From positions 1 to 64,000 of the forward strand of contig JANQJK010000009.1 in NCBI GenBank assembly GCA_028281665.1: 64,000 nucleotides of DNA, in the 5' to 3' direction. Source of the stretch: Hyphococcus sp. GTDB lineage: Bacteria; Pseudomonadota; Alphaproteobacteria; Caulobacterales; Parvularculaceae. A program made the position numbers and the translations under genes. Below the pieces are notes generated by a model. That model made no database searches, had not been told where the DNA came from, and was given only the letters and a program-made list of their open reading frames with translations. The first letter of the stretch is position 1. Each line of letters begins with the position of its first letter. This document shows positions 1 through 64,000 of the stretch, one piece after another.

Positions 1-401
1 TTCGACTGAAAAACGCTTCCTTTTCACGGCGGTCTCCTTCTCAAGAATATCGCCGGAAATCCAACAATGAGGCTGGACCATTTTCACAATGGCGCCTCAA
101 TGACGGAATTAAAGCAAACGCATCTGAACTTGGCGCATGCCAAGCACGCCTGAGAACAACCGCTAAATAAGAGAGTACGAATTCGAGCATAGATGCGCTG
201 TTCGAACAATAGAAATTGTTCAGCACATACCGGCCGCCCATTGCTGACTTCAATTTCTCGATTTGTCGAATGCGATTCGACATTCGGTTTGCGCCAAATC
301 GAACTTTCTTTTCTCGAAGTGAGCGAGAGCAAACACGATAGCTTCAACAAGATGGTTGGATGTGACCACTGTGAACAGTCACTTGGAACTCCCGACTATT
401 C
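1..401. other. No supported gene
   Basis: This stretch at the window edge holds only short reading frames on both strands with no recognisable domain. It lies downstream of the minus-strand operon that ends at 402. I saw no hairpin followed by a T tract on the minus strand that would mark the operon end. Confidence 0.6.
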
Positions 402-1601
402 CTATACAACCCCCTTGCTTCGCAGCGTTTCGATATCATCGCCACTAAGACCTAGCAAATTTCCATAAACCTCTTCTGTGTGCTCGCCATACTCCGGGCC
501 GGCCCAACGTATTTCGCCGGGCGTCTTGGAGAGTTTCGGAAACACATTCTGCATTTTGAGGTTGTCCCACTTCTTGTGCGGAACATCAACGATCGCCTCA
601 CGCGCTCGAAAATGAGGGTCTTCCAGCATCTCCAGCGCCCGATAAACGCGGCCTGCCGGCACAGCGTTTTCGATCATCAATGCGTCGACTTCCGCCATGG
701 TTTTTGTTTTGGTCCACGCATTGATGATGTCATCAAGTTCGTTTTGGTTCGCGCCGCGCGCAATGTGCGTGGCGTAACGTTCATCGTCGGCGAGTTCGGG
801 ACGGTCCATCGCCGCGCACAAACGCTTGAAAACGGTGTCCTGATTGGCGCCGATTACAAATGAGCCGTCCTTGCAGTCATAGACGTTGGACGGCGCCACA
901 TTCGGCAAAACCGAACCGGAACGTTCGCGGATATAGTTCGAGATCGTATATTCCGGAATGGTGGCTTCCATGACGTTGAGCACCGATTCGTAAATCGCGC
1001 TATCAACAATCTGTCCCTCTCCGGTCCTGTTACGGTGCTCCAGCGCCGCCAACGCGCCGAGACAGGCATAGGTCGCGGCAAGAGAATCGCCAATGGAGAG
1101 ACCGGTGCGACACGTTTTCATGTCCGGATAGCCCGATAAATGGCGCATGCCGCCCATCGCCTCGCCGACCGATGCGTATCCTGCGCGGCTGGAGTAGGGA
1201 CCAGTTTGACCATAACCGGAAACGCGAACCATGATAACGCTGGGATTTATCTCCGACAGAACGTCATAACCAAGGCCCCATTTCTCCATCGTGCCAGGGC
1301 GAAAGTTCTCGATGACAATGTCCGCTTCGTTGACGAGCGCCTTGACGATGTCCCGCCCTTCGGGCACGCGCAAATTTGCCGTAACACAGCGTTTATTCCG
1401 GGCGCAGACTGTCCACCACAGCGGGTAATCGCCCCGCCCCCAGTCGCGCATGGGATCGCCCTTGCCCGGGGGCTCAACCTTGATAACGTCAGCGCCCATA
1501 TCAGCGAGCAGTTGCCCGCAAAACGGACCGGCAATGAGCTGGCCCAGTTCGATTACGCGAATATGCGTGAGCGGCCCTTTGCGTTCAGCTTGATCAGTCA
1601 C
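402..1601 (-). CDS. Class III CoA-transferase (CaiB/BaiF family)
   Basis: Family III CoA-transferases move CoA between carboxylic acids in the cytosol through an aspartyl-CoA intermediate. The 399-residue protein has the family's usual length and opens with the typical IRVIELGQLIAGPFCGQLLADMGADVIKVEPP segment (quoted in part: VIELGQLIAGPFCGQ). The likely catalytic Asp is near residue 172 in the LSIGDSLAATYA segment. I chose the GTG at 1601 because an AAGGAA ribosome site lies 9 nt before it and it falls 17 bp after the stop of the upstream hydantoinase B gene; a longer reading frame would overlap that gene. It is the last gene of a tight four-gene operon. The substrate is unknown, but CoA activation next to an HMG-CoA lyase-like enzyme suggests a branched hydroxy-dicarboxylate. 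The family call is firm; the substrate is inference. Confidence 0.9.
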   Translation of the reverse strand: MTDQAERKGPLTHIRVIELGQLIAGPFCGQLLADMGADVIKVEPPGKGDPMRDWGRGDYPLWWTVCARNKRCVTANLRVPEGRDIVKALVNEADIVIENFRPGTMEKWGLGYDVLSEINPSVIMVRVSGYGQTGPYSSRAGYASVGEAMGGMRHLSGYPDMKTCRTGLSIGDSLAATYACLGALAALEHRNRTGEGQIVDSAIYESVLNVMEATIPEYTISNYIRERSGSVLPNVAPSNVYDCKDGSFVIGANQDTVFKRLCAAMDRPELADDERYATHIARGANQNELDDIINAWTKTKTMAEVDALMIENAVPAGRVYRALEMLEDPHFRAREAIVDVPHKKWDNLKMQNVFPKLSKTPGEIRWAGPEYGEHTEEVYGNLLGLSGDDIETLRSKGVV

Positions 1602-1618
1602 GTGCAATGATTCCTTAG

Positions 1619-3487
1619 CTAACTGGCGGCGCCGCGCCAGACTGGTTGCACCGGCGCCGGCAGTCCGGTGTCTTCTTCGCAAGACGTCCGCAGCGCGTCG
1701 ATCGAAGGACCAAAGTCAAAAATGCCTGGTTCGCCGCGCGCCTCCTTTTTTTCTTGTCGAAGCGCTTGCGTGGCGGCTGTATCAACGCCGCCAGCACTGT
1801 CAATAACAACACCGTAATCGCGCGCACCCTCGCGCGTGACGAGACCGCGCCGAACTTCAAGCGCCACAAGTTCTGCATCGCGAGTTAAGGGATCGCCCCA
1901 ACCGCCGCCGCCCCACGTGACGTAGTGAAGAAGGTCGCCCGCTTCGACGCGCACCTTGTCAACCTTGGCGCCAATGGCGATCTTTGTCCCATCAGGTCGT
2001 TCGAGCTGTTTCCACGAACGCTTGGCCGGCTTGCCGCCATTAACGCCCCATGGGGGGATGAACCAGCGATCATCGTGAATCGAGATTTCGCCCGCTTGCG
2101 TGAAGCGATAGGTCATATGAATGCCGTTGCCACCCCGATTGAGGCCGGCGCCGCCTGAATCGGGCGCGCTTTCATATTTCTCAATGATCATCGGGAAGTA
2201 ACGTTCCAGAAATTCATTCGGGACATTGGTAAAGCCGGGCCAGAGAGAATGCCCATCCGGTCCGTCGCCGAAGGGCTTGCCCGGAATGCCGCCAAAACCA
2301 ATCTGAAAGAGCTGGAACCATTCGTTATTCTGGTCAAAGCCGGAGAACATCAAATGCGGACTTGAGGAGAAGCCGGCAGCGCACAAAAACTCCGGGGTCT
2401 TTTGACCGAGCAGCGCGCCCAGAACATCAAAGATGCGCCCCAGCGCATGAGTCCGGCACGAAAGCGCGGCCGGAAAGCGGGGCTTTAAGAGCGAGCCTTC
2501 GGGGATGCGCACGTCCACAAGGTCGTAAAACCCATCATTGAACAAGACCTGTGGATCAAAAACCATGATCATGTAGATGCCGAAGAACATCTTGAACATG
2601 TTCTCATTGAGGTAAAAGTTGATCGAGGAATCCGACTGCGGATCAGTGCCTTCAAAATCAAGTATGACTTTGTCGCCTTCGCGCCACATGGTGCATTTGA
2701 TTTTGAAAGGACCGGCGCCTTTCCCATCGTCGCATATATAGTCTTCGAACGTGACCGGCTCTTGGCCAACCGCCGTCTGGATGAGATGTTTCATGGCGCG
2801 ATGATTGCGCTGAAGAAGCTCGTCCATCGCCGAAACGAAAACATCGTCGCCAAATCGGTCGCAAATTTCATTGACGCGCAGCGCCGCGACGCGGCATGAG
2901 GCGACAATCGCATGCAGGTCCGCCTTATACCATTCCGGCATTCGGCTTTGGGTCATGGCGATTTTGAGAATGTCTTCCTGAAGCTCGCCTTTGCGGTAAA
3001 GCTTAACCGGCGGCAACCGCAAGCCCTCTTCGAAAATCGACGCGGCGTCCGTCGGCAAAGACCCCGGCACTTTGCCGCCAACGTCCGTCATGTGGCCGAA
3101 CATCGCCGCCCAGGCGATGATCCTTCCGGCGCGATAGACGGGCACAATAATCAGCTGATCATTGACGTGACTGATCGCGCCTTCGCAGGAATAGGGATCA
3201 TTCAAAAGAATGACATCCCCTTCCTCGATCTCGCCGTCAAAGGCTTTGAGGAAACCGTCAATAAAGGAACCAAACTGGCCGACCACCATATTGCCGTGGC
3301 GCTCGGCGATCAGCGGAAAGGCGTCGCCCTGTTCGCGAATGCCCGGCGACAGGGCCGTGCGAAAGAGCGTCGCGTCCATTTCAACCCGCGCATTGCGCAG
3401 CGCATTTTCGATAATGTCGAGCGACACCGGATCAACATCGACCGTGTTGAACTGAGCGTCGCCGTTTTCTATGAGCTTTGCTGGCAT
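1619..3487 (-). CDS. Hydantoinase B/oxoprolinase family protein (HyuB-like)
   Basis: HyuB-type subunits pair with HyuA to open cyclic amides (N-methylhydantoin, 5-oxoproline) in an ATP-dependent reaction, or form carboxylases for acetone or acetophenone. The 622-residue protein starts with the family pattern DPVSLDIIENALRNARVEMD and contains the GDVILLNDPY and HVNDQ segments typical of HyuB. The C-terminus is glycine-rich (GGGWGDPLTRD), as usual. The ATG at 3487 has a GGAG about 8 nt upstream. It lies 14 bp after hyuA and 17 bp before the CoA-transferase, so the two subunits are surely co-expressed. The exact reaction (amidohydrolase or carboxylase) cannot be told from sequence alone. Confidence 0.88.
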   Translation of the reverse strand: MPAKLIENGDAQFNTVDVDPVSLDIIENALRNARVEMDATLFRTALSPGIREQGDAFPLIAERHGNMVVGQFGSFIDGFLKAFDGEIEEGDVILLNDPYSCEGAISHVNDQLIIVPVYRAGRIIAWAAMFGHMTDVGGKVPGSLPTDAASIFEEGLRLPPVKLYRKGELQEDILKIAMTQSRMPEWYKADLHAIVASCRVAALRVNEICDRFGDDVFVSAMDELLQRNHRAMKHLIQTAVGQEPVTFEDYICDDGKGAGPFKIKCTMWREGDKVILDFEGTDPQSDSSINFYLNENMFKMFFGIYMIMVFDPQVLFNDGFYDLVDVRIPEGSLLKPRFPAALSCRTHALGRIFDVLGALLGQKTPEFLCAAGFSSSPHLMFSGFDQNNEWFQLFQIGFGGIPGKPFGDGPDGHSLWPGFTNVPNEFLERYFPMIIEKYESAPDSGGAGLNRGGNGIHMTYRFTQAGEISIHDDRWFIPPWGVNGGKPAKRSWKQLERPDGTKIAIGAKVDKVRVEAGDLLHYVTWGGGGWGDPLTRDAELVALEVRRGLVTREGARDYGVVIDSAGGVDTAATQALRQEKKEARGEPGIFDFGPSIDALRTSCEEDTGLPAPVQPVWRGAAS

Positions 3488-3501
3488 GATCTCGCTCCGT
3501 T

Positions 3502-5550
3502 CTATTGCGGCGTAATGAGGATATTGCCGAAAGGATCAACCTCGCCCACATGCTCGGGTAAAATAAGCGTTGTGGAGTCCATTTCGGTAATGATGGCGGC
3601 GCCGTTGATCTTATCGCCCGCGCGCAGCTTCGCGCGATCATAGATTACCGCCGCGTGCCCACCGCCGCCGGACCATATTTGATGATCGCGCAGTTTGGCC
3701 GCATCCGGATTGCCATCGCCTTTTTCAATCTCAAGCGTTGGCAAGTTGTATTCGCGGCCAAGCGCCACAGCGCGCAAATTCACGACCTCATGTTCCGTTT
3801 CCATATTGAACGTGAACATTCGCCGATGTTCAGCATCGAACTCGTCACAAAGACGTTCGAGGCCGCGCTCATTAAACCCGCTCGCCTCCACCGGCATCGT
3901 AATCTCGAAACCCTGGCCGTAGTAGCGCATGTCAATGGCATAGCGTATGGAGATTTCGTCCTTCCCGACGCCTTCGCTCATCAGTTCAGCCTGTACGAGC
4001 CCGCCAAGCTCATCGAGCGTCGTCATGATTTTTTCGTTCGATGTTTCGCTCCGTCGGAGCGAGTAGCTTTGGGCCGCTTCAGCGCGCATCCGTGTTGTGG
4101 CGTCTCCGAGCGCGCACAGAACGCCCGGCGAGTTCGGCACGATCACCGGCCACGACCCCATCAATTTCGCAACCGCGTTTGAATGAAGCGATCCAGCGCC
4201 GCCGAAGCCCATGAGCGCAAAGTCGCGGGGGTCGTATCCCTGCTGCACCGATATCATACGCAGCGCGCCAAACATGTTTTCGTTGACGATATCGATAATC
4301 CCCGCCGCGGCTTCGTGAAGGCCGATGCCGAGACCGTCAGCGATTGTCTGCACCGCTTTTGTCGCAGCTTCCCGATCGAGTTTGAACGTCCCGCCAAGCA
4401 ACGCTTCGGGAAGATTGCCCAGTACGACATTGGCGTCCGTCACGGTCGGTTTGTCGCCGCCCTTGCCGTAAGCAGCCGGTCCGGGATCGGCGCCGGCGCT
4501 CTCCGGGCCCACGCGCAACGCTTTCGTGAGTTCCGGCACATGGGCGATGGATCCGCCGCCGGCCCCGACCGTTTTAACGTCCAACGAAGAGACGCGTACG
4601 GAGAGATGCCCGACATCCGTATTGCGCACGAGCCGCGGTTCAGCATTCTCGATCAGCGCGACGTCTGTCGACGTGCCGCCGACATCAAGCGTCAGGATGT
4701 TTTTGAAACCCGCGTGTTTCGCCACCCAAAGGGCGCCCGTAACCCCGCCGGCGGGTCCGGACATTAAAAGGTTCACCGGGGCGTCTTGTGCTTTGTCCGC
4801 AGACATCAAACCACCGTCGGATCGTAAAAGGCTTATCCGCCCCTCCATGCCCAATCCGCGCAATTCGTCCTTGAGGTTTTTAACGTAGCGCCCAACAATT
4901 GGCCGCACCGCTGAATTGGCGACCGTCGTCAGCGCGCGCTCATATTCATACATCTCAGGAAGTATGTCGCTGGAAAGCGAGACCGGCGCGTCGCCGAACA
5001 CATCTTTTGCGATTTGGCCGATCTGTCGCTCGTGCTCGCCGTTGAGATATGAATTCATCAGACATATTGTGACTGCCTCGACGCCCTGTGCTTTTAAAGC
5101 CTCAAGCGCTTCTCGCGCCTTACGTTCATCAACCGGCCGCAGCTCCTTACCTTGAGCATCCATTCGGCCTGACACTTCAATGGTGTGCTCCAGCTTCGCC
5201 ATCGGCTCCGGTTTCGGCCAGATGATCCAGGCTGCAAGACCGCCGGGCACCAATGAGCGCGCTACTTGCAAGGTCTGCTTGTAGCCCTCGGTCACGACCA
5301 AGCCGACTTTCGCGCCCTTTCCTTCCAGGACGGCGTTGGTGGCGACGGTCGTACCATGCATGAAGTAGTCGATCTCCGAGGCGTTGATGCCCGCTGCCCC
5401 GCACACCTCTTTCGCGCCAGCGATTACTGCTTCTGAGGGATCGCCTGGCGTTGACGGCGTTTTGTTTCTGAAAAACGCGCCCGTGTCCTCATTGTACAGA
5501 AGAAAGTCAGTGAAAGTGCCGCCAACATCGACGCCTAGACGGTATGTCAA
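3502..5550 (-). CDS. Hydantoinase A/oxoprolinase family protein (HyuA-like)
   Basis: This is the ATP-binding partner of HyuB. The 682-residue protein begins with an ASKHA-type phosphate motif (RLGVDVGGTFTDFLLY), continues with the family segments HGTTVATNAVLEGKGAKVG and SGPAGGVTGA, and has ILTLDVGGTSTDV in the second ATPase half, so the full two-lobed fold is present. Translation very probably starts at a TTG (5550): the reading frame there is preceded at a 5-nt spacing by a perfect AAGGAGG (5556-5562), which overlaps the stop codon of the HMG-CoA lyase-like gene and implies translational coupling. With HyuB it probably converts a cyclic amide or ketone to an acid that the CoA-transferase then activates; that order is inferred. 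Confidence 0.88.
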   Translation of the reverse strand: MTYRLGVDVGGTFTDFLLYNEDTGAFFRNKTPSTPGDPSEAVIAGAKEVCGAAGINASEIDYFMHGTTVATNAVLEGKGAKVGLVVTEGYKQTLQVARSLVPGGLAAWIIWPKPEPMAKLEHTIEVSGRMDAQGKELRPVDERKAREALEALKAQGVEAVTICLMNSYLNGEHERQIGQIAKDVFGDAPVSLSSDILPEMYEYERALTTVANSAVRPIVGRYVKNLKDELRGLGMEGRISLLRSDGGLMSADKAQDAPVNLLMSGPAGGVTGALWVAKHAGFKNILTLDVGGTSTDVALIENAEPRLVRNTDVGHLSVRVSSLDVKTVGAGGGSIAHVPELTKALRVGPESAGADPGPAAYGKGGDKPTVTDANVVLGNLPEALLGGTFKLDREAATKAVQTIADGLGIGLHEAAAGIIDIVNENMFGALRMISVQQGYDPRDFALMGFGGAGSLHSNAVAKLMGSWPVIVPNSPGVLCALGDATTRMRAEAAQSYSLRRSETSNEKIMTTLDELGGLVQAELMSEGVGKDEISIRYAIDMRYYGQGFEITMPVEASGFNERGLERLCDEFDAEHRRMFTFNMETEHEVVNLRAVALGREYNLPTLEIEKGDGNPDAAKLRDHQIWSGGGGHAAVIYDRAKLRAGDKINGAAIITEMDSTTLILPEHVGEVDPFGNILITPQ

Positions 5551-5555
5551 ATGAG

Positions 5556-5562
5556 CCTCCTT
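5556..5562 (-). promoter_or_regulatory. Strong Shine-Dalgarno that fixes the hyuA TTG start
   Basis: On the minus strand this reads AAGGAGG, a full anti-16S match, five bases before the TTG at 5550. It overlaps the TAA stop (5561-5563) of the preceding gene. Confidence 0.7.
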
Positions 5563-6496
5563 AGGCTGCGGTACTTTTGTGTTCGTTTTTGTTAGGCGCC
5601 GGGAAACGACCAGCTTTCGAAACCATGGCCGGCGTTTCTTTGCCCATCATGCCGGCGAGCCACTTGGAGGAGTCGATAAGTGCGTCGAGCGACAAACCCG
5701 TTGAAACATCGCCGCGCTGAAGCATGTAGACGAGATCTTCTGTCGGAATGTTGCCGGTCGCCGCCGGCGCGAATGGGCAGCCGCCAATCCCGCCAAGGCT
5801 TGAATCAAGCGTTCGGACGCCGGCCTCGACGGCTGCGTAGGCGTTCGCGAGGCCGGTGTTGCGCGTATTATGAAAATGGGCGCGCAACGGCATTTGAGGC
5901 AAAGCCTTTCGGACTTTTGTGATGAGGTCTTTGACGCGCCACGGATCACCCACGCCAATCGTATCAGCGAGCGCAATTTCGCGCGGTCCCGCCGCAGCGG
6001 CTCTTTCTGCGATCGCTACGACTTTGTCTGGCGCCACCTCTCCCTCAAACGGACAACCAAACGCCGCCGATATTGTTATGCTCGCGCTGCGTCCGGCGCT
6101 ATTTGCGCGCTCCACAATTTCACAAGCAATGTTGACGGACTCTTCAGACGACTGACCCTGGTTTTTACCGGCGAAGGTATCGCTGGTGAGCGCGACCGCG
6201 CCGAGCTCGTCAATGTCTGTTTCCAGCGCCCGCTCGGCGCCGCGCTTGTTCAGGACCAGGCCGATATACGTTACCCCGGCGCGCCGCGGCAGCCGTGCAA
6301 TCAAATCTTCCGCACCCGCCATTTGCGGCACGCGTTTTGGATTAACGAAGCTCGCAACTTCGAGGCGCCTTGCGCCAGCCGCAATCGACCGCTCGATCAA
6401 TGCGAGCCTGTTGTCGAGCGACACGATCTCGGGCTCGTTTTGCAGGCCGTCTCGTGGACCGACTTCGACAATTTCGACGCATGGACTTGACGTCAT
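5561..6496 (-). CDS. Hydroxymethylglutaryl-CoA lyase-like protein
   Basis: HMG-CoA lyases cleave HMG-CoA to acetyl-CoA and acetoacetate; homologues cleave related 3-hydroxy-acyl-CoAs such as citramalyl-CoA. The 311-residue protein starts with VEIVEVGPRDGLQNE and carries the active-site cysteine loop SSLGGIGGCPFAPAATGN, both diagnostic. The metal-ligand HFHNTRNTGLANA segment is present. I chose the ATG at 6496; a TTG 39 nt upstream would lie inside the operator palindrome. It is the first gene of the operon, 67 bp after the gntR stop. Its place beside a CoA-transferase and HyuAB suggests that it does the final C-C cleavage of the pathway product rather than leucine degradation, since the other leucine genes are absent here. 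Confidence 0.88.
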   Translation of the reverse strand: MTSSPCVEIVEVGPRDGLQNEPEIVSLDNRLALIERSIAAGARRLEVASFVNPKRVPQMAGAEDLIARLPRRAGVTYIGLVLNKRGAERALETDIDELGAVALTSDTFAGKNQGQSSEESVNIACEIVERANSAGRSASITISAAFGCPFEGEVAPDKVVAIAERAAAAGPREIALADTIGVGDPWRVKDLITKVRKALPQMPLRAHFHNTRNTGLANAYAAVEAGVRTLDSSLGGIGGCPFAPAATGNIPTEDLVYMLQRGDVSTGLSLDALIDSSKWLAGMMGKETPAMVSKAGRFPAPNKNEHKSTAA

Positions 6497-6523
6497 TTCA
6501 GTGTTCCGGCCTGAGCTTGAAGA

Positions 6524-6537
6524 AATTGTATACAATT
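6524..6537. promoter_or_regulatory. Palindromic operator for the GntR/FCD repressor
   Basis: The sequence AATTGTATACAATT is a perfect 14-bp palindrome in the 67-bp gap between gntR and the first catabolic gene, 28 bp before the ATG. Its core TTGTATACAA recurs upstream of gntR at 7340-7349. Short T-rich/A-rich palindromes of this size are typical of FCD-subfamily GntR operators. Confidence 0.7.
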
Positions 6538-6563
6538 AAGGCGTGCGGGAGTCTACCCGCCCC

Positions 6564-7256
6564 TTAACCGGCACGCCTCGCGGCCTTCTCAACACGCGCC
6601 GAGGCCGCATGACCGTCCAAATAGCTGTCGCGATAGAGATCAGACGCAGCGAGAATATGAGCCCGCATCAACTGTTCGGCGAGCGGGCCGTTCTGAGCTT
6701 CAATCGCACGAGCGATATCGCGGTGAAAATCGTCGCTGCGACGCAGATCATTGGTCGAGTATTGAATGGCGGTCCTTACGACAATGGCTTGCTCAACAAG
6801 GCGGGCGATAAACTCCTTTAACCTCGCGTTGCCCGCGGCTTCACAAATAAGATCGTGAAACTGACGGTTCAGCTCCAGAAATCGATCGATGCGCCGGCGC
6901 CCTTTGAGGGTTGCATCTCTATGCATTTCCTCTGTAAATTCAATAAGTTGATTAGCCTGCGCCTGGCTTCTTCGCAATGCCGCCTTATAAGCCGCAAAAC
7001 CCTCCAGCATGGCGCGCAGTTCGAACAGGTCGGCAATATCATCGCGCCCCCAATCAACAACAAATGCGCCGCGATTGGGATGAATCACAACAAATGATTC
7101 AAGCGCGAGGCGGCGCAGCGCCTCACGAACGGGTGTTCGACTGACGCCGCAAGTATCGGCGAGTTCTTCCTCGCTCAGCCGTTCGCCCGCCGAAAATCGC
7201 CCTTCGAGAAGCAGCTCTCGGATTTTGAGATAAGCTCGTTCGCTTGCGGTAGACAT
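6564..7256 (-). CDS. GntR-family regulator, FCD subfamily
   Basis: A 230-residue DNA-binding repressor. Residues about 5-70 form the winged helix (KIRELLLEGRFSAGERLSEE, then CGVSRTPVREALRRLALE, the family signature), and the rest is an all-helical FCD ligand domain with the usual metal-site histidines (RQFHDLICEAAGN, MRAHI). I chose the ATG at 7256 over an upstream codon at 7286 because it sits directly before the conserved helix. The gene lies immediately upstream of the hyu/HMG-CoA lyase-like operon in the same orientation. Identical palindromes before itself and before the operon point to control of both, probably relieved by a carboxylate from the pathway. Confidence 0.92.
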   Translation of the reverse strand: MSTASERAYLKIRELLLEGRFSAGERLSEEELADTCGVSRTPVREALRRLALESFVVIHPNRGAFVVDWGRDDIADLFELRAMLEGFAAYKAALRRSQAQANQLIEFTEEMHRDATLKGRRRIDRFLELNRQFHDLICEAAGNARLKEFIARLVEQAIVVRTAIQYSTNDLRRSDDFHRDIARAIEAQNGPLAEQLMRAHILAASDLYRDSYLDGHAASARVEKAARRAG

Positions 7257-7339
7257 GGCGACCCCGTCAAAAGAACAGCGCTGCAATCGCTAAATTGGCG
7301 CTTGAGACTGAAGCTAATCTCTAGCAAGCATCACAATTT

Positions 7340-7349
7340 TTGTATACAA
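7340..7349. promoter_or_regulatory. Second copy of the GntR operator core
   Basis: TTGTATACAA, a 10-bp perfect palindrome, lies 84 bp upstream of the gntR start and matches the core of the 6524-6537 site. It suggests autoregulation. Confidence 0.6.
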
Positions 7350-7859
7350 TTATTTGAAGCCACCGAGCTGCTGAATACAACCGGCAGCCAATCAGGAGAA
7401 CGCGCTCAGTGTCCCTGCGGAAGACTACAAGCATGAGAGACTGCTTTCTCGAGTAATTATGAGAAGGCTTAAATCATGCTAAAAAATCCTATATATCAAC
7501 AAGTTACAAAATGTCTGACTACGAACATGTTTTGTAGATTTTTTTGACTTTTTGGATCGTTTTCCGGCGTTTTGCATTTCTCTTGGCTCCTATACGGCTC
7601 CCAGAAATTCGCATTTCGGCCGACAGATTATCAATCCTCTGACCGACCTGAATCGGGCAGATTTCAGCCGCATTGAGAGAACGAAAAGCTCTCAGATAAC
7701 TCCCAGGTTTTTGTCTAAATTCGCGCCTCATCTGTCAATTGAGAATCGCTCCTCGGCCAGAACGCGAGCGGGAGCTGTCAGACACGCCATTTATCTAATT
7801 TGTGCCGCGTCTGAGACCATTGAAGCCCTCCCCTGCGTGACATCCAAGGGAGGCGCATA
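7350..7859. other. Intergenic region, left edge of the genomic island
   Basis: This stretch of about 500 bp holds no convincing gene. It contains an AT-rich segment at 7480-7560 with an imperfect inverted repeat (7506-7514 against 7525-7535) and a T tract. The left attachment site of the island should lie here because the integrase begins at 7860, but no tRNA gene is present and I could not find a matching direct repeat at the far end. Confidence 0.45.
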
Positions 7860-9059
7860 ATGTCGATCGTCAAGTTGACCAAAACCATCATTCATGACGC
7901 TGAGCCGAAGGACACAGCTTATGAGCTTCGTGACACCGAAGTCAGGGGCTTTTTGTGCAAAATCAATCCTACTGGCACCAAATCGTTCTACCTCTCCTAC
8001 CGGACGCAGACCCGGCAGCGCCGAAAACTAAAGGTCGGCGATTATGGCGTCTACAAGGTCCAGGAAGCGCGAGAGATTGCGCGAAAATGGCTACAGGAAG
8101 TCCGCGAGGGCGGCGATCCCAGTCAGCGCCGCTCGGAAAAGCGCGATACGCCGACGCTCAGCTACCTCTGCGACCGCTTTATGCGCGACCATTCCGAGCT
8201 CTTCAACAAGCCCTCGACGCAGAGAGGCTACCAACAGCAAATTGCGCAGCGCATCGAACCCAGCATGGGCAAAATGCTGATCTCTGAAGTCTGCCGCGCC
8301 GACATCTTGAAGATGATGCGCGACAATGCTTATGCCCCAATACAGGCCAATCGCACGCTGGCTTTGCTTAAGAAAATGTTCAACTGTGCTGAGCTTTGGG
8401 GATTGCGCGAGGAAGGGACCAACCCCTGCCGGCTTGTCAAAATGTATCCGACCAAGCCAAAGACGCGTCTCCTTACAGACGCCGAAGTCAAAGCGATTTT
8501 CGAAGCGATGGAGACGATTGAATACGAACAGCGTATTCCATGGGTTTTCACACTGGCTTGTCGATTACAATTTGCCTTCGCTGCTCGGATCAATGAGATC
8601 CTGAACCTGGAATGGGCATGGGTGGATTTCGAAAAGGCTATCATCCGTTGGCCCGACTCGAAAACTGGCGTCATGGAGAAGTACATCGACCCTGACACGC
8701 TTCAGCTTTTGGAAGACGCCCCGTCACGGGATGCTTCGGACTATGTTTGTCCCGCTGTTACCGACGCCTGTCGACCGCTCAGTTGCGACGTCTATTACTC
8801 ATCTGGGTGGCGGCGAATCTTGGAGAAAGCAGGCGTGGAGCATTGCGGCACACACCATGTTCGCCACCGCGCAGCGACCGATATCGCCAATGCCGTCGAT
8901 AATGTCCGCACGGGTATGCAGATGACCGGCCACAAGACGGTGCAAATGTTCATGCGTTATGTGCATCCGGAAGAAAGTCGTATTCGTAAAGCACAGGCAA
9001 AAATTCGAAAATCAAGATTCTCGCTGTTGCAGGAGGACGCTGACTCTTCTCATAAGTAG
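7860..9059 (+). CDS. Tyrosine recombinase/integrase
   Basis: A site-specific recombinase of 399 residues, the usual size for island integrases of the P4/DUF4102 type. The N-terminal arm-binding part (about 1-90: ELRDTEVRGFLCKINPTG, then KLKVGDYGVYKVQEAR) is followed by a SAM-like core-binding domain and the catalytic domain. Catalytic residues visible are Arg243 (AARINEILNLEW), Lys268, His332 and Arg335 (THHVRHRAATD), His358 (MTGHKTVQMF) and Tyr367. All are present, so the enzyme looks intact. A GGGAGG precedes the ATG by 8 nt. It marks the left end of a region of mobile and defence-like genes. No tRNA or clear att repeat was seen next to it. Confidence 0.95.
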   Translation: MSIVKLTKTIIHDAEPKDTAYELRDTEVRGFLCKINPTGTKSFYLSYRTQTRQRRKLKVGDYGVYKVQEAREIARKWLQEVREGGDPSQRRSEKRDTPTLSYLCDRFMRDHSELFNKPSTQRGYQQQIAQRIEPSMGKMLISEVCRADILKMMRDNAYAPIQANRTLALLKKMFNCAELWGLREEGTNPCRLVKMYPTKPKTRLLTDAEVKAIFEAMETIEYEQRIPWVFTLACRLQFAFAARINEILNLEWAWVDFEKAIIRWPDSKTGVMEKYIDPDTLQLLEDAPSRDASDYVCPAVTDACRPLSCDVYYSSGWRRILEKAGVEHCGTHHVRHRAATDIANAVDNVRTGMQMTGHKTVQMFMRYVHPEESRIRKAQAKIRKSRFSLLQEDADSSHK

Positions 9060-9133
9060 CAGCATCGAGAAACCGTGTGGATGCGCACACTTCGATGCGT
9101 GCGAATTAATCGTGCGTCTGATACCCTGCTCAA

Positions 9134-12100
9134 ATGTCGGATCGCTCAAATACGACGAAGTTATTCATCGGGGGACCGATTGATCACGCTTCGGAACGCA
9201 AGTTCTTGGAGTGCATAATCCCTTGGCTCAATAAACAGGGTGTCCCCGCAATTATTCTGGCGAATATCGAAATCGATGGGCGACAAGTTGATTGCGTAAT
9301 CGCAACGGAAAATTCTGTGTCGGTGGTGGAGGTGAAGACCACGCGGCTCCCACTAAAAGGAGAACTTAACGGCCCTTGGACGCGGCTTGCAGCATCTGGC
9401 GAATGGCAGACATACGCCAACGCCTATCAACAGGCGGTCGCCGCAAAGAACCGCGTTCGTGATGCGATGCAAGCGATCAAGCCGGCGGGTGAATACTATC
9501 CGGACGGTTATGTCGTGTTCACCCGCGCGTTGCCGGAAGGATCCGAGGTCACTTCCGGCAATTTCAAGGCTCGGGTGACAACAATGGATCGCTTTCCGAG
9601 CGAGCTAAAGACCGAAGGCAATTCGCCATGGTCGCTGATCGACTGGGAGGCATTTGCGCGAAAACTCAATCTGACTTCTGTATCTTTGGACCAGGTCATC
9701 GCTGATGCCCGCGCGCACCGGACCTCTGACGCATTGGAGCGGTATAACAAGGCCGTAGCCTCCGAATATGCTCCGGAAGGCGATCATTGGTTACCTGAAA
9801 CCGACCAGCAAGCAGAACAATTGTTGGCGGCGGCCAAGGTTGACGCGGGCTGTCACATCAGCGGTCCATCCGGATGTGGCAAGACGCTGATGGCGAAATG
9901 GTTGGCGGCCAAGCTCGCGGCAGACGGACATCCAGTGTTCTTCGTCGCAGCAAAAGATTTCTCGGGATCATGGGCCGACACGCTCCACAAAGAAATTGAA
10001 CTGCTTGCTGATGGGGTATCGAAGCACCTTTATCGCGCCATTAGTCAGTCGGACCGGTCGGTCTTTCTGATTGTAGATGGCGTCAATGAGTTTGGGGCGG
10101 CAGCCCCAGAAGCCCTGCGCGGGGTTCGAGCGCTTTCGCGGCGGCTGAGCGCGCGGCTTATTCTGACAAGCCAGGACGCGAAACCGGAGGAGTATGCTGG
10201 CCTCAATAGCGTGACGATTTCACGTCCTGATTTGAAGTTGAAGCAGCGCATCGCCGAAGCAGCGGATCCTAACCTGTCACCGGTGGCGCAGGAGATATTA
10301 CGCGCCGTGGGGTCGGGCATTGAGGCGGAGCTTGTAGGTCAGATTGGCAGCGGCTTGAAGGCCGATGCGACGCGCTTGATTTTGATCGATCAATACGTCC
10401 GCAAACGCCTTGGCGCGCATGCACGCTTCGGATCATTTGCGCTTAGACGGCTTGCCAGCACTCTTCATAGTCGGGTCGCATACTCCATGACAGAGATGCG
10501 TTTTGACGAATTCATGCGGGCCGAAGGCGTGAGTTTCGAGACCTGCGATGCGCTGTTCGCGACAGGTCTTCTGGTCAAACGCGCCAGTCGCGTCTCTTTT
10601 TTCCACGAAATGATCCTCAATGCTTGCGCAGCATTGGAGCTTGCGAGCGACGCGGCGACAGACGCATCGAGCTTCGGCCAACGCCTATCCACCCCAATAC
10701 TCGAACCAATAGCTGGCGATATCATTGCGGCAATCGATGACGCAAAAACTTGCCAATCCGTGTTGGCGGAGGCGACTAAATCCACCCTTCTGGTTGAGGC
10801 TGCAAGCGGACGTTTGGGAACGATTGCAGCCGCAAGCGCCCGCAAACTGTTGGAAGAAACATCCGAAGCCTGCATTGCGGAAATACGCGACGCTCGCTTG
10901 TCATTGTCAAAGAAAGACGATGTCGTTCACCTTGCGTGGGAAGACGGTACCCGGCGCGAGTGGACGTATGCTGAGAAAGCACGTCTTGGCGCGCTTGGAC
11001 GGCTTGCCATTATGGGTCCAGGTATCGACACATTCTTGAATCTCTGCGCAGAAATGGACGCTAGGTTACTCGCTGAGCGACGACGCTGGGCGGACTTTGC
11101 CCGACAGGAAGAATTCCCAATCCGAAGCCAGAGTTTCTCGCTCGCTTATTACGGCTTCGGGGAAAAACTTGGTTTTACAACCATCGCTTTGGCAGCGCAG
11201 CGTTTCTTTGAGCCTATGTCGCGAGAGGAAAAGCGCTATCCGGTTCCCTTAGCCGAGATGACCTCCGGCCAATTACATTTCTTCTTGGAGGGGCGACGGC
11301 GTTTTTCTGACGGTGATGGCGGGCAATTCGCGGAGGACTTGATCTATTTGTTTCGAGAGCGATTTCGCTTCGAGCCTTATCATGTTCAACTCTCCATGCT
11401 GCATTCGGTTGGATTCGCTCGCTCGGCGCCGAGAAAGACGCTGGACCAGTTGATTGAAGCCATTGAAGCGCTCGAAATTCATCCCGCAAATTGGGGCATC
11501 AACACCAGCGTCATCGACGCGTTAAAGATGCTTGGCGCGCTTGACAGCGAGGGTGAAGATGCGCGCGCTGAGATCAAGGCAGAGATAGAGTCTGCGTTGA
11601 CCGACGATGATGATGCGGTCGATCTCAATCTCGCACTGTCCGTCTATACACGAATGTTCGATCATCCCTTCGATACAATTTATGCCGAAGAGGTTTTCGA
11701 TTTGGCCGAAAACCGTCGCCGGCACCTCTATCGCCGCGCCTTGCAAGCGCCCGACATAAAAAGATCATCGAGTTTGAAGTGGCTCATCAAGGAAGTCGCC
11801 TCTTTTGGCGATCCTGACGACGCATACATTCTACAGTCCTTTAGCAATTTACCAAGCAAGACAAACCCATTCGTACAGGATGAATGGGCCGCTTTTGTTA
11901 TTTCGACGAGGTTTTTAGGTCGCCATCACGCCAAGCTTGACGAAATCGATCACAAAAGACCTGAAGAAGCCTGTCTCCTTGAGATTCGGTCATTGGTTTA
12001 CGCACTGGAGGCTAAACGCGAGATTGACGCAGAAAATGCGCAAATGGCGTGGCGGAGGCTCCATGGGATGACTCCGCAATTGGTTGCGGGGTGCCTCAGC

Positions 12101-12415
12101 GAAGTCCAGGAGGCGTTGGCCGAACGGCCGTTTCCAACGGATGAAAATGAGCCATTCCCTCCGTTGGATCTGGCAGCGGCCTATCCTGAAGGTTGCCTGG
12201 CCGTTGCGCGCCGCTTCATCGACGAGGGCATTGACGGTAAATTCTATCACCGTGTTCCGTGTAAGGAAAAAGCCATCTCCTTTGCGTTCGACACTGTTGC
12301 AGCGAAAGGTGATCGCAGCGATATCTCGCGCCTAAGAGACAAAAGCCGGGCGCATCCTTTTGCGCGCTATGCGCTGGCGGCGTTAAAGCAATTGGATGCG
12401 GGCGCTCCTTTGTAA
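9134..12415 (+). CDS. NERD nuclease-like domain fused to a NACHT/STAND-like NTPase
   Basis: A 1093-residue protein. Residues about 18-130 resemble the NERD nuclease-related fold: Glu21 (SERKFLECIIPWL), Asp53 (RQVDCVI) and the Glu67-x-Lys69 pair (SVVEVKTT) form the PD-(D/E)xK-like set. A P-loop follows at about 244-251 (GPSGCGKT), and a Walker B-like strand at 310-316 (VFLIVDGVNEFG) and RLILTSQD complete an NTPase core. The remaining 700 residues are mostly helical with no motif I recognise and could be the sensor. A nuclease plus signal-transduction NTPase plus long C-terminal sensor is the layout of several anti-phage STAND proteins. The gene lies 74 bp after the integrase and stands alone on the plus strand. 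Defence function is inferred; the domain layout is read from sequence. Confidence 0.8.
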   Translation: MSDRSNTTKLFIGGPIDHASERKFLECIIPWLNKQGVPAIILANIEIDGRQVDCVIATENSVSVVEVKTTRLPLKGELNGPWTRLAASGEWQTYANAYQQAVAAKNRVRDAMQAIKPAGEYYPDGYVVFTRALPEGSEVTSGNFKARVTTMDRFPSELKTEGNSPWSLIDWEAFARKLNLTSVSLDQVIADARAHRTSDALERYNKAVASEYAPEGDHWLPETDQQAEQLLAAAKVDAGCHISGPSGCGKTLMAKWLAAKLAADGHPVFFVAAKDFSGSWADTLHKEIELLADGVSKHLYRAISQSDRSVFLIVDGVNEFGAAAPEALRGVRALSRRLSARLILTSQDAKPEEYAGLNSVTISRPDLKLKQRIAEAADPNLSPVAQEILRAVGSGIEAELVGQIGSGLKADATRLILIDQYVRKRLGAHARFGSFALRRLASTLHSRVAYSMTEMRFDEFMRAEGVSFETCDALFATGLLVKRASRVSFFHEMILNACAALELASDAATDASSFGQRLSTPILEPIAGDIIAAIDDAKTCQSVLAEATKSTLLVEAASGRLGTIAAASARKLLEETSEACIAEIRDARLSLSKKDDVVHLAWEDGTRREWTYAEKARLGALGRLAIMGPGIDTFLNLCAEMDARLLAERRRWADFARQEEFPIRSQSFSLAYYGFGEKLGFTTIALAAQRFFEPMSREEKRYPVPLAEMTSGQLHFFLEGRRRFSDGDGGQFAEDLIYLFRERFRFEPYHVQLSMLHSVGFARSAPRKTLDQLIEAIEALEIHPANWGINTSVIDALKMLGALDSEGEDARAEIKAEIESALTDDDDAVDLNLALSVYTRMFDHPFDTIYAEEVFDLAENRRRHLYRRALQAPDIKRSSSLKWLIKEVASFGDPDDAYILQSFSNLPSKTNPFVQDEWAAFVISTRFLGRHHAKLDEIDHKRPEEACLLEIRSLVYALEAKREIDAENAQMAWRRLHGMTPQLVAGCLSEVQEALAERPFPTDENEPFPPLDLAAAYPEGCLAVARRFIDEGIDGKFYHRVPCKEKAISFAFDTVAAKGDRSDISRLRDKSRAHPFARYALAALKQLDAGAPL

Positions 12416-12431
12416 TTGCGGTCCCGAATGT

Positions 12432-12962
12432 TCAAAGCACGTTCCACTTCTTACGAAGGAACGTCTCTATGCCTTTTCCTGGCGCATAAAGTTGATAGCG
12501 CTGTTCGAACTCTTCGCGCGCTGTTTCGAAACTTTCATTACTAATAAACCCTCTGCGCTTCGCCGCAAATAGGATGACGAGGCTCGGCGCACGCGAGCGC
12601 CCCTGATTGCAATGAAAGAGAACACGCCGTCCGGCTTGCCAATGCTTGTCCGCAAAATCCATGGCGGCGTGGAACAGTTCGGGCGGGAACAGCGGCACGG
12701 GCGGGTCGATCATGTTGAGATAGAGATCGTTGCCGCGCTCCAACGTCAGATAGTTTGGATGCTGCTTGTCGAGGTTTCCGGTGTAGCCGACAGCTTCCTG
12801 ATGACAGGGATGCTTGCACGCGTGGATCACCGCACATTCTGGACCGCATTGCGACCGCGGGCAGCCCATCAGCATGCTGGCGATATGAACGCGCTCTAAG
12901 ACTTCCAGCATGCGAGTGTCCGTTATCAATTCATGCCCCGCCACGACACGAGGCATTTTCAA
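12432..12962 (-). CDS. Dual-specificity-like cysteine phosphatase
   Basis: A 176-residue protein with the tyrosine/dual-specificity phosphatase loop HCNQGRSR: Cys118 and Arg124 give the C-x5-R catalytic signature, and Asp86 is a possible general acid. Residues 34-53 are unusual: four or five cysteines and two histidines in a short span (GCPRSQCGPECAVIHACKHP), perhaps a metal site. Its ATG overlaps the stop codon of the Abi-like gene by 4 bp (ATGA), so the two are translationally coupled. A phosphatase partner for an abortive-infection-like gene suggests a two-gene defence or toxin-antitoxin unit, but I know of no named system with this pair. Confidence 0.7.
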   Translation of the reverse strand: MKMPRVVAGHELITDTRMLEVLERVHIASMLMGCPRSQCGPECAVIHACKHPCHQEAVGYTGNLDKQHPNYLTLERGNDLYLNMIDPPVPLFPPELFHAAMDFADKHWQAGRRVLFHCNQGRSRAPSLVILFAAKRRGFISNESFETAREEFEQRYQLYAPGKGIETFLRKKWNVL

Positions 12963-13677
12963 AACTGAATAGCGCCATCCTCATCTTTGAGCGCCAGGAT
13001 TTCATTCAATCGCGCAGAGCCCTCGACCCAGTCGCAGACCGGTTCAGAAACCCAGCCGAGCGTGGTCAATACTGTCTCATAGTCTTTGGCGAGATGGCGT
13101 TCGAAAATCGGCTCGTGATGGGCGATGCGGTTACGCAGGAACGAAGGTGGTTTAGCGGCCTGTGAGCCGCCTTCCGCGCCATGGGCGCCGCGTTCGGAAA
13201 GGCGCCGCGCAAAACTGGCCGCCAAGGTGTCATTTCATAGTTGGCCTTCGGCGCGCCATCGCGGCGACCGCCAGGGCCGAGCAAGGATACCCAAAAGCCG
13301 AAGGACAGCGCCGCCACCATCCGGGGCGGATCGATATCATGACCGTCGCGGCGCAGATCGTCCTTGGCGCGTGCGATTCGCACCTCGCAGCCTTTGTCGA
13401 GACCAGCGGCGCCATTATCATACCAGTAATCGCCATAAGCCGCGGTCAGCCGGTCATGCATGGCGTTGCGCATGGCGACTTCGAGGATTTGTAAAGGCCC
13501 GTATAGTGCAGCGCTGACCGCCGTATTCCATGCATAAAGCCGGACGGCGGCCTTGCGATCATTGCCGACCGCCGCCATATATTTGGTTAAACGGTCGGCG
13601 GACAGGGTCGCCTCCACGGCCCCAAGGACACCAGCGTCCTCTAGGTAGTCCTTGACATTTTGGTCCTCATCCGCCAT
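12959..13677 (-). pseudogene. Abi-like (Abi_2 family) abortive-infection gene, frameshifted
   Basis: The product resembles Abi_2/AbiD/F proteins of HEPN type. The first part (from MADEDQNVKDYLEDAG at 13677, with GAGG five bases upstream) holds the family segments LYAWNTAVSAALYGPLQILE and VAMRNAMHDRL. The conserved ending FLRNRIAHHEPIFERHL lies in a different frame from about 13140 down. The switch falls within CTTCGTTCCTGCG near 13140-13150: one missing base explains it, and the whole span is 719 nt, one short of a 240-codon gene. The Rx4-6H-type HEPN motif (RNRIAHH) is therefore out of frame with the N-terminal part. It is either a real inactivating deletion, a programmed shift or an assembly error. 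Confidence 0.75.
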
Positions 13678-13759
13678 ATCATCCTCGTACGCCCCGGACC
13701 CGTCTCTGCATTGCATGCGCCCGGGGTTCAGCTTTTTTAGGCCCCAAATTCCCTGTGAC

Positions 13760-14281
13760 TTAAGCGCCCGCCTTCTTGTAAGACGTTTTGGGCTTGGGTT
13801 TCCTGTAGTTTCGTTTAGCGACGGATTTGCGCGCCTTTTTGACTTCGTCTTCGACATCGCGGAAATCCGGTTCCAGCTTTTTCAGTTTCGCAACCAGCTC
13901 AGACAAATCGTAAATATTGCTGAGTTTGCCGCCGTGGCCTGCGTGGTGACGCTGAATACGCTTGACGAGGCCGGCTGTTTCAAGCTCGGCGATTACCCGT
14001 TGAATTTGCCGTGTGCTGAGCCCTAACCTGTCGGAAAGCTTTTCCTTGCTGGGATATGGCTTGCGCGCTTCGTCCCACCAGAAGTCGCAAAGTTGCATCA
14101 AGACGACGAGCTGGGTCGGGTTCAACCCGAGACGCTGCTGCGCGCGTAACAGCAGCGATGGGACGATGCAAAAACCAAGGTCCATGACCTCTTTGCCCCA
14201 TTTGCGCTCCGATGCTTTCGACGCTTTCGGCGCTCGCAGCTGAACGACATTGTCCGGGGGATCATTTTGTTTTACTGACAT
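13760..14281 (-). CDS. Helix-turn-helix protein of mobile elements
   Basis: A 173-residue protein with a helix-turn-helix of the kind seen in plasmid Rep N-termini and island regulators: LGLNPTQLVVLMQLCDFWW, then KEKLSDRLGLSTRQIQRVIAELETAGLVKR, a winged-helix recognition segment. The C-terminal 30 residues are Lys/Arg-rich. The ATG at 14281 has GAGGA about 8 nt upstream; an upstream codon at 14353 has no such site. It is on the same strand as, and 82 bp upstream of, the Abi-like gene and could regulate it. It might also be a replication remnant; sequence alone does not decide. Confidence 0.65.
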   Translation of the reverse strand: MSVKQNDPPDNVVQLRAPKASKASERKWGKEVMDLGFCIVPSLLLRAQQRLGLNPTQLVVLMQLCDFWWDEARKPYPSKEKLSDRLGLSTRQIQRVIAELETAGLVKRIQRHHAGHGGKLSNIYDLSELVAKLKKLEPDFRDVEDEVKKARKSVAKRNYRKPKPKTSYKKAGA

Positions 14282-14529
14282 GGTACAAGTCCTCTTTGTT
14301 GGCTTGCATATTTGCAGCAAATACAAAGAGTTCAAGGATAGGCCACCAGACAATTTTGTCTTATCGCTCTGGACATGAATGTCACCACGCTCCAGTCGGG
14401 AATGTCCGCTAAATAAGGACGCATCATTTCAGGACCCGTTATCGACTACGAACGAGTAGTCATAACGTCCGGACACAGATGTCCGGAGGGGTCAAAGATT
14501 TCGGCAAAAGAGAACACCGCCAGGCGCGA

Positions 14530-14835
14530 TCAGCTGCGGCTCCACACCATGACCCCTGTCCCCTCTTCAGAGCTATCGAAGAGGGCGGCGCGGATCGGCG
14601 CAGCAAAGCTCGGATCATCAAGCTTCAAGGACAGGTATTCTCGGTCATCCTCTTTCGAGGTTTCGAGCCACCCCGCGCCAAGCTCCGCGCCGCCGGCATA
14701 GACGCGATAGTCGGGCGCCTTATCGTTGGCCTTCTCCTTGTTGGGAACGATCTTCGCTTTAACGTTGATCGTCATGGTTCGGATCGTCCCGACATAGCTG
14801 TCTTCGGTTCTGGTAAATGTACCTATCGCGGCCAT
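14530..14835 (-). CDS. DUF736 family protein
   Basis: A 101-residue protein starting MAAIGTFTRTEDSYVGTIRT, matching DUF736, a small family of unknown function carried mostly on alphaproteobacterial plasmids and integrative elements. It is full length for the family, including the GAGW and YLSLKLDDPSFAAPI segments. A strong AAGGAGG lies 8 nt before the ATG. Its presence supports a plasmid or conjugative-element origin for this stretch. A plus-strand frame across the same bases is its shadow. Confidence 0.85.
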   Translation of the reverse strand: MAAIGTFTRTEDSYVGTIRTMTINVKAKIVPNKEKANDKAPDYRVYAGGAELGAGWLETSKEDDREYLSLKLDDPSFAAPIRAALFDSSEEGTGVMVWSRS

Positions 14836-15271
14836 GGGTCAGCCCTCCTTTTCAGTTGCGTGAAGTTGTTTGCGCGCGCGTCTGAACGCGGCGTCGCCAT
14901 TCAGAAAGTCACATACAGACGGTTTTCATTCCCCAAAGCGGTTGCGCCAGGACCGCCCGGTGCGACAACGGTCTGCCGGCCCCCTGCCTGCCTGGGGAAA
15001 TGAAAAACAAGTTGGCGCGCCAGCGCCGTCCGCTTATGTGCTGAAAGACAATTTCAGTCGCTTAGAGACTGACCAACCGATGCGGCCGAGCGATCGTCAC
15101 CGAATGGCTGAGACAGCGCCGCTGGCTCAGGCGCGAACCGAAGGACGAGCGCTAGAGCGCGGTCGCGTCAGCGACGGCCCAATACTGTCCGTCAAAACCT
15201 GAAACAGATTCGAACGCAGAATCGCGGTAGTCATACCAATCCACATTCATCTAATTTCGGAAGGCGAGAAA
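14836..15271. other. Intergenic region without a supported gene
   Basis: About 435 bp between divergent genes. A 110-codon plus-strand frame crosses it, but its composition is unlike a protein and has no domain. It probably contains the promoters for the DUF736 gene and the CoiA-like gene. Confidence 0.5.
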
Positions 15272-16077
15272 ATGCTTGTCGCCAGTCTTCACGGCGTGCG
15301 AATTGAAGCCGAAGCGGCGACGCGCGGCGAAGATTACCGCTGCCCGAATTGCAATGGCGAATTGATCCTGAAACAGGGGCGAAAAGTCATTCACCATTTC
15401 GCCCATAAGCCGCCGACCGATTGCACCTGGGCGAGCGGGGAAACACGGGCGCATCGCGACGCGAAAAAACTTGTGGCGGAAGGATTAAGGCGGCGCGGTC
15501 TCACCGCCGAAATCGAACATGTCGTGGCGACGCTGACCGGCGACCGACACGCGGATGTGATGGCCTGGTCTGAAACCGGTCAAAGCCTTGCCTTCGAACT
15601 TCAGCATACGTCCATTTCCCTCGATGAAATCGAACAGCGCGCTTCCTCTCTTATGCACGCGCGGGGATCGCCCAGTTTTGGATTCCATTTCTGCGACCGG
15701 CGGTTTGGACGGACGGCGAGTGGCATGATGAGAAGACCTGGTTCGTGGAACGATATTCTGCGCGCCCCTTTGAGCGATGGGTGCACGGGATGGGTGGCAA
15801 AAATGGAATGTGGATGTACGCCCCAAAGGCACAGCGTTTCTGGCTGGCGCGCCTGGAAGGCCATCAAATCTATGTTGAATCATCGAGCTGGTATTCGCAA
15901 GACGGCGAAGAGCAAAGCGCCGGCGGGTATTATAAATGGTTTAAACGCTACAGGGAATTGACCTTGACCGGTCCTTACACAATCGATCAGTTAAATCTGA
16001 CGGTCTCCCGGCGCACGGCCTTTCGTTCCGCAGGTTATAATTGGCCGGCGGGACGCGTCGGGCGCTTCGTTGCTTAA
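15272..16077 (+). pseudogene. CoiA-like nuclease-domain gene, frameshifted
   Basis: The N-terminal 125 residues resemble CoiA-type proteins: a Cys pair (CPNCNGELILKQG), HHFAHK, then the nuclease segment TAEIEHV...DRHADVMA...AFELQHTSIS with the acidic and Gln residues of a PD-(D/E)xK core. After 15650 the family continuation (YARAGIAQFWIPFL, then ERYSARPFERWVHGMGG) lies in another frame and runs to 16077. The switch falls in the short CT repeat CCTCTCTT (15645-15652); the span is 806 nt, two more than a multiple of three, which fits one extra CT. The GGAAGG before the ATG shows it was once translated. Either slippage has broken the gene or the base call is wrong. Confidence 0.75.
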
Positions 16078-16213
16078 AACGTGTGGGTCTTTTCCGGAAC
16101 GCAGAGCCAATTGCGAAACCTGCTTTTACCGGCAAAACTGAAAAATGCCGGTAAAAACGCGAAGGTCATTTTGCCCAAATGCAGCGATCCGCTAACATTT
16201 ATTGGCGCGTTGC

Positions 16214-17167
16214 CTAAAGCAGGAGCGCATTTACTGTTGGATTCGGATCGCTACAGCGCGCGTCGAGCACATCTATCAGACAGCTCCGAAATCGCTGCGC
16301 TTTGTCTCTAAGAGTAGCGAAAGCTTCAGTGTTTTCTCCCGCCGGCGACGGTTGCGATAAGGCGGATCTGACGGCTTCGTCGTCTAATCCGGATAAGAAT
16401 TCCGAATAGAGCTCAAGCGCGGGGACAGCGCGCGCCTCAACGATTTGATGGACGCGCTCATATGCGGGAACGCTCAACAGTGTTTCGAGCTTTTCAATCT
16501 TCTGATCTCGCTCAAGCTCGAATGTTTCACTCACGGCAAGTACGCCCGCCACAAACAGCATCATGCGAGAGAAACGCAGTTTGATTAGGCGTATGGCGCG
16601 ATCTTTGTTCTCTTTCTGCACCTTGTGTTCGAAATCCACACAGATCGTTCGCCAGTAACGGATGATGTCATTCAGCAGAAAAAGGCAGATCTGATCGGCC
16701 CTAATGTCTTTGGGGACATATTGTGAGAGCAACCGTGTGCGCGTCTCGTGAAAGTCCGCCTCATTATGAACCCACTCGCCTTCGAGCAATAACAACATTC
16801 GCCGCGTGATCTGCTTGTTATTGTCTTCCTGTCCGCCAATGGTCTGGCTCAATGCGCTGACGGACAATGGAGCGTCAAACACGCCGCCTTTAGCAGGCAT
16901 GTCAAATCCGGCAGACTTTAAGCGTTCGCGAAACATGGACTGTTTTTCCGCGACATCGCTCAATTCGGACCTGTCGAAGAGAAAAAAGAGATCGACATCG
17001 GACCCTTGCGTCACTTCACGCCGAGCATAGCTCCCGTTCACGCCAATGATGATGCTGTCATCGCCGGGAAAAGCATCGCTCGCCAATTGCCGCATTTCAG
17101 AAAGCCCGGTTTCGGATTGCTCGCGCGCCTTATCAAACATCGACTGTGCCGCGGACGATAGGGTCAT
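16214..17167 (-). CDS. DUF294-like nucleotidyltransferase
   Basis: A 317-residue protein with a nucleotidyltransferase fold: GVNGSYARREVTQGSDVDLFFL contains the G-S motif and the D-x-D metal pair, near residues 43-63. The rest is helical and resembles the DUF294/GlnD-associated arrangement. It could transfer a nucleotide to a protein, RNA or small molecule; the substrate is unknown. Its start overlaps the stop of the HD gene by 4 bp, so it is the last gene of a coupled set with HD, TcmP and DUF5131. A nucleotidyltransferase next to an HD phosphohydrolase suggests making and breaking, or adding and removing, a nucleotide. Confidence 0.8.
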   Translation of the reverse strand: MTLSSAAQSMFDKAREQSETGLSEMRQLASDAFPGDDSIIIGVNGSYARREVTQGSDVDLFFLFDRSELSDVAEKQSMFRERLKSAGFDMPAKGGVFDAPLSVSALSQTIGGQEDNNKQITRRMLLLLEGEWVHNEADFHETRTRLLSQYVPKDIRADQICLFLLNDIIRYWRTICVDFEHKVQKENKDRAIRLIKLRFSRMMLFVAGVLAVSETFELERDQKIEKLETLLSVPAYERVHQIVEARAVPALELYSEFLSGLDDEAVRSALSQPSPAGENTEAFATLRDKAQRFRSCLIDVLDARCSDPNPTVNALLL

Positions 17168-18282
17168 GCGCAGACAGTTTCCAATTCCCGTTGCGATGTC
17201 ACGAGCTGGCCGATGGTGATATCCCGGAAAGACTTCTGCTGCTGGTAGCGACGCGATAAATCGGCGGGCCGATGCATCTGAACATCAGAATTCACAGTGA
17301 ACTCCCGTTTGGGAGCGCGAAGTGAGAAATCCAGGACTTCGGGAACCATTTCCGACACGCGATAATAGGCCCGGCGCTGCGAGGTTTTCGCCCAGGCAAA
17401 GATATGAAACAGCGTCGGTTGTTTGTGACGGAGCTGATCTTCCGTTTTCAGAAAATCATCAGACGAAAATTCATCGATGTTATGATGCATATAGGCTTGA
17501 GCGAGGCCGTCAAAAATAAGTCCCCACGCGTTATGAATGACAAGGTTATAAACCTCATGCTTCATGCGCCAGAACTCATCCATTAAAGACGTCGGTAATT
17601 CTTCGTTTTCCGCGAGCGCCACAACAAGCCGACGCGGGTCAACAATACGATGACTCTTAGCGGCAAATACACGCGAGCGGCTAATCCCTTCAATTGTGTC
17701 CAAGTTTATTGGGCTTGAAAACAAATAAGCATGTTCGCCATCATGTTGTCCCTCGATCATCGCCGCAACTTCATCGAGATCAATGCCGTATGCCGACAAG
17801 ACTTCGATGATTTCATTTCCAAACGGCGAACGGCCATAAAGAATGTTGTCGCCCGAGCGATGGTGCGAAATGTCGAATTCAGATTTGAAGATCGGCTCTA
17901 ATGTGTGCGAAAGCGGCCCATGCCCAATGTCATGCAAAAGACCGGCGGCCGCGAGGATACGCGTCTCTTTTCGGTTAAGGCCCCGAATGTCTGCATATAA
18001 CAGCGCCAACTCCGCAACACCGACAGAGTGTTCGTAGCGGTTGTGCCGTCTGCGATGTGATTGAAAGCCGTTGGAAAACCGCACATAGTCCAAGGCGCCA
18101 AGGAAACCGATCTGCTTTAGGCGCTGCAACGGCGCGGTCAAAGCGAGCTCGGCAAGAAAGGGATCTTCAAAAATTTCGCCATCGTCTTGTTCGAAATGTC
18201 GCGGGCATGGCGGCAGATCTGGAAACAAGGGAAGCGTATCCCAGTCCGATCTCTCTTCCGCAATGAACGCGATTCGGTTCAT
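17164..18282 (-). CDS. HD-domain phosphohydrolase (dNTPase/SAMHD1-like)
   Basis: A 372-residue HD protein. The metal ligands are visible: His in RRHNRYEHSVGVAELA, the HD pair in GLLHDIGHGPLSHTLE, and a distal Asp in SSPINLDTIEG. The layout resembles dGTPase/SAMHD1-like phosphohydrolases, which remove triphosphate from deoxynucleotides, and several members are anti-phage. It overlaps the nucleotidyltransferase start by 4 bp and begins 69 bp after the TcmP stop. A role in nucleotide depletion or in removing a nucleotide added by its neighbour is inference. Confidence 0.85.
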   Translation of the reverse strand: MNRIAFIAEERSDWDTLPLFPDLPPCPRHFEQDDGEIFEDPFLAELALTAPLQRLKQIGFLGALDYVRFSNGFQSHRRRHNRYEHSVGVAELALLYADIRGLNRKETRILAAAGLLHDIGHGPLSHTLEPIFKSEFDISHHRSGDNILYGRSPFGNEIIEVLSAYGIDLDEVAAMIEGQHDGEHAYLFSSPINLDTIEGISRSRVFAAKSHRIVDPRRLVVALAENEELPTSLMDEFWRMKHEVYNLVIHNAWGLIFDGLAQAYMHHNIDEFSSDDFLKTEDQLRHKQPTLFHIFAWAKTSQRRAYYRVSEMVPEVLDFSLRAPKREFTVNSDVQMHRPADLSRRYQQQKSFRDITIGQLVTSQRELETVCA

Positions 18283-18351
18283 CCTCGTTTGGCCCTTGTA
18301 TTTCCTAGGTTATTTCCCGAATTCTTCAGCATAGCATATGCTACTAATTCC

Positions 18352-19638
18352 TCAATTATTCGTTTCACCCATTGGCCCAAACGGCCCGAAAAGAGTGGGT
18401 TGGCGCGCAAGCACAATCCGATCGGACCAACTCATCGTCTGGGCGCGTGGTTTGTCCTTGCCATATGCATCTTCAATGCGAAGCTCTCCCAGCTCCCGCA
18501 ATTCCACCAACACCTCTTCGAACAGCTCTCGCGTCACCGGCGTATCATTGCATTCGCGTCCAAAAAGTTGCTCCAGCGATGGCGCAAGGTCTGCGTCGAC
18601 GCCATCGCGAATGATTCGCGGAATCTGATCCTGCAGCACCTGCTTCGAAAGCGTTTTTGCATGGTCGTCGAATTCATAGCCAAGCGACAATTGTCGAGGG
18701 TCAGCCCCTTTTGAAAATCCGAGCGCCTGCAATCCAGCGCCCCCATGATGTAGAGAGATATTGTTCTCTTCCCAGTGAATATTGCCGATGACGTTTCGCG
18801 CCTCGCGGTGGCGAGAAAGGTGGATGAACCAATAGCTGCGATGGGCGTCTGGAGAACGAATAAAGAAGGGAGAATAATACTCTGCGCTCGTTGCGCTTTT
18901 AATATGACGATACAGACTATTCTGAATGAGCGTGCGCCAGCCGCCGCTTTCTTCCTTTTTCGAGAGAAGCGCTTTTACGAAATCCGGGTCTGCATCAATG
19001 TCGTTATAGTCTCTCCGCTTCAAATGCTCTTCACTCATATAATCGATCAGACCGTCCACGCTGAACGTCAGAAAGATTTCCGCCTTTTCCAGCTCACCCA
19101 GGATCGCTCGCATGGAGCGGAACGCGACCTGACTCCACCCATATTGATCGAGCAGAAACAAAGACCGCCCCTTTTGCGGTGATCGCCTTTTGACGAGCGC
19201 GATCGCATCCGAAACGCGGTCATTGAAATCGTCGGTCCAGATATGGATCGTATCATCAAGCATGTCCTTGAACGGGGATTGCTCAATTTCTGCACGAAGA
19301 AATTCTGTATGACGGCGATTAAGGTCTACGAAAAGAAAGTCAGTGCGAATTTCGAACCCTTTTGGACGGGCGCGGTTCAACTGATCCTGCATCTCGGCGA
19401 TCGCTTCCAGCAGAATAATCGGGGAACCTGCAACTTCCCCGTCATTGAAACGGTATCGTCCGCCTCCGGCATACCCATCTACAATTGTAAGGTTTAAGCG
19501 TTCCTGCACGGGCGTAGCGGTGCAGATTTCGATATAGCGCCGTAAATACCGGTCCAATATCCGGTGTTTCGCCAAACTGTGTTCGCCAATTAGCGGCGGC
19601 GGTTCGCCCAATCTCCACTCATAGTGTTTTTTCGCCAT
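18352..19638 (-). CDS. tcmP: Three-Cys-motif partner protein TcmP
   Basis: A 428-residue protein recognisable as TcmP, a family named for its constant pairing with the phage Gp37/Gp68-type three-Cys protein. The start is typical (EHSLAKHRILDRYLRRYIEI). NLTIVDGYAGGGRYRF at about 48-63 resembles a methyltransferase nucleotide loop, FLFVDLNRRH an acidic strand-2 site and LFLLDQYGWSQV a catalytic-strand motif, so a Rossmann methyltransferase-like fold is plausible. The partner DUF5131 gene ends 8 bp upstream, the expected arrangement. The biochemical role of the family is not known to me. Confidence 0.88.
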   Translation of the reverse strand: MAKKHYEWRLGEPPPLIGEHSLAKHRILDRYLRRYIEICTATPVQERLNLTIVDGYAGGGRYRFNDGEVAGSPIILLEAIAEMQDQLNRARPKGFEIRTDFLFVDLNRRHTEFLRAEIEQSPFKDMLDDTIHIWTDDFNDRVSDAIALVKRRSPQKGRSLFLLDQYGWSQVAFRSMRAILGELEKAEIFLTFSVDGLIDYMSEEHLKRRDYNDIDADPDFVKALLSKKEESGGWRTLIQNSLYRHIKSATSAEYYSPFFIRSPDAHRSYWFIHLSRHREARNVIGNIHWEENNISLHHGGAGLQALGFSKGADPRQLSLGYEFDDHAKTLSKQVLQDQIPRIIRDGVDADLAPSLEQLFGRECNDTPVTRELFEEVLVELRELGELRIEDAYGKDKPRAQTMSWSDRIVLARQPTLFGPFGPMGETNN

Positions 19639-19646
19639 ACCACTCC

Positions 19647-20384
19647 TTACTGCAACTCCGGCATGGCGTCATGAACGGCGCCGTCAAGCAGCCGACCATT
19701 GTGCCCTTTGGCGCGCCTTAGGCCGTCATCGCCATGCGCGCCCCATTGCTTAAAAAAGAAGGCGACATTGTCTTTCGCACACTGATCACGAACTTTCCGC
19801 GCCCAGCTGGGGTTCATCGGTCGCGCTTTCACACCTGACTCGCCGCCGACAATCACCCAATGAATGCCATCAAGGTTGAGATCGCCCACATCTTCCAGAA
19901 GCGGTTCAACCGATAAGAAACGTACTTTTGCGTCGATGGATTGCAGGGGTGCGATACGGGGAACACCATAACGCTTGTCTTCAACCGTTACGCCAAGCCA
20001 CGCGTTATGAGGTACGGGCCGTTTGGAAAAATATTTGGCCATAACCTTCGGACGCTTGGTGAGGATCTGATAAATGTGCTGCGGGGTCTCAGCGATGGTC
20101 TCCATCACCTGATCCACATAGGCGAACGGCACCTTGTCGTGGAACAGATCGCTCATCGAGTTCACAAACCAGATGGTCGGCGTTTTACGGCGCTTTGGCT
20201 GCTCCAGGCGCTCAGGAAGAAGACTGACAGCGAACCCGTTATCGTAGCCTTTCGTCCCCATCGCTTGCAGGCGCTTGGCCAGCGTTTCCGCATAACAGAA
20301 CTTGCACCCGGGCGAGACCTTTGTGCAGCCCGTGACCGGATTCCAGGTCATTTCCGTCCATTCGATATGAGACTTTCCAGCCAT
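19647..20384 (-). CDS. DUF5131 three-Cys protein (phage Gp37/Gp68 family)
   Basis: A 245-residue protein that begins with the family signature IEWTEMTWNPVTGCTKVSPG and CKFCYAETLAKRL. The cysteines form C-x6-C-x2-C, reminiscent of an iron-sulfur or radical-SAM-like site but not the classic C-x3-C-x2-C. VNSMSDLFHDKVP, LTKRP and VIVGGESG segments are also typical. The family occurs in phages and islands. It is the first gene of the set DUF5131-TcmP-HD-nucleotidyltransferase, with an untranslated region of about 400 bp upstream that must hold the promoter. Confidence 0.88.
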   Translation of the reverse strand: MAGKSHIEWTEMTWNPVTGCTKVSPGCKFCYAETLAKRLQAMGTKGYDNGFAVSLLPERLEQPKRRKTPTIWFVNSMSDLFHDKVPFAYVDQVMETIAETPQHIYQILTKRPKVMAKYFSKRPVPHNAWLGVTVEDKRYGVPRIAPLQSIDAKVRFLSVEPLLEDVGDLNLDGIHWVIVGGESGVKARPMNPSWARKVRDQCAKDNVAFFFKQWGAHGDDGLRRAKGHNGRLLDGAVHDAMPELQ

Positions 20385-20793
20385 GATGTTCTTATAATGT
20401 TCTCGTTTCGCGATTGCAATTCAAAAGGAAGTGACGATCTCGAAACTTCCACCGATTCAAAGGACTTGTGTCGGTTTTTTCTCTCCATTGGGCAAGTCAT
20501 TTCCTGCGCCAAATTCTAGTCCCCAGAATCAGCACTTTGCCACTCTATTCGATTTCAGGCGTCCCCTATTTGGCGTCGATTGGTGAAAATGCTGGCGTAC
20601 AAAGAGTTTCCGGAAACACTTGGAACGAAAAACCCTCAAGCTGCCCGCGATGCTTCTCGGCGAGTTTGCGTGCATTTCGCGTCGTCGATACACACAAAAT
20701 GAACCGGTTTTTGAACGCTGCAAAAAGCATTGCGCTCTTGACGAGCACACCGCGCCGGATTTTGAAGCTAGAGTTTGAGCAGCAAACTATGTT
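20385..20793. other. Intergenic region, probable right edge of the island
   Basis: About 410 bp. It carries short frames on both strands (for example a 60-codon minus frame at 20566-20748) without recognisable domains. It should hold the promoter of the DUF5131-led operon and may contain the right junction of the integrated segment, but no repeat matching 7350-7859 was found by eye. Confidence 0.4.
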
Positions 20794-21349
20794 TCACAAC
20801 AACAGCGCTTCGAGCGGCGCACGCTTCGCCTCGTCTCTTTCACCAGACAACAGTTCCAGAACAATCTGGCGATAAGACATAGTGTGCCCGCCGCAGGTGC
20901 TGATCCGCGACAGGAAGAGATCTGTTTTATCAGGTTCCGCTGACAGGGTGAGATCAACACAGACAAACACGTCGATGCCATCCATCAGCGCAGCGAGCGA
21001 GATTTGCGTAACTGCGCCGTCCAAAAGCCCGCCGCAAATGACGAGGCCGTTACGGCCCATCAGTGTGATCCGCGACATCAGATCGGCGTCCGCCAGAAAC
21101 GGCGCGCCGCTGGACCGGTCATGACGCAAATCCAGGATCGGGAAATTACCTGCGGCGCTCAGCGCGGCGCCCGAGCCCAGCACGCCTTCAAGCGCGCCTT
21201 TTTCAAGACTATCGGCCCGGTTCATCCACCAGGATCACGCTTGTGGTCGAAAGATGGAGTAAGGCTTCGCCGGCCAACGGCTCCCCCCTCTTTTGGCCGA
21301 GGCGGGACGCCCGGCGCCGGTAAGACTGATCCTGAAGGTGCGCGACCAT
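20794..21349 (-). pseudogene. Isochorismatase-like hydrolase gene, frameshifted
   Basis: The N-terminal piece (from the ATG at 21349) ends in STTSVILVD, like the first strand of isochorismatase-family enzymes. The second piece, beginning NRADSLEKG in another frame from about 21225, continues through LVICGGLLDGAVTQISLAAL and DGIDVFVCVDLTLS, the family's fourth strand and helix. The shift lies at GTGGATGAAC (about 21219-21230) and fits loss of two bases; the whole span is 556 nt. In addition the nucleophile Cys expected in the LDGAVTQIS segment is absent, so the enzyme was probably not an active cysteine hydrolase even before the break. It lies 200 bp from the aspartokinase-homoserine dehydrogenase gene, on the same strand. 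Confidence 0.6.
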
Positions 21350-21550
21350 GAAACGCGTTCCGCCGCGCAGCTTCGTTCTTTTAGGTAGACGTGAATAGAT
21401 CGGATTCACCACAGCAAAACTTCTAAAAATACTTTGGTTTGAAAGATTTGCTTCAACCCAAAACAAACATGGTTTGTTTCTTGTGCGGAACTGAATTTCC
21501 TCTGCTTTAAATTGATCCCAGACCATTTGCATTAATCACACAAACTCGGC

Positions 21551-23272
21551 TCACGCTTTGAAAGCCGATACGTTTGATACGTCCATCGCGCCGATTGCGA
21601 TCAGCCGACGCTCAATTTCGCCAAGATCGCCGAACAGGCTTTCAACAGTCGGTACGCGCCCGGCGCCGCGCGCGCTGACAAAATATTTGCCGCCATCTTT
21701 GAAGGTGATGAGCGCGCCGCAAAACTCTTCCGTCAGTCCAAGCAAGTCTTTGCAATGTCCGCCGGCGACCATCTCGACGCGCACGCCAATCTCGCCGCTC
21801 GCGGTGGGCGCAACCGAAACGATCTGACTTAGTCTACCAGATTTGATGAGATCCTCACCTAAAGGCCCTCCCGCCATCGTCTCGACGCCGAGTGTGATCG
21901 GCGCGCCGCGACCTGGAAACGCGGCCCGCGCAATCAGTTTCGCTTTGGCGAGCGCATCGGCGCCGGAAAGGTCCGATTGCGTATCGGCTTCTGCAAAGCC
22001 GGCCCATTGCGCCGCTTCAAGCGCCGCCTCGAAATCGTCGCCATCCGCAAGACGCGAGGCGATAAAATTGACCGTGCCGTTAAGGATGGCTTCGACTTTT
22101 GCGATCGGGCGCTTAGATCCCAATACCTCAATCGCCTCGAGAATGGGCGCCGCGCCGCCAACGCATGCTGAATATTTAAAACTGGCCTCCCGATATTCCG
22201 CAAGGAATGCCAATTCGTCGAAATTGTCTGAGACGACTTGTTTGTTTGCCGTTACGACGCTGACGCCGTTTTGCAGCGCGTTCGCTAAAAGCGTGTCCCT
22301 GACATTTCCCGGCAAGGCTTCAACCAGAACATCTGGATCGCTGCTAAGCAAATCAGCTTGCGCGCAAGTGAAAGGGATCTTGCGATCGGCTGACGCATAC
22401 TTTTCGGGCGTCCCCACCAGCACAGATGTCACTTCGTAGCGGTACGGCTCCGCTAGAAGGCGTTGCAAGACACCGCCGCCAACCGTGCCGCAGCCGGCGA
22501 GCGCCACACGGAGCCGGCGCCTTTTCGGCGCTGGCTCTGGAGCTCCGGCGATGGGTCCAATACGCGTCGCGCCCACTTGCCCAATCCCCGCGACTTCAAT
22601 CTCCACGCCGCAGCCTGCGGCGAACGCGACGGCTTCGGCCTGAATGAGCACGCTGCCTATGTTGACGGCTTCCGCCCAATCGATCCGCGCAAACCGTTTT
22701 GCGCGCGGTTCAAGGTTTGGGTCAAATTCATAAAGGCCATTCACGTCCTTGATGAGACGGGCGCTGCCCGCTTGCAAGGCGGCGGCCAGAAAGATGGCGG
22801 TCATATCGCTGCCGCCGCGACCCATCAGTACAGTTTCGCCATCCCTGCCAACGGCGCTATAGCCCGGAACGATAATCACGCTGCTGCGCTTAAACGCACC
22901 AAACAGTGCATCGGTATCGACGGCCACTGGCGCGGCTGAGGTCGGCTCGCCAACAGCGATCAATTTCATATCGCGCGGGCTCAGCAATTCAGCGCCTACG
23001 CCGATCTCATGCAACCGCTTCAACAAGCCGTCCGCGCTTTCATATTCGCCGGTCGAGACCATGCGAATATAGGCTTCAGCGCCTTCATCAAGACCGAGAT
23101 CGTGCGCGTCAGCGATCAATCGATCAGTCGCGCCTTCATAGGCCGAGACGACGGCGATGACCGTTCGCGTTTTTCGAAAATGGCGATAAATTTCGGTCGC
23201 AACGCGCGGCAAATCTTCGGCGTCTCGCAGTACGGACGAGCCAAACTTTAAAATAATCGGCGGTGATGACAT
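21551..23272 (-). CDS. Bifunctional aspartokinase/homoserine dehydrogenase without ACT domains
   Basis: Catalyses the first and third steps of the aspartate pathway to threonine and methionine. Residues 1-245 are an amino-acid kinase: ILKFGSSVL, MGRGGSDMTAIFL and IKDVNGLYEFDPN. A short linker leads to homoserine dehydrogenase from about 255: RVALAGCGTVGGGVL (NAD(P) loop), VVTANKQVVS, EAILNGTVNFIASRL and QWAGFAEADTQSDLSGADA. At 573 residues it is about 250 shorter than ThrA because the ACT regulatory region between the halves is missing. The kinase motif reads KFGSSV instead of the usual KFGGTSV. Feedback control by threonine is therefore not expected from the protein, and a terminator in the leader may replace it. 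Confidence 0.88.
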   Translation of the reverse strand: MSSPPIILKFGSSVLRDAEDLPRVATEIYRHFRKTRTVIAVVSAYEGATDRLIADAHDLGLDEGAEAYIRMVSTGEYESADGLLKRLHEIGVGAELLSPRDMKLIAVGEPTSAAPVAVDTDALFGAFKRSSVIIVPGYSAVGRDGETVLMGRGGSDMTAIFLAAALQAGSARLIKDVNGLYEFDPNLEPRAKRFARIDWAEAVNIGSVLIQAEAVAFAAGCGVEIEVAGIGQVGATRIGPIAGAPEPAPKRRRLRVALAGCGTVGGGVLQRLLAEPYRYEVTSVLVGTPEKYASADRKIPFTCAQADLLSSDPDVLVEALPGNVRDTLLANALQNGVSVVTANKQVVSDNFDELAFLAEYREASFKYSACVGGAAPILEAIEVLGSKRPIAKVEAILNGTVNFIASRLADGDDFEAALEAAQWAGFAEADTQSDLSGADALAKAKLIARAAFPGRGAPITLGVETMAGGPLGEDLIKSGRLSQIVSVAPTASGEIGVRVEMVAGGHCKDLLGLTEEFCGALITFKDGGKYFVSARGAGRVPTVESLFGDLGEIERRLIAIGAMDVSNVSAFKA

Positions 23273-23290
23273 TTGACGTTGGCGACCTTC

Positions 23291-23329
23291 TTATTGCGGT
23301 CGCGCCGTGCAAGCCGTGGTGCGGGTCAT
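23291..23329 (-). other. Possible 12-codon threonine-rich leader frame
   Basis: An ATG-started 12-residue frame, MTRTTACTARPQ, ends 18 bp before the aspartokinase-homoserine dehydrogenase start. Four of 12 residues are threonine. It has no clear ribosome site and sits downstream of the terminator at 23505-23545, unlike a classical attenuation leader, so this is only a suggestion. Confidence 0.2.
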
Positions 23330-23504
23330 CGCTATAGCCGCCGGGGACAGCAACAGTGCGCCTACCCCGCTCGCTTTAGCTGTATTTAGTAATCGCGCCC
23401 GCAATCGAGCAAATCGGCGCTACCTTCACATAGTCAGACGCGGCTGGCGCAAAAAACTACAGTACCACAGCGACGGCGACGACGAGCCAACTGCCCCGCC
23501 CACG

Positions 23505-23545
23505 AAAAAAATCGGCGGCCGCCTAAAGGGTAATAGCGCCGCCGA
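23505..23545 (-). terminator. Intrinsic terminator in the leader of the aspartokinase-homoserine dehydrogenase gene (attenuator candidate)
   Basis: On the minus strand TCGGCGGC pairs with GCCGCCGA (23538-23545 and 23512-23519 on the plus strand) and is followed by seven T. No minus-strand gene lies upstream that it could serve; the next gene upstream is divergent and starts near 23864. It lies about 230 bp before the coding start. Confidence 0.65.
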
Positions 23546-23863
23546 CAGGAATCGGAGTGAGAGATTATTGGCGCGTATGCCGGAGAGATAGACAGGGCGC
23601 ACGGTTATAAGAGAAGCCATCCTGGAGGGAGGACGCCTTCAAAAAGTAAGACGCGGCGCAGAAAAAATGCCACAGCAAAGCGCCCTTCTTTTTTAGGAGA
23701 AAAACCCGCGCAACAAGCCGGCTCCGCGCCCATTTCAGAGCCCCGAAAACGCTGGATTAGAATCGCTTGTAAACTCCATCTGATTTGCCAGAATTAATTT
23801 TTTGGCTCATGCTAGAAAGCAAAGAACACAAAAAGTTCAAACAAAACAGACAACAAGGGCGGC

Positions 23864-24421
23864 GTGATCACGATGACGGATCAACCTGCATCGAAAGCCG
23901 AAAGGAACGCGGCGAAGATCGACGATGATCTTCTTGCGGATTATGCCCGCAACTACACGCCTGGCCTCATTCGAAACTTTTTAAAGCGCGGCGCCCAGGA
24001 AGCGACAGCGCAGGATCTCGCCCAGGACGTTTTTGAGCGGCTTGCCAAACGCGCCTCAGGCGAGGCCCTGGAGAACCCTGAGGCCTATATCATGCAAACC
24101 GCGTCCTCTGTGTGGACCGACCATTTGCGCAAGCGAAATGTACGCCATCACGATAAGCATGATGAGTATGAGGATTTCCGTCATGCGCCTACGGGCTTTT
24201 CCCCGGAGCGCGTCTTAGAAGGCAGAGAGGCCCTCGACGCTATTTCCAAGGCGCTCAGCGAATTGCCCGAACGCACGCGCGATATTTATGTGCTGTGCCG
24301 GATCGAGGGGCTGAAGCGAAAGGAAGTTGCGGCCCGGTTCAGGATTACGCTGAACGGCGTCGATTGGCACCTCATTCGGGCAACGGCGCATGTGGCGTCA
24401 GTATTTGGTGACCAGGAATGA
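23864..24421 (+). CDS. ECF RNA polymerase sigma factor, FecI type
   Basis: A 185-residue extracytoplasmic-function sigma factor that directs RNA polymerase to the receptor operon. Region 2 contains NFLKRGAQEATAQDLAQDVFERL and DHLRKRNVRHHD; region 4 is ALSELPERTRDIYVLCRIEG followed by the helix-turn-helix KRKEVAARFRITLNGVDWHL. There are two possible starts, GTG 23864 and ATG 23873; AAGGG lies just upstream of both. The stop overlaps the fecR start by 4 bp. FecI/FecR pairs are controlled from the outside by the TonB receptor two genes down. It is divergent from the aspartokinase-homoserine dehydrogenase gene. Confidence 0.93.
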   Translation: MITMTDQPASKAERNAAKIDDDLLADYARNYTPGLIRNFLKRGAQEATAQDLAQDVFERLAKRASGEALENPEAYIMQTASSVWTDHLRKRNVRHHDKHDEYEDFRHAPTGFSPERVLEGREALDAISKALSELPERTRDIYVLCRIEGLKRKEVAARFRITLNGVDWHLIRATAHVASVFGDQE

Positions 24422-25470
24422 AGACGGAGTTTGAAAAAGGCAAACTAGAGACGCCGGAAGAATGGGCGGCGTTCTGGTATCTGCGCGTTTCTTCGGACGA
24501 GTGCACGCCTGAAGACCGCTATGAATTCGAGGCCTGGAAGCGGGAAGCGCCAGAGAATGCCGCCGCTTATGAAAAAGTCGTGCGCGGCAGCGCCTTTATC
24601 GACCGCCATGTCGCCGAGCCCGCCATGCGCAGGCTTGGCAAGGAAACACTAACGCGAACCGCCCGCCCGCTTCATCGCAAGCGCTGGGCGCAGCTTACCG
24701 CCCTCGCCGCCAGTGTTGTTCTTGCAGTTGGCGTCGGCCTAATTGCATCTATCGACCAAAACCCAACGTCCATCGCCATATTAGCTGAAGTCGAATCTTA
24801 CGAAACCGCTATCGGCGAGCGCTCGACAGTTACCCTGTCTGATGGGAGCACGGTGACGCTCAACACCAACTCTCGCATTGAAGTCGCCTTTTCCGCGCAG
24901 GAACGCAATGTCCGGTTGATGCGCGGTCAAGGCTTCTTCGATGTTCACGAAGATGCGGACCGTCCCTTCGCAGTTGAAGCTGGCGACAAACGTGTTGTCG
25001 CCCTCGGAACTGCGTTTGATGTGCGCTTCGATGAAGGCAACGATGTTCAGGTGACGCTAGTAGAAGGCCGGGTTTCCGTCGGCGAAGTCATCCGCACCGC
25101 GACAAACGTTGCCGCCGTTTCCGCTCCCAAACCTAAGCCGATAGCTGAGTTGGTTCCGGGTCAACGACTGGTCGCCAGACACGACGCAGCGCCGGAAGTC
25201 ATCGAAACCAATGCTGAAGAAGCAACGTCGTGGCGCGAGGGTCGATTGATTTTCCGCGGCGAACCGATTGGCGATGTCATCGAAGAAATGAATCGCTACA
25301 GCGCGCAAAAACTCAAATTATCAAACGACCCACGCCTCCAGGAAATGCGGGTCAGTGGTGTATTCAACACTGGCCGCGCCTCAACCTTCGTGGACGCTTT
25401 AGAACGTATGCACCCTCTCGAAGCGACACGCAGCGGTTCCAATGAGCTGACGCTGGTGTGGCAAGAATAA
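24418..25470 (+). CDS. FecR-family anti-sigma regulator
   Basis: A 350-residue inner-membrane regulator. An N-terminal DUF4880-type segment (EEWAAFWYLRVSSDECTPED, then FEAWKREAPENAAAYEKV) contacts the sigma factor; a single membrane helix lies at about 97-116 (AQLTALAASVVLAVGVGLIA); the periplasmic FecR domain follows (SDGSTVTLNTNSRIEVAF, FFDVHEDADRPFAVEAGDKRV, GTAFDVRF). It receives the signal from the STN domain of the receptor and controls the sigma factor encoded just before it, with which it overlaps by 4 bp. Confidence 0.93.
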   Translation: MKTEFEKGKLETPEEWAAFWYLRVSSDECTPEDRYEFEAWKREAPENAAAYEKVVRGSAFIDRHVAEPAMRRLGKETLTRTARPLHRKRWAQLTALAASVVLAVGVGLIASIDQNPTSIAILAEVESYETAIGERSTVTLSDGSTVTLNTNSRIEVAFSAQERNVRLMRGQGFFDVHEDADRPFAVEAGDKRVVALGTAFDVRFDEGNDVQVTLVEGRVSVGEVIRTATNVAAVSAPKPKPIAELVPGQRLVARHDAAPEVIETNAEEATSWREGRLIFRGEPIGDVIEEMNRYSAQKLKLSNDPRLQEMRVSGVFNTGRASTFVDALERMHPLEATRSGSNELTLVWQE

Positions 25471-25608
25471 CACAATTGTCATCATGCCGACAAAAAACTG
25501 AAACAAACGACTAAGACCTTCGCACATAGCCCACGTCTTCCAGACATCGAGCCCACAAACATCCGTGGGACAACGAACTGAAAGACGCCGTCGGGAGGGG
25601 CGAATTCC

Positions 25609-28338
25609 ATGATCAAATCAACAAAAGCGCTATCGCTGAAAGCCGTCATGCTCGCTAGTGCAGCTAGCTTCGCAGTCGCCGGTGCACATGCGCAGTCTGC
25701 TGACCAGCAAACCATCGAATTCGATATCGATGCGCAAGACCTCGGCGCCGCCCTCACTGAATTTGGCATTCAAAGCGGAAAGGAAGTCTATTTCGTCGAA
25801 GCCGATGTGAACGGCAAAACCACGAACGGCGTCGAAGGTCAGTTCACATCAGACCGAGCGATTACCATAATTCTTGCGGATGCTGGCGTGCCGCACACCT
25901 TCGACAATAACGGTACGGTACTCGTCGGAAACGAATACATACGTGAGGCCTCCCTGAGCGACGGAAAAACCCCGCAATCCTTTCGCGTGGCTCAATTGGA
26001 TCAGGAAGATGATTTACGGCGAGTAGAAACCGGTGACGAATTTACCGATGAGCGCGTCGAAGACACAATCGTCGTGACCGGAACTACTATTCGTGGCGTG
26101 TACCCTGACTCCGCGCCTTTGGAAGTGTACACCGCTGACGATATCGCGTTGAGCGGCGCGACGACGCTAAATCGGTTTTTGGAGACTCTTCCTCAAAATT
26201 TGAATAGTTCTGCATCGGGTTCTTTTGCCCTTTTGGGGGCAGGGGTTGGAGGCGATCCGACTGATGCGGGCGGAGTTGACTTGAGGGGGCTCGATGTCGG
26301 TACAACGCTAATACTTCTCAACGGCCGTCGTTTGACTTCTCCAGAAGGAGAGTCGCCGAATACTTCTCTGATTCCATTAGGTGCCATTGAGCGCGTAGAA
26401 GTTTTGACTGATGGTGCGTCGGCAATCTATGGATCCGATGCGATCGGAGGAGTCGTAAACTTTGTGTTGCGCGATGATTTCGACGGCGTCGATATCAATA
26501 CTTCCTACGGTACCGCGACACGCGGTGGACACGACAGAGCACAAGTCGACGCCGCTGCAGGAAAGTCTTGGGAAAGTGGGTCGGGATTTTTGTCTTTTAG
26601 CTACCTTACTCAGTCCGCGCTGGATGTGTCTGAGCGCGATTTCTCTTCCCAGGCCCCGTCTCCGCTGTCCTTGATCCCAGACGAGCGCGCGTACAATGTT
26701 ATGGGAGCCATCGATCAAAACTTTACCGACAAACTAAAAGTTTTCGGAAACGTACTTTACTCAATTCGAGAAGCGGAAGTAGGTACGTCGGCCGCAGCAA
26801 GCTTAGTGCAACTCCGCGAGAGCGACGATGAACAGTTATTTCTTGTGGGCGGCATAGAATATCAATTTGCCGAAGATCTATTTTTCCAAATTGATGCAAC
26901 GTATCTGGAGCGAGAGTATGAGACTCGACTGGACACGGTTGCGACAGGACAATTAAATGGAACTGTCGAAAACGGAGAATCTCTTGACCTTTTGGCTAAG
27001 TTAGATGGGAAACTATTTGAACTTCCCGGCGGGGATGCAAAGTTCTCGTTGGGCGGCGGTTACTCCGAACAGGACTTTAGAACGGCCGGAGGTGTAATTC
27101 CAAACCCGCCATTTGACTTTGATTTGGGTTTTAACCGGGATTCATATTTTGGATTTGCGGAAGCTTTTCTACCAATAATAGGTGAAGAGCAGGATATCCC
27201 AGGCGTTCATCGGTTGGAGGTGAGTGGGGCTGTTCGATATACAGACTACTCTGACTTTGGTAGCGCAGCGACACCAAGATTTGGCGTTCTGTGGGCTCCG
27301 ATTCAGGATGTCAAGTTGCGAGGTACTTATTCAAGAAGTTTCAGGGCGCCTACCTTGCGTGATTTAACGCCAGGTACATCATTTGCAAGAATTTTGCGAC
27401 TGTCCGATTTCGGACTACCGGATACCTTTTCCGATGATGGGTCAACGGTCTTGTTTCTCGCCAATGGACCGCGATTGAATGGACTAGAACCCGAGTTTTC
27501 TGATACTTATACTGTTGGTGTGGACTTTGAGCCCGTTGCTATCGAGAATCTAAAAATCTCAGCAACATATTACTCCATTGACTACACGGATAGGTTTGGA
27601 AGTCCCGTACCCAGTGCGACGGCTGCGCTATTTGATCAAGAAAACTTGGCGTTCTTGTTTAATACATCGCCAACCCAGCAAGACTTGCTATCCATTGCCT
27701 CCGAGATTCCTCAAGAACGTATTCTTGACCTCTCAGGAACACTGCCCCTCCCGATCGTTCCGCAAGATGTTGCAAATTTTGTCACAGTAATTTTTGATAA
27801 CCGTCAAGTGAACTTGGCCAGTGCGGCGACAGAAGGCGTGGATGTTTCATTGGATTACGGGCACGACAGCGCAGTGGGATATCTGAACTACGGAGTCCGG
27901 CTGAGCCACATTATCAATTCTACTCAACAAGCGTCTCCAAATGCTATCGATCGTTCCGTGATAGATTTTGTTAGTCGGCCTATTTCGCTCAAAGGTCGCG
28001 CGTATATCGGGATGAGCAATGGCGGGTTTTCTGGTCAACTCAACGTGAATTTTACCGATAGCTACACTAACATTGCTGCGGATCCCGAAGAACCAGTTGA
28101 TAGCTGGACAACGGTTGACTTAAATCTGAGGTATGCATTCGATGGTCGCCGTTCGCAGCTTTTGAAAGACACGGCCGTGTCGGTCAACATCAATAATTTG
28201 TTTGATACTGATCCGCCGAGTGTCGGCCCCGCCGAAGTCGGTGGCCTTGTTGGACTGGGGGTTCCCGCAGGATTCGATCCGGTAAACGCCAACCCTGTCG
28301 GTCGTTTCATCACATTTGGTCTGCGCAAACAGTTTTAG
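25609..28338 (+). CDS. TonB-dependent receptor with STN signalling domain
   Basis: A 909-residue outer-membrane receptor. Residues 1-29 are a signal peptide ending AHAQSAD. An STN domain (about 34-90: IEFDIDAQDLGAALTEFGIQ) talks to FecR. A TonB-box-like EDTIVVTGT starts at about 151 and the plug follows (GGVDLRGLDVGTTLILLNGR, then ERVEVLTDGASAIYGSDAIG). The rest is a 22-strand type barrel ending in the aromatic residue of GRFITFGLRKQF. It lies 138 bp after fecR. From about 26.2 kb the codon usage shifts to more A/T-ending codons than the N-terminal part, as if the plug-barrel came from another source. The ligand is probably a peptide or siderophore. Confidence 0.93.
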   Translation: MIKSTKALSLKAVMLASAASFAVAGAHAQSADQQTIEFDIDAQDLGAALTEFGIQSGKEVYFVEADVNGKTTNGVEGQFTSDRAITIILADAGVPHTFDNNGTVLVGNEYIREASLSDGKTPQSFRVAQLDQEDDLRRVETGDEFTDERVEDTIVVTGTTIRGVYPDSAPLEVYTADDIALSGATTLNRFLETLPQNLNSSASGSFALLGAGVGGDPTDAGGVDLRGLDVGTTLILLNGRRLTSPEGESPNTSLIPLGAIERVEVLTDGASAIYGSDAIGGVVNFVLRDDFDGVDINTSYGTATRGGHDRAQVDAAAGKSWESGSGFLSFSYLTQSALDVSERDFSSQAPSPLSLIPDERAYNVMGAIDQNFTDKLKVFGNVLYSIREAEVGTSAAASLVQLRESDDEQLFLVGGIEYQFAEDLFFQIDATYLEREYETRLDTVATGQLNGTVENGESLDLLAKLDGKLFELPGGDAKFSLGGGYSEQDFRTAGGVIPNPPFDFDLGFNRDSYFGFAEAFLPIIGEEQDIPGVHRLEVSGAVRYTDYSDFGSAATPRFGVLWAPIQDVKLRGTYSRSFRAPTLRDLTPGTSFARILRLSDFGLPDTFSDDGSTVLFLANGPRLNGLEPEFSDTYTVGVDFEPVAIENLKISATYYSIDYTDRFGSPVPSATAALFDQENLAFLFNTSPTQQDLLSIASEIPQERILDLSGTLPLPIVPQDVANFVTVIFDNRQVNLASAATEGVDVSLDYGHDSAVGYLNYGVRLSHIINSTQQASPNAIDRSVIDFVSRPISLKGRAYIGMSNGGFSGQLNVNFTDSYTNIAADPEEPVDSWTTVDLNLRYAFDGRRSQLLKDTAVSVNINNLFDTDPPSVGPAEVGGLVGLGVPAGFDPVNANPVGRFITFGLRKQF

Positions 28339-28441
28339 GTAGATCTTAGATCGGTCTGAAATGCCAACTTTCTCGTGCCGCACCTGGAATCGGAGATAAG
28401 AGCAGCGAGACAAAATAAAACATAGCAAGGGTGCCAACTAA

Positions 28442-30982
28442 GTGTCGTTTTCAGTTCACTCGCTTCTAGCGATAGCTTTTCTTTCTCTAGCGGCCTGCGC
28501 ATCGGTGAACTCCGCCGAACCGCGCGAAAAATTGACAGGCGGAGCTGAACCCGAGTTACCTGATGCGGCCGATCAAGTTGCCTCAGAGCGAACTAGGCGA
28601 TTTACAGTCGACGACTTACTAAAAATAGAACGGATTGGATCGGTTCGATTTAGCGCGGATGGCGATACGCTGGTATATGAGCATTTCGGTGCGCGCGCGG
28701 ACGGTACAGATTTTGGGCGTGGGATTAACTCAGGATCGAATTCGAGATTGTATTCGGTCGATCTAACTCGTTTTTCTGCACCACAAACGCTTTTTGCGCA
28801 GGCGCCGGGCGAGAGCTATTGGATTGATGGAATGCTTCCGGATGATCGAGGGGTAATTTACAATGTGTTATCCAAAGATGCAGGTTTTCGGAAAGGGATA
28901 GCGAAATTTGGCCAACGACACAGTAAAATTCTTGATGTCAATTCCGACCACTATGCGTTTTTAGCTTCGCCTTGGATATCAAATAAAATCGTAACTCCAC
29001 TCTTGGGTGAAGATCACGTACCAATGATCACTGGACTTCGTGCAGAGATGCGCGAAGACGTGATTGCGAGCTGGCGCGCACAAAGGCGTGGTAAGCAGCC
29101 TACTGCAAGCGTCATCGGCAGTGGCAAGTACGAGAGTTTTAAAGGACGCGGCGGCCAGCTTTCGCTAGTTGATCCAACCTCCGACGAGGTAACAATGTTG
29201 GCTCCGGGCGAATTTTGGATTCGCGTGGTGTCGCCAGACGGGCAATCGCTAGCCGCGCTGAGGCGTGATCGAGTCAAGCTAGATTCTTCCCAAGCGATGG
29301 ATAATGGAGCAAATTCAAGAGGGATAAAGAATACTCTACTGTTGTTCGAATTTGAGACTTCGAGCGAGCACTCCGTGATCGAACCGTGTCGAAGATGCGA
29401 CGTATTGAGCAGTTCGATCCGGTGGTCGAAGGATGGCAGGTTTCTATCTTTTGTTGCGAGGGAAGAGGGTGAGCCTTGGGATGCAGCAACATATCGAATA
29501 TATGATCGGGAAAATCGAAATACTCAAAACGTTGATTTAGGCGGATACAAAACGTTCTCAACGCGTGGCAACGCATCATTGGAATTCCCGTCGATTTGGC
29601 TCGATGACTCACTCGTCGTGCGCGCAATCCCCCCTACCCGTTCAGACACAGGAGCAACGTCGGATGTGCGATCCGATTGGTTTGTTATTGCGAACGGCGT
29701 ACCAAAAAACCTGACACGGGACTTCCAGGGCAATATACCGCAAGTGATTGCCTCAACCAGTGGGAAGTTGATTATGATTCATGACGGTAATGTGTGGGCC
29801 GTTTCCAACGAAGGAGATAAGCAAGACCTCACAACTCAAATCGATTCTGCAGTCACACACTGGAACGGACAATCGCGGCGTGACTACTTTGATCCCTATC
29901 AAGACATTCTTGTATTGGAGACAATTACAGAATCTGAGTTTAAGCAAAAGGCGGTGCTTTTTTTAGAGCTCGAAAACGGAACAATTGAACGTCTTAACGT
30001 CGGTCGGGAGACCGCCCGCATTGTAGCGGTATCACCTAAACATCGAAAGATAGCGACTTTGGAGAATGATCGTGGCGTTTCCAGATTGGCCGTAGTGGAT
30101 GCCAGCGAAACGGTGCGGGAAGTGCTCGAGATTAACTCTCACTTGGACGAAATAAGCCCTGCGATTCCGGTTCGGATGGATCACCTTGGGCCGAGTGGGG
30201 ACAAGCGGATTTCTTGGGTTGTTATGCCACCAGGGTGGAGTCCAGGAGATCCCCCAGTCCCCGCTATTGTTGATGTCTATCCGGGATACGCATTAGGTCG
30301 CAACTTTGCCAGTCAGATCGTCGACCTGGACGTTTCCGCCAGTCAACAAATTCTACCTGCGAATGGCTATGCCGTCCTATATCCAAGCTTTCCAGCACCC
30401 AGAGATGAAGTGCCGAGAGTTCCTATTGATCGTATAGTTGACGAAGTCTTCGTGGCGGTTGATCGGGCGATCGAGGAAGGACTCATTGATTCCGAAAGGT
30501 TAGCTGTGACAGGCTATAGTTTCGGAGGATATGCTGCGGCCGGGTTGGTTGGCTTCACTGATCGGTTCAAGGCTGCCGTTGCCCAGTCTGGTAAATACAA
30601 TCTGACAAGCGCGTACGGAGTGTTTGATGTAAGAGTTAGATTTTTGAACGAATATTATGGGCCGGATTACTCAGGAGCGGGATGGTCCGAGTCTGGTCAA
30701 GGAAGCTTAGGTCCGCCCGTTTGGCGGGATCCTGATCTGTATTGGCGCAATAGCCCTCTCGCCCACGTCGAAAATATATCCACACCAATTCTGATAACGC
30801 ATGGCGATTATGACTATTTAAGCATCACTCAAGCGGAAGAATTTTTCACCGGTCTCGCACGTTTAAACAAAGACGCCGTCTTCGTTCGCTATTGGGGCGA
30901 AGGTCATAGTATATCGTCACCTGCAAATATTCGAGACATGTGGGAGAGGATTTTGAATTGGTATGATCAACACCTAAACTGA
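28442..30982 (+). CDS. S9-family (prolyl oligopeptidase-like) lipoprotein peptidase, possible lasso-peptide isopeptidase
   Basis: An 846-residue predicted lipoprotein: the signal peptide ends in the lipobox LAACAS at about residue 19. The middle is a beta-propeller-like region and the C-terminal 270 residues are an alpha/beta hydrolase with the nucleophile in VTGYSFGGYAAAGL, Asp in THGDYDYL and His in WGEGHSISS, the S9 triad. It starts with GTG. Genes of this kind that follow FecI-FecR-TonB receptor sets include the Atxe2-type enzymes that hydrolyse imported lasso peptides; this is a possible function, not shown by motif. No lasso precursor or maturation genes were found in the window. Codon use is A/T-richer than the surrounding genome, like the receptor. 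Confidence 0.8.
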   Translation: MSFSVHSLLAIAFLSLAACASVNSAEPREKLTGGAEPELPDAADQVASERTRRFTVDDLLKIERIGSVRFSADGDTLVYEHFGARADGTDFGRGINSGSNSRLYSVDLTRFSAPQTLFAQAPGESYWIDGMLPDDRGVIYNVLSKDAGFRKGIAKFGQRHSKILDVNSDHYAFLASPWISNKIVTPLLGEDHVPMITGLRAEMREDVIASWRAQRRGKQPTASVIGSGKYESFKGRGGQLSLVDPTSDEVTMLAPGEFWIRVVSPDGQSLAALRRDRVKLDSSQAMDNGANSRGIKNTLLLFEFETSSEHSVIEPCRRCDVLSSSIRWSKDGRFLSFVAREEGEPWDAATYRIYDRENRNTQNVDLGGYKTFSTRGNASLEFPSIWLDDSLVVRAIPPTRSDTGATSDVRSDWFVIANGVPKNLTRDFQGNIPQVIASTSGKLIMIHDGNVWAVSNEGDKQDLTTQIDSAVTHWNGQSRRDYFDPYQDILVLETITESEFKQKAVLFLELENGTIERLNVGRETARIVAVSPKHRKIATLENDRGVSRLAVVDASETVREVLEINSHLDEISPAIPVRMDHLGPSGDKRISWVVMPPGWSPGDPPVPAIVDVYPGYALGRNFASQIVDLDVSASQQILPANGYAVLYPSFPAPRDEVPRVPIDRIVDEVFVAVDRAIEEGLIDSERLAVTGYSFGGYAAAGLVGFTDRFKAAVAQSGKYNLTSAYGVFDVRVRFLNEYYGPDYSGAGWSESGQGSLGPPVWRDPDLYWRNSPLAHVENISTPILITHGDYDYLSITQAEEFFTGLARLNKDAVFVRYWGEGHSISSPANIRDMWERILNWYDQHLN

Positions 30983-31385
30983 TGAATCGGGTCTTAGGTC
31001 CCCCCGTGTCGCCAACTTTTTTCAACTTTGATTGACGTCGAACAGTTTTGAAAACTTGCGAAGGATCGCACTGGAAACGCGCTTTTCGTCCGATCATTTG
31101 CGGCATGTTCCTCACCGATCGTTAATTGGAAGATGCTCTTCGCCGCACCGTGCGTACCATCGATCGGATTCACGCAGTCGCGATGCACTGACCGGAATTG
31201 CCCCGTCAATGAGCGAAATACATCGCGGCGAGAAATCTTATTTTCGTTCGATACAACGTTCCGCGAGCTTGAACGAAGCTCATGGTCACTATCGCAGACC
31301 TGCGCCTTTTGATCATTGGGTTTTTAGCGTGTTGTGAAAAATCAGGACAAACCTGATCCCTTATCGATTGAACCAAATCGAAAGT
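30983..31385. other. Intergenic region without a supported gene
   Basis: About 400 bp between the peptidase and the tRNA-Leu gene. Frames on both strands (for example 31032-31337 plus) have no domain and atypical composition. Nothing structured was recognised. Confidence 0.45.
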
Positions 31386-31715
31386 TGGTGCGGACGGCCG
31401 GACTTGAACCGGCACGGAGTTACCTCCGACAGATTTTCTTACCCGCTACGGTTTTCACCGCCGATGCCATGAGCACCGTTTGTGGTCTGGACTATCCCTT
31501 CATCATAGTCGGCGCGCCGACCTTAGATGCTGCCCGTCTAGTCTCTACACCTTCCGATCTAATTCGAAATTAGTTCGGCTTGGCTCGGGATTGGCGTGGG
31601 CAGATAACTCGCCTTTAGCTTTCCCCGAATTTGAGCAGTTCTACTCCCGTCGTTTCCGGCGGGGCACTCAAACGTGGTCTAAGTCTGTTGTGTCTACCAA
31701 TTCCACCACGCCCGC
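31386..31715 (-). tRNA. tRNA-Leu(UAA) interrupted by a group I intron
   Basis: Exon 1 is 31681-31715 (35 nt) and exon 2 is 31386-31437 (52 nt, CCA encoded). Joined they give an 87-nt tRNA: acceptor GCGGGCG against CGTCCGC (one G-U), D stem GTG/CAC, anticodon stem ACAGA/TCTGT with loop CTTAAAA (anticodon TAA), a long variable arm with stem GGAG/CTCC, and T arm GCCGG-TTCAAGT-CCGGC. The intron breaks the anticodon after position 34, the same site used by the tRNA-Leu(UAA) introns of cyanobacteria and plastids. All arms pair, so the gene should be functional after splicing. Confidence 0.92.
31438..31680 (-). ncRNA. Self-splicing group I intron (IC3-like) in tRNA-Leu(UAA)
   Basis: A 243-nt intron ending in the expected terminal G, with U as the last base of exon 1. 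P1 can be drawn as exon/intron ACUUAGA against UUUGAGU with the U-G pair at the splice site and loop CCACG. P3 is CTGCCC (31598-31603) with GGGCAG (31530-31535); P7 is GACTA (31539-31543) with TAGTC (31490-31494). These come in the group I order P3, P7, P3', P8, P7', forming the pseudoknot. The core words AGAGACTAGACGG and GGGATAGTCC resemble cyanobacterial tRNA-Leu introns. There is no homing endonuclease frame. Positions are plus-strand numbers for minus-strand RNA. Confidence 0.9.
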
Positions 31716-31860
31716 ATTTTCGATCATTTTGTATCTCTTGTGGCACCCAGCCGACACCCAGCGATGAAATCACTAAATAGTCTTGGCACCGATGATCTCT
31801 CCTAATTAGTTGCTTTTCCTCGTCTTTTTATCAGTTTGTGCCTGCGAAAAATAGCGCTTG

Positions 31861-31907
31861 CCGACAGATTTTAAGTCTGTTGCGTCTACCAGTTCCGCCA
31901 CGCCCGC
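31861..31907 (-). pseudogene. Truncated intronless 5' half of tRNA-Leu(UAA)
   Basis: 47 nt from the tRNA 5' end through the anticodon arm to CGG of the variable arm. The anticodon loop CTTAAAA is continuous, without an intron. It then breaks into unrelated sequence, with no T arm or 3' acceptor strand. Against exon 1 of the intact gene it differs at three bases; two of them are a paired D-stem change (GTG/CAC versus GCG/CGC). It lies 145 bp upstream of the intact gene and is a relic of a second tRNA-Leu(UAA). Confidence 0.8.
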
Positions 31908-31959
31908 GGCAGAGGCGCGCTCCATACCACGCATCGCCGCGGCGGCAAATCGCAGCCGT

Positions 31960-33336
31960 TCAGCACTCGACCACGTTGACGGCGAGGCCGCCTTCGCTTG
32001 TCTCCTTATACTTTCTCGACATGTCGAGGCCGGTCTGGCGCATGGTCTCAATGACCTGATCGAGCGAGACTTTCGGGTTGTCGGCCGCCCGCATGGCGAG
32101 CCGGGCGGCGTTCACCGCCTTCACCGCGCCGATGGCGTTCCGTTCGATGCACGGGATTTGAACGAGCCCTTTGACCGGATCGCATGTGAGGCCGAGATTG
32201 TGCTCCATGGCGATTTCGGCTGCGCGCTCTACCTGGGCCGGGGTCGCGCCCCATACGGCGGCGAGCCCTGCGGCGGCCATGGAACAGGCGACGCCCACCT
32301 CGCCCTGACACCCCATTTCGGCGCCGGAAATCGATGCGCGCTGCTTATACAGCATCCCGACGCCGGCCGCCGTCGCCATAAAAGTCCGGATACGGTCTTC
32401 CTTGCCGTCGCCCTCGTCGCAATAATGCTTGACGACCGATGGAATAATGCCGGCCGCGCCGTTTGTCGGCGCCGTCACCACGCGCCCGCCCGCCGCATTC
32501 TCTTCATTCACGGCCATGGCGTAGACGTTGAGCCAGTCGAACAACTGCTCTCGCTCATTGGCGAGGGGCGCCTCGCGTAATTTGGCGTATAGCGCCGGCG
32601 CGCGCCTTTTTACCGCCAGCCCTCCGGGCAGCTCGCCGGCTGTTTTAAGGCCGCGCTCAATGCAGTCGCGCATCGCCGCCCAGATCGCATCAAGGCGCGC
32701 ATCGGTCTCGGCGCGGGGACGCATCGTGTCCTCATTGGCGAGAATGATCTCATGCAGTTGCATCCCCTGATCCCGGCAATGGGCCAGCAGCTCGGCAGCG
32801 GACGCAAAGGAGAAGCGCCCGGTTCGCGCCCGCGCGATCAGGTCGTCGTCCGATGTCTGGGCCAGTTGCTTTTCCGTCGCGATGAACCCGCCGCCGACGG
32901 AGTAATAAGTCTGCGCAAGGCACTCCTCGCCGTCGGCGCCAAAAAGCCGCAACGTCATTTCGTTGGGATGGATGCGCGGGATAATGTCGCCGCGAAAGTC
33001 CATATCGGTTGCGGGGTCGAAACCGATTTCGGGCCCGCCCGCGAGGCGCAACCGTTTTCTTTCCCTGACAAGGGCAAATGCGGCGTCCGCCTCATCGGGA
33101 TCGGTCCTGTCCGGTTCAAACCCCAGCAATCCAAGAATGGTCGCCTTGTCCGTGCCGTGGCCGATCCCCGTCAACGCCAGCGATCCGTGCAGGGAAATGT
33201 TGATGCGCGTCGCAGCGGCAAGGACGCCGGCGGCGTTCGCATCCGCCAGAAACCGGGCGCCGATCCGCATGGGACCGACCGTGTGGGAAGAGGACGGCCC
33301 GATGCCGATTTTGAATATGTCGAATATGCTCAGCAC
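31960..33336 (-). CDS. sdaA: L-serine dehydratase, single-chain iron-sulfur type
   Basis: Deaminates L-serine to pyruvate and ammonia in the cytosol with a 4Fe-4S cluster. The 458-residue protein fits the one-chain form: an N-terminal beta part ([20 protein letters not shown]) and a C-terminal alpha part with cluster cysteines in [14 protein letters not shown] and in [29 protein letters not shown] and the C-terminal [10 protein letters not shown] are typical. It follows the CinA-like gene by 31 bp on the same strand and may be co-transcribed. Its 3' end lies next to the tRNA-Leu relic. Confidence 0.95.
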
Positions 33337-33367
33337 GGCGCCACGCCGCCGGCTTTTTCGTCACCGG

Positions 33368-34135
33368 TCATTTTCGGTCCGCCCGCACAGCATCGAACCC
33401 AAGGGCGCCCATGGCGGAACGAACGGCGTCAATCGCCTCGTCCGCCAGCGCCGCATCTTCGGCCCGCGCAATGACAGTCACCCCCTTCACGTCGCCGTCA
33501 ATGGGATAGCTGCCGAGCGCCACGCCTTTCACGGCGGACTGAATTGCGCGCAGGTCGTCGGCAATCTTCGATTCGGGAAGACCCGCCGCGGTCACCGCCC
33601 GCGCATACATCTGCACGCCGCGCTCCAGCTCGCCTTCGACGGCGTTCAGCATGCCCTGAAAGATGCGCGGCACGCCCGCCATGACGAAAACATTTGCGAT
33701 GCGCACGCCCGGAGCGCCGGAAACCGGGTTCTCGATCAACACCGCCCCCTCCGGCGTGCGCCCCATGCGTCGACGGGCCGGCGTTACCGGCTCGTCGCGG
33801 GCGGCGTACCACGCCTCAATCTTGGCGATGGCCTCCGGGTGCTCGATGACGGGAACCTCAAAAGCGGCGGCAATGGCGTCGACGGTGATATCGTCATGGG
33901 TGGGGCCGATGCCCCCGGACGTAAAGACATAGTCGTAACGGGCGCGAAGCGCATTCAGGGCCTCGGCGATGGCCCCCTGTTCGTCGGGCGCAATGCGCGC
34001 CTCAACCAGGGCGATGGCGCGATCGGTCAGCCAGCCGGCGAGATAATGGATATTCGCGTCGCGCGTTCGCCCGGAGAGCAATTCGTCGCCGATGGCGAGG
34101 ATTGCCGCCGTCTTTCGTTTTTTGCTGTCGCTCAT
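33368..34135 (-). CDS. CinA-like molybdopterin-binding-domain protein
   Basis: A 255-residue MoCF/MoeA-like domain as found at the N-terminus of CinA: AAILAIGDELLSGRTRDANI, YVFTSGGIGPTHDDITVDAI and NVFVMAGVPRIFQGML. The nicotinamide-nucleotide amidase half of CinA is absent, so this is the single-domain relative often annotated competence/damage-inducible protein A. The start at the ATG 34135 (MSDSKKRK) is preferred to a much longer frame whose first 74 residues look non-coding. Upstream of sdaA in a probable two-gene operon. Function not established. Confidence 0.85.
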   Translation of the reverse strand: MSDSKKRKTAAILAIGDELLSGRTRDANIHYLAGWLTDRAIALVEARIAPDEQGAIAEALNALRARYDYVFTSGGIGPTHDDITVDAIAAAFEVPVIEHPEAIAKIEAWYAARDEPVTPARRRMGRTPEGAVLIENPVSGAPGVRIANVFVMAGVPRIFQGMLNAVEGELERGVQMYARAVTAAGLPESKIADDLRAIQSAVKGVALGSYPIDGDVKGVTVIARAEDAALADEAIDAVRSAMGALGFDAVRADRK

Positions 34136-34478
34136 GCGGGGCAACCTAAACGCACCGCCCGCCTCGCGCCAGAATATTTTTTCGCCGCCGGGCGGCGCCG
34201 TGTGCGCACGCGCTGCACGCCCGGCCCCATAGTATGGCCACAACTCTCCGGGCGACGGATAACGATCCGTATCATGATTAATTCCCGGGTGCGGCGCGCT
34301 TGCGGGTCCGCGGCGCGCATGGGCGGCGCCGTGCAAAATTTCGGTGTCAGCATTCATCGGCAGGACTATACGGCCTGCCGCGAGGGCGTTGATACGTATC
34401 TACCAAATGCGGGTTTTATGAAAGAATTTACGGTTATTGGTGTAACCGGGCCGGCTGATTCGACTTACGCGTGTGCGC
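34136..34478. other. Intergenic region, 343 bp
   Basis: Between the CinA-like start and the TadG-like stop, both on the minus strand. It should contain the CinA-like promoter. A GC-rich hairpin (CGCCGCC/GGCGGCG, near 34185-34205) is followed by A rather than T on the minus strand, so it is not a clear terminator. Confidence 0.45.
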
Positions 34479-35876
34479 CTATTCCCGAAGATATGTGGCG
34501 CCGCCGACGGGCCCGACGCCGGCTGGAACGGGCACGTCCGTCAACCCATAGTCGGCGTTGAGCTGAAGCGTCGGGCTGCCGGCCATATCAAGCTTGTTGA
34601 CTACGATCGCCGTATAAGCGGACGCATCTGCAATGGGCAAATCCGAATTGACCGACAGCGTGCCTTTTTTCAGATAGATCGTCCCGAGAAGTTCCCGGGC
34701 GTTGGCGCTTTCAATCGCGTGGATCCGGCCGAGATCGACGCTGTCCCCTTCCCAGATAAGAATGCCCGCCATGGGCCCGTCCCGGGGCGCCGTGAGGTGG
34801 ATGATGGACGATTGTTCAAAGGCAAACGTCGCCTTCGGTCCGTCCAGATAAAACCCCACATGCTCGCCATAGATGCGCGCGCCGCGCTCAACCAGCAGCT
34901 CGCCGTCCTTGATGACGTAAATGCCCGGAGAGAGATGGACGTCGGCGTTTCCCTCGACAATTTCGATTCCGCCGCAATAAACGCCCGGCGTCAGGTCGTA
35001 ACGGATCTTCCCCGGCAGCGTCCCCGGCAGGTCGCCGGCCAGGGTTTTCACGGTCGCCGTCGCGGCCGCCTCGTCGCCCGCATCGAAAGGCTCCAGCGGA
35101 TCGCCGATTTCGAGTCCATCGTAATCGCAGGCGCCCACCGGCGGCGGCGTGCGACCAGCCAGGGGATCCGCATATGCCGGACAGTCGGTGGTCGGCGCGA
35201 CGTCATAATGCAGGAGGCCGCCCGAATACCCGCCCGCTGAACAAATCACATCGGCGGAAATGGTTGCAGCGCCGGTGACGCTGACGCCGTTCGGCGACTT
35301 CGAATTCGACATCACCGCGCATTCCGGCGCCGCGAGCCGGGCGGCGCCCGCCGCCGCGAGGGCGCCCTCTTTGTTTTCTTCAAGGGCAATGACACAGACA
35401 TTGGAGCCGCCGCGGGCGACCGCCGTAGAGCGGATCTCCATGTCTTTTTTGAAGGGCGAAAACTTCGTGAGGATGAGCCCCGGTTTCGGCGCCTGGGAGA
35501 GAGAGACGGAAACCGTGGTGTTGGTCATATCCACGTTCACCAGGTGGGCGAAACTACCGAGATTGTACGTATCGCCGACATCATTGGCGACCGCCGCGTC
35601 GAGCACCGATTTGATGTTGCTTTCCGTTGCGTGGGCCAGCAAAAACTCGCGCGCGCCGCGGGTGGCCAGAAGGTCAGCCACTTCCTTCAGATTCGCCCGT
35701 TGATGGGACCAGCGCGAAAAATCGACGCCGGCTCCAGCCGTCAGCAGCATGACCGGCGCAAGCACGGCGGTCATCAGCGCAATGTTGCCGCGCCGGTCGC
35801 CAAGGAACTGGAGATATGGTTGCACCGACTTGCCTACGCCTCGCTCACTCACCGACCCGGCAGGGTCGGCTCGCAA
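34479..35876 (-). CDS. TadG-like protein (Flp pilus-assembly family)
   Basis: A protein of up to 465 residues. Near the N-terminus it has the Tad/TadG pattern FLGDRRGNIALMTAVLAPVMLLTAGAGVDFSRW, a single membrane helix that anchors these pilus-assembly proteins. The remaining periplasmic part contains a Cys- and Gly-rich region with a repeated hydrophobic strand pattern (PGKIRYDLTPGVYCGGIEI, SPGIYVIKDGELLV) resembling polymer-forming beta-helix repeats. It stands alone; no other tad genes are in view. The listed start is a TTG; GTG codons at 35852 or 35825 are equally possible, and 35825 leaves only a short tail before the helix. Confidence 0.75.
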   Translation of the reverse strand: MRADPAGSVSERGVGKSVQPYLQFLGDRRGNIALMTAVLAPVMLLTAGAGVDFSRWSHQRANLKEVADLLATRGAREFLLAHATESNIKSVLDAAVANDVGDTYNLGSFAHLVNVDMTNTTVSVSLSQAPKPGLILTKFSPFKKDMEIRSTAVARGGSNVCVIALEENKEGALAAAGAARLAAPECAVMSNSKSPNGVSVTGAATISADVICSAGGYSGGLLHYDVAPTTDCPAYADPLAGRTPPPVGACDYDGLEIGDPLEPFDAGDEAAATATVKTLAGDLPGTLPGKIRYDLTPGVYCGGIEIVEGNADVHLSPGIYVIKDGELLVERGARIYGEHVGFYLDGPKATFAFEQSSIIHLTAPRDGPMAGILIWEGDSVDLGRIHAIESANARELLGTIYLKKGTLSVNSDLPIADASAYTAIVVNKLDMAGSPTLQLNADYGLTDVPVPAGVGPVGGATYLRE

Positions 35877-36067
35877 AAGACGCCGCCCGCTGTGGATAAT
35901 TTTCTCGCGATAAAAATAAAATTGAATTATAAGCGTCGGTTAATAAAAGCTTTTTATTCCGTAAACATACTATGTTGAATTTTACGGGATGTGGGCGGAG
36001 ACCCGCTTAACCGCGCCGCCCGCATGGGGCAACGCTCAGACTTATCGTTAAGGGAAGAAAAACCGGG

Positions 36068-36766
36068 ATGCGATTTCCAACGCCCCTGCTTCGCGGCCGC
36101 CTCGTCAGGCGCTACAAACGGTTTCTGGCGGACATCGCCCTCGATGACGGCAGGGAGATTACCGCCCACTGCGCCAATCCGGGCTCCATGCTCGGGGTTG
36201 CTGAGGAAGGCGCGCCCGCATGGGTCAGCGAGCACCGGGACGGAAAACGCAAACTGCCTTTCTCCTGGCAGTTGACGGAGATCGGCGGCGTGCTGATACC
36301 CGTCAACACGTCGAACCCGAACCGGATTGTCGCCGAGGCGCTGGAACAGGGCGCCGTTCCTGAACTTGCCGGTTACGCCGAAAGGCGCCGGGAAGTGAAA
36401 TATGGCGAGAAAAGCCGCATCGATTTCCTGCTCGAAGGCCCGCGCAAGGCGCCCTGTTATGTGGAAGTGAAAAACGTGCACCTGTCGCGGAAGCGCGGGC
36501 TTGCGGAGTTTCCCGATTCGGTGACGGCGCGGGGGGCGAAACACCTGCGGGAACTGGTCGCCGTTAAGGAATCCGGCGCCCGGGCCGTCATGCTTTTCAT
36601 TGTGCAGCGCGACGACTGTCGCCGGTTTCGCGCCGCCGCGGATCTCGACCCTGCATACGCCGCCGCCCTCGGCGACGCGGCCGCCGCCGGTGTTGAACTA
36701 TTGTGTTACGATTGCGAAGTGACCACCGCTGAGGTAGTCCTGCGGCGGGCTTTGGAAATCGAATGA
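36068..36766 (+). CDS. sfsA: SfsA family DNA-binding/nuclease-like protein
   Basis: A 232-residue homologue of sugar fermentation stimulation protein A. The family segments are clear: LLRGRLVRRYKRFLADIALDDG, TAHCANPGSMLG, NTSNPNRIV, SRIDFLLE, YVEVKNVHL and FPDSVTARGAKHLREL. The E-x-K and Asp residues suggest the PD-(D/E)xK-like nuclease fold proposed for the family. It is 7 bp before map and heads a run sfsA-map-radC-pfkB with short gaps or overlaps. The regulatory role described in E. coli may not carry over. Confidence 0.93.
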   Translation: MRFPTPLLRGRLVRRYKRFLADIALDDGREITAHCANPGSMLGVAEEGAPAWVSEHRDGKRKLPFSWQLTEIGGVLIPVNTSNPNRIVAEALEQGAVPELAGYAERRREVKYGEKSRIDFLLEGPRKAPCYVEVKNVHLSRKRGLAEFPDSVTARGAKHLRELVAVKESGARAVMLFIVQRDDCRRFRAAADLDPAYAAALGDAAAAGVELLCYDCEVTTAEVVLRRALEIE

Positions 36767-36773
36767 TCGACCC

Positions 36774-37622
36774 ATGACGGAAGCGATTCTTACAGACGAG
36801 CCGGCCGTGCGCACCGGCGCCATCAAAATCCACCCGGCGGCGGACTTTGACGGCATGCGCAAGGCGGGCCGGCTGGCCGCGGAATGTCTCGACATGATTT
36901 CCGCTCATGTGGCGCCCGGCGTGACAACACAGGCCCTGGACGATCTGATCCGCGCCTTTGTTTTCGATCACGGCGCCCTTTCCGCGACGATCGGTTATCG
37001 CGGCTACCGCCATGCAAGCTGCATTTCCCTCAATCATGTCATCTGTCACGGCATTCCCGGACCCAAGGCGCTCAAGAAGGGCGACATCCTGAACATCGAC
37101 GTGACGGTGATCGTCGACGGGTGGCACGGCGATACGAGCCGGATGTTCTACGCCGGGGAGCCGAAGGTGAAAGCGCGCCGGCTCGTCGATACGACCTATG
37201 ACGCCATAATGGCGGGCATCAACGCAATCAGGCCGGGGGCAACCCTGCGCGACATCGGCCGGGCGATCCAGACGCGGGCGGAAGGGGAAGGCTTTTCCGT
37301 GGTGCGCGATTTTTGCGGTCACGGGCTGGGCCAGGTTTTTCACGACGCGCCGAATGTCGTTCATTATGCGGATTATAAAGACCGCTTCGGCGCCGTGCAT
37401 CAGGCGCCGGATACGCGCCTTGAAGCCGGCATGTTTTTCACGGTCGAGCCCATGATCAACGAGGGCAAGCCCGACGTGAAACTCCTGAAGGACGGCTGGA
37501 CCGCCGTCTCCCGGGACAAGTCGTTGTCGGCGCAGTTTGAGCATTCCATTGGCGTGACGGAGAACGGCGTTGAGGTTTTCACGACGTCGCCCGCCGGGCT
37601 GCATAAGCCTCCTTATGGCTGA
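36774..37622 (+). CDS. map: Methionine aminopeptidase, type I
   Basis: Removes N-terminal methionine from new proteins; an essential cytosolic metalloenzyme. The 282-residue sequence has all five metal ligands: the two Asp of [20 protein letters not shown], His of [13 protein letters not shown], and Glu of [11 protein letters not shown] and [12 protein letters not shown]. The N-terminus carries an extra 30 residues before the pita-bread core, within the family's normal range. It overlaps radC by 8 bp. Confidence 0.96.
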
Positions 37623-38316
37623 CGGCGCGCCGAAATCGACGAAACCCAACCACGCCGCCGGCCACCGCGAGCGATTGCGCGACCGGTTTCGCAAGGCCGG
37701 CGTCGAGGGCGTTCAGGATTACGAACTGATGGAGATGATCCTGTTCCGCGCCATTCCGCGCCGGGACGTCAAGCCGCTGGCGAAGGAGATCATTGCAAAA
37801 TTCGGCGGCTTCGCCGAGGCGCTCTCGGCCCCGGTTGAGCGCCTGATGGAAGTGAAAGGCGTCTCGGAGGCCGTCGCCACGGAAATGAAGGTGGTTCAGG
37901 CGGCGTCCATCAAACTTTCGCAGGCGCGCGTGCTCGACCGCCCCGTCATTTCGTCATGGGACAGCCTCCTTTCCTATTGCCGGGCGGCCATAGCGGACGA
38001 AAAAACCGAACTCTTCCGCATCCTCTTTCTCGACAAGAAAAACATTCTGATTGCGGACGAAATCCAGCAGCGGGGCACCGTCGATCACACGCCGGTTTAT
38101 CCGCGCGAGGTCGTCAAACGCGCGCTGGAGGTCGGCGCCTCGGCGATCATCCTCGTTCACAATCATCCGTCGGGCGACCCGACGCCGTCAAAGGCGGACA
38201 TTGAAATGACCAACCAGATCGTCAAGGCCGCCGGAGCACTCAGCATCCGCGTCCACGACCACCTGATCATCGGGCATAAACGGGACGCCAGTTTCAAATC
38301 CCTGGGGCTTCTCTAA
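37615..38316 (+). CDS. radC: RadC-family JAMM protein
   Basis: A 233-residue RadC homologue. A helix-hairpin-helix-like N-terminal part ([39 protein letters not shown]) precedes the JAMM metal site [19 protein letters not shown] (H-x-H-x7-S-x2-D). I chose the ATG at 37615 because it begins the conserved RadC N-terminus and overlaps map by only 8 bp. Its stop overlaps the start of the kinase gene as TAATG. Its exact role in repair remains unclear in the family. Confidence 0.93.
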
Positions 38317-39248
38317 TGGCGCGCATTATTACCCTTACGCCCAACCCGACTTACGATTTCGCCGTCGACGCTGACTTCGTGGAACCCAACCGCAAACTGC
38401 GCTGCAAGAACGCGCAGTCCCACCCCGGCGGCGGCGGCGTTAACGTGGCCCGGGCCGCGCACCGGCTGGGCGCCGACGTCCTCGCGATCATCACGGCGGG
38501 CGGGCTTTACGGGGACGCCGTGAAGGGCCTCCTCGGCGAGGAACTGATCCCGATCCGCTCGATCCCCGTGCGCGGCGAGACCCGCATCGCGTTTCACGTC
38601 CACGATCTCAAAGACGATCAGGAATATCGTTTCAACCTGCCGGGCGCCGCCATGACGGACGACGAGGTCGATGCGATGCTGGACGCAATCGCCGCAGAGA
38701 CAAGCAAGGGCGATTACGTCGTCGGATCGGGCTCCCTGCCCGCGGGCGAACCGGCGGACTTCTGGGCCCGCGCCGCACGGGGCGCAAAGGAACAGGGCGG
38801 CCGTTTCGTCCTTGATTCCATCAACGGCGTTCGCGAAGCGCTGGACGAGGGCATTTACTTCCTGCGCCTCAACAAGTTCGAGTATCCGGACCTCTCCGGG
38901 CGCGAACTTCAGTGGCCGGACGAAGTGATCTCCTTCGCGCAAAGCATCGTCGAAGCCGGCGGCGCCGAGCGCGTCGCCGTCACGCAAGGGGGCGACGGCA
39001 CGATTATGGCGTCGGCCGACGGCGTCGCCCGCACGCCGGTGATCAAGGTCAAGGCCGAAAGCGCCGTTGGCGCCGGCGACTCATTCGTCGCGGCGGTTGT
39101 GGCCTCCATGCTCGACGGCGCGGACGACCTCGACTGTCTCTGGCGCGGCGCGGCCGCCGCGGCGGCGACGCGCCTGACGCCGGGCACAACGCTGTTTCGG
39201 GCGGAGGATGTTGAACGGTTATATTCTGAAAACCGACGCGAAACTTAG
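38316..39248 (+). CDS. PfkB-family sugar kinase (1-phosphofructokinase-like)
   Basis: A 310-residue carbohydrate kinase of the hexose-phosphate type. The family signatures are present: substrate loop HPGGGGVNVARAAHRLGA near the N-terminus and ATP/anion-hole motif ESAVGAGDSFVAAVV near the C-terminus, with the catalytic Asp in GAGDS. TPNPTYDFAV at the start is typical for LacC/FruK/PfkB members. The stop-start overlap with radC (TAATG) indicates translational coupling. The substrate could be fructose 1-phosphate, fructose 6-phosphate or tagatose 6-phosphate; no PTS gene is nearby to decide. Confidence 0.9.
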   Translation: MARIITLTPNPTYDFAVDADFVEPNRKLRCKNAQSHPGGGGVNVARAAHRLGADVLAIITAGGLYGDAVKGLLGEELIPIRSIPVRGETRIAFHVHDLKDDQEYRFNLPGAAMTDDEVDAMLDAIAAETSKGDYVVGSGSLPAGEPADFWARAARGAKEQGGRFVLDSINGVREALDEGIYFLRLNKFEYPDLSGRELQWPDEVISFAQSIVEAGGAERVAVTQGGDGTIMASADGVARTPVIKVKAESAVGAGDSFVAAVVASMLDGADDLDCLWRGAAAAAATRLTPGTTLFRAEDVERLYSENRRET

Positions 39249-39325
39249 TTCTGCCAATCCAACAACGTTGACGAATGGATACGTTTTTCGGGCGCGTTCC
39301 TTAAGCGCCGGCAGTGCGGAAACCT

Positions 39326-40087
39326 TTAAAAGTCGCGCCCAACAAAGATTTTCGCCATCGCGTCGTCGGATCCGCCGGTTATGCCGAAACGCACCGCCGA
39401 TTGCAGGTAAACCCCGTTCGCCCAGGACGTCTTGACCACCGGGCCGATCTGATGGGCCTGATCATCAAAGTCCAGAATGTCGTTCGTCGCGCCATACTCG
39501 CTGAAAAGCTCGACGCCAAGGCGCCATTTGTCTGTAGCCAGCGCAGACATGTCCAGCGCGCGCGAAACCTGCGCTCTGGCTTCAAGGGCGACGCCTTCGC
39601 CTCGACCGGAACCGACTTCCCGTTCGCCGATGAGGTTTGCGCGCCACTCCCAAACGTCGGCAAACTTGTCCGTCGCGGTTAGACGCAACTCAATTTCATC
39701 CGGCTCGCCCTGATCGGAATAGGTATAGGAAAGACGCAGCCCGCCGTTAAATCCCGATTTATCGTCTGCTTCCTCACTCCACTGAAACCAGTTTTCGACC
39801 GTAAGTCCGCTGAAATCGATCTTGTCGCCGTCGTTCCGCGAGTAGGATCCGGTGAGCCGAATTTGGTACCAATCAGCAAAGGCGTTGTCATAATGCACTC
39901 GCCCCGCCGCGTCTCCGTCATCATTGATTCCAAATCGCGTTTCAATCGACTGTTCGCCTTTGGTCACGCCGGCCGAACCGACATTTCCCGTCAGCGACTG
40001 GGCGTTTGCAGCGAACGTTCCAGAAAAGAAACCGGCAATCGTTACAACGACGATACGTAATAAGAATGAAGGCATGGAGTTACTCAT
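39326..40087 (-). CDS. Predicted outer-membrane beta-barrel protein
   Basis: A 253-residue protein with a signal peptide (membrane run IVVVTIAGFFSGTFAANAQS, cut after AQS) and repeated alternating aromatic strands (WYQIRLTGSYSRND, LRLSYTYSDQG, VWEWRANLIG, ending KIFVGRDF), typical of a small outer-membrane barrel ending in Phe. I do not recognise a named family with confidence. The ATG at 40087 or the one at 40075 is more likely than an upstream TTG. It follows a terminator, so it is probably transcribed on its own. Confidence 0.65.
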   Translation of the reverse strand: MSNSMPSFLLRIVVVTIAGFFSGTFAANAQSLTGNVGSAGVTKGEQSIETRFGINDDGDAAGRVHYDNAFADWYQIRLTGSYSRNDGDKIDFSGLTVENWFQWSEEADDKSGFNGGLRLSYTYSDQGEPDEIELRLTATDKFADVWEWRANLIGEREVGSGRGEGVALEARAQVSRALDMSALATDKWRLGVELFSEYGATNDILDFDDQAHQIGPVVKTSWANGVYLQSAVRFGITGGSDDAMAKIFVGRDF

Positions 40088-40152
40088 CGTCAATTCGAAA
40101 GTTCAGCGCCGCGCCGGTATCGCGCGGCCATCGTTCGCCCGAGTGCTTCTGG

Positions 40153-40184
40153 AAAAAACGGGCCCAGGGATCGCACCGGGCCCG
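40153..40184 (-). terminator. Rho-independent terminator
   Basis: On the minus strand CGGGCCC pairs with GGGCCCG across a 12-nt loop and is followed by six T. It lies about 120 bp after the stop of the NTF2-like lipoprotein gene and before the outer-membrane protein gene. Confidence 0.85.
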
Positions 40185-40301
40185 CTTCTTCTGTCGTTGA
40201 AACCCTACTCGATGGGCGAGAGGAGTTCCGGCGCCGTCACCAGCTGGCGAACGCCATTTCAGCACATCAAGACTATGGCGAAGCGGCGTAGAGTAACAGG
40301 C

Positions 40302-40844
40302 CTATTCAGCAGAGTAAGGCAACGAAGAGTGGTGCAGATTGATCTTCAGATCGCCATCTTCGCCACGAACATAGCCAAATGTGTACTCGACTTTCGTTTC
40401 AGCGCCGTCAGGACCCGTAAAATAGTAGTTGCCCATCGCCATCGCTGAGTCGTCATCAGTATAGACGCCGTTGTTTTCCCAACGAACGTCAGTCCAGCCT
40501 GAAATGGCAAAGCCTTTATCTTCTGTGCCCTCTTTCCCAATAAAATAGGCGAGCGCTTCGTCGAACGTTTCGCGGAACTGGTCATCTGCGGCGAGAGTCG
40601 GTTTGAACATGACGTCCGTTTCGCCGTAGGCGTAAAGATCGTTGATATGTTCGCTAGCGCGCGCTTCGTAATCACCGTCAGCCGTATGGACGCTAGAGAT
40701 AGCGACAATTCCTTCGCCCCATTCCTTTTGGGCTGCAATAACATCGTCCTTCGTGATGCCTTTCGCGATGCCTGGGCCCGCTGAACAGGCCGTCAGCATG
40801 AGCCCGCCGATCACTGCAACAATGCCGGAAACGTTACTTATCAT
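40302..40844 (-). CDS. NTF2-like (SnoaL/DUF4440-type) lipoprotein
   Basis: A 180-residue predicted lipoprotein: a membrane run VAVIGGLMLTACSAG with lipobox Cys near residue 20. The mature part has the alpha-beta layout of NTF2-like domains that bind small molecules (DVIAAQKEWGEGIVAIS, ARASEHINDLYAYGE, then strands WTDVRWENNGVY, AMAMGNYYF, EYTFGYVRG). An AGGAATTACC precedes the ATG. No ligand or pathway can be assigned; it stands alone between two intergenic regions and ends at the terminator at 40153-40184. Confidence 0.7.
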   Translation of the reverse strand: MISNVSGIVAVIGGLMLTACSAGPGIAKGITKDDVIAAQKEWGEGIVAISSVHTADGDYEARASEHINDLYAYGETDVMFKPTLAADDQFRETFDEALAYFIGKEGTEDKGFAISGWTDVRWENNGVYTDDDSAMAMGNYYFTGPDGAETKVEYTFGYVRGEDGDLKINLHHSSLPYSAE

Positions 40845-41319
40845 GGTAATTCCTCTGTATGTGCTAAGTTACCCCGTGTCCGCGAAAACGGATCAATAGA
40901 GCGGTAAATAGGGAACTAATTCACACACAAGAATAGGATTTACAGTAAATTTTGATAGGCTTTTCCGATCAAGCTCTTAAACGATTATGCGCGTTCGATA
41001 CCGGAACGCAAAGTATGCAGTCAGCGCGTGGTTTTCAATATTGCGCAGGCGGCAAGCCGCGCGGCGCCCTGGCGACTGGGGATCAGCTCAGCATAGATCG
41101 CAGGAGCAACGGGCTGTCGCTTACTTACCCGTACAGCAGGTTTTCAAAAAATATGAGGTTCTGAGCACGCTTACCGATCAAACAGCACGCTTCAGGCCTA
41201 TTCCGCACGTTTTTTTTGCCGTATCGCGTCGCCGTCGGCGGTGATGTGTCGCGAATCGGTAAAAGCCGTGCCCGGCGCACTTTGTTCGCCGTCGACGATC
41301 AATCGATAAAGGCCCGCTT
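40845..41319. other. Intergenic region, 475 bp
   Basis: Lies between the divergent lipoprotein and sbtA genes. No convincing gene or RNA element was recognised; it should hold both promoters. Confidence 0.45.
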
Positions 41320-42291
41320 ATGTTTGACGTTGCGCTCGCCACCCTGCTCTCTCCGGTTGTCCTGTTTTTTGTGCTGGGCCTTTTGGCGGGGCTTGCAAGG
41401 TCGGACATCACCATTCCGGAGGCCGTATCAAAGGGGCTCGCCATCTATCTGATGATGGCGATCGGCCTGAAGGGCGGCTTCGAAATGGCGGCCAGCGGGC
41501 TTACGGCGACGATCGTTGCGGTCATGATTTGCGGGATCCTGCTTTCCTTCCTGCTGCCGGCCATCGCCTTCTTCCTTCTTCGCATGACGACAAGGCTCCC
41601 GTCGGTCGACGCCGCAGCGACCGCCGCCCATTACGGGTCGATCTCGATCGTCACTTTTGTCGCCGCGACACAGGCCGTCGATCTTTCCGGCCTTCCGAGC
41701 GCCGGCTACCTCGTCGCGGTCGCAGCGCTTATGGAAACGCCGGCCATCGTCACGGCATTGCTGTTGGCCGGTCGAGACAAGAAGAAGACGCAGCAGTCGG
41801 CGCCCACCGGACTGATCCGCGAAGTTGCGCTTAACGCATCGGTGGTTGTCCTTGTGGGCGCACTGATCATCGGCTGGGTCACGGGCGCGCCGGGCAAGGC
41901 GCAGGTCGAAGGGGTTTTCATTACGCCGCTCCAGGGCGTGCTTTGCCTGTTCCTTCTGGACATGGGCCTCTCCGCCGGCCGGGGCCTGCGCAATGGCTGG
42001 CGCATGCTGCAACCGGCCACCATCGGCTTCGGCATTTATATGCCGCTTGTCTCTGCTTCCCTTGCGGCGCTGGTCGCATTCATCCTGCGGCTCCCGCCGG
42101 GGGACGCCGCCCTCCTGATGACGCTCGCCGCCTCGGCGTCCTATATCGCCGTGCCCGCCGCCATGCGGCTTGCCTTGCCGTCCGCAAAGCCGTCAATCTA
42201 CCTGACGCTTTCGCTCGGGGTCACATTTCCGTTCAACCTGACCGTGGGCATTCCGATTTACATTCTGATCGCGCAGTATATCGCCGGCTGA
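41320..42291 (+). CDS. SbtA-family sodium-dependent bicarbonate transporter
   Basis: A 323-residue inner-membrane protein with about ten hydrophobic segments, in the family of the cyanobacterial high-affinity bicarbonate transporter SbtA. Segments such as VVLFFVLGLLAGLARSDITIPE, KGLAIYLMMAIGLKGG, AAHYGSISIVTFVAA and SASYIAVPAAMRLALP are characteristic. The gene for a PII-like partner follows after 9 bp, and a carbonic anhydrase gene converges on it, which supports bicarbonate as substrate. An alphaproteobacterium would use it for anaplerotic carboxylation or pH balance, since no RuBisCO gene is in view. Confidence 0.88.
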   Translation: MFDVALATLLSPVVLFFVLGLLAGLARSDITIPEAVSKGLAIYLMMAIGLKGGFEMAASGLTATIVAVMICGILLSFLLPAIAFFLLRMTTRLPSVDAAATAAHYGSISIVTFVAATQAVDLSGLPSAGYLVAVAALMETPAIVTALLLAGRDKKKTQQSAPTGLIREVALNASVVVLVGALIIGWVTGAPGKAQVEGVFITPLQGVLCLFLLDMGLSAGRGLRNGWRMLQPATIGFGIYMPLVSASLAALVAFILRLPPGDAALLMTLAASASYIAVPAAMRLALPSAKPSIYLTLSLGVTFPFNLTVGIPIYILIAQYIAG

Positions 42292-42300
42292 GGCACTGAC

Positions 42301-42603
42301 ATGGAACAGAAAAAGCGACTTGAACTCATCATCGAACGCATGGCGCTGGCCCGCGCCCGGGATATTCTGGAAGAGGCGGGCCTCACCGGGTACACCATCC
42401 TCAGCGCCATGGCCGGTTATGGCGGCGGACGGCGCTGGCGCCGCAGCGATCTGTCGACGGCGGAAGAGATGACCGTGGTGATATCGATCGGCGACGAAGA
42501 GAAGATCGAAAAAGCGCTGGCCGAACTGCACAAGCTGCTTGAGGCGCAGATCGGCGTGCTCAGCGTGACGACGGTCGACGTACTCAGGCCCGATCGGTTT
42601 TAG
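42301..42603 (+). CDS. SbtB-like PII-family protein
   Basis: A 100-residue small protein of the PII fold: LELIIERMALARARDILEEAG, the loop YTILSAMAGYGGGRRWRRSD and MTVVISIGDEEKIEKALAEL. In cyanobacteria SbtB binds adenine nucleotides and controls SbtA. The C-terminal redox loop CGPxGC of many SbtB proteins is absent here, since the chain ends VDVLRPDRF. Its last 20 bases overlap the end of the converging carbonic anhydrase gene. Confidence 0.85.
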   Translation: MEQKKRLELIIERMALARARDILEEAGLTGYTILSAMAGYGGGRRWRRSDLSTAEEMTVVISIGDEEKIEKALAELHKLLEAQIGVLSVTTVDVLRPDRF

Positions 42604-43252
42604 CCGCGGCGGCGAGCCTTTCGGCGTATTTCTCCTCAATCGGGATGAACGCCTTCGTCGCCGGGTCGAGCACGTAAACATGACCCGACGCGATATCGTA
42701 GACCCAGCCGTGGATCTTTAATCCGCCCTCTTTCAGGCACCGCTTCACCGCCGGGTGGCCGCGAAGATTTTCAAGCTGCAAAACAACGTTTTCCTGCGTG
42801 ATGTGTTTCAGCCGTTTTTCCTCGTCTTCGGGCGCGTCGCCGTCTACCGCATGGACGCGGCGAACCGCATCGTCGGCAAACGACAGCCACTCGGAAACAT
42901 GCGGCAGGTGCGCAACCGCGTCCGGATGCTCCGCCCCGCTGACGGCGCCGCAATCGGTGTGACCGCACACCACGATATGCCCCACCTTTAATACGTCCAC
43001 GGCATATTCAATCGACGCCGTGACGCCGCCCGCTTGGGCCTTGTAGGGCGGCACGATGTTGCCGGGATTGCGGCAGACGAAAAGCTCGCCCGGCTCGGTC
43101 TGGGTGATCATGCCCGTTTCGATGCGGCTGTCGGAACAGGTGATGAAAAGCGCTTCCGGCGCCTGCCCATGGCTCAGCTTTTCGAACAGCGCCTTCTTCT
43201 CCGGGAATACATCCCGCTGAAACCTGACGACGCCCTCGGCAAAGCTCGGCAT
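42584..43252 (-). CDS. can: Beta-class carbonic anhydrase
   Basis: Interconverts CO2 and bicarbonate. The 222-residue sequence has the zinc site of the beta class: LFITCSDSRIETG (Cys and Asp) and IVVCGHTDCGAVSG (His and Cys). ELFVCRNPGNIVPPY and the usual dimer segments are present. No signal peptide, so it is cytosolic. It begins 2 bp after the stop of the isoaspartyl-peptidase gene and converges on sbtB with a 20-bp coding overlap, so the two transcripts must overlap. Confidence 0.95.
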   Translation of the reverse strand: MPSFAEGVVRFQRDVFPEKKALFEKLSHGQAPEALFITCSDSRIETGMITQTEPGELFVCRNPGNIVPPYKAQAGGVTASIEYAVDVLKVGHIVVCGHTDCGAVSGAEHPDAVAHLPHVSEWLSFADDAVRRVHAVDGDAPEDEEKRLKHITQENVVLQLENLRGHPAVKRCLKEGGLKIHGWVYDIASGHVYVLDPATKAFIPIEEKYAERLAAAAKTDRA

Positions 43253-43254
43253 TG

Positions 43255-44262
43255 TTATTCGTTCCCGTAGATGGCGACCCGCTGTTCCGACGCCGTCCGC
43301 ACGCCGCGGAACATGCCCCTGGTGTTGAAGGCCATGGCGTAGTCGCCGTCCTTGCCAAGCACGATAACCCCGCCGGTCGCTTCCATTTCCGTCAAGCGAT
43401 TATGTATCACGTCCTGTGTCGCTTCGGCGACGGTTTTCCCGCCATATTCGACCTGTGCGCAGATATCGCGCGCGACGGTCAGGCGAATGAAAAATTCGCC
43501 ATGGCCCGTTGACGATACGGCGCAGGATTCGTTGTCCGCATAGGTGCCGGCGCCAATGATTGGCGAATCGCCGACCCGGCCCCATTGCTTCATGGTCATC
43601 CCGCCCGTGGACGTGCCGGAGGCGAGATTGCCGTTCCTGTCCAGCGCCACGGCGCCGACCGTCCCGAATTTCCGGTCGACGGGGATCGCCGTTTCTCGCT
43701 GTCCGGTCTTTTCCTCTTCCAGGGCCTTTTGCAGGGCGTCCCAGCGACGATCCGTATAGAAATAATCGGGCGCAACGATTTCGAGCCCCTGCTCCCTGGC
43801 GAACGACTCAGCCCCTTCGCGAGCGAACATCACATGCCGTGATTTCTCCATGACGGCGCGGGCGAGCCTGATCGGGTTCTTCACGGATTTGACGCCGGCG
43901 ACGGCGCCGGCGTTTTTGGTCGCGCCATCCATAACCGAAGCGTCCAGTTCGTTTGCGCCGTCGCGGGTGAACACCGACCCCTTGCCGGCGTTGAAGTGAG
44001 GCGAATCTTCCATGATCACGATGGCGGCCTCGATAGCGTCGAGCGCCGACCCGCCGGCATCGAGCGTCGCATAGCCGGCGTCGAGCGCTTCGGTCAGCTT
44101 CGCCTTGAAGGCCTCTTCCTGTTCCGCCGTATACCGCCCCGGCTCCAGCGCGCCGGCGCCGCCGTGGATCACAATCGCAACGGGATGATCGGCGGCGTGG
44201 GAATACGTCCAGCCTAACAAGACTACGGCGACAAGCGGGAAAAATTTCATAAAAGCATCCAT
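43255..44262 (-). CDS. Isoaspartyl peptidase/L-asparaginase, Ntn-hydrolase type
   Basis: A 335-residue protein (331 if the ATG at 44250 is used) with a signal peptide (FFPLVAVVLLGWTYSHAADH), so it is exported. The plant-type asparaginase fold is clear: VIHGGAGALEPG, GGSALDAIEAAIVIMEDSPH and the self-cleavage site KFGTVGAVALDRNGNLASGTSTGG with the nucleophilic Thr. It would hydrolyse isoaspartyl peptides or asparagine in the periplasm. It is directly upstream of the carbonic anhydrase gene (2-bp gap) and is probably co-transcribed with it; a functional link is not obvious. Confidence 0.92.
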   Translation of the reverse strand: MDAFMKFFPLVAVVLLGWTYSHAADHPVAIVIHGGAGALEPGRYTAEQEEAFKAKLTEALDAGYATLDAGGSALDAIEAAIVIMEDSPHFNAGKGSVFTRDGANELDASVMDGATKNAGAVAGVKSVKNPIRLARAVMEKSRHVMFAREGAESFAREQGLEIVAPDYFYTDRRWDALQKALEEEKTGQRETAIPVDRKFGTVGAVALDRNGNLASGTSTGGMTMKQWGRVGDSPIIGAGTYADNESCAVSSTGHGEFFIRLTVARDICAQVEYGGKTVAEATQDVIHNRLTEMEATGGVIVLGKDGDYAMAFNTRGMFRGVRTASEQRVAIYGNE

Positions 44263-44326
44263 TTACCTGATTCAAATCAACATCGGCGCGCCGAGCGAAC
44301 AAATTCAACTTTTTAGTGTTTGTGTG

Positions 44327-45532
44327 TCAGCTTGTGTCCTCTTTGGGCGACATTCCGAATACGCGCAGCCACGCCTGTTCCGGGAAGCAGTCAATTTCAT
44401 CGGACGAAAATACGATCTCGGCGTCCGATTGCAGATACTTATCGTCGCCTGAAATCAGGGCATGTTCAACAAACCACAAACGATCACTGCACTCATACGC
44501 GACATCTTCCGACTTGGGCAAAGCTTCATATGCGCTCCGGGAGACCTCACCGAGAAAGTACCGCAAGATCGCAATACTCTGAGCGTCTTGATCTGAAGCG
44601 GGCGCTTCCATCTCCGTAGCCAAGGCCGCCCTCAGTAACTCAGGTTTTTCGTCACCGTTTTTCAGGTGTAGCAAATACGCTTGAACCTCCATGGAGGGTC
44701 GGGAGCAAAAGCTTGGATCATCACGCTGCTTCGCAACTTCTTCCTGTAATGATCGCGCCCGTGCAAGATACCCTTCCCAGGAGTTTTCGTACTCGTAATC
44801 CTTCAGATACGCCGCCATTCTTGATAACGACATGCCGGAGTAAACGCCGGCGCAGTTAAAACGCGTTCCCTCACGAAGTACGGCTTCATTAAACCGGATC
44901 GCCTCCTGATAGTCGACAGGAAAACCAAAATAGCCCGAGAAATAACCGATAGCCACGTTGTTCATGCAACCGCCATGACCGATCTCCGCGCACTTTCGCC
45001 AGTACTCCGCGGCTCGTTTTTCAGACATCAAGAAATTGAACGCAACCTGACCTGCATAAAAACCCGCATCCATATAGTCCGAGGCCACACTGGACGACAT
45101 AACGAATTCAAAGTCCGCTAATGCTTGCTCAAGTTCGGCATTATTGATTTCGCCGTCATTGACGTCATATCGCGCGAAGGCAAGCTGGTGAAAACCGATT
45201 GCACGCCAGAACCGAAGATGCGCTGCGCCCGCGTGGGACACGCGCCCTGAATTCAGCGCCGACGTCAACTCGGCGATAGCATCCAGTAATCTGTCGATAT
45301 CTCCGACTTCGCCGGACCGGTTTACGCCATCAATATAAAGCAGCGCCAACACCAGCTCGGGCTTTGTTATCCGCGCGCCATCTGCAATCAGGTCGTCTGA
45401 GTTCGCAGCGTCGATACCGCCCGCCGAATCGCCTCGTTCGGGCGCAGATACGCACCCATTGAGAAGAATCAGCGCCAATGCACCAAAGGCAGCCGTTGCG
45501 ATGACTTTGAACGTGTGGCGCGAGCAGATCAT
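44327..45532 (-). CDS. Sel1-like lipoprotein of unknown function
   Basis: A 401-residue predicted lipoprotein: hydrophobic run FGALALILLNGC with the lipobox Cys near residue 27. The body is helical with tetratrico/Sel1-like pairs (AEYWRKCAEIGHGGCMNNVAIGYFSG, DYQEAIRFNEAVLREGTRFN). I chose the ATG at 45532; a TTG 18 nt upstream is possible. It probably binds a partner in the envelope. It stands alone between the isoaspartyl peptidase gene and the HerA-like gene on the same strand. Confidence 0.65.
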   Translation of the reverse strand: MICSRHTFKVIATAAFGALALILLNGCVSAPERGDSAGGIDAANSDDLIADGARITKPELVLALLYIDGVNRSGEVGDIDRLLDAIAELTSALNSGRVSHAGAAHLRFWRAIGFHQLAFARYDVNDGEINNAELEQALADFEFVMSSSVASDYMDAGFYAGQVAFNFLMSEKRAAEYWRKCAEIGHGGCMNNVAIGYFSGYFGFPVDYQEAIRFNEAVLREGTRFNCAGVYSGMSLSRMAAYLKDYEYENSWEGYLARARSLQEEVAKQRDDPSFCSRPSMEVQAYLLHLKNGDEKPELLRAALATEMEAPASDQDAQSIAILRYFLGEVSRSAYEALPKSEDVAYECSDRLWFVEHALISGDDKYLQSDAEIVFSSDEIDCFPEQAWLRVFGMSPKEDTS

Positions 45533-45656
45533 TTTCGCAGTTTCACACAATTCGAACTCGAATAGAATATCGTCAGAAAACGAATGTATGAGCGTACTTC
45601 GCGCGGACGACGCCCATATCGCGGATCACCGCCGAGCTCGTGCCGGTAGTTTATCC

Positions 45657-47369
45657 CTACTCGATCTCCGGCAGCAGCATGCGCTGGGCGCGCCATTGTT
45701 CGACGATGCGTTCGATGAAGCCGGAATCCTCCAGCTCGACCGACCATCCGTCGGAGAAACTGGCGGTGAGGCTGCGGGGCACGGCGTCTCGCGGCAGGGC
45801 GTCGAAGCGTATGCGCGTCGGCATCGGCACGCCCTCGCCCACGGCAATGGCTTCGCCGAGACCGAGCGACGGCAAGCACGAGAGAAGACTTGTGGACGCA
45901 TCCGGCACGGCGGCGCGCAGCGCTTCCTGGTCAGCCTGGTTGGCCAGACGCATGGCGAAGATCGTGTTGCATTGCGAAAGGACAGTGGGATCGAGTTCCG
46001 TCGGCCGTTGCGACGCGACCCAGAGCGACACGCCGACTTTGCGGCCTTCCTTGGCGAGACGGACGATCGAGCGACGGGTCGGCCCAAAACCCTCATTGGC
46101 GTCGGCCGGCGCGTAGCGATGCGCGTCCTCGCAGACGAGTGCAATCGGCGCCGCGCCGTTGCTCCATAGCCCGAACTCGAAAGCGAGACGCGTCACGACC
46201 GAGACAACAACCTGCACAACCTCGCTCGGCAGGCCCCCAAGCTCGACAATGGAAACCGGCTGCCCGTCGACGGGAATACGAAAGAGCTGGCCGAGAAAAT
46301 CGATCAGGTTATCCTGGATCGTCAGGCTGCCGAACATGAAGGCGTAGCGGGCGTCCTGGCTGATGGTCGAGATGCGATTGCGCAGGCGCTTGTAAGGGCC
46401 GGTATTGCGCGTCGAATCGAGACCGCCCAGCGCCTTGTCGATAAGCCCCAGCAACTCCGATACTCTATATGGCGTCGGCGTATCCACCGTGATCGCCGTC
46501 AGATCGGCCCGCAGGCGCGACTGCGACCGGCTGAGGCCCGACATATTCAGTTTCTTCGCCGCCGGCACGAGATCGGCCAGCAGTTCAATTTCCTCTGTAT
46601 ACCCCTCTTTTCCAGGATAGAGCACTTCCACAAGCTCATCGAAGGTCAGCATCCAGTACGGCAGGGTGAGCGTCGTCGGATCGAAGACGACCGCCCGGTC
46701 CTCGAAGCTTTTCGAGTACTCGTTGTGCGGATCGAGAATAACGATATGCCCGTGGGGAAAGCGTTCAAGCACCGACCGCAGCAAAAGCGCCAGCGCGCAG
46801 GACTTTCCCGCCCCCGTGGTGCCCAGCACCGCGCAGTGGCGCGAAAACAGCTCGTCTACATTGACCGTCGCGGGGATCTGCGCGTCCTGCTTGACGACGC
46901 CGATGCGCACGCTTGACGTACCGTTGAGCGAAAAGAGCGCCGTCAATTCGTCCCGCGTCGCCACGTGAACGCCGTCGCCAAGAGTCGGGAAGGAAGAAAC
47001 ACCGCGCTTGAACCGCGCCGGCGCGTTGATGGTCGGCTTGGTGAACTCGCCGATCAGCTCCATCTCGACAATGCGGATGGTCTGCACGGCGCTGTCATGG
47101 GACGGCGCCGGCACGCTCATGGCCGAAACAAGACCGAGCACCACCGCGTGGCCGGCGTCAATCGACATGATGGCGCCGAGTTGCGGCTTGAAATCGCGCT
47201 CCTCATCCGGCTGGTCCGGGTCCAGCAGCACGAGGGCGTGGGATCCGGTAACCGATACGACGGCGCCGACGCGCGGTTTTTCCTGAAAAGCCGTGTCGTA
47301 AGCTTCGGCGGTCGGCGCGGCCGTTCCCTTACGGACAATCGGCGATTTTCGGGAGGGGTTAGGCTGCAT
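45657..47369 (-). CDS. HerA/FtsK-type ATPase (DUF87 family)
   Basis: A 570-residue ring ATPase. A N-terminal HAS-barrel-like region (VGAVVSVTGSHALVLLDP) leads to Walker A LGTTGAGKSCAL at about 183-190 and Walker B-like HIVILDPHNEYSKSF; later ALVCEDAHRYAPAD and VSLWVASQRPTELD with the final arginine region complete the HerA core. HerA motors move DNA, with NurA nucleases or in defence systems. The start at 47369 (MQPNPSRKSP) overlaps the upstream kinase gene by 11 bp. No nuclease partner is adjacent; the only coupled gene is the histidine kinase-like one, an unusual pairing. Confidence 0.88.
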   Translation of the reverse strand: MQPNPSRKSPIVRKGTAAPTAEAYDTAFQEKPRVGAVVSVTGSHALVLLDPDQPDEERDFKPQLGAIMSIDAGHAVVLGLVSAMSVPAPSHDSAVQTIRIVEMELIGEFTKPTINAPARFKRGVSSFPTLGDGVHVATRDELTALFSLNGTSSVRIGVVKQDAQIPATVNVDELFSRHCAVLGTTGAGKSCALALLLRSVLERFPHGHIVILDPHNEYSKSFEDRAVVFDPTTLTLPYWMLTFDELVEVLYPGKEGYTEEIELLADLVPAAKKLNMSGLSRSQSRLRADLTAITVDTPTPYRVSELLGLIDKALGGLDSTRNTGPYKRLRNRISTISQDARYAFMFGSLTIQDNLIDFLGQLFRIPVDGQPVSIVELGGLPSEVVQVVVSVVTRLAFEFGLWSNGAAPIALVCEDAHRYAPADANEGFGPTRRSIVRLAKEGRKVGVSLWVASQRPTELDPTVLSQCNTIFAMRLANQADQEALRAAVPDASTSLLSCLPSLGLGEAIAVGEGVPMPTRIRFDALPRDAVPRSLTASFSDGWSVELEDSGFIERIVEQWRAQRMLLPEIE

Positions 47370-48267
47370 GGCTTGTCTCCAAGTCGAAAGGCTCTTCTGT
47401 TTCCAGTGATGTTTCGTCGAACGCATCGGCGTCGAATTCGGGTTCGGGCAAAACGAGACGCACGAAGGTTCCGCGATCCTTGCGGCTCTTGATGTAGAAC
47501 TGGCCGCCCTGCATCTCTATGAATGACTTGGCGATCGCATAGCCGACGCCGGGGCCGGAAAATGCGCGATCGAGCCCGCGGTGCACTTCGTTAAACGCCG
47601 TCAGCGCATCCTTGATTTCTTCGCCGGTCATCCCCTCGCCCTCGTCGCGCACGGCGATTTCAGGGCGCCCTTCCAGATCGTAGGCGGCGCGCACAAGGAT
47701 ACGCCCGCCCTCCCGGCACGCCTTCAGGGCGCATTGCACGATATGATCGATCGCCTGGGCGACGCGCTCCTCATCGCCCCAGGCAAGGACAGGGTCGCCT
47801 TCGTTCCGGCGGATGATGGCAACGCCGGCGGCGTCGGCGCGGATTTTTGCGCGCGCAATGGCCTCGCCGAGCATCAGATCAAGATCGAGTTCGCTGTTCG
47901 ACAGCTCGATCCCGCCGCTTTCAAAGGCCGCCACTTCCAGAATGGTGTTGATATGGCCGAGCAACAGGTCAGCGGACTGGAGAATATACTGCGCGTATTC
48001 GCCGGTGCGCTCATCGTCGATGCTGAACTCGTCGGCCTGACGAAGCATCGTGGCGAAACCGATGATGGCGTTCAGCGGCGTGCGCAGCTCGTGGTTCATG
48101 TTGGCGAGAAACTCCGAACGCGCCTTGATGGCGTTTTCCGCCTCGGCGCGCGCCGCGCGCACTTCAAGGTCCGCGCGCCGGCGCATGAGCTGTTCGCTCA
48201 TCATGGACGCATAGTCGGACAGGAGCGATCCTTCGTTCGTACGATGAAAAAATTGCAGGGCGCGCAT
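47359..48267 (-). CDS. Soluble histidine kinase-like protein with degenerate N-box
   Basis: A 302-residue protein without membrane segments. The H-box FLANMNHELRTPLNAIIGFA puts the phospho-acceptor at His59. In the ATPase domain the D-box VRDEGEGMTGEE (Asp208) and the GPGVGYAIAKSFIEMQGG lid motif are present, but the N-box reads AIDHIVQCALKA: the Mg-binding Asn is replaced by Cys179 and the first Asn by His175. It may be a phosphatase, a pseudokinase or a phospho-relay scaffold. It overlaps the HerA-like gene by 11 bp and leads that operon. Confidence 0.85.
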   Translation of the reverse strand: MRALQFFHRTNEGSLLSDYASMMSEQLMRRRADLEVRAARAEAENAIKARSEFLANMNHELRTPLNAIIGFATMLRQADEFSIDDERTGEYAQYILQSADLLLGHINTILEVAAFESGGIELSNSELDLDLMLGEAIARAKIRADAAGVAIIRRNEGDPVLAWGDEERVAQAIDHIVQCALKACREGGRILVRAAYDLEGRPEIAVRDEGEGMTGEEIKDALTAFNEVHRGLDRAFSGPGVGYAIAKSFIEMQGGQFYIKSRKDRGTFVRLVLPEPEFDADAFDETSLETEEPFDLETSHAA

Positions 48268-48302
48268 GGCTTTTCCTCGCGGAAAAACTAGCCTTTGAAG
48301 CG

Positions 48303-48317
48303 CTAATGCGGCGTTAA
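48303..48317 (-). promoter_or_regulatory. Possible CtrA box
   Basis: On the minus strand TTAACGCCGCATTAG, that is TTAA-N7-TTAG, one mismatch from the CtrA consensus TTAA-N7-TTAA. It lies 36 bp upstream of the kinase-HerA operon start. A single site with a mismatch can occur by chance. Confidence 0.3.
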
Positions 48318-48386
48318 GCCGAAAAAATGCAGGTCTGCGTTAACGCCTGGTTTACGATCAGGGGGCGCAGCGCAAAAATGCGATAA

Positions 48387-50282
48387 TCATGCGCCTTGCG
48401 GGGCGTCGCCGACCGGCCGGTCGCCGGCTTTCTCGCGCTCGGCGCTCGCCTTTGCGGATCTTGCGTCCGGCGGCTTCGGAATATAGGCGAGCACCGTGTC
48501 GCCGATCTCCGGTTTCAGCGGCGCTTCCTCGGACGCGAAAGACAACACGCCCTTGCGGAGAATAAGGACAATCTCGTGCTCCTTAACGAGATCCTTTCTG
48601 TACTGTTCGGGCGGATATTCTTCGGAGAGCTTTGTCTTCTGGTAGACCCAGCCGGAGTAATGACGGCGCAGCAATTCGTCCAGCGGCGCGCCCGAATGGA
48701 GAAACGTCCGTCCCTGGAGCGTATAGGACAACGCCTTGCGGTCTTCCTCATCCTTGCCGCGGGCATTGACCTGATAGATCGCCGCGCGGCCAAGCTCCGG
48801 CGCAAGGTCCGTGGAGACGAGCGCGTTATGGGCTTCATTGCCGCTGACCGCAAGCAGATAACCGAAACGGTTTAGGTCGAGATGGTGCTCGGTCACTTCC
48901 GACAGGATTTCACCGTAATAGGTCGGCACGTTGGCGAGGCGCGCAGGTTTCAGGCGGCGCCAGCTTGCGTCCGCCACCATCACCGGGATTTCCATTTCCT
49001 GAATCTTGGCTGCCAGCGCAATCGACCAGGGCGACGCGCCGGCGATCAGGACGCCCGGCCGCTCCGTCGCCGCGAGGCCCAATGCTTTTGCAAGGGGCCC
49101 GATCGTGAACCCGTGGGCGATCACGGTCGCAAACACCATGGCAAACGCAAGGGGGATAAGTTTCTCGCCGTCGATAAACCCCGCCTCGAAAAGCGCTGCG
49201 CCGAAAAAGCTTGAAACGGCGACGGCGACGATGCCGCGCGGCGCGATCCATCCGACGAGGAGACGCTCCTTGATCGGCAGTCCGGCCCCGATGGTGGAGA
49301 CAAAAACCGACACCGGTCGGACAACGAACAACATGGCGAGAATGAACAGGAGATCGGACCAGCCGAGCGCCAGGATGGTGTCGTAGGTGAGGTTCGCCGT
49401 CAGGATGATAAAGACGCCTGAAACGAGAATGACGGCGATGTTTTCCTTGAACAGGCGAAGCTCGTTGATGCTGGCGATTTTCGAGTTCGCCATGGTGACC
49501 CCCATGGCGGTGACGGCGAGAAGGCCGGCTTCGTGCTGCAACAGGTTGGCGAGCTCGAAACACACCAGCACCATCGTCAACAGCACGGGCGGTTTCAGAT
49601 ACTCCGGCACCCAGCCGCGCCGGAAAGACGCCGCCGCCAAACGCCCGATGGCGTAGCCAAGCGCGCCGGAGAGGATCGACGCCAACACAATCGACGAGAT
49701 CACGTCGGAAAGCGTTCCATGGGCGCCACCATAAACAACGAATTCAAAAACCAGCACCGCAAGCAGCGCGCCGACAGGATCGTTGACGATCCCTTCCCAC
49801 TTCAAGAGGGCGGCCGGACGTGGATTGAGTTTCGATTGCCGCAGCAGGGGAATGATCACGGTCGGCCCGGTCACCACCATGATGCCGCCGAAAAGAAGCG
49901 CGACCGGCCAGGAAAGGCCGGCGATGTAGTGGGCCGCGAGGGCGCCGAGCCCCCAGGCGATGGGAACGCCCGGCAACACCAGTCGGCGCACGCCCTGTTT
50001 CAGTCCGCGAATCTCGGAAAAATTTAGCTGGAGGCCGCCCTCAAACAGGATCACGGCCACCGCAATCGCAATGATCGGCCGGTAAAACTCCCCGAACAGC
50101 GCTTCCATGGGCGGCGCGCCCGGCGGCGCGTCGGCCGGCGTGAACACCCCGAGCACCGGTCCGGCGATGACGCCGGCGATCGACATCAAAACGATGGCGG
50201 GCGTATTCGTTCGCCAGGCCAGCCATTGCGCGCCAATGCCGAGGACGCCAATGATCGCGCAGGCGAATACGAGGTTTTCCAT
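48387..50282 (-). CDS. Cation:proton antiporter with C-terminal nucleotide-binding region
   Basis: A 631-residue inner-membrane antiporter of the CPA family. About twelve hydrophobic segments occupy residues 1-400 (IGVLGIGAQWLAWRTNTPA, AIAVAVILFEGGLQLNFSEI, VLLFGGIMVVTGPTVIIPLL, WEGIVNDPVGALLAVLVFEF with the conserved Asp pair region). The C-terminal part has a TrkA/RCK-like Rossmann piece (RPGVLIAGASPWSIALAAKI) and a trailing RCK_C-like segment. It exchanges Na+ or K+ for H+. It lies 21 bp after the crotonase gene on the same strand, but a functional link is unlikely. Confidence 0.9.
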   Translation of the reverse strand: MENLVFACAIIGVLGIGAQWLAWRTNTPAIVLMSIAGVIAGPVLGVFTPADAPPGAPPMEALFGEFYRPIIAIAVAVILFEGGLQLNFSEIRGLKQGVRRLVLPGVPIAWGLGALAAHYIAGLSWPVALLFGGIMVVTGPTVIIPLLRQSKLNPRPAALLKWEGIVNDPVGALLAVLVFEFVVYGGAHGTLSDVISSIVLASILSGALGYAIGRLAAASFRRGWVPEYLKPPVLLTMVLVCFELANLLQHEAGLLAVTAMGVTMANSKIASINELRLFKENIAVILVSGVFIILTANLTYDTILALGWSDLLFILAMLFVVRPVSVFVSTIGAGLPIKERLLVGWIAPRGIVAVAVSSFFGAALFEAGFIDGEKLIPLAFAMVFATVIAHGFTIGPLAKALGLAATERPGVLIAGASPWSIALAAKIQEMEIPVMVADASWRRLKPARLANVPTYYGEILSEVTEHHLDLNRFGYLLAVSGNEAHNALVSTDLAPELGRAAIYQVNARGKDEEDRKALSYTLQGRTFLHSGAPLDELLRRHYSGWVYQKTKLSEEYPPEQYRKDLVKEHEIVLILRKGVLSFASEEAPLKPEIGDTVLAYIPKPPDARSAKASAEREKAGDRPVGDAPQGA

Positions 50283-50303
50283 GTAAGCGGCGGGCCCGCT
50301 TGC

Positions 50304-51080
50304 TTACTTGTGCTTGAAAGCGGGTTTTCGTTTTTCCACGAACGCCGCCATGCCTTCTTTCTGATCCTCCAGCCCGAAGACGGAATGAAAAAGGCGCCGC
50401 TCGAACCGCACGCCTTCGGTCAACGTCGTTTCGTATGCGCGATTGACGGAGTCTTTGGTCAGGCGAACGATGGGTCGGGAAAAAGCAGCGATCTGTTTGG
50501 CGACGCGAATGGCTTCGTCTCTCAACTCGCCCTTCGGCACAATGCGGCTGACCAGGCCGCAACGTTCCGCCTCTTCCGCATCCATCATACGGCCCGTCAG
50601 GCACATTTCCATGGCTTTCGACTTGCCGATGAAACGCGCAAGGCGTTGCGTGCCCCCGGCGCCGGGCATCGCGCCAATTGAAATTTCCGGCTGGCCGAAC
50701 TTTGCATTGTCCGCGGCGATAATGAAGTCGCACATCAATGCAAGCTCGCAACCGCCCCCAAGAGCGTAACCGGCGACTGCCGCGATCACCGGTTTTTTTG
50801 CGCGCGTCGCCTCTTCCCAGTTTTTGGTGATGAATTCCTCGCGCATGACGTCGATATAGTTCTTGTCCGCCATCTCCTTGATGTCGGCGCCCGCGGCGAA
50901 CGCTTTTTCAGAGCCGGTAATGATGATGCAGCCGACGGCGTCGTCGGCGTCGAGCTTGATGACCGCATCGGTGACTTCGTCCATCAGCTGGTTGTTGAAC
51001 GCATTCAGTGCATCGGGCCGATTAAGCGTGATGACGCCCACCGCGCCGTCGGTCTCGGTCAGAATGCATTCATATGACAT
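50304..51080 (-). CDS. Enoyl-CoA hydratase (crotonase family)
   Basis: Hydrates 2-enoyl-CoA in beta-oxidation. The 258-residue protein is the standard length. The oxyanion-hole segments are [17 protein letters not shown] and [21 protein letters not shown], and the catalytic Glu pair is around [20 protein letters not shown], complete for a short-chain hydratase. [13 protein letters not shown]-type segments and the C-terminal helix are present. It is a likely housekeeping gene and is read with the antiporter gene downstream. Confidence 0.93.
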
Positions 51081-51281
51081 GGTCGAAGTCCTTTTGATTT
51101 CACGGGATCGCGCGGCCTACGCACGCGATGCGCCCGCCTTTTAGTCCGATGGCGCCAAAAGCGAAAGCATTGACAACCACGTCCCCGCGCAGCAGCGCAA
51201 GGGGTTCGCTGGCTGGGCCGGAAATGGAATTTTTCAATATATTCAACAGTCTAGAACGGGGTCGGCCGCGGCCGGGCGCGG

Positions 51282-51911
51282 CTAGATCAACCCGATAAGG
51301 CGAATGACCTCCTGGCGCGCCTTCTCGTCGTCCCGGAAGACGCCCATCATGCGGCTTGTCGTCATGGAAACGCCGGGGGTTTCGACGCCGCGGGCCGTCA
51401 TGCAGGCATGGGTGGCCTCGATGACAACGGCGACGCCCTGGGGCTCCAGAACCTTCTGGATGCAATCGGCGATTTCCGCTGTCAGGCGTTCCTGCACCTG
51501 CAATCTTTTTGCGAATGTTTTCACTACGCGCGCTAGCTTCGAAATGCCGACAACCTTGTCGGTGGGCAGGTAAGCGACATGGGCCTTGCCCACAATCGGC
51601 GCCATATGATGTTCGCAGTGGGACTGGAACGGAATGTCTTTCAACAAAACGATTTCGTCGTAGCCGCCGACCTGCTCGAACGTCCGCTTCAGGAACGTTT
51701 CCGGGCACTGCTCGTAGCCGCGGAAATATTCAAGATACGCATCAACGACCCTGCGCGGCGTATCCTTTAATCCCTCGCGTTCGGGATCGTCGCCGATCCA
51801 TCGGATCAGTTCCTTGATGGCGTCGAGCGCCCGTTCGCGCTCCTCGGGGGTTCTCTCGCGGGGTTCGGCGGCCATATCGGGTCTTTCGGTTTCGGCGTAA
51901 TCAGTACGCAT
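51282..51911 (-). CDS. folE: GTP cyclohydrolase I
   Basis: Converts GTP to 7,8-dihydroneopterin triphosphate, the first step of folate synthesis. The 209-residue protein carries the zinc and active-site residues: [27 protein letters not shown] and the [26 protein letters not shown] segment, and the last part [24 protein letters not shown] contains the second zinc Cys. A start further downstream, at MAAEPRERT, is also possible. A terminator separates it from pal upstream. Confidence 0.95.
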
Positions 51912-51969
51912 AAAGGATAGCGGTCGGATCGCCCGAAATCGAGTGCGACCGCGTGTAACAGCAGATCAC

Positions 51970-52000
51970 AAAAAAGCGCGCCGGAAGGGCGCGCTTTTTT
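51970..52000 (-). terminator. Rho-independent terminator after pal
   Basis: GCGCGCC (51976-51982) pairs with GGCGCGC (51988-51994) across a GGAAG loop, flanked by six A on the left and six T on the right, so it can work in both directions. It lies just after the pal stop and before folE. Confidence 0.85.
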
Positions 52001-52023
52001 CGTATTCGATCTGTTTGAGCGAC

Positions 52024-52506
52024 TTAGCCGGAAACGGACATCACCGATGTCGTCGAATTCCGGTTCTGCGCCCAGGCTGACTCGTTCGACCCTTGCGCGA
52101 TGGGACGTTCCTTGCCGTGGGATACGGTCTGCAACCGGCTGGCGGGAACGCCCAGGCTGATCAGGTAAGCGCGCGTCGCTTCGGCCCGGCGCGCGCCGAG
52201 GGCCAGATTGTATTCGCGTGTGCCCCGTTCGTCGGCATTACCGGCGAGTTGAACGGCGACGCTCGGATTGGAGATCAACCATTCGGCCTGCTTGCGCAGA
52301 GTCGATTGAGCCTGCGGCGTCAGGCTGTACTGATCGTAGCCGAAAAACACCCGGTGGCCGGCGTTGGCTTCGAGATCCTGTTGACTGCCCGGCTCGTAGC
52401 CGACTTTTTCCATGACCGGTTCGGTCGTATCGATGGCGGCGGTTTCTTCTGTGGTGGCGCAGCCGGCGACAAGCGCGAGGCCGGCAATGATTGCAATGTA
52501 CTTCAT
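52024..52506 (-). CDS. pal: Peptidoglycan-associated lipoprotein
   Basis: The outer-membrane lipoprotein of the Tol-Pal system. The 160-residue protein begins MKYIAIIAGLALVAGCATTE with a lipobox and ends with an OmpA-like domain: RVFFGYDQYSLTPQAQSTLR, VQLAGNADERGTREYNLALGARRAEA. The ATG at 52506 starts the signal peptide; a longer frame to 52587 has no support. Other tol genes are not adjacent here. It lies downstream of flgL on the same strand with a 188-bp gap that probably holds its own promoter. Confidence 0.93.
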   Translation of the reverse strand: MKYIAIIAGLALVAGCATTEETAAIDTTEPVMEKVGYEPGSQQDLEANAGHRVFFGYDQYSLTPQAQSTLRKQAEWLISNPSVAVQLAGNADERGTREYNLALGARRAEATRAYLISLGVPASRLQTVSHGKERPIAQGSNESAWAQNRNSTTSVMSVSG

Positions 52507-52694
52507 ATCTGCGAACACTCCGAGTTCGTACGAATTTCCCCGTCCACGAGTAAGCGCGCGAAATGGATGAGCGCCCCCCGAAAGCAATGTGCCGGTATAC
52601 GGCGACCGGCCGCCCAGTGCAATAAATGGCTATTGTTGCGCCTGAGTGACAGTTTGATAGCCAGATTCTGACGCCAAGTCGCCGTTTTGGATCA

Positions 52695-53609
52695 TTAAAT
52701 AAAGTTCAAAAGCGACAGTTCGGTCGCGTCTGCGAGCGCCCGGGCCGAGGCCTGAATTACCAGTTGGTCCTGGTTCAGCCCGGAAAGAGCTTCAGCAATA
52801 TCAACGTCTTCGATCTCCGCCGCGACGATTTCGGCCAGCTCACGCGCCCGCACATTGCGTGTGACCGCGTCCGAGGCCTGTCCCTGGGCGACGGCGGAAA
52901 GGCCCTGTTCCTGATAAAGCGCGTCAGCCAGCTCTGCGAATCGGGCCGATTTCTCGATCAGGAAATCCCGCTGGGCGGCGGTCAGTTCTCCCTGGAACGG
53001 ACCGAGCGTTGTTTCAGCGTTTCCAAGTTCGCGCAGTTCGACAAAAAGATCCTGCGCAATCTCGCTGGCGAGGGCCCCGCCATCGACGAAAACGCCCTCT
53101 TCCACCGTAAGCGTCGTGCGTTCGCCTTCGTTGAACAAGGCGTCAATCGATCCCGCGGCTGCAATATCGCTCAGCGAAGCAGCGTTCACCGGCGGGCGGG
53201 CGCCGTCGGTTCCGCCGAAAACAAAGACGCCGCCAAAGTCGATATTCAGCGCCGTGATGATCCGTTGCGCCGCCACCTCTAAGTCAGGCAGGAGTTGTTC
53301 CGCATTGCCAGTGGCGAGCGTCCGCACGAACCCTGCGCGCGATTGCTCCACCCCATCGGCGACAGTCTGAAGACCCGACCCTTGCGTTTCCAGTCGCGTC
53401 AGCGCGATCGATGCGGCGTTTTCAAATGCGCTTGCGCGCGCGATAACGCCATCCGCCGAAACGAGGCGCAACGCGTCCGCGCCGTACTCGCCATAGGTCT
53501 GATACTTGTCGCCGGAGGACAACTGGATCTGTCTCGCCTGTGCGGACTCCTGCGCATTCTGAAACCCCTGAAGAAGGAGCTGCTGCATGCCGAGATCAGA
53601 AATGCGCAT
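52695..53609 (-). CDS. flgL: Flagellar hook-filament junction protein FlgL
   Basis: A 304-residue axial protein of the flagellin family. The N-terminus MRISDLGMQQLLLQGFQNAQESAQARQIQLSSGDKY resembles the D0/D1 helices (quoted parts: ARQIQLSSG and GADALRLVSADGV), and the C-terminus LSGLNQDQLVIQASARALADATELSLLNFI closes the D0 coil. It is exported through the flagellar type III apparatus and links hook to filament. It follows flgK by 12 bp on the same strand. Confidence 0.9.
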   Translation of the reverse strand: MRISDLGMQQLLLQGFQNAQESAQARQIQLSSGDKYQTYGEYGADALRLVSADGVIARASAFENAASIALTRLETQGSGLQTVADGVEQSRAGFVRTLATGNAEQLLPDLEVAAQRIITALNIDFGGVFVFGGTDGARPPVNAASLSDIAAAGSIDALFNEGERTTLTVEEGVFVDGGALASEIAQDLFVELRELGNAETTLGPFQGELTAAQRDFLIEKSARFAELADALYQEQGLSAVAQGQASDAVTRNVRARELAEIVAAEIEDVDIAEALSGLNQDQLVIQASARALADATELSLLNFI

Positions 53610-53621
53610 GACCCAATCTCC

Positions 53622-54977
53622 TTAGAGGATGCTCAACAGGGACTGGTAAAGCTCGTCAACCGCCGCAATGACGCGAGCATTGGCGTTGTAAGAACGCTGG
53701 AACAGGATCAGGTTCGATAACTCCTCATCGAGATTGACCCCGCCTTCCGATACGCGTCGGATCTCGATTTCCTCTGCAAACCGTTGCGCCGTTGCGCCCT
53801 GCTCCCCCGCAATGCGCGCCACGGCGCCGAGCTGCGTCACCGCCTCCGCCGCGGTTTGCACAGAAGCGCCGTTCCCGAGCGCTGCAATCGCCCCGGCCCC
53901 CGCACCGTCATTGGCGCCGCCCGGCTGGCCGGCTGACGGTCGCGCGATGGCGAGTTGCGACGGATCGCTCACAATCGCTGCATTCACCGAAAACGTCCCG
54001 TTCGCCTCAACAATCAGGGGCGACGTCGCGGGGCCCGTCTGGCCGACCGATGCGTTCAGCGCATAGGCGGCGTTGATGGCGTCCGCCGCGCTTCGGGCCG
54101 CATTGTCGACGACGCCCCGCAATGTGGGCAGCTCCGCATTGCGCAGTTGAAGCAGCCCGCCGATTTCGCCGCCGGTGATCGAGGCGTTGATGTTCGCGGT
54201 CGTATTCGAGAGCGCGCCGGATGTGGGATCAACGGTTGAAAGTCCGATCGTCGCTGTGGCGCCGCCGGCATAGGTGAGCGCCGAATAGCCGCCAGCGTTT
54301 GCGAGCAGGCGCCCGTCGCCGGTTGAAACCGTCACGCGGCCGTCGTCGCTGCGCGATACGGAAATATTGATAAGCGTCGAAAGCTCCGTCAGGCGCGCAT
54401 CGATCTCGTCGCCGGCGCCGTTTGAATCCGGCACGATCTGGTTGAGGTTAAAGATGTCTTCCAGCAACTGGCTGGCGCGGGCGGCTTGCGCCTCAAGCCG
54501 GGCGTCGGCGGCCGTTGCTTCCGCATCGATGGCGCCGAGGGTGCGCGAGAAGGCGGCGAAGGCGGCGTCGAGCTTTGAAATGGCGACTGCTTTTGCGGCT
54601 ACCGAGTTAGGTGCTGCGGAAAGCTCTGCGAAGGACGCATAAGCCTCGCTGAGTTTGGTTGCAAAGTCCGCGTTATCGCCAGGCGTTCCGAGCGAGGCCT
54701 CCACGCGCGCAAGCGCATCGGCGATCGCCGACAACGACGCCGCGTCAGACTGGCTGGCGAAGCCCGCGCTCTGGAGAAAACGGTTGGCGCCGGCGCGCGT
54801 GATTTCAACGGAGACCCCTGCGAACTGGCCGGGAATGGCGTCAGTGAAGAAGTTCGCTTCGCGGCGGGCGAAATCCGGCGTGTTGACGTTGGCGATGTTC
54901 TCTGACGTTGCGGCGATTGCAGCCTGATTGGCGAAGAGGCCGGAAACCGCGGTGTTCAAAGCGACCGTGAGGCTCAT
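53622..54977 (-). CDS. flgK: Flagellar hook-associated protein 1 FlgK
   Basis: A 451-residue hook-filament junction protein. It begins with the axial-family motif MSLTVALNTAVSGLFANQAA then ATSENIANVNTPDFARREA and ends NLILFQRSYNANARVIAAVDELYQSLLSIL, both typical of FlgK. A region between about 130 and 330 is the variable domain. Its ATG at 54977 lies 18 bp downstream of a palindromic GGCA-N5-TGCC element. It is first in the flgK-flgL pair and divergent from fliK. Confidence 0.93.
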   Translation of the reverse strand: MSLTVALNTAVSGLFANQAAIAATSENIANVNTPDFARREANFFTDAIPGQFAGVSVEITRAGANRFLQSAGFASQSDAASLSAIADALARVEASLGTPGDNADFATKLSEAYASFAELSAAPNSVAAKAVAISKLDAAFAAFSRTLGAIDAEATAADARLEAQAARASQLLEDIFNLNQIVPDSNGAGDEIDARLTELSTLINISVSRSDDGRVTVSTGDGRLLANAGGYSALTYAGGATATIGLSTVDPTSGALSNTTANINASITGGEIGGLLQLRNAELPTLRGVVDNAARSAADAINAAYALNASVGQTGPATSPLIVEANGTFSVNAAIVSDPSQLAIARPSAGQPGGANDGAGAGAIAALGNGASVQTAAEAVTQLGAVARIAGEQGATAQRFAEEIEIRRVSEGGVNLDEELSNLILFQRSYNANARVIAAVDELYQSLLSIL

Positions 54978-54995
54978 GGACGCCCTCCCCGAACC

Positions 54996-55008
54996 GGCAA
55001 AATTTGCC
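54996..55008. promoter_or_regulatory. FlbD (ftr-like) element before flgK
   Basis: GGCAAAATTTGCC, a near-perfect palindrome of the form GGCA-N5-TGCC with A/T centre, 18 bp before the flgK ATG. The same word recurs before fliF at 58635-58647. Confidence 0.55.
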
Positions 55009-55027
55009 CTTCCGGAAAATCGCTCCG

Positions 55028-55040
55028 GGCAGTTCTTGCC
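55028..55040. promoter_or_regulatory. Second ftr-like element before flgK
   Basis: GGCAGTTCTTGCC, again GGCA-N5-TGCC, 19 bp from the first copy, so the pair is spaced about three helical turns centre to centre. Confidence 0.5.
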
Positions 55041-55180
55041 GGTATGTGAGGCGCGCGGGCCAAAAACCCGAGACTTTGCGCGGCGTTCTTCATTCGCTCA
55101 TTCCGGTCATGCGAAAACACGGGGCTAGAATTGCAACCGGTTTGCCAGTCTCCCGGCGCCCGGCAGATTGCGCCTCATGC

Positions 55181-55193
55181 GGCAAGATTTGCA
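55181..55193. promoter_or_regulatory. Degenerate ftr-like element (enhancer candidate for fliK)
   Basis: GGCAAGATTTGCA differs from GGCA-N5-TGCC by one base. It lies 77 bp upstream of the sigma-54-like promoter of fliK, the usual enhancer distance. A further weaker copy lies at about 55162-55174. Confidence 0.4.
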
Positions 55194-55270
55194 GGCGGAT
55201 TTTTTCCGTATACGGCGGGCTTTACGATTCGTTAGGCATGGCAGGGCGCATGCTTCCTTGAAAACCGCAA

Positions 55271-55285
55271 TGGCGCGCCGCTTGC
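55271..55285 (+). promoter_or_regulatory. Sigma-54-type promoter before fliK
   Basis: TGGCGCGCCGCTTGC has GG and GC exactly 10 nt apart and matches TGGCACG-N4-TTGC closely. Transcription would start about 12 bp after the GC, near 55297, leaving a short leader before the ATG at 55315. Confidence 0.65.
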
Positions 55286-55314
55286 GACATTCGCACGCAA
55301 GTAAGATGTGACAT

Positions 55315-56193
55315 ATGACAGAAACCGCCGCCATAGGAACACCGCCGCTCCGCATCGCGCCGTCAACGCGCGGGAGCGAAGACGCGCCGGTGTTTTCATT
55401 CGCGTCCGCCGTCAGCGCCATGGAAACGCAGGCCGCGCGTTCGCTGGAAGCCCATGGGGCGACGCCGAATAAGACGGCAACGATTGGCGAAACCGCAACG
55501 CAGACGCGACAGGCGCCGCAAACGCCATACGCACAGAGCGAGCGCGCTGCGGCGACGGAACCGGAGAAAGCGCAATCGACAAAATCGGAACCTGCGACCA
55601 CCGGCGCCGCGACACAGCAACAAAGTGCTGCGGTCAGCGGCGCCGTGCAAGGCTCGCAAACCGTGGCGAACGCTATCGCGATAGCACCGCAAGTCGCGGC
55701 GGCGACAGCGCCGGCGCAAAGCGCTGTAGCCGTCGCCAAAGTTGACGCGCTCGCCGTGCGCGCTGCGGACATCGCAAAAGCCAGCGCGGCGAAAGAAGCG
55801 AAAGCGCCGGCGCCCGCCCACAAGCCGGACGCGCCGACACAGGACTTTGCAAAACTTCTGGCGCGCCGCCTCGACGCGGGCGCAACCCAGTTCGAATTGC
55901 GCCTCGATCCGCCCTCCCTCGGGCGCGTGGAAGCACAGTTGAAGCTCGGCGATGAGGGCGAAAACGTCCTGGCGCTGAAGTTCGAGCATCAGGCCGCGCT
56001 TGATCTGTTCGCCAACGACCAGGCGGCCCTGCGCAATTCGCTCGGCTCCGCAGGCTTCGAATTCGACAACAATAACGTCGTCTTCAAACTCGCCGATGAC
56101 GCCGACATGACGGCCGCCGCCAGCTCATCATCGGAATATGAACCGTTCTTCGCCGCGCCATGGTCAACCGGCGCCGTCGACATAAGCATTTAG
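55315..56193 (+). CDS. fliK: Flagellar hook-length control protein FliK
   Basis: A 292-residue secreted ruler of hook length. Residues 60-180 are low-complexity Ala/Gln/Thr-rich, as in FliK spacers. The C-terminal Flg_hook domain is clear: ATQFELRLDPPSLGRVEAQL and LALKFEHQAALDLFANDQAA. It precedes flgD by 10 bp and is the first gene of fliK-flgD-flgE, under the sigma-54-like promoter. Confidence 0.88.
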   Translation: MTETAAIGTPPLRIAPSTRGSEDAPVFSFASAVSAMETQAARSLEAHGATPNKTATIGETATQTRQAPQTPYAQSERAAATEPEKAQSTKSEPATTGAATQQQSAAVSGAVQGSQTVANAIAIAPQVAAATAPAQSAVAVAKVDALAVRAADIAKASAAKEAKAPAPAHKPDAPTQDFAKLLARRLDAGATQFELRLDPPSLGRVEAQLKLGDEGENVLALKFEHQAALDLFANDQAALRNSLGSAGFEFDNNNVVFKLADDADMTAAASSSSEYEPFFAAPWSTGAVDISI

Positions 56194-56203
56194 GAGACGC
56201 CTG

Positions 56204-56857
56204 ATGGACATCTCAACAATTGGAGCTGCGCAAACCGCATCGACGCGCGCTGCATCGCAACTGACCGCGAATTTCGATACGTTTCTGACGCTCCTAACGA
56301 CACAGCTGCGCAATCAGGATCCACTGGCCCCTCTTGATACGGAAAAGTTTACCGAACAATTGGTGCAGTTCGCCGGCGTCGAGCAATCGATCCAGACCAA
56401 CCAGCATCTCGAAGCCCTGCTCGCCCTGCAAAGCTCGTCTGACAACGAAACGGCGCTCGCCATGGTGGGACGCATCGCGACCGTTGAAAGCGATGTGGCG
56501 GCGCTGGCGGACGGCGGCGCGGAGTGGACCTACGCCCTGCCGCGTGACGCCGTAAGCGCCGAAGCGCAGGTCTTTAACGCCAGCGGCGCGCTGGTCGCGA
56601 CATTGCCCGCCGCAACCGGCGCCGGCTCACACGAAATTTCATGGAACGGCGAGCTTGCGAATGGCGCGCGCGCCAGTGACGGCGCCTATCGCCTCGTTGT
56701 GTCCGCCGTCGATGCCGATGAGCAAGCCATCCCGGCCGAGATTGCAACACGCGGCCTTGTGGACGCCGTCGCGTTCGCCGGCGGCGGCCCGGCAATTGAA
56801 ATTGCCGGCTTGCGTTTCGCCCTCGACCTTGTTCGCCGCGTCGATGCAGCGTCCTAA
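56204..56857 (+). CDS. flgD: Flagellar hook-capping protein FlgD
   Basis: A 217-residue cap for hook assembly. The family start is visible: NFDTFLTLLTTQLRNQDPLA, then LDTEKFTEQLVQFAGVEQSI. Later ALVATLPAATGAGSHEISWNGELANG and YRLVVSAVDADEQAI form the FlgD Ig-like domain. It lies between fliK and flgE with gaps of 10 and 21 bp. Confidence 0.95.
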   Translation: MDISTIGAAQTASTRAASQLTANFDTFLTLLTTQLRNQDPLAPLDTEKFTEQLVQFAGVEQSIQTNQHLEALLALQSSSDNETALAMVGRIATVESDVAALADGGAEWTYALPRDAVSAEAQVFNASGALVATLPAATGAGSHEISWNGELANGARASDGAYRLVVSAVDADEQAIPAEIATRGLVDAVAFAGGGPAIEIAGLRFALDLVRRVDAAS

Positions 56858-56878
56858 GTCCCATACGGAGTAACAACG

Positions 56879-58078
56879 ATGACATTCTCGGGTCTTTTCG
56901 CCATCGGTCTTTCAGGGGTCAATGCATACGCCTCAAGCCTCGAAGCGGTCTCGCAAAACATCGCGAACACGCAAACGACCGGTTACAAACGAGAACGCAT
57001 CGATTTTTCGACGCTCGTCACCAGCCTGACCCCCGATGGCGGGATTGAAGGCGGCGGCGTCGCCGCGACGGCGCGCACCCTCTTCGGCGAACAGGGCGCG
57101 ATTATCCGTACCGGGTCTTCAACGGACATCGCCATTGCCGGCGACGGGTTTTTTGTCGTCTCAGAATCCGCAGATGCGGGCGCACCGGTATCCTTCACCC
57201 GGTCGGGCGGCTTTTCTGCGCGCGAAGACGGCCTCCTCGTGAACGAGGCCGGATACTTCCTGCGCGCCGCGCCCGTTAATGGCGCGGGGGGCGCGGCGGC
57301 CGGCGCCCTCGCCGCTCTGGAAGCAGTGGATATCAACCAGTTTCCGACAATTGCCGCAGCAACGGACCAACTGACGCTCGCCGGCAATCTTTCCGCGAAT
57401 GCGCCCGCAGGCGCCGTTGTCGCCCAGCACTTTCAGGTTTTTGACGCCGACGGGACGGCGCGAACCCTGTCGCTGACGCTGACATCGACCGGCGGCGGCG
57501 CATTTGACGCCGTCGCCGCATTCGCCGACGGCGCGCAGGAAACGGTTGCGTCGGGAACGCTCGTCTTTGATGCAAATGGCCGTCTCGACGCTGATGTCTC
57601 AACGCTGCCCCTGTCTTTTTCGGCAAATTCTTCCCAAACAATTGACCTTAACATCAGCTCACTGACATCCGGTCCGGGCGCGACGCAGTTTACCACGTCG
57701 ACCGCTAATGGCGCAGCGTCAGGCGTCCTCACCGGTGTTGAGATTTCAAGCGACGGGCGCATCATCGCCCAGTACTCCAACGGCTTGACCCGCGACCTCT
57801 ATCAGATCGCCATTGCAAACTTTACCAACGCAGAAGGACTGGAAATCGGCGCATCGTCGACCTATCAATTAACGACTTCCGCCGGCGCCGTATCGCTCGA
57901 CAATCCCCAAACGGGACGCGCCGGCGCTCTTGAAGGAAGCGCGCTCGAAATCTCCACCGTTGAAATAGGTCAGGAGTTTTCAACGCTTATTGAAACGCAG
58001 CGCGCCTATTCGGCGAATACGCGCATCATTTCCGTCGCCGACGAACTTTGGCAGACGCTGACGCAAACGGCGCGATAG
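56879..58078 (+). CDS. flgE: Flagellar hook protein FlgE
   Basis: A 399-residue hook subunit. The N-terminus contains FSGLFAIGLSGVNAYASSLE and SQNIANTQTTGYKRERIDFS, the axial-protein motif; the centre has STDIAIAGDGFFVVSES; the C-terminus is FSTLIETQRAYSANTRIISV. It is on the short side for FlgE but complete at both ends. It is the third gene of the fliK operon. Confidence 0.94.
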   Translation: MTFSGLFAIGLSGVNAYASSLEAVSQNIANTQTTGYKRERIDFSTLVTSLTPDGGIEGGGVAATARTLFGEQGAIIRTGSSTDIAIAGDGFFVVSESADAGAPVSFTRSGGFSAREDGLLVNEAGYFLRAAPVNGAGGAAAGALAALEAVDINQFPTIAAATDQLTLAGNLSANAPAGAVVAQHFQVFDADGTARTLSLTLTSTGGGAFDAVAAFADGAQETVASGTLVFDANGRLDADVSTLPLSFSANSSQTIDLNISSLTSGPGATQFTTSTANGAASGVLTGVEISSDGRIIAQYSNGLTRDLYQIAIANFTNAEGLEIGASSTYQLTTSAGAVSLDNPQTGRAGALEGSALEISTVEIGQEFSTLIETQRAYSANTRIISVADELWQTLTQTAR

Positions 58079-58238
58079 ACGCGTTTCTGTGCCTTCCTGA
58101 AACAGATTTCACCGTCGCTGAAATTCACTAATAATCAACCACTTAGGGAAGCTTTTACCTTGACGCTTAGGCGTTCTTTAAAGCCGATTGCGTAACCTCA
58201 CCCCACGACCAGTTGCGTTTCCAGGGGATTTGTTCCGC

Positions 58239-58529
58239 ATGAATGCCGTTGTTAACTCAGTAGCGACGCCGCTCAAAAAAGACCCGTATGTCATCGGGCC
58301 TGACGGCACGCCGCTCACCTTGAAAGATTTGCCCCCACCGTCGACGAAGCGTTGGGTGATCCGTCGCAAAGCAGAAGTTGTCGCGGCTGTTCGCGGCGGA
58401 CTGCTGACGCTCGAAGAAGCGTGCGACCGATACACCCTGACGGTGGAGGAGTTTTTGTCCTGGCAGAAAGCCATCGACCAGCATGGCTTGCCGGGGCTGC
58501 GCGCAACGCGCGTTCAGCAATATCGGTAA
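58239..58529 (+). CDS. sciP: SciP-like CtrA inhibitor (DUF1153)
   Basis: A 96-residue helix-turn-helix protein of the DUF1153 family. In Caulobacter SciP binds CtrA and silences its targets early in the cell cycle. The core YVIGPDGTPLTLKDLPPPST, KRWVIRRKAEVVAAVRGGLL and EEACDRYTLTVEEFLSWQKA is well conserved. The ATG at 58239 is preferred over a TTG at 58188. A terminator follows at 58560-58590, so it is separate from fliF. Its position between flgE and fliF matches its role in flagellar cell-cycle control. Confidence 0.9.
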   Translation: MNAVVNSVATPLKKDPYVIGPDGTPLTLKDLPPPSTKRWVIRRKAEVVAAVRGGLLTLEEACDRYTLTVEEFLSWQKAIDQHGLPGLRATRVQQYR

Positions 58530-58559
58530 TCCCTCCTTAACTTCTTCACTCGTTTGAAG

Positions 58560-58590
58560 ACCCGCGTCGGCCCTGCCTTCGCGGGTTTTT
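58560..58590 (+). terminator. Rho-independent terminator after sciP
   Basis: ACCCGCG pairs with CGCGGGT across a 13-nt loop and is followed by a T run. It lies 31 bp after the sciP stop. Confidence 0.75.
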
Positions 58591-58634
58591 CTTTGCCGCA
58601 GGTCAATCCGCAACGGTTTCTTTACGACACATAG

Positions 58635-58647
58635 GGCAAATTTTGCC
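58635..58647. promoter_or_regulatory. FlbD (ftr-like) element before fliF
   Basis: GGCAAATTTTGCC, the reverse of the flgK element on the opposite strand, 53 bp before the chosen fliF start. In Caulobacter FlbD represses fliF from such a site. Confidence 0.55.
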
Positions 58648-58700
58648 GGGTGCGGCGCCGCGACCACCGTCATGGCGTCCCGAGCAACTGGCGAAGTGTC

Positions 58701-60344
58701 GTGAACGAGCTGACAAAATTCATTCAATCTTTCGGGCTGATGCGCCTCGGCGCCATTGTCGGCGTCAGTTTTGGCGTCGCCGCAGCGCTGGCGCTGATCA
58801 TGGCGCGGGTCGGCGCACCGTCGATGAGCGTTCTTTACGCCGATGCGACCTATGGCGAAGCGCAATCGGTGATTGCGCGCCTTGAGCAGGACGGCGTCGA
58901 TCACAAGCTGCGCGACCATGGCGGCCGCGTATCCATTCTCGCCCCCCGCAAGGAGGTGAGCCGGCTGCGTCTCGCGCTTGCCGCCGATGGGTTTTCGGTC
59001 GGCGACGGCGTCGGCTACGAGATTTTCGACAGCAACCAGACCCTCGGCGCGACGTCCTTCCAACAGAACATCAACCGACTGCGCGCCCTCGAAGGCGAAC
59101 TCGCGCGCACGCTCGCGACTATCAGCGGCGTTCGTTCCGCGCGGGTTCATCTTGTGCTGCCGGAGCGCGAACTCTTTGCCCGCGACAAGCAAACGGCCAG
59201 CGCATCCATTGTCGTCGATGCCCCCGGCGGTCTTGACGCCCGGTCGGTGCGCGCAATCGTCAACCTCGCAGCATCCGCCGTGCCCGCCCTTGATCCCGCT
59301 CATGTCACCGTGCTCGACGCCCAAGGCCGGCTTCTGGCCGCAGGCGCCGACAGCGAAAGCCCTGAAGCGGTCGCCGGTTCCGTCGAAGAAAAGAAACTGG
59401 CGGCCGAGGCGCGCCTGCGCCGGGCGGTTGAAGAAATGGTCGGCCGCATTGTCGGCGCGGAAAACGTTCGCGTCGAGGTGAAAGCCGATATGGATTTCAG
59501 CCGGATCACGGAGTCGAGCGAGATTGTCGACCCCGACAGCCAGACCGTTCTTTCAGAAACGACCGTTGAGGAAACGTCAAACCGGGTCGATCCGAGCAAT
59601 GCGAACGGCGTCTCGGTCGCCAACGCCCTGCCCGGCGCCGTCGCATTCGACGCGGCCGGACAGCCCTCGACAAATTCGACCCAGCGGATCGAGGAAACGA
59701 CCAACTACGAAATCACCAAGACCGTGCGCAACGCCGTGCGCGAGGAAGGCCTTGTGGTCAATCGCCTTTCCGTGGCCGTCGCGCTGAACGGCGTCACCGC
59801 TGCCGGGCCCGATGGCGCAAGCGTTTACGCGCCGCGCGATGAAGCCGAACTCGGTCGTATCGAAACGCTCGTGAAATCCGCCATCGGCTTCAACGAAGCC
59901 CGAGGCGATCAGGTTTCCGTCGTCGATATCCGTTTCTCACCCCTCGCCGCCGCGCCGGTCGCCGCCGCCGCGGCTGCCTCTGCAAACCAGTTGGCGCCCG
60001 CGGATATGATGCGCATTGCCGAGCTTGCCGCCCTCGCCATTATCGCTCTCGCCCTTGTCTGGTTCGTGTTGCGCCCGATGCTTGCCGGCGACAAGACTGC
60101 CGCGCGTCCTGCGGCGCCGGCGCCCCAAAAGGTTATCGCCGCGCCAACGGCAACGGCTGACGTTTCTGAAAATGCGGCAATCGCCTTCCAGGCCGAGCCC
60201 AGCGCAATCGATCAGCACATTGACCTTGCGCAGGTGCAGGGCCAGGTCCGCGCCTCGTCAATCAATAAGGTCTCGGAGATCGTGAAAGCCCATGCGGACG
60301 AATCCGCCGGGCTTCTGCGCACCTGGATGCGGGAGGCGTCATGA
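58701..60344 (+). CDS. fliF: Flagellar MS-ring protein FliF
   Basis: A 547-residue inner-membrane ring subunit. Two membrane helices flank the periplasmic ring-building domains: LMRLGAIVGVSFGVAAALALIM near the N-terminus and AELAALAIIALALVWFVLRP near the C-terminus. VHLVLPERELFARDKQTASASI and ARVHLVLPE are FliF markers, and SSINKVSEIVKAHADESAGLLRTWM is the FliG-binding tail. I chose the GTG at 58701; an in-frame GTG at 58650 would overlap the ftr-like element. It leads a run of coupled genes, overlapping fliG by 4 bp. Confidence 0.93.
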   Translation: MNELTKFIQSFGLMRLGAIVGVSFGVAAALALIMARVGAPSMSVLYADATYGEAQSVIARLEQDGVDHKLRDHGGRVSILAPRKEVSRLRLALAADGFSVGDGVGYEIFDSNQTLGATSFQQNINRLRALEGELARTLATISGVRSARVHLVLPERELFARDKQTASASIVVDAPGGLDARSVRAIVNLAASAVPALDPAHVTVLDAQGRLLAAGADSESPEAVAGSVEEKKLAAEARLRRAVEEMVGRIVGAENVRVEVKADMDFSRITESSEIVDPDSQTVLSETTVEETSNRVDPSNANGVSVANALPGAVAFDAAGQPSTNSTQRIEETTNYEITKTVRNAVREEGLVVNRLSVAVALNGVTAAGPDGASVYAPRDEAELGRIETLVKSAIGFNEARGDQVSVVDIRFSPLAAAPVAAAAAASANQLAPADMMRIAELAALAIIALALVWFVLRPMLAGDKTAARPAAPAPQKVIAAPTATADVSENAAIAFQAEPSAIDQHIDLAQVQGQVRASSINKVSEIVKAHADESAGLLRTWMREAS

Positions 60345-61360
60345 GCGCCAAAACCGTAACCGATCCCGATCAGCTGACCGGCGCGGAGCGCGCCGCCGTG
60401 GTCATGCTGGCGCTGGGAGAAGAGAACAGCAAGCCGCTCTGGGAAACCTTCGGCGAAGACGAATTGCGCGAACTCTCCCTCGCCATCACCAATCTCGGCG
60501 CCGTCACATCGGAAGTCGTCGAAAGCCTCTTGTTCGATTTCGTGCGCAATCTTTCTTCGACCGGGTCGATTACCGGGTCGATGGATTCCGCGCGCCGTCT
60601 CCTCAAAAACGTTCTGCCGGCGGATCGGGTCGATACGATCCTTGAAGACATCAAGGGGCCGGCGGGCCGCACCATGTGGGACAAGCTCGCCAATGTGAAC
60701 GAGCGCACGCTCGCCGGCTACCTGCGCAACGAACACCCGCAAACCGTCGCGGTCATCCTGTCGCGCATCAAGCCGGAACACGCCGCAAAGGTCATCGCCG
60801 CGCTGCCCGAACGCGACGCGGAAGAAGTCATGAACCGCATGCTGGCCCTCGGGCCGGTGCAAAAGGAAGTGCTCGACCGCATTGAGCAGACCCTCAAAAC
60901 CGAGTTCATGGCGAGCCTCGCCCGCACGCCGGAAAAGGACAGCTACGAGGCAATGGCAGAAATCTTCAACAATTTCGACCGCGCCACCGAACGCAAGTTC
61001 ATGGAGACGCTGGAGACCAAAAACCCGTCCGCCGCCGAACGGGTCAAGGCGCTGATGTTCGTCTTTGAAGACCTTGGTCGTCTCGACAGCGGCGACGTGC
61101 AGACGCTGCTGCGCCATATCGACAAGTCCGTTCTTGCAACGGCGCTGAAAGGCGCCGACGAGACGATGAAGACCGTGTTCTTCTCCAACATGTCCGAGCG
61201 CGCCTCGACGATCCTCAAAGACGATATCGAAATCATGGGTCCGGTTCGCGTGCGCGAAGTCGACCAGGCCCAGCAGAACATCGTCAACGTAGCAAAACGT
61301 CTTGCGGAAGACGGCGAGATTTACCTCTCCAAAACCCAGGGCGATGAGGTGATCTACTGA
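60341..61360 (+). CDS. fliG: Flagellar motor switch protein FliG
   Basis: A 339-residue rotor protein. The N-terminal FliF-binding part (LTGAERAAVVMLALGEENSK) is followed by the middle domain with the EHPQTVAVILSRIKPEHAAKVI motif, and the C-terminal torque helix region has KTVFFSNMSERASTILKDDIE with charged residues for stator contact. It overlaps fliF by 4 bp and fliH by 1 bp. Confidence 0.96.
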   Translation: MSAKTVTDPDQLTGAERAAVVMLALGEENSKPLWETFGEDELRELSLAITNLGAVTSEVVESLLFDFVRNLSSTGSITGSMDSARRLLKNVLPADRVDTILEDIKGPAGRTMWDKLANVNERTLAGYLRNEHPQTVAVILSRIKPEHAAKVIAALPERDAEEVMNRMLALGPVQKEVLDRIEQTLKTEFMASLARTPEKDSYEAMAEIFNNFDRATERKFMETLETKNPSAAERVKALMFVFEDLGRLDSGDVQTLLRHIDKSVLATALKGADETMKTVFFSNMSERASTILKDDIEIMGPVRVREVDQAQQNIVNVAKRLAEDGEIYLSKTQGDEVIY

Positions 61361-62007
61361 TGGCCGCCGCCGCGAGACCCTTTGACTTTAACGCGTTCGA
61401 CGCAGCGGCGCCGGTCGCCCCGGCCCTTGGCGCCGCCGCGCCGGAGCCGGCGACGGCCTACACGCAAGCCGAACTTGATGCGGCGGTCGCCGAGGCGCGC
61501 AAAGACGCCGTAAAGAGCATCGCCGCCGGCGAGGCGTTGAAACAGACGGCGCTTCTTGAAGCGATTTCCGCCAGGCTCGCCGACGCAGCAAGCTCGGAAA
61601 TCGATGGCGTCGCGGATCATCTTGAGACGCTGACCGGCATCACCGAAACGATCGTCAAACAGGTCTGCATCGCAAGCGCCGCGGCGCAACAGACCGAGGC
61701 CATTATGGCGATGGCGGACCGGTTTCTGCGCGCCGCCGACGACGACGCAGGCGCGACGCTCGTGCTGCCGGGTAAAACAACGAAGCGCGCACGCGCCCAG
61801 ATTGAAAAGTCTCTCGCCGAGCGCGCCGGCGATCAGATTACGGTTCTGACCGACAACGCGCTTTCGCCCGGCGAGGTGCGCCTTGAGTGGCGCGGCGGCG
61901 CCATGGCGCGCACCCACGACGATATCAACGCCCGGATCGAAGCCATCTTCGCGGCGACGAAACCCAGCCGCGCCGCGCGGTCTGCAAGGAAGGAAACGAA
62001 ATCATGA
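61360..62007 (+). CDS. fliH: Flagellar assembly protein FliH/FlbE
   Basis: A 215-residue regulator of the export ATPase, in the position of Caulobacter flbE. It begins with an Ala/Pro-rich stretch and FDFNAFDAAAP, then AQAELDAAVAEARKDAVKSI-like coiled coil, and ends with the folded part (ERAGDQITVLTDNALSPGEVRLEW and the GGAMARTHDDINARIEAIF segment) typical of alphaproteobacterial FliH. It overlaps fliN by 4 bp. Confidence 0.85.
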   Translation: MAAAARPFDFNAFDAAAPVAPALGAAAPEPATAYTQAELDAAVAEARKDAVKSIAAGEALKQTALLEAISARLADAASSEIDGVADHLETLTGITETIVKQVCIASAAAQQTEAIMAMADRFLRAADDDAGATLVLPGKTTKRARAQIEKSLAERAGDQITVLTDNALSPGEVRLEWRGGAMARTHDDINARIEAIFAATKPSRAARSARKETKS

Positions 62008-62324
62008 GCGCCCTGCCCAAGAAATCGACCGCGCAGCCGGCGGAGATTGCGCCGACGCCGGAAGACGCCACGGAACCGCTGCATGCGGCGACCGCCATTG
62101 AGGACGTGCCGGTAAAGATCGCCGCCGTCCTCGGCAAAACGAAAATCGACGTCGCCAAACTGAAAACCCTTGGCGACAGCGCCGTCATCGAACTCGACCG
62201 CAAGGTCGGCGAGCCGATCGATCTCTATGTCAACGACCGGCTGATCGCCCGCGGCGAACTCGTCATGAAAGACGGCGTTCTCGGCGTGACCATGACCGAA
62301 ATCGTTCGCGACGACGATCATTAA
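62004..62324 (+). CDS. fliN: Flagellar motor switch protein FliN
   Basis: A 106-residue C-ring protein. The SpoA-type domain is clear: VPVKIAAVLGKTKIDVAKLK, VIELDRKVGEPIDLYVNDRL and IARGELVMKDGVLGVTMTEI. The ATG at 62004 overlaps the fliH stop and has AAGGAAACGAAATC before it; longer upstream frames are shadows of fliH. Confidence 0.93.
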   Translation: MSALPKKSTAQPAEIAPTPEDATEPLHAATAIEDVPVKIAAVLGKTKIDVAKLKTLGDSAVIELDRKVGEPIDLYVNDRLIARGELVMKDGVLGVTMTEIVRDDDH

Positions 62325-62335
62325 GGGGAAACGCC

Positions 62336-63670
62336 ATGCGGCTTCTAATCATCGGCGAACATTCGAGCGAGCTTTCCAGCGCGGCCAAGATGGCCATGGA
62401 TCGCGGCGCCAGGGTTGCGTTTGCGGCTTCAATTGACTCCGGCCTCGCGGCGCTGCGCAAGGGCGACGGCGCCGATCTCCTCATGATCGACGTCCGTCTC
62501 GACGTCAAAGCCCTCATCACCGCTCTCGACAGCGAACGCATCGCCGCGCCGGTTGTCGCCTGCGGCGTTAAAACGGACGCTGACGCCGCCGTCTCAGCCA
62601 TTCGCGCGGGCGCGAAGGAATATGTGCCCCTGCCGCCGGATGCGGATCTTATCGCCGCGATCCTTGAAGCGGTTGCCGATGAAACGTCCGACATGATCGC
62701 GGTCGACCCGGCGATGAAAAAGGTCATCGCCCTGGCCGATCAGATCGCGCCGTCCGAGGCGTCGATCCTGATCACCGGCGAGTCCGGCGTCGGCAAGGAA
62801 GTGATCGCGAAATACGTTCATTCGAAGTCAAAGCGGGAATCAAAGCCGTTTATTTCGATCAACTGCGCCGCCATCCCGGAGAATCTTCTGGAGTCCGAAC
62901 TTTTCGGCCACGAGAAAGGCGCTTTTACCGGCGCCGTCGCCAGACGCATCGGCAAGTTCGAGGAAGCCGATGGCGGCACACTCCTCCTCGACGAGATCTC
63001 CGAAATGGATATCCGCCTGCAAGCGAAACTCCTGCGCGTCTTGCAGGAGCGCGTCGTCGACCGCGTGGGCGGCTCCAAGCCGATCAAAGTGGATATTCGC
63101 ATCATCGCGACGTCGAACCGCAACCTGAAACAGGAAGTCAAAAACAAGACGTTCCGCGAAGACCTCTTTTTCCGACTTAATGTCGTCAATCTCGACATCC
63201 CGCCGCTGCGTCAGCGCCCGTCGGACATTGTCGCGCTCGCCAAACACTTCGCGAAGAAATATGCGGCGCTCAATGGCGTGGATGATCGCGCGCTGTCCGA
63301 AGGCGCCCAGCGGGCGATTGCCTCCTCCGCATGGCCCGGCAACGTTCGGGAGCTGGAAAACGCCATCCATCGCGCGGTGCTCCTGGCGCAGGGCGATGAA
63401 ATCGAGGCCGAAGCCATCCGGTTGCCGGACGGGGAACCCATGACGCGCCCGTCTGCGCAAGGCGCCGCGGAAGAAAAGCTGGTCGGCCGCACGGTGGCGC
63501 AAGTGGAACAGGATCTGATTCTGCAAACGCTTGACCACTGCCTCGGCAACCGGACCCACGCGGCGAGCATCCTCGGCATTTCAATCCGCACCCTGCGCAA
63601 CAAGCTCAAGCAATACACGGAAGAGGGCGTGCCCGTGCCGGCGCCCGGCGCCGAGCGCGCGGCCGGGTGA
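62336..63670 (+). CDS. flbD: Sigma-54-dependent flagellar regulator FlbD
   Basis: A 444-residue enhancer-binding protein. The N-terminal receiver domain has the phospho-acceptor region LLMIDVRLD, but the usual acidic pair near residue 8-10 is replaced by GEH, so it may not be phosphorylated in the normal way. The AAA+ domain has Walker A GESGVGKE, the sigma-54 contact GAFTGA and FEEADGGTLLLDEI; the C-terminal Fis-type helix-turn-helix is NRTHAASILGISIRTLRNKL. In Caulobacter FlbD represses fliF and activates late flagellar genes, which matches the ftr-like sites here. Confidence 0.93.
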   Translation: MRLLIIGEHSSELSSAAKMAMDRGARVAFAASIDSGLAALRKGDGADLLMIDVRLDVKALITALDSERIAAPVVACGVKTDADAAVSAIRAGAKEYVPLPPDADLIAAILEAVADETSDMIAVDPAMKKVIALADQIAPSEASILITGESGVGKEVIAKYVHSKSKRESKPFISINCAAIPENLLESELFGHEKGAFTGAVARRIGKFEEADGGTLLLDEISEMDIRLQAKLLRVLQERVVDRVGGSKPIKVDIRIIATSNRNLKQEVKNKTFREDLFFRLNVVNLDIPPLRQRPSDIVALAKHFAKKYAALNGVDDRALSEGAQRAIASSAWPGNVRELENAIHRAVLLAQGDEIEAEAIRLPDGEPMTRPSAQGAAEEKLVGRTVAQVEQDLILQTLDHCLGNRTHAASILGISIRTLRNKLKQYTEEGVPVPAPGAERAAG

Positions 63671-63687
63671 GATGTCTGGCTCACCTT

Positions 63688-63757
63688 CCGCTCATTCCCG
63701 CGAAAGCGGGAATCCATTCGACGGCCAGTGGATTCCCGCTTTCGCGGGAATGAGCGG
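63688..63757. repeat. 29-bp inverted repeat between flbD and flhA
   Basis: Positions 63688-63716 and 63729-63757 are exact reverse complements of each other, with a 12-bp spacer. Each arm itself contains ATTCCCGC-N4-GCGGGAAT and is therefore also palindromic. This is a common dispersed-repeat pattern in proteobacteria (compare dRS3-type elements). It could also form a hairpin in the mRNA. No second copy was seen in the window. Confidence 0.75.
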
Positions 63758-63764
63758 GGTTTAG

Positions 63765-64000
63765 ATGTCTGAGTCAATCCTGAAGCCGGTGTCGCAAATG
63801 AACATCGCATCGCTGAAATCCATCCTGCGCACCGACGTCGCGCTTGCGGTCGGCATTATCGCCATTCTGGCGCTGCTGATCCTCCCGACGCCGCGATGGC
63901 TGCTCGACATTCTGCTTGCCGGCTCGATCACCTTCTCCGTAACGATCCTGATGACGGCGCTGTTTACGCGCAAGGCGCTCGACTTCTCCACATTCCCCGC
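63765..64000 (+). CDS. flhA: Flagellar export gate protein FlhA (N-terminal part)
   Basis: Starts [20 protein letters not shown] and runs off the window edge after about 78 residues. The first membrane segments are visible: [20 protein letters not shown] and [21 protein letters not shown], the FlhA family N-terminus. It follows flbD with the inverted repeat between them. Confidence 0.9.

What the first reader, a model, noticed from the sequence alone, without database searches (positions are those of the whole stretch)
31386..31715. Group I intron in a tRNA-Leu(UAA) gene of an alphaproteobacterium-like genome
The gene splits exactly between anticodon positions 34 and 35, as in cyanobacterial and plastid tRNA-Leu(UAA). 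The exons rejoin to a fully paired 87-nt tRNA with encoded CCA. The 243-nt intron has U before and G at its end, a P1 with U-G at the splice site, P3 and P7 that pair in group I order, and no endonuclease frame. Outside cyanobacteria and plastids, tRNA-Leu(UAA) introns of this type are uncommon to my knowledge, so transfer or deep inheritance is worth tracing.
Basis: partly seen in the sequence, partly recalled or inferred. Interest (0 to 1): 0.85.

Follow-up and report, generated by a model that had tools for sequence, protein, structure and literature searches.

The report
Intron-locked spare tRNA in mobile islands
The split tRNA gene is real: it looks like a self-splicing-intron-containing spare copy of a leucine tRNA carried by mobile DNA that breaks the host's own copy on integration, and the intron sits exactly where that DNA's integrase would otherwise cut the spare.

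Summary
In detail: 31386-31715 (minus strand) is a tRNA-Leu(UAA) gene split at U34|A35 by a 243-nt group I intron (RF00028 E 5e-11, just under the gathering score; covariation in 36 homologues). More interesting is what was missed: 145 nt upstream lies the 5' half of a second, intronless tRNA-Leu(UAA), at a synteny break. Relatives explain it. Integrative elements split tRNA-Leu genes within the 7-nt anticodon loop and carry a complete replacement tRNA-Leu. Among 80 loci of one integrase family, target and replacement anticodon agree in 44 of 44 parsed (3 of them cut off before exon 2). 36 of 38 UAA replacements behind the integrase carry this intron, inside the crossover sequence; 1 of 18 CAA replacements has an intron, and the 12 intronless CAA ones comparable with their target differ from it in the anticodon stem. 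So the gene is an element-borne rescue tRNA (strongly supported) and the intron probably hides it from the integrase (inferred; a passenger intron is the main rival). In the window's genome the element looks decayed: no 3' half was found and the integrase is not identified. An archaeal analogue is published (PMC3293823); ten text searches listed no bacterial one.

The parts
31681..31715 (-). exon 1 of tRNA-Leu(UAA), to U34
   Evidence: ends GACTT as in all 36 order genomes
31438..31680 (-). group I intron, 243 nt, too short for an endonuclease gene
   Evidence: RF00028 47.2 bits, E 5.4e-11; covariation in 36 introns
31386..31437 (-). exon 2 of tRNA-Leu(UAA), from A35, with encoded CCA
31861..31907 (-). 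5' half of a second, intronless tRNA-Leu(UAA) gene (the broken original); 47 nt, 98% identical to the intact gene of G023; its last nt (TCTGTCGG) may belong to the element end
   Evidence: Rfam tRNA model scores 31839-31907 at 31.1 bits
31869..31875 (-). CTTAAAA, anticodon loop of the broken gene = inferred 7-nt crossover
   Evidence: shared by the two ends of the complete elements in relatives
31716..31860 (-). presumed inner end of the element between crossover and intron gene; repeated TGGGTGTC / TGGGTGCC at about 31731-31760 noticed by eye (possible integrase arm sites, weak)
   Evidence: similar layout in G278 and G333
31963..33336 (-). host L-serine dehydratase gene upstream of the broken tRNA, syntenic with intronless relative G023
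   Evidence: Pfam SDH_alpha/SDH_beta; synteny
7860..9059 (+). P4-like tyrosine integrase; membership of the same element not shown
   Evidence: Pfam Phage_integrase, Arm-DNA-bind_3

Best explanation
The intron-containing tRNA-Leu(UAA) is a rescue gene carried by an integrative element. (1) The element's integrase recombines into the host's intronless tRNA-Leu(UAA), with strand exchange in the 7-nt anticodon loop CTTAAAA, so the gene is split into a 5' half and a distant 3' half (shown by both ends in relatives; in the window's genome only the 5' half is seen). (2) The element brings a complete tRNA-Leu(UAA) of its own, usually right behind the integrase, which takes over decoding of UUA (inferred from anticodon match and from the lack of another UAA gene found). 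(3) That copy holds a group I intron between U34 and A35, in the middle of the crossover sequence: RNA splicing restores the tRNA while the DNA no longer offers an attachment site, so the integrase spares the rescue copy and related elements cannot enter it (inferred). (4) After decay of the element the rescue gene stays as the cell's only tRNA-Leu(UAA), as here (inferred).
For: Window: 5' half of an intronless gene 192 nt upstream (start to start), same strand; G+C 0.504 in 25001-31860 against 0.613 in 31908-64000 (0.552 in 1-25000); synteny with G023 runs up to the broken gene (10 of 11 ORFs) and none of 9 ORFs beyond it is in the window. Order, 36 intron genomes: 14 have a 5' half ending in the anticodon loop upstream on the same contig, 3 more have a half elsewhere; both halves on one contig in 8 (G022, G078, G281, G292, G337, G210, G130, G333), about 4 to 90 kb apart. 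Genus control: of 22 genomes without the intron 19 have abutting halves (intact gene), 1 a 3' hit only, 2 none; none is split. Integrase of one family in 13 of 36, PHROG integrase in 4 of 4 tested. Best 80 of 512 integrase relatives (3 of them seem to be order genomes again, some are near-copies): 54 have a Leu 5' half just upstream, 44 of these also a rescue tRNA behind the integrase, anticodons agree in 44 of 44 (41 with both exons); the 5' acceptor strand differs between target and rescue in 36 of 45, so the rescue is foreign. Guard idea: intron in 36 of 38 UAA rescues; 12 of 12 comparable intronless CAA rescues differ from the target in nt 27-33; a CAA rescue (L229) has a group I intron in the same loop at U33|C34; in 8 loci target and intron-bearing rescue have the same 5' stem strand, so the intron is the only difference there (G000, G281, G210, L183, L213, and L199, L208, L224 whose intron genes lie elsewhere in the stretch).
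Against: No splicing, integration or excision was observed. In the window's genome no 3' half was found and the integrase is not identified; the short layout there (also G278, G333) differs from the integrase-between layout. 19 of 36 order genomes show no broken UAA gene at the sensitivity used; G015 keeps an intact intronless tRNA-Leu(UAA) besides the intron gene. 9 of 54 loci with a Leu 5' half have no rescue parsed behind the integrase (5 CAA, 4 UAA; in 3 of those 4 a complete intron-bearing tRNA-Leu(UAA) lies on the other strand 2.4-5.2 kb on). Two UAA rescues lack an intron (L192, L207). Most intron rescues also differ from the target in the stem (29 of 31). The UAA introns are alike throughout, so their tie to UAA may be common descent. 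Phage_integrase in Pfam stays below its cut-off for this family.
Confidence: 0.72

Rival explanations
1. Rescue cassette yes, guard no: the element carries a complete tRNA-Leu(UAA) to replace the broken gene, and the intron is a passenger because the cassette descends from an intron-bearing tRNA-Leu(UAA). The integrase avoids the copy because of stem changes.
For: 17 of 18 CAA, 2 of 2 UAG and 2 of 38 UAA rescues have no intron; 29 of 31 UAA intron rescues (counting L174 and L182, cut off in the intron) also differ from the target by 1-3 of 7 nt; introns are alike across hosts.
Against: In 8 loci the 5' stem strand of target and rescue is the same, so the intron is the only visible difference there; a CAA rescue has a group I intron in the same loop at another position; stem differences are larger in intronless than in intron rescues (29 and 12 rows, Mann-Whitney p 4e-4, rows not independent).
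Confidence: 0.3
2. Ordinary inherited intron in a housekeeping tRNA gene; the nearby fragment is an unrelated duplication remnant.
For: 19 of 36 order genomes show the intron gene with no broken UAA gene found; G010 has it at the usual site behind the serine dehydratase gene.
Against: Recurrent split genes with one crossover, integrase next door, anticodon match 44 of 44; only 6 of 28 genus members have it; synteny break.
Confidence: 0.04
3. The intron spreads by itself (homing or reverse splicing) into tRNA-Leu(UAA) genes and elements pick it up by chance.
For: G010's exons resemble the host type at the native site; the rescues of L183 and L213 have 5' exons like the host's 5' half.
Against: Introns are 207-264 nt in 36 of 36, too short for an endonuclease gene; in 36 of 45 loci the rescue's acceptor strand differs from the host gene, so exons travel too.
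Confidence: 0.06

Closest known systems
Archaeal tRNA-Thr(GGU) locus of Caldiarchaeum subterraneum (Sugahara 2012, PMC3293823; abstract, outline and first part of the Discussion read)
   Same: 5' tRNA fragment, then a recombinase gene, then a complete intron-containing tRNA on the same strand; the authors propose that the element brings the intron and that this may prevent further invasion
   Different: One archaeal locus; extra intron at 24/25, of the protein-spliced archaeal kind by general knowledge; the tRNA is seen as restored from attP rather than as a separate replacement
Randau and Soll proposal that tRNA introns and split genes protect tRNA genes from integration (seen only as cited in passages of PMC3218864, PMC4390854, PMC4033280)
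   Same: Intron or split as protection of a tRNA gene against integration
   Different: Proposed for archaeal host genes; here the intron copy belongs to the element and the intron is a group I ribozyme
Group I introns of tRNA-Leu(UAA) in cyanobacteria and plastids (PMC4033280, passages)
   Same: Same tRNA and kind of intron; position 34|35 is recalled (the passage read gives 37/38 for most bacterial and plastid tRNA introns)
   Different: Described there as of ancestral origin; here the gene rides on integrative elements. Common ancestry not tested
Genomic islands in tRNA genes with anticodon-centred attachment sites (Islander, PMC4383910, passages)
   Same: Tyrosine integrase, crossover at the anticodon loop, tRNA fragment at the island end
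   Different: There the island's att sequence restores the broken gene; here the gene stays broken and a separate complete tRNA replaces it
Group I introns in the T-loop of tmRNA genes (PMC11915505, passages)
   Same: Ribozyme introns in a gene that islands use for integration
   Different: No link between intron and integrase in the passages read

Membership tests
Group I intron | Match to the group I covariance model over its full length | tested here: met
   47.2 bits, E 5.4e-11 in a 501-base search; below gathering 50; 7 of 20 loci scanned at or above gathering
Group I intron | U before the 5' splice site in a U-G pair of P1, G at the intron end | tested here: met
   36 of 36
Group I intron | Conserved core helices supported by covariation | tested here: met
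   25 of 59 pairs with compensatory changes; P7-like pairs invariant; P3 not recovered by this method
Group I intron | Self-splicing activity | not testable with these tools
   needs RNA
Integrative element in a tRNA gene (relatives) | Tyrosine integrase at the element end | tested here: met
   13 of 36 order genomes; PHROG integrase, E 1e-26 to 3e-36, in 4 of 4 tested; Pfam Phage_integrase below cut-off
Integrative element in a tRNA gene (relatives) | Target gene split with a short shared sequence at both ends | tested here: met
   8 cases on one contig, sequence common to all CTTAAAA
Integrative element in a tRNA gene (relatives) | Element restores the target gene from its att site | tested here: not met
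   5' halves run into unrelated DNA in the loci; a few hold a mismatched or truncated 3' part (L177, L224, L236, L199, L208)
Integrative element in a tRNA gene (window) | Second end with the 3' half | tested here: not met
   none found in the draft genome
Integrative element in a tRNA gene (window) | Integrase of the element | tested here: inconclusive
   a P4-like integrase at 7860-9059; 25% identical to G015's, whose family sits beside guaA
Cyanobacterial/plastid tRNA-Leu intron lineage | Common ancestry by tree | not tested
   no cyanobacterial intron was aligned

The most novel reading that the evidence does not exclude
A ribozyme is used as a site lock: a widespread family of bacterial integrative elements destroys a single-copy tRNA gene on entry, supplies a replacement, and keeps that replacement invisible to its own and rival integrases by placing a self-splicing intron in the 7-nt crossover. 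Such elements would also be the vehicle that spread tRNA-Leu introns through Alphaproteobacteria and Acidobacteria.
Probability: 0.5. Interest if true: 0.9.

Novelty: new variant of a known kind. Interest (0 to 1): 0.8.

Why it matters
It gives a concrete, testable job to introns usually regarded as selfish or relic, and turns an archaeal proposal (introns shield tRNA genes from integration) into something that can be assayed in cultured bacteria. It also shows a second way to survive integration into an essential tRNA gene: bring a complete substitute rather than restore the old one, which would free the element from matching each host's acceptor stem. Practically, such genes are missed or mis-joined by a standard tRNA finder.

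Tried and rejected
Host 3' half in the window's genome: none found. A gene that follows the tRNA in G023 lies on contig C22; homology to G023 there reaches to within about 100 nt of the tRNA, but there is no tRNA half, so the other end is rearranged or lost.

G015's P4 integrase as the engine of the short-layout elements: rejected; 28 of the 30 relatives fetched (of 71 genomes with a match) lie beside guaA and only G015 itself has the intron gene. An att-like AATCTGTCGGC near 7.6 kb of the window was seen by eye (11-nt match), left open.

Complete hits elsewhere in G264, G281, G365, G321: tRNA-Leu(CAA), not UAA. G342's two distant pieces are halves of a split CAA gene, so not counted. Plasmid and phage collections: 4 plasmid records hold the integrase, the 3 looked at have no intron gene within the 7-kb stretch; no phage record at E 1e-20.

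Literature: ten searches that ran; judged by listings and the passages named above, none reports intron-containing rescue tRNAs in bacterial integrative elements. Subscription papers and preprints are not covered.

Full report
What was checked. The gene at 31386-31715 (minus strand) is a tRNA-Leu(UAA) gene interrupted between U34 and A35 by a 243-nt intron. The intron matches the Rfam group I model over its full length (47.2 bits, E 5.4e-11, below the gathering score of 50). Of 20 loci scanned, the window's own among them, 7 pass gathering. An alignment of 36 introns of the order gives 59 consensus pairs, 25 with compensatory changes on both sides; the P1 U-G at the 5' splice site and the GACTA/TAGTC pairing are invariant; P3 is not recovered by that method. 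No other tRNA-Leu(UAA) gene was found in the 3.35-Mb draft genome: 42 matches to the tRNA model, the Leu ones being CAA, UAG, GAG and the fragment described next; two weak matches stayed unassigned. Since UUA is read by this tRNA (established knowledge), the gene is probably used and spliced; that is inference.

The neighbour. On the same strand, 145 nt upstream (192 nt start to start), lies the 5' part of a second, intronless tRNA-Leu(UAA): 31861-31907, 98% identical over 47 nt to the intact gene of genus-mate G023. It sits behind the serine dehydratase gene, as the intact gene does in G023. Right of it 10 of 11 G023 ORFs have a match in the window, out to about 43 kb; left of it none of 9 has. 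G+C is 0.613 right of it, 0.504 in the adjoining 25001-31860 and 0.552 in 1-25000 (profile). So the original gene is broken where foreign or rearranged DNA begins.

Relatives. In the genus 6 of 28 genomes have the intron gene; of the 22 without, 19 have an intact intronless gene (abutting halves), one gives a 3' hit only and two give none. In the order 36 of 398 sampled genomes have a homologous intron at E 1e-5, in tRNA-Leu(UAA) in 36 of 36, 207-264 nt. In G022 the host's intronless gene is split: the 5' half ends ...CAGACTTAAAA|CCCC and, 21.5 kb away, the 3' half begins AAGACTTAAAA|TCTG. Between them lie an integrase gene, the complete intron-containing tRNA-Leu(UAA), a relaxase, a type IV coupling protein, HipA, and MazG- and SLOG-domain genes (ten ORFs scanned), i.e. 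probably an integrative mobilizable element. Both halves lie on one contig also in G078, G281, G292, G337 (one contig), G210, G130 and G333. In all, 14 of 36 have the 5' half upstream on the same contig (11, G278 and G333, G198); G009 and G201 have a 3' half on another contig; G391 has a 5' half 0.73 Mb away. The other 19 show no broken UAA gene; G015 among them has an intact intronless one. In six cases (G022, G078, G281, G283, G264, G101) the 5' half lies 1444-1490 nt from the intron gene, room for one integrase gene. The sequence common to the junctions of the eight two-ended elements is CTTAAAA, the anticodon loop.

The integrase family. One family (53-87% identical to G022's among those found by blastp) is next to the intron gene or the 5' half in 13 of 36; PHROG calls it integrase in 4 of 4 tested, Pfam's Phage_integrase stays below its cut-off. 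A scan of one genome per species gave 512 relatives, of which the best 80 were kept; three seem to be order genomes again (L173, L177, L249) and some rows are near-copies, so the counts are not of independent events. In 54 of 80 a Leu 5' half ending in the anticodon loop lies 102-226 nt before the integrase match; in 10 a complete tRNA-Phe, -Met or -Arg lies there instead (the conventional mode). A tRNA-Leu follows the integrase in 58 of 80: 37 with an intron (36 UAA, one CAA; L174, L182, L183 end before exon 2 and L250's exon 1 was not parsed), 21 without (17 CAA, 2 UAA, 2 UAG). Target and replacement anticodon agree in 44 of 44 loci where both were read (31 UAA, 13 CAA; 41 with both exons). 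In 8 further loci (L192, L201, L205, L207, L218, L220, L222, L237) the loop sequence stands before the integrase without tRNA around it, like an unintegrated site, and by eye it again has the anticodon of the replacement. The one CAA replacement with an intron (L229, 51.1 bits) has it between U33 and C34. The 12 intronless CAA replacements that could be compared differ from their target in nt 27-33. Two UAA replacements (L192, L207) have no intron but a changed pair next to the loop. Of 9 loci with a 5' half and no replacement behind the integrase, three Rhizobiales (L199, L208, L224) have a complete intron-bearing tRNA-Leu(UAA) 2.4-5.2 kb on, on the other strand; five acidobacterial CAA loci and L236 show none in the stretch searched. 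On the integrase tree the intron-rescue state needs 13 changes, at least 6 forced by well supported branches, against 26.7 in shuffles, so rescue types seem to have been exchanged several times.

Interpretation. Shown: elements split tRNA-Leu genes in the anticodon loop and carry a complete tRNA-Leu of the same anticodon. Strong inference: the carried copy replaces the broken one. Weaker inference: the intron protects it. For protection speak its position inside the 7-nt crossover, eight loci where target and replacement have the same 5' stem strand so that the intron is the only difference there (G000, G281, G210, L183, L213, L199, L208, L224), the separately placed intron of L229, and the stem changes in intronless replacements. 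Against it: like introns may simply come with the cassette, 29 of 31 intron replacements have a stem change too, and two UAA replacements do without.

The window's own case. Here the layout is short (5' half, 145 nt, intron gene) as in G278 and G333, whose introns are the closest outside the genus (83 and 80%). In G333 both ends are present: 3.7 kb with an AbiEi-like and a HipA-like gene and no recognised integrase, in a host whose broken gene (GCCGGCG...) is of another type than the carried one (GCGGACG...). In the window the second end was not found and the integrase at 7860-9059 cannot be tied to it. I read it as a decayed element whose rescue tRNA is now the only UAA gene.

Known work. The nearest precedent is archaeal (PMC3293823, abstract, outline and first part of the Discussion read): fragment, recombinase, intron-containing tRNA-Thr, with the proposal that the added intron may prevent further invasion. 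Reviews (passages: PMC3218864, PMC4390854, PMC4033280) cite Randau and Soll for the general idea. Islander (PMC4383910, passages) describes restoration of the target by the island. Ten searches listed no bacterial counterpart.

Noticed in passing
window 7860-20384: Block with a P4-like integrase, a NERD/NACHT-type ATPase, CoiA-like nuclease, HD-domain protein, GMT-like wHTH protein and DUF5131; looks like a cargo or defence region.
   Followed up: partly
L229:8460-8790: A tRNA-Leu(CAA) gene in an Acetobacteraceae MAG with a group I intron between U33 and C34 (51.1 bits, above gathering).
   Followed up: partly
L177, L224, L236 just before the integrase: The broken tRNA-Leu runs on into an element-borne 3' part with a mismatched acceptor stem, as if an older restoring att site had decayed after the element acquired a complete spare tRNA.
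   Followed up: no
L231, L241, L244, L245, L247: Acidobacterial elements that split tRNA-Leu(CAA) but show no replacement tRNA within 900 nt of the integrase; how the host copes is unknown.
   Followed up: no
L265, L266 (G342): Two halves of a split tRNA-Leu(CAA) on two contigs of a genome whose UAA gene has the intron: a second, CAA-type insertion.
   Followed up: no
L271-L300: A P4 integrase family that lies beside guaA in 28 of 30 loci fetched.
   Followed up: partly
G000:C18:82862 and G000:C2:90912: Two weak tRNA matches (36 and 33 bits) without a clear anticodon, and no tRNA-Leu(CAG) among the 42 matches of this genome.
   Followed up: no
G009:C42:8817-8973: Two adjacent tRNA-Leu-like pieces of unusual sequence in AT-rich surroundings; possibly contamination of this draft genome.
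   Followed up: no
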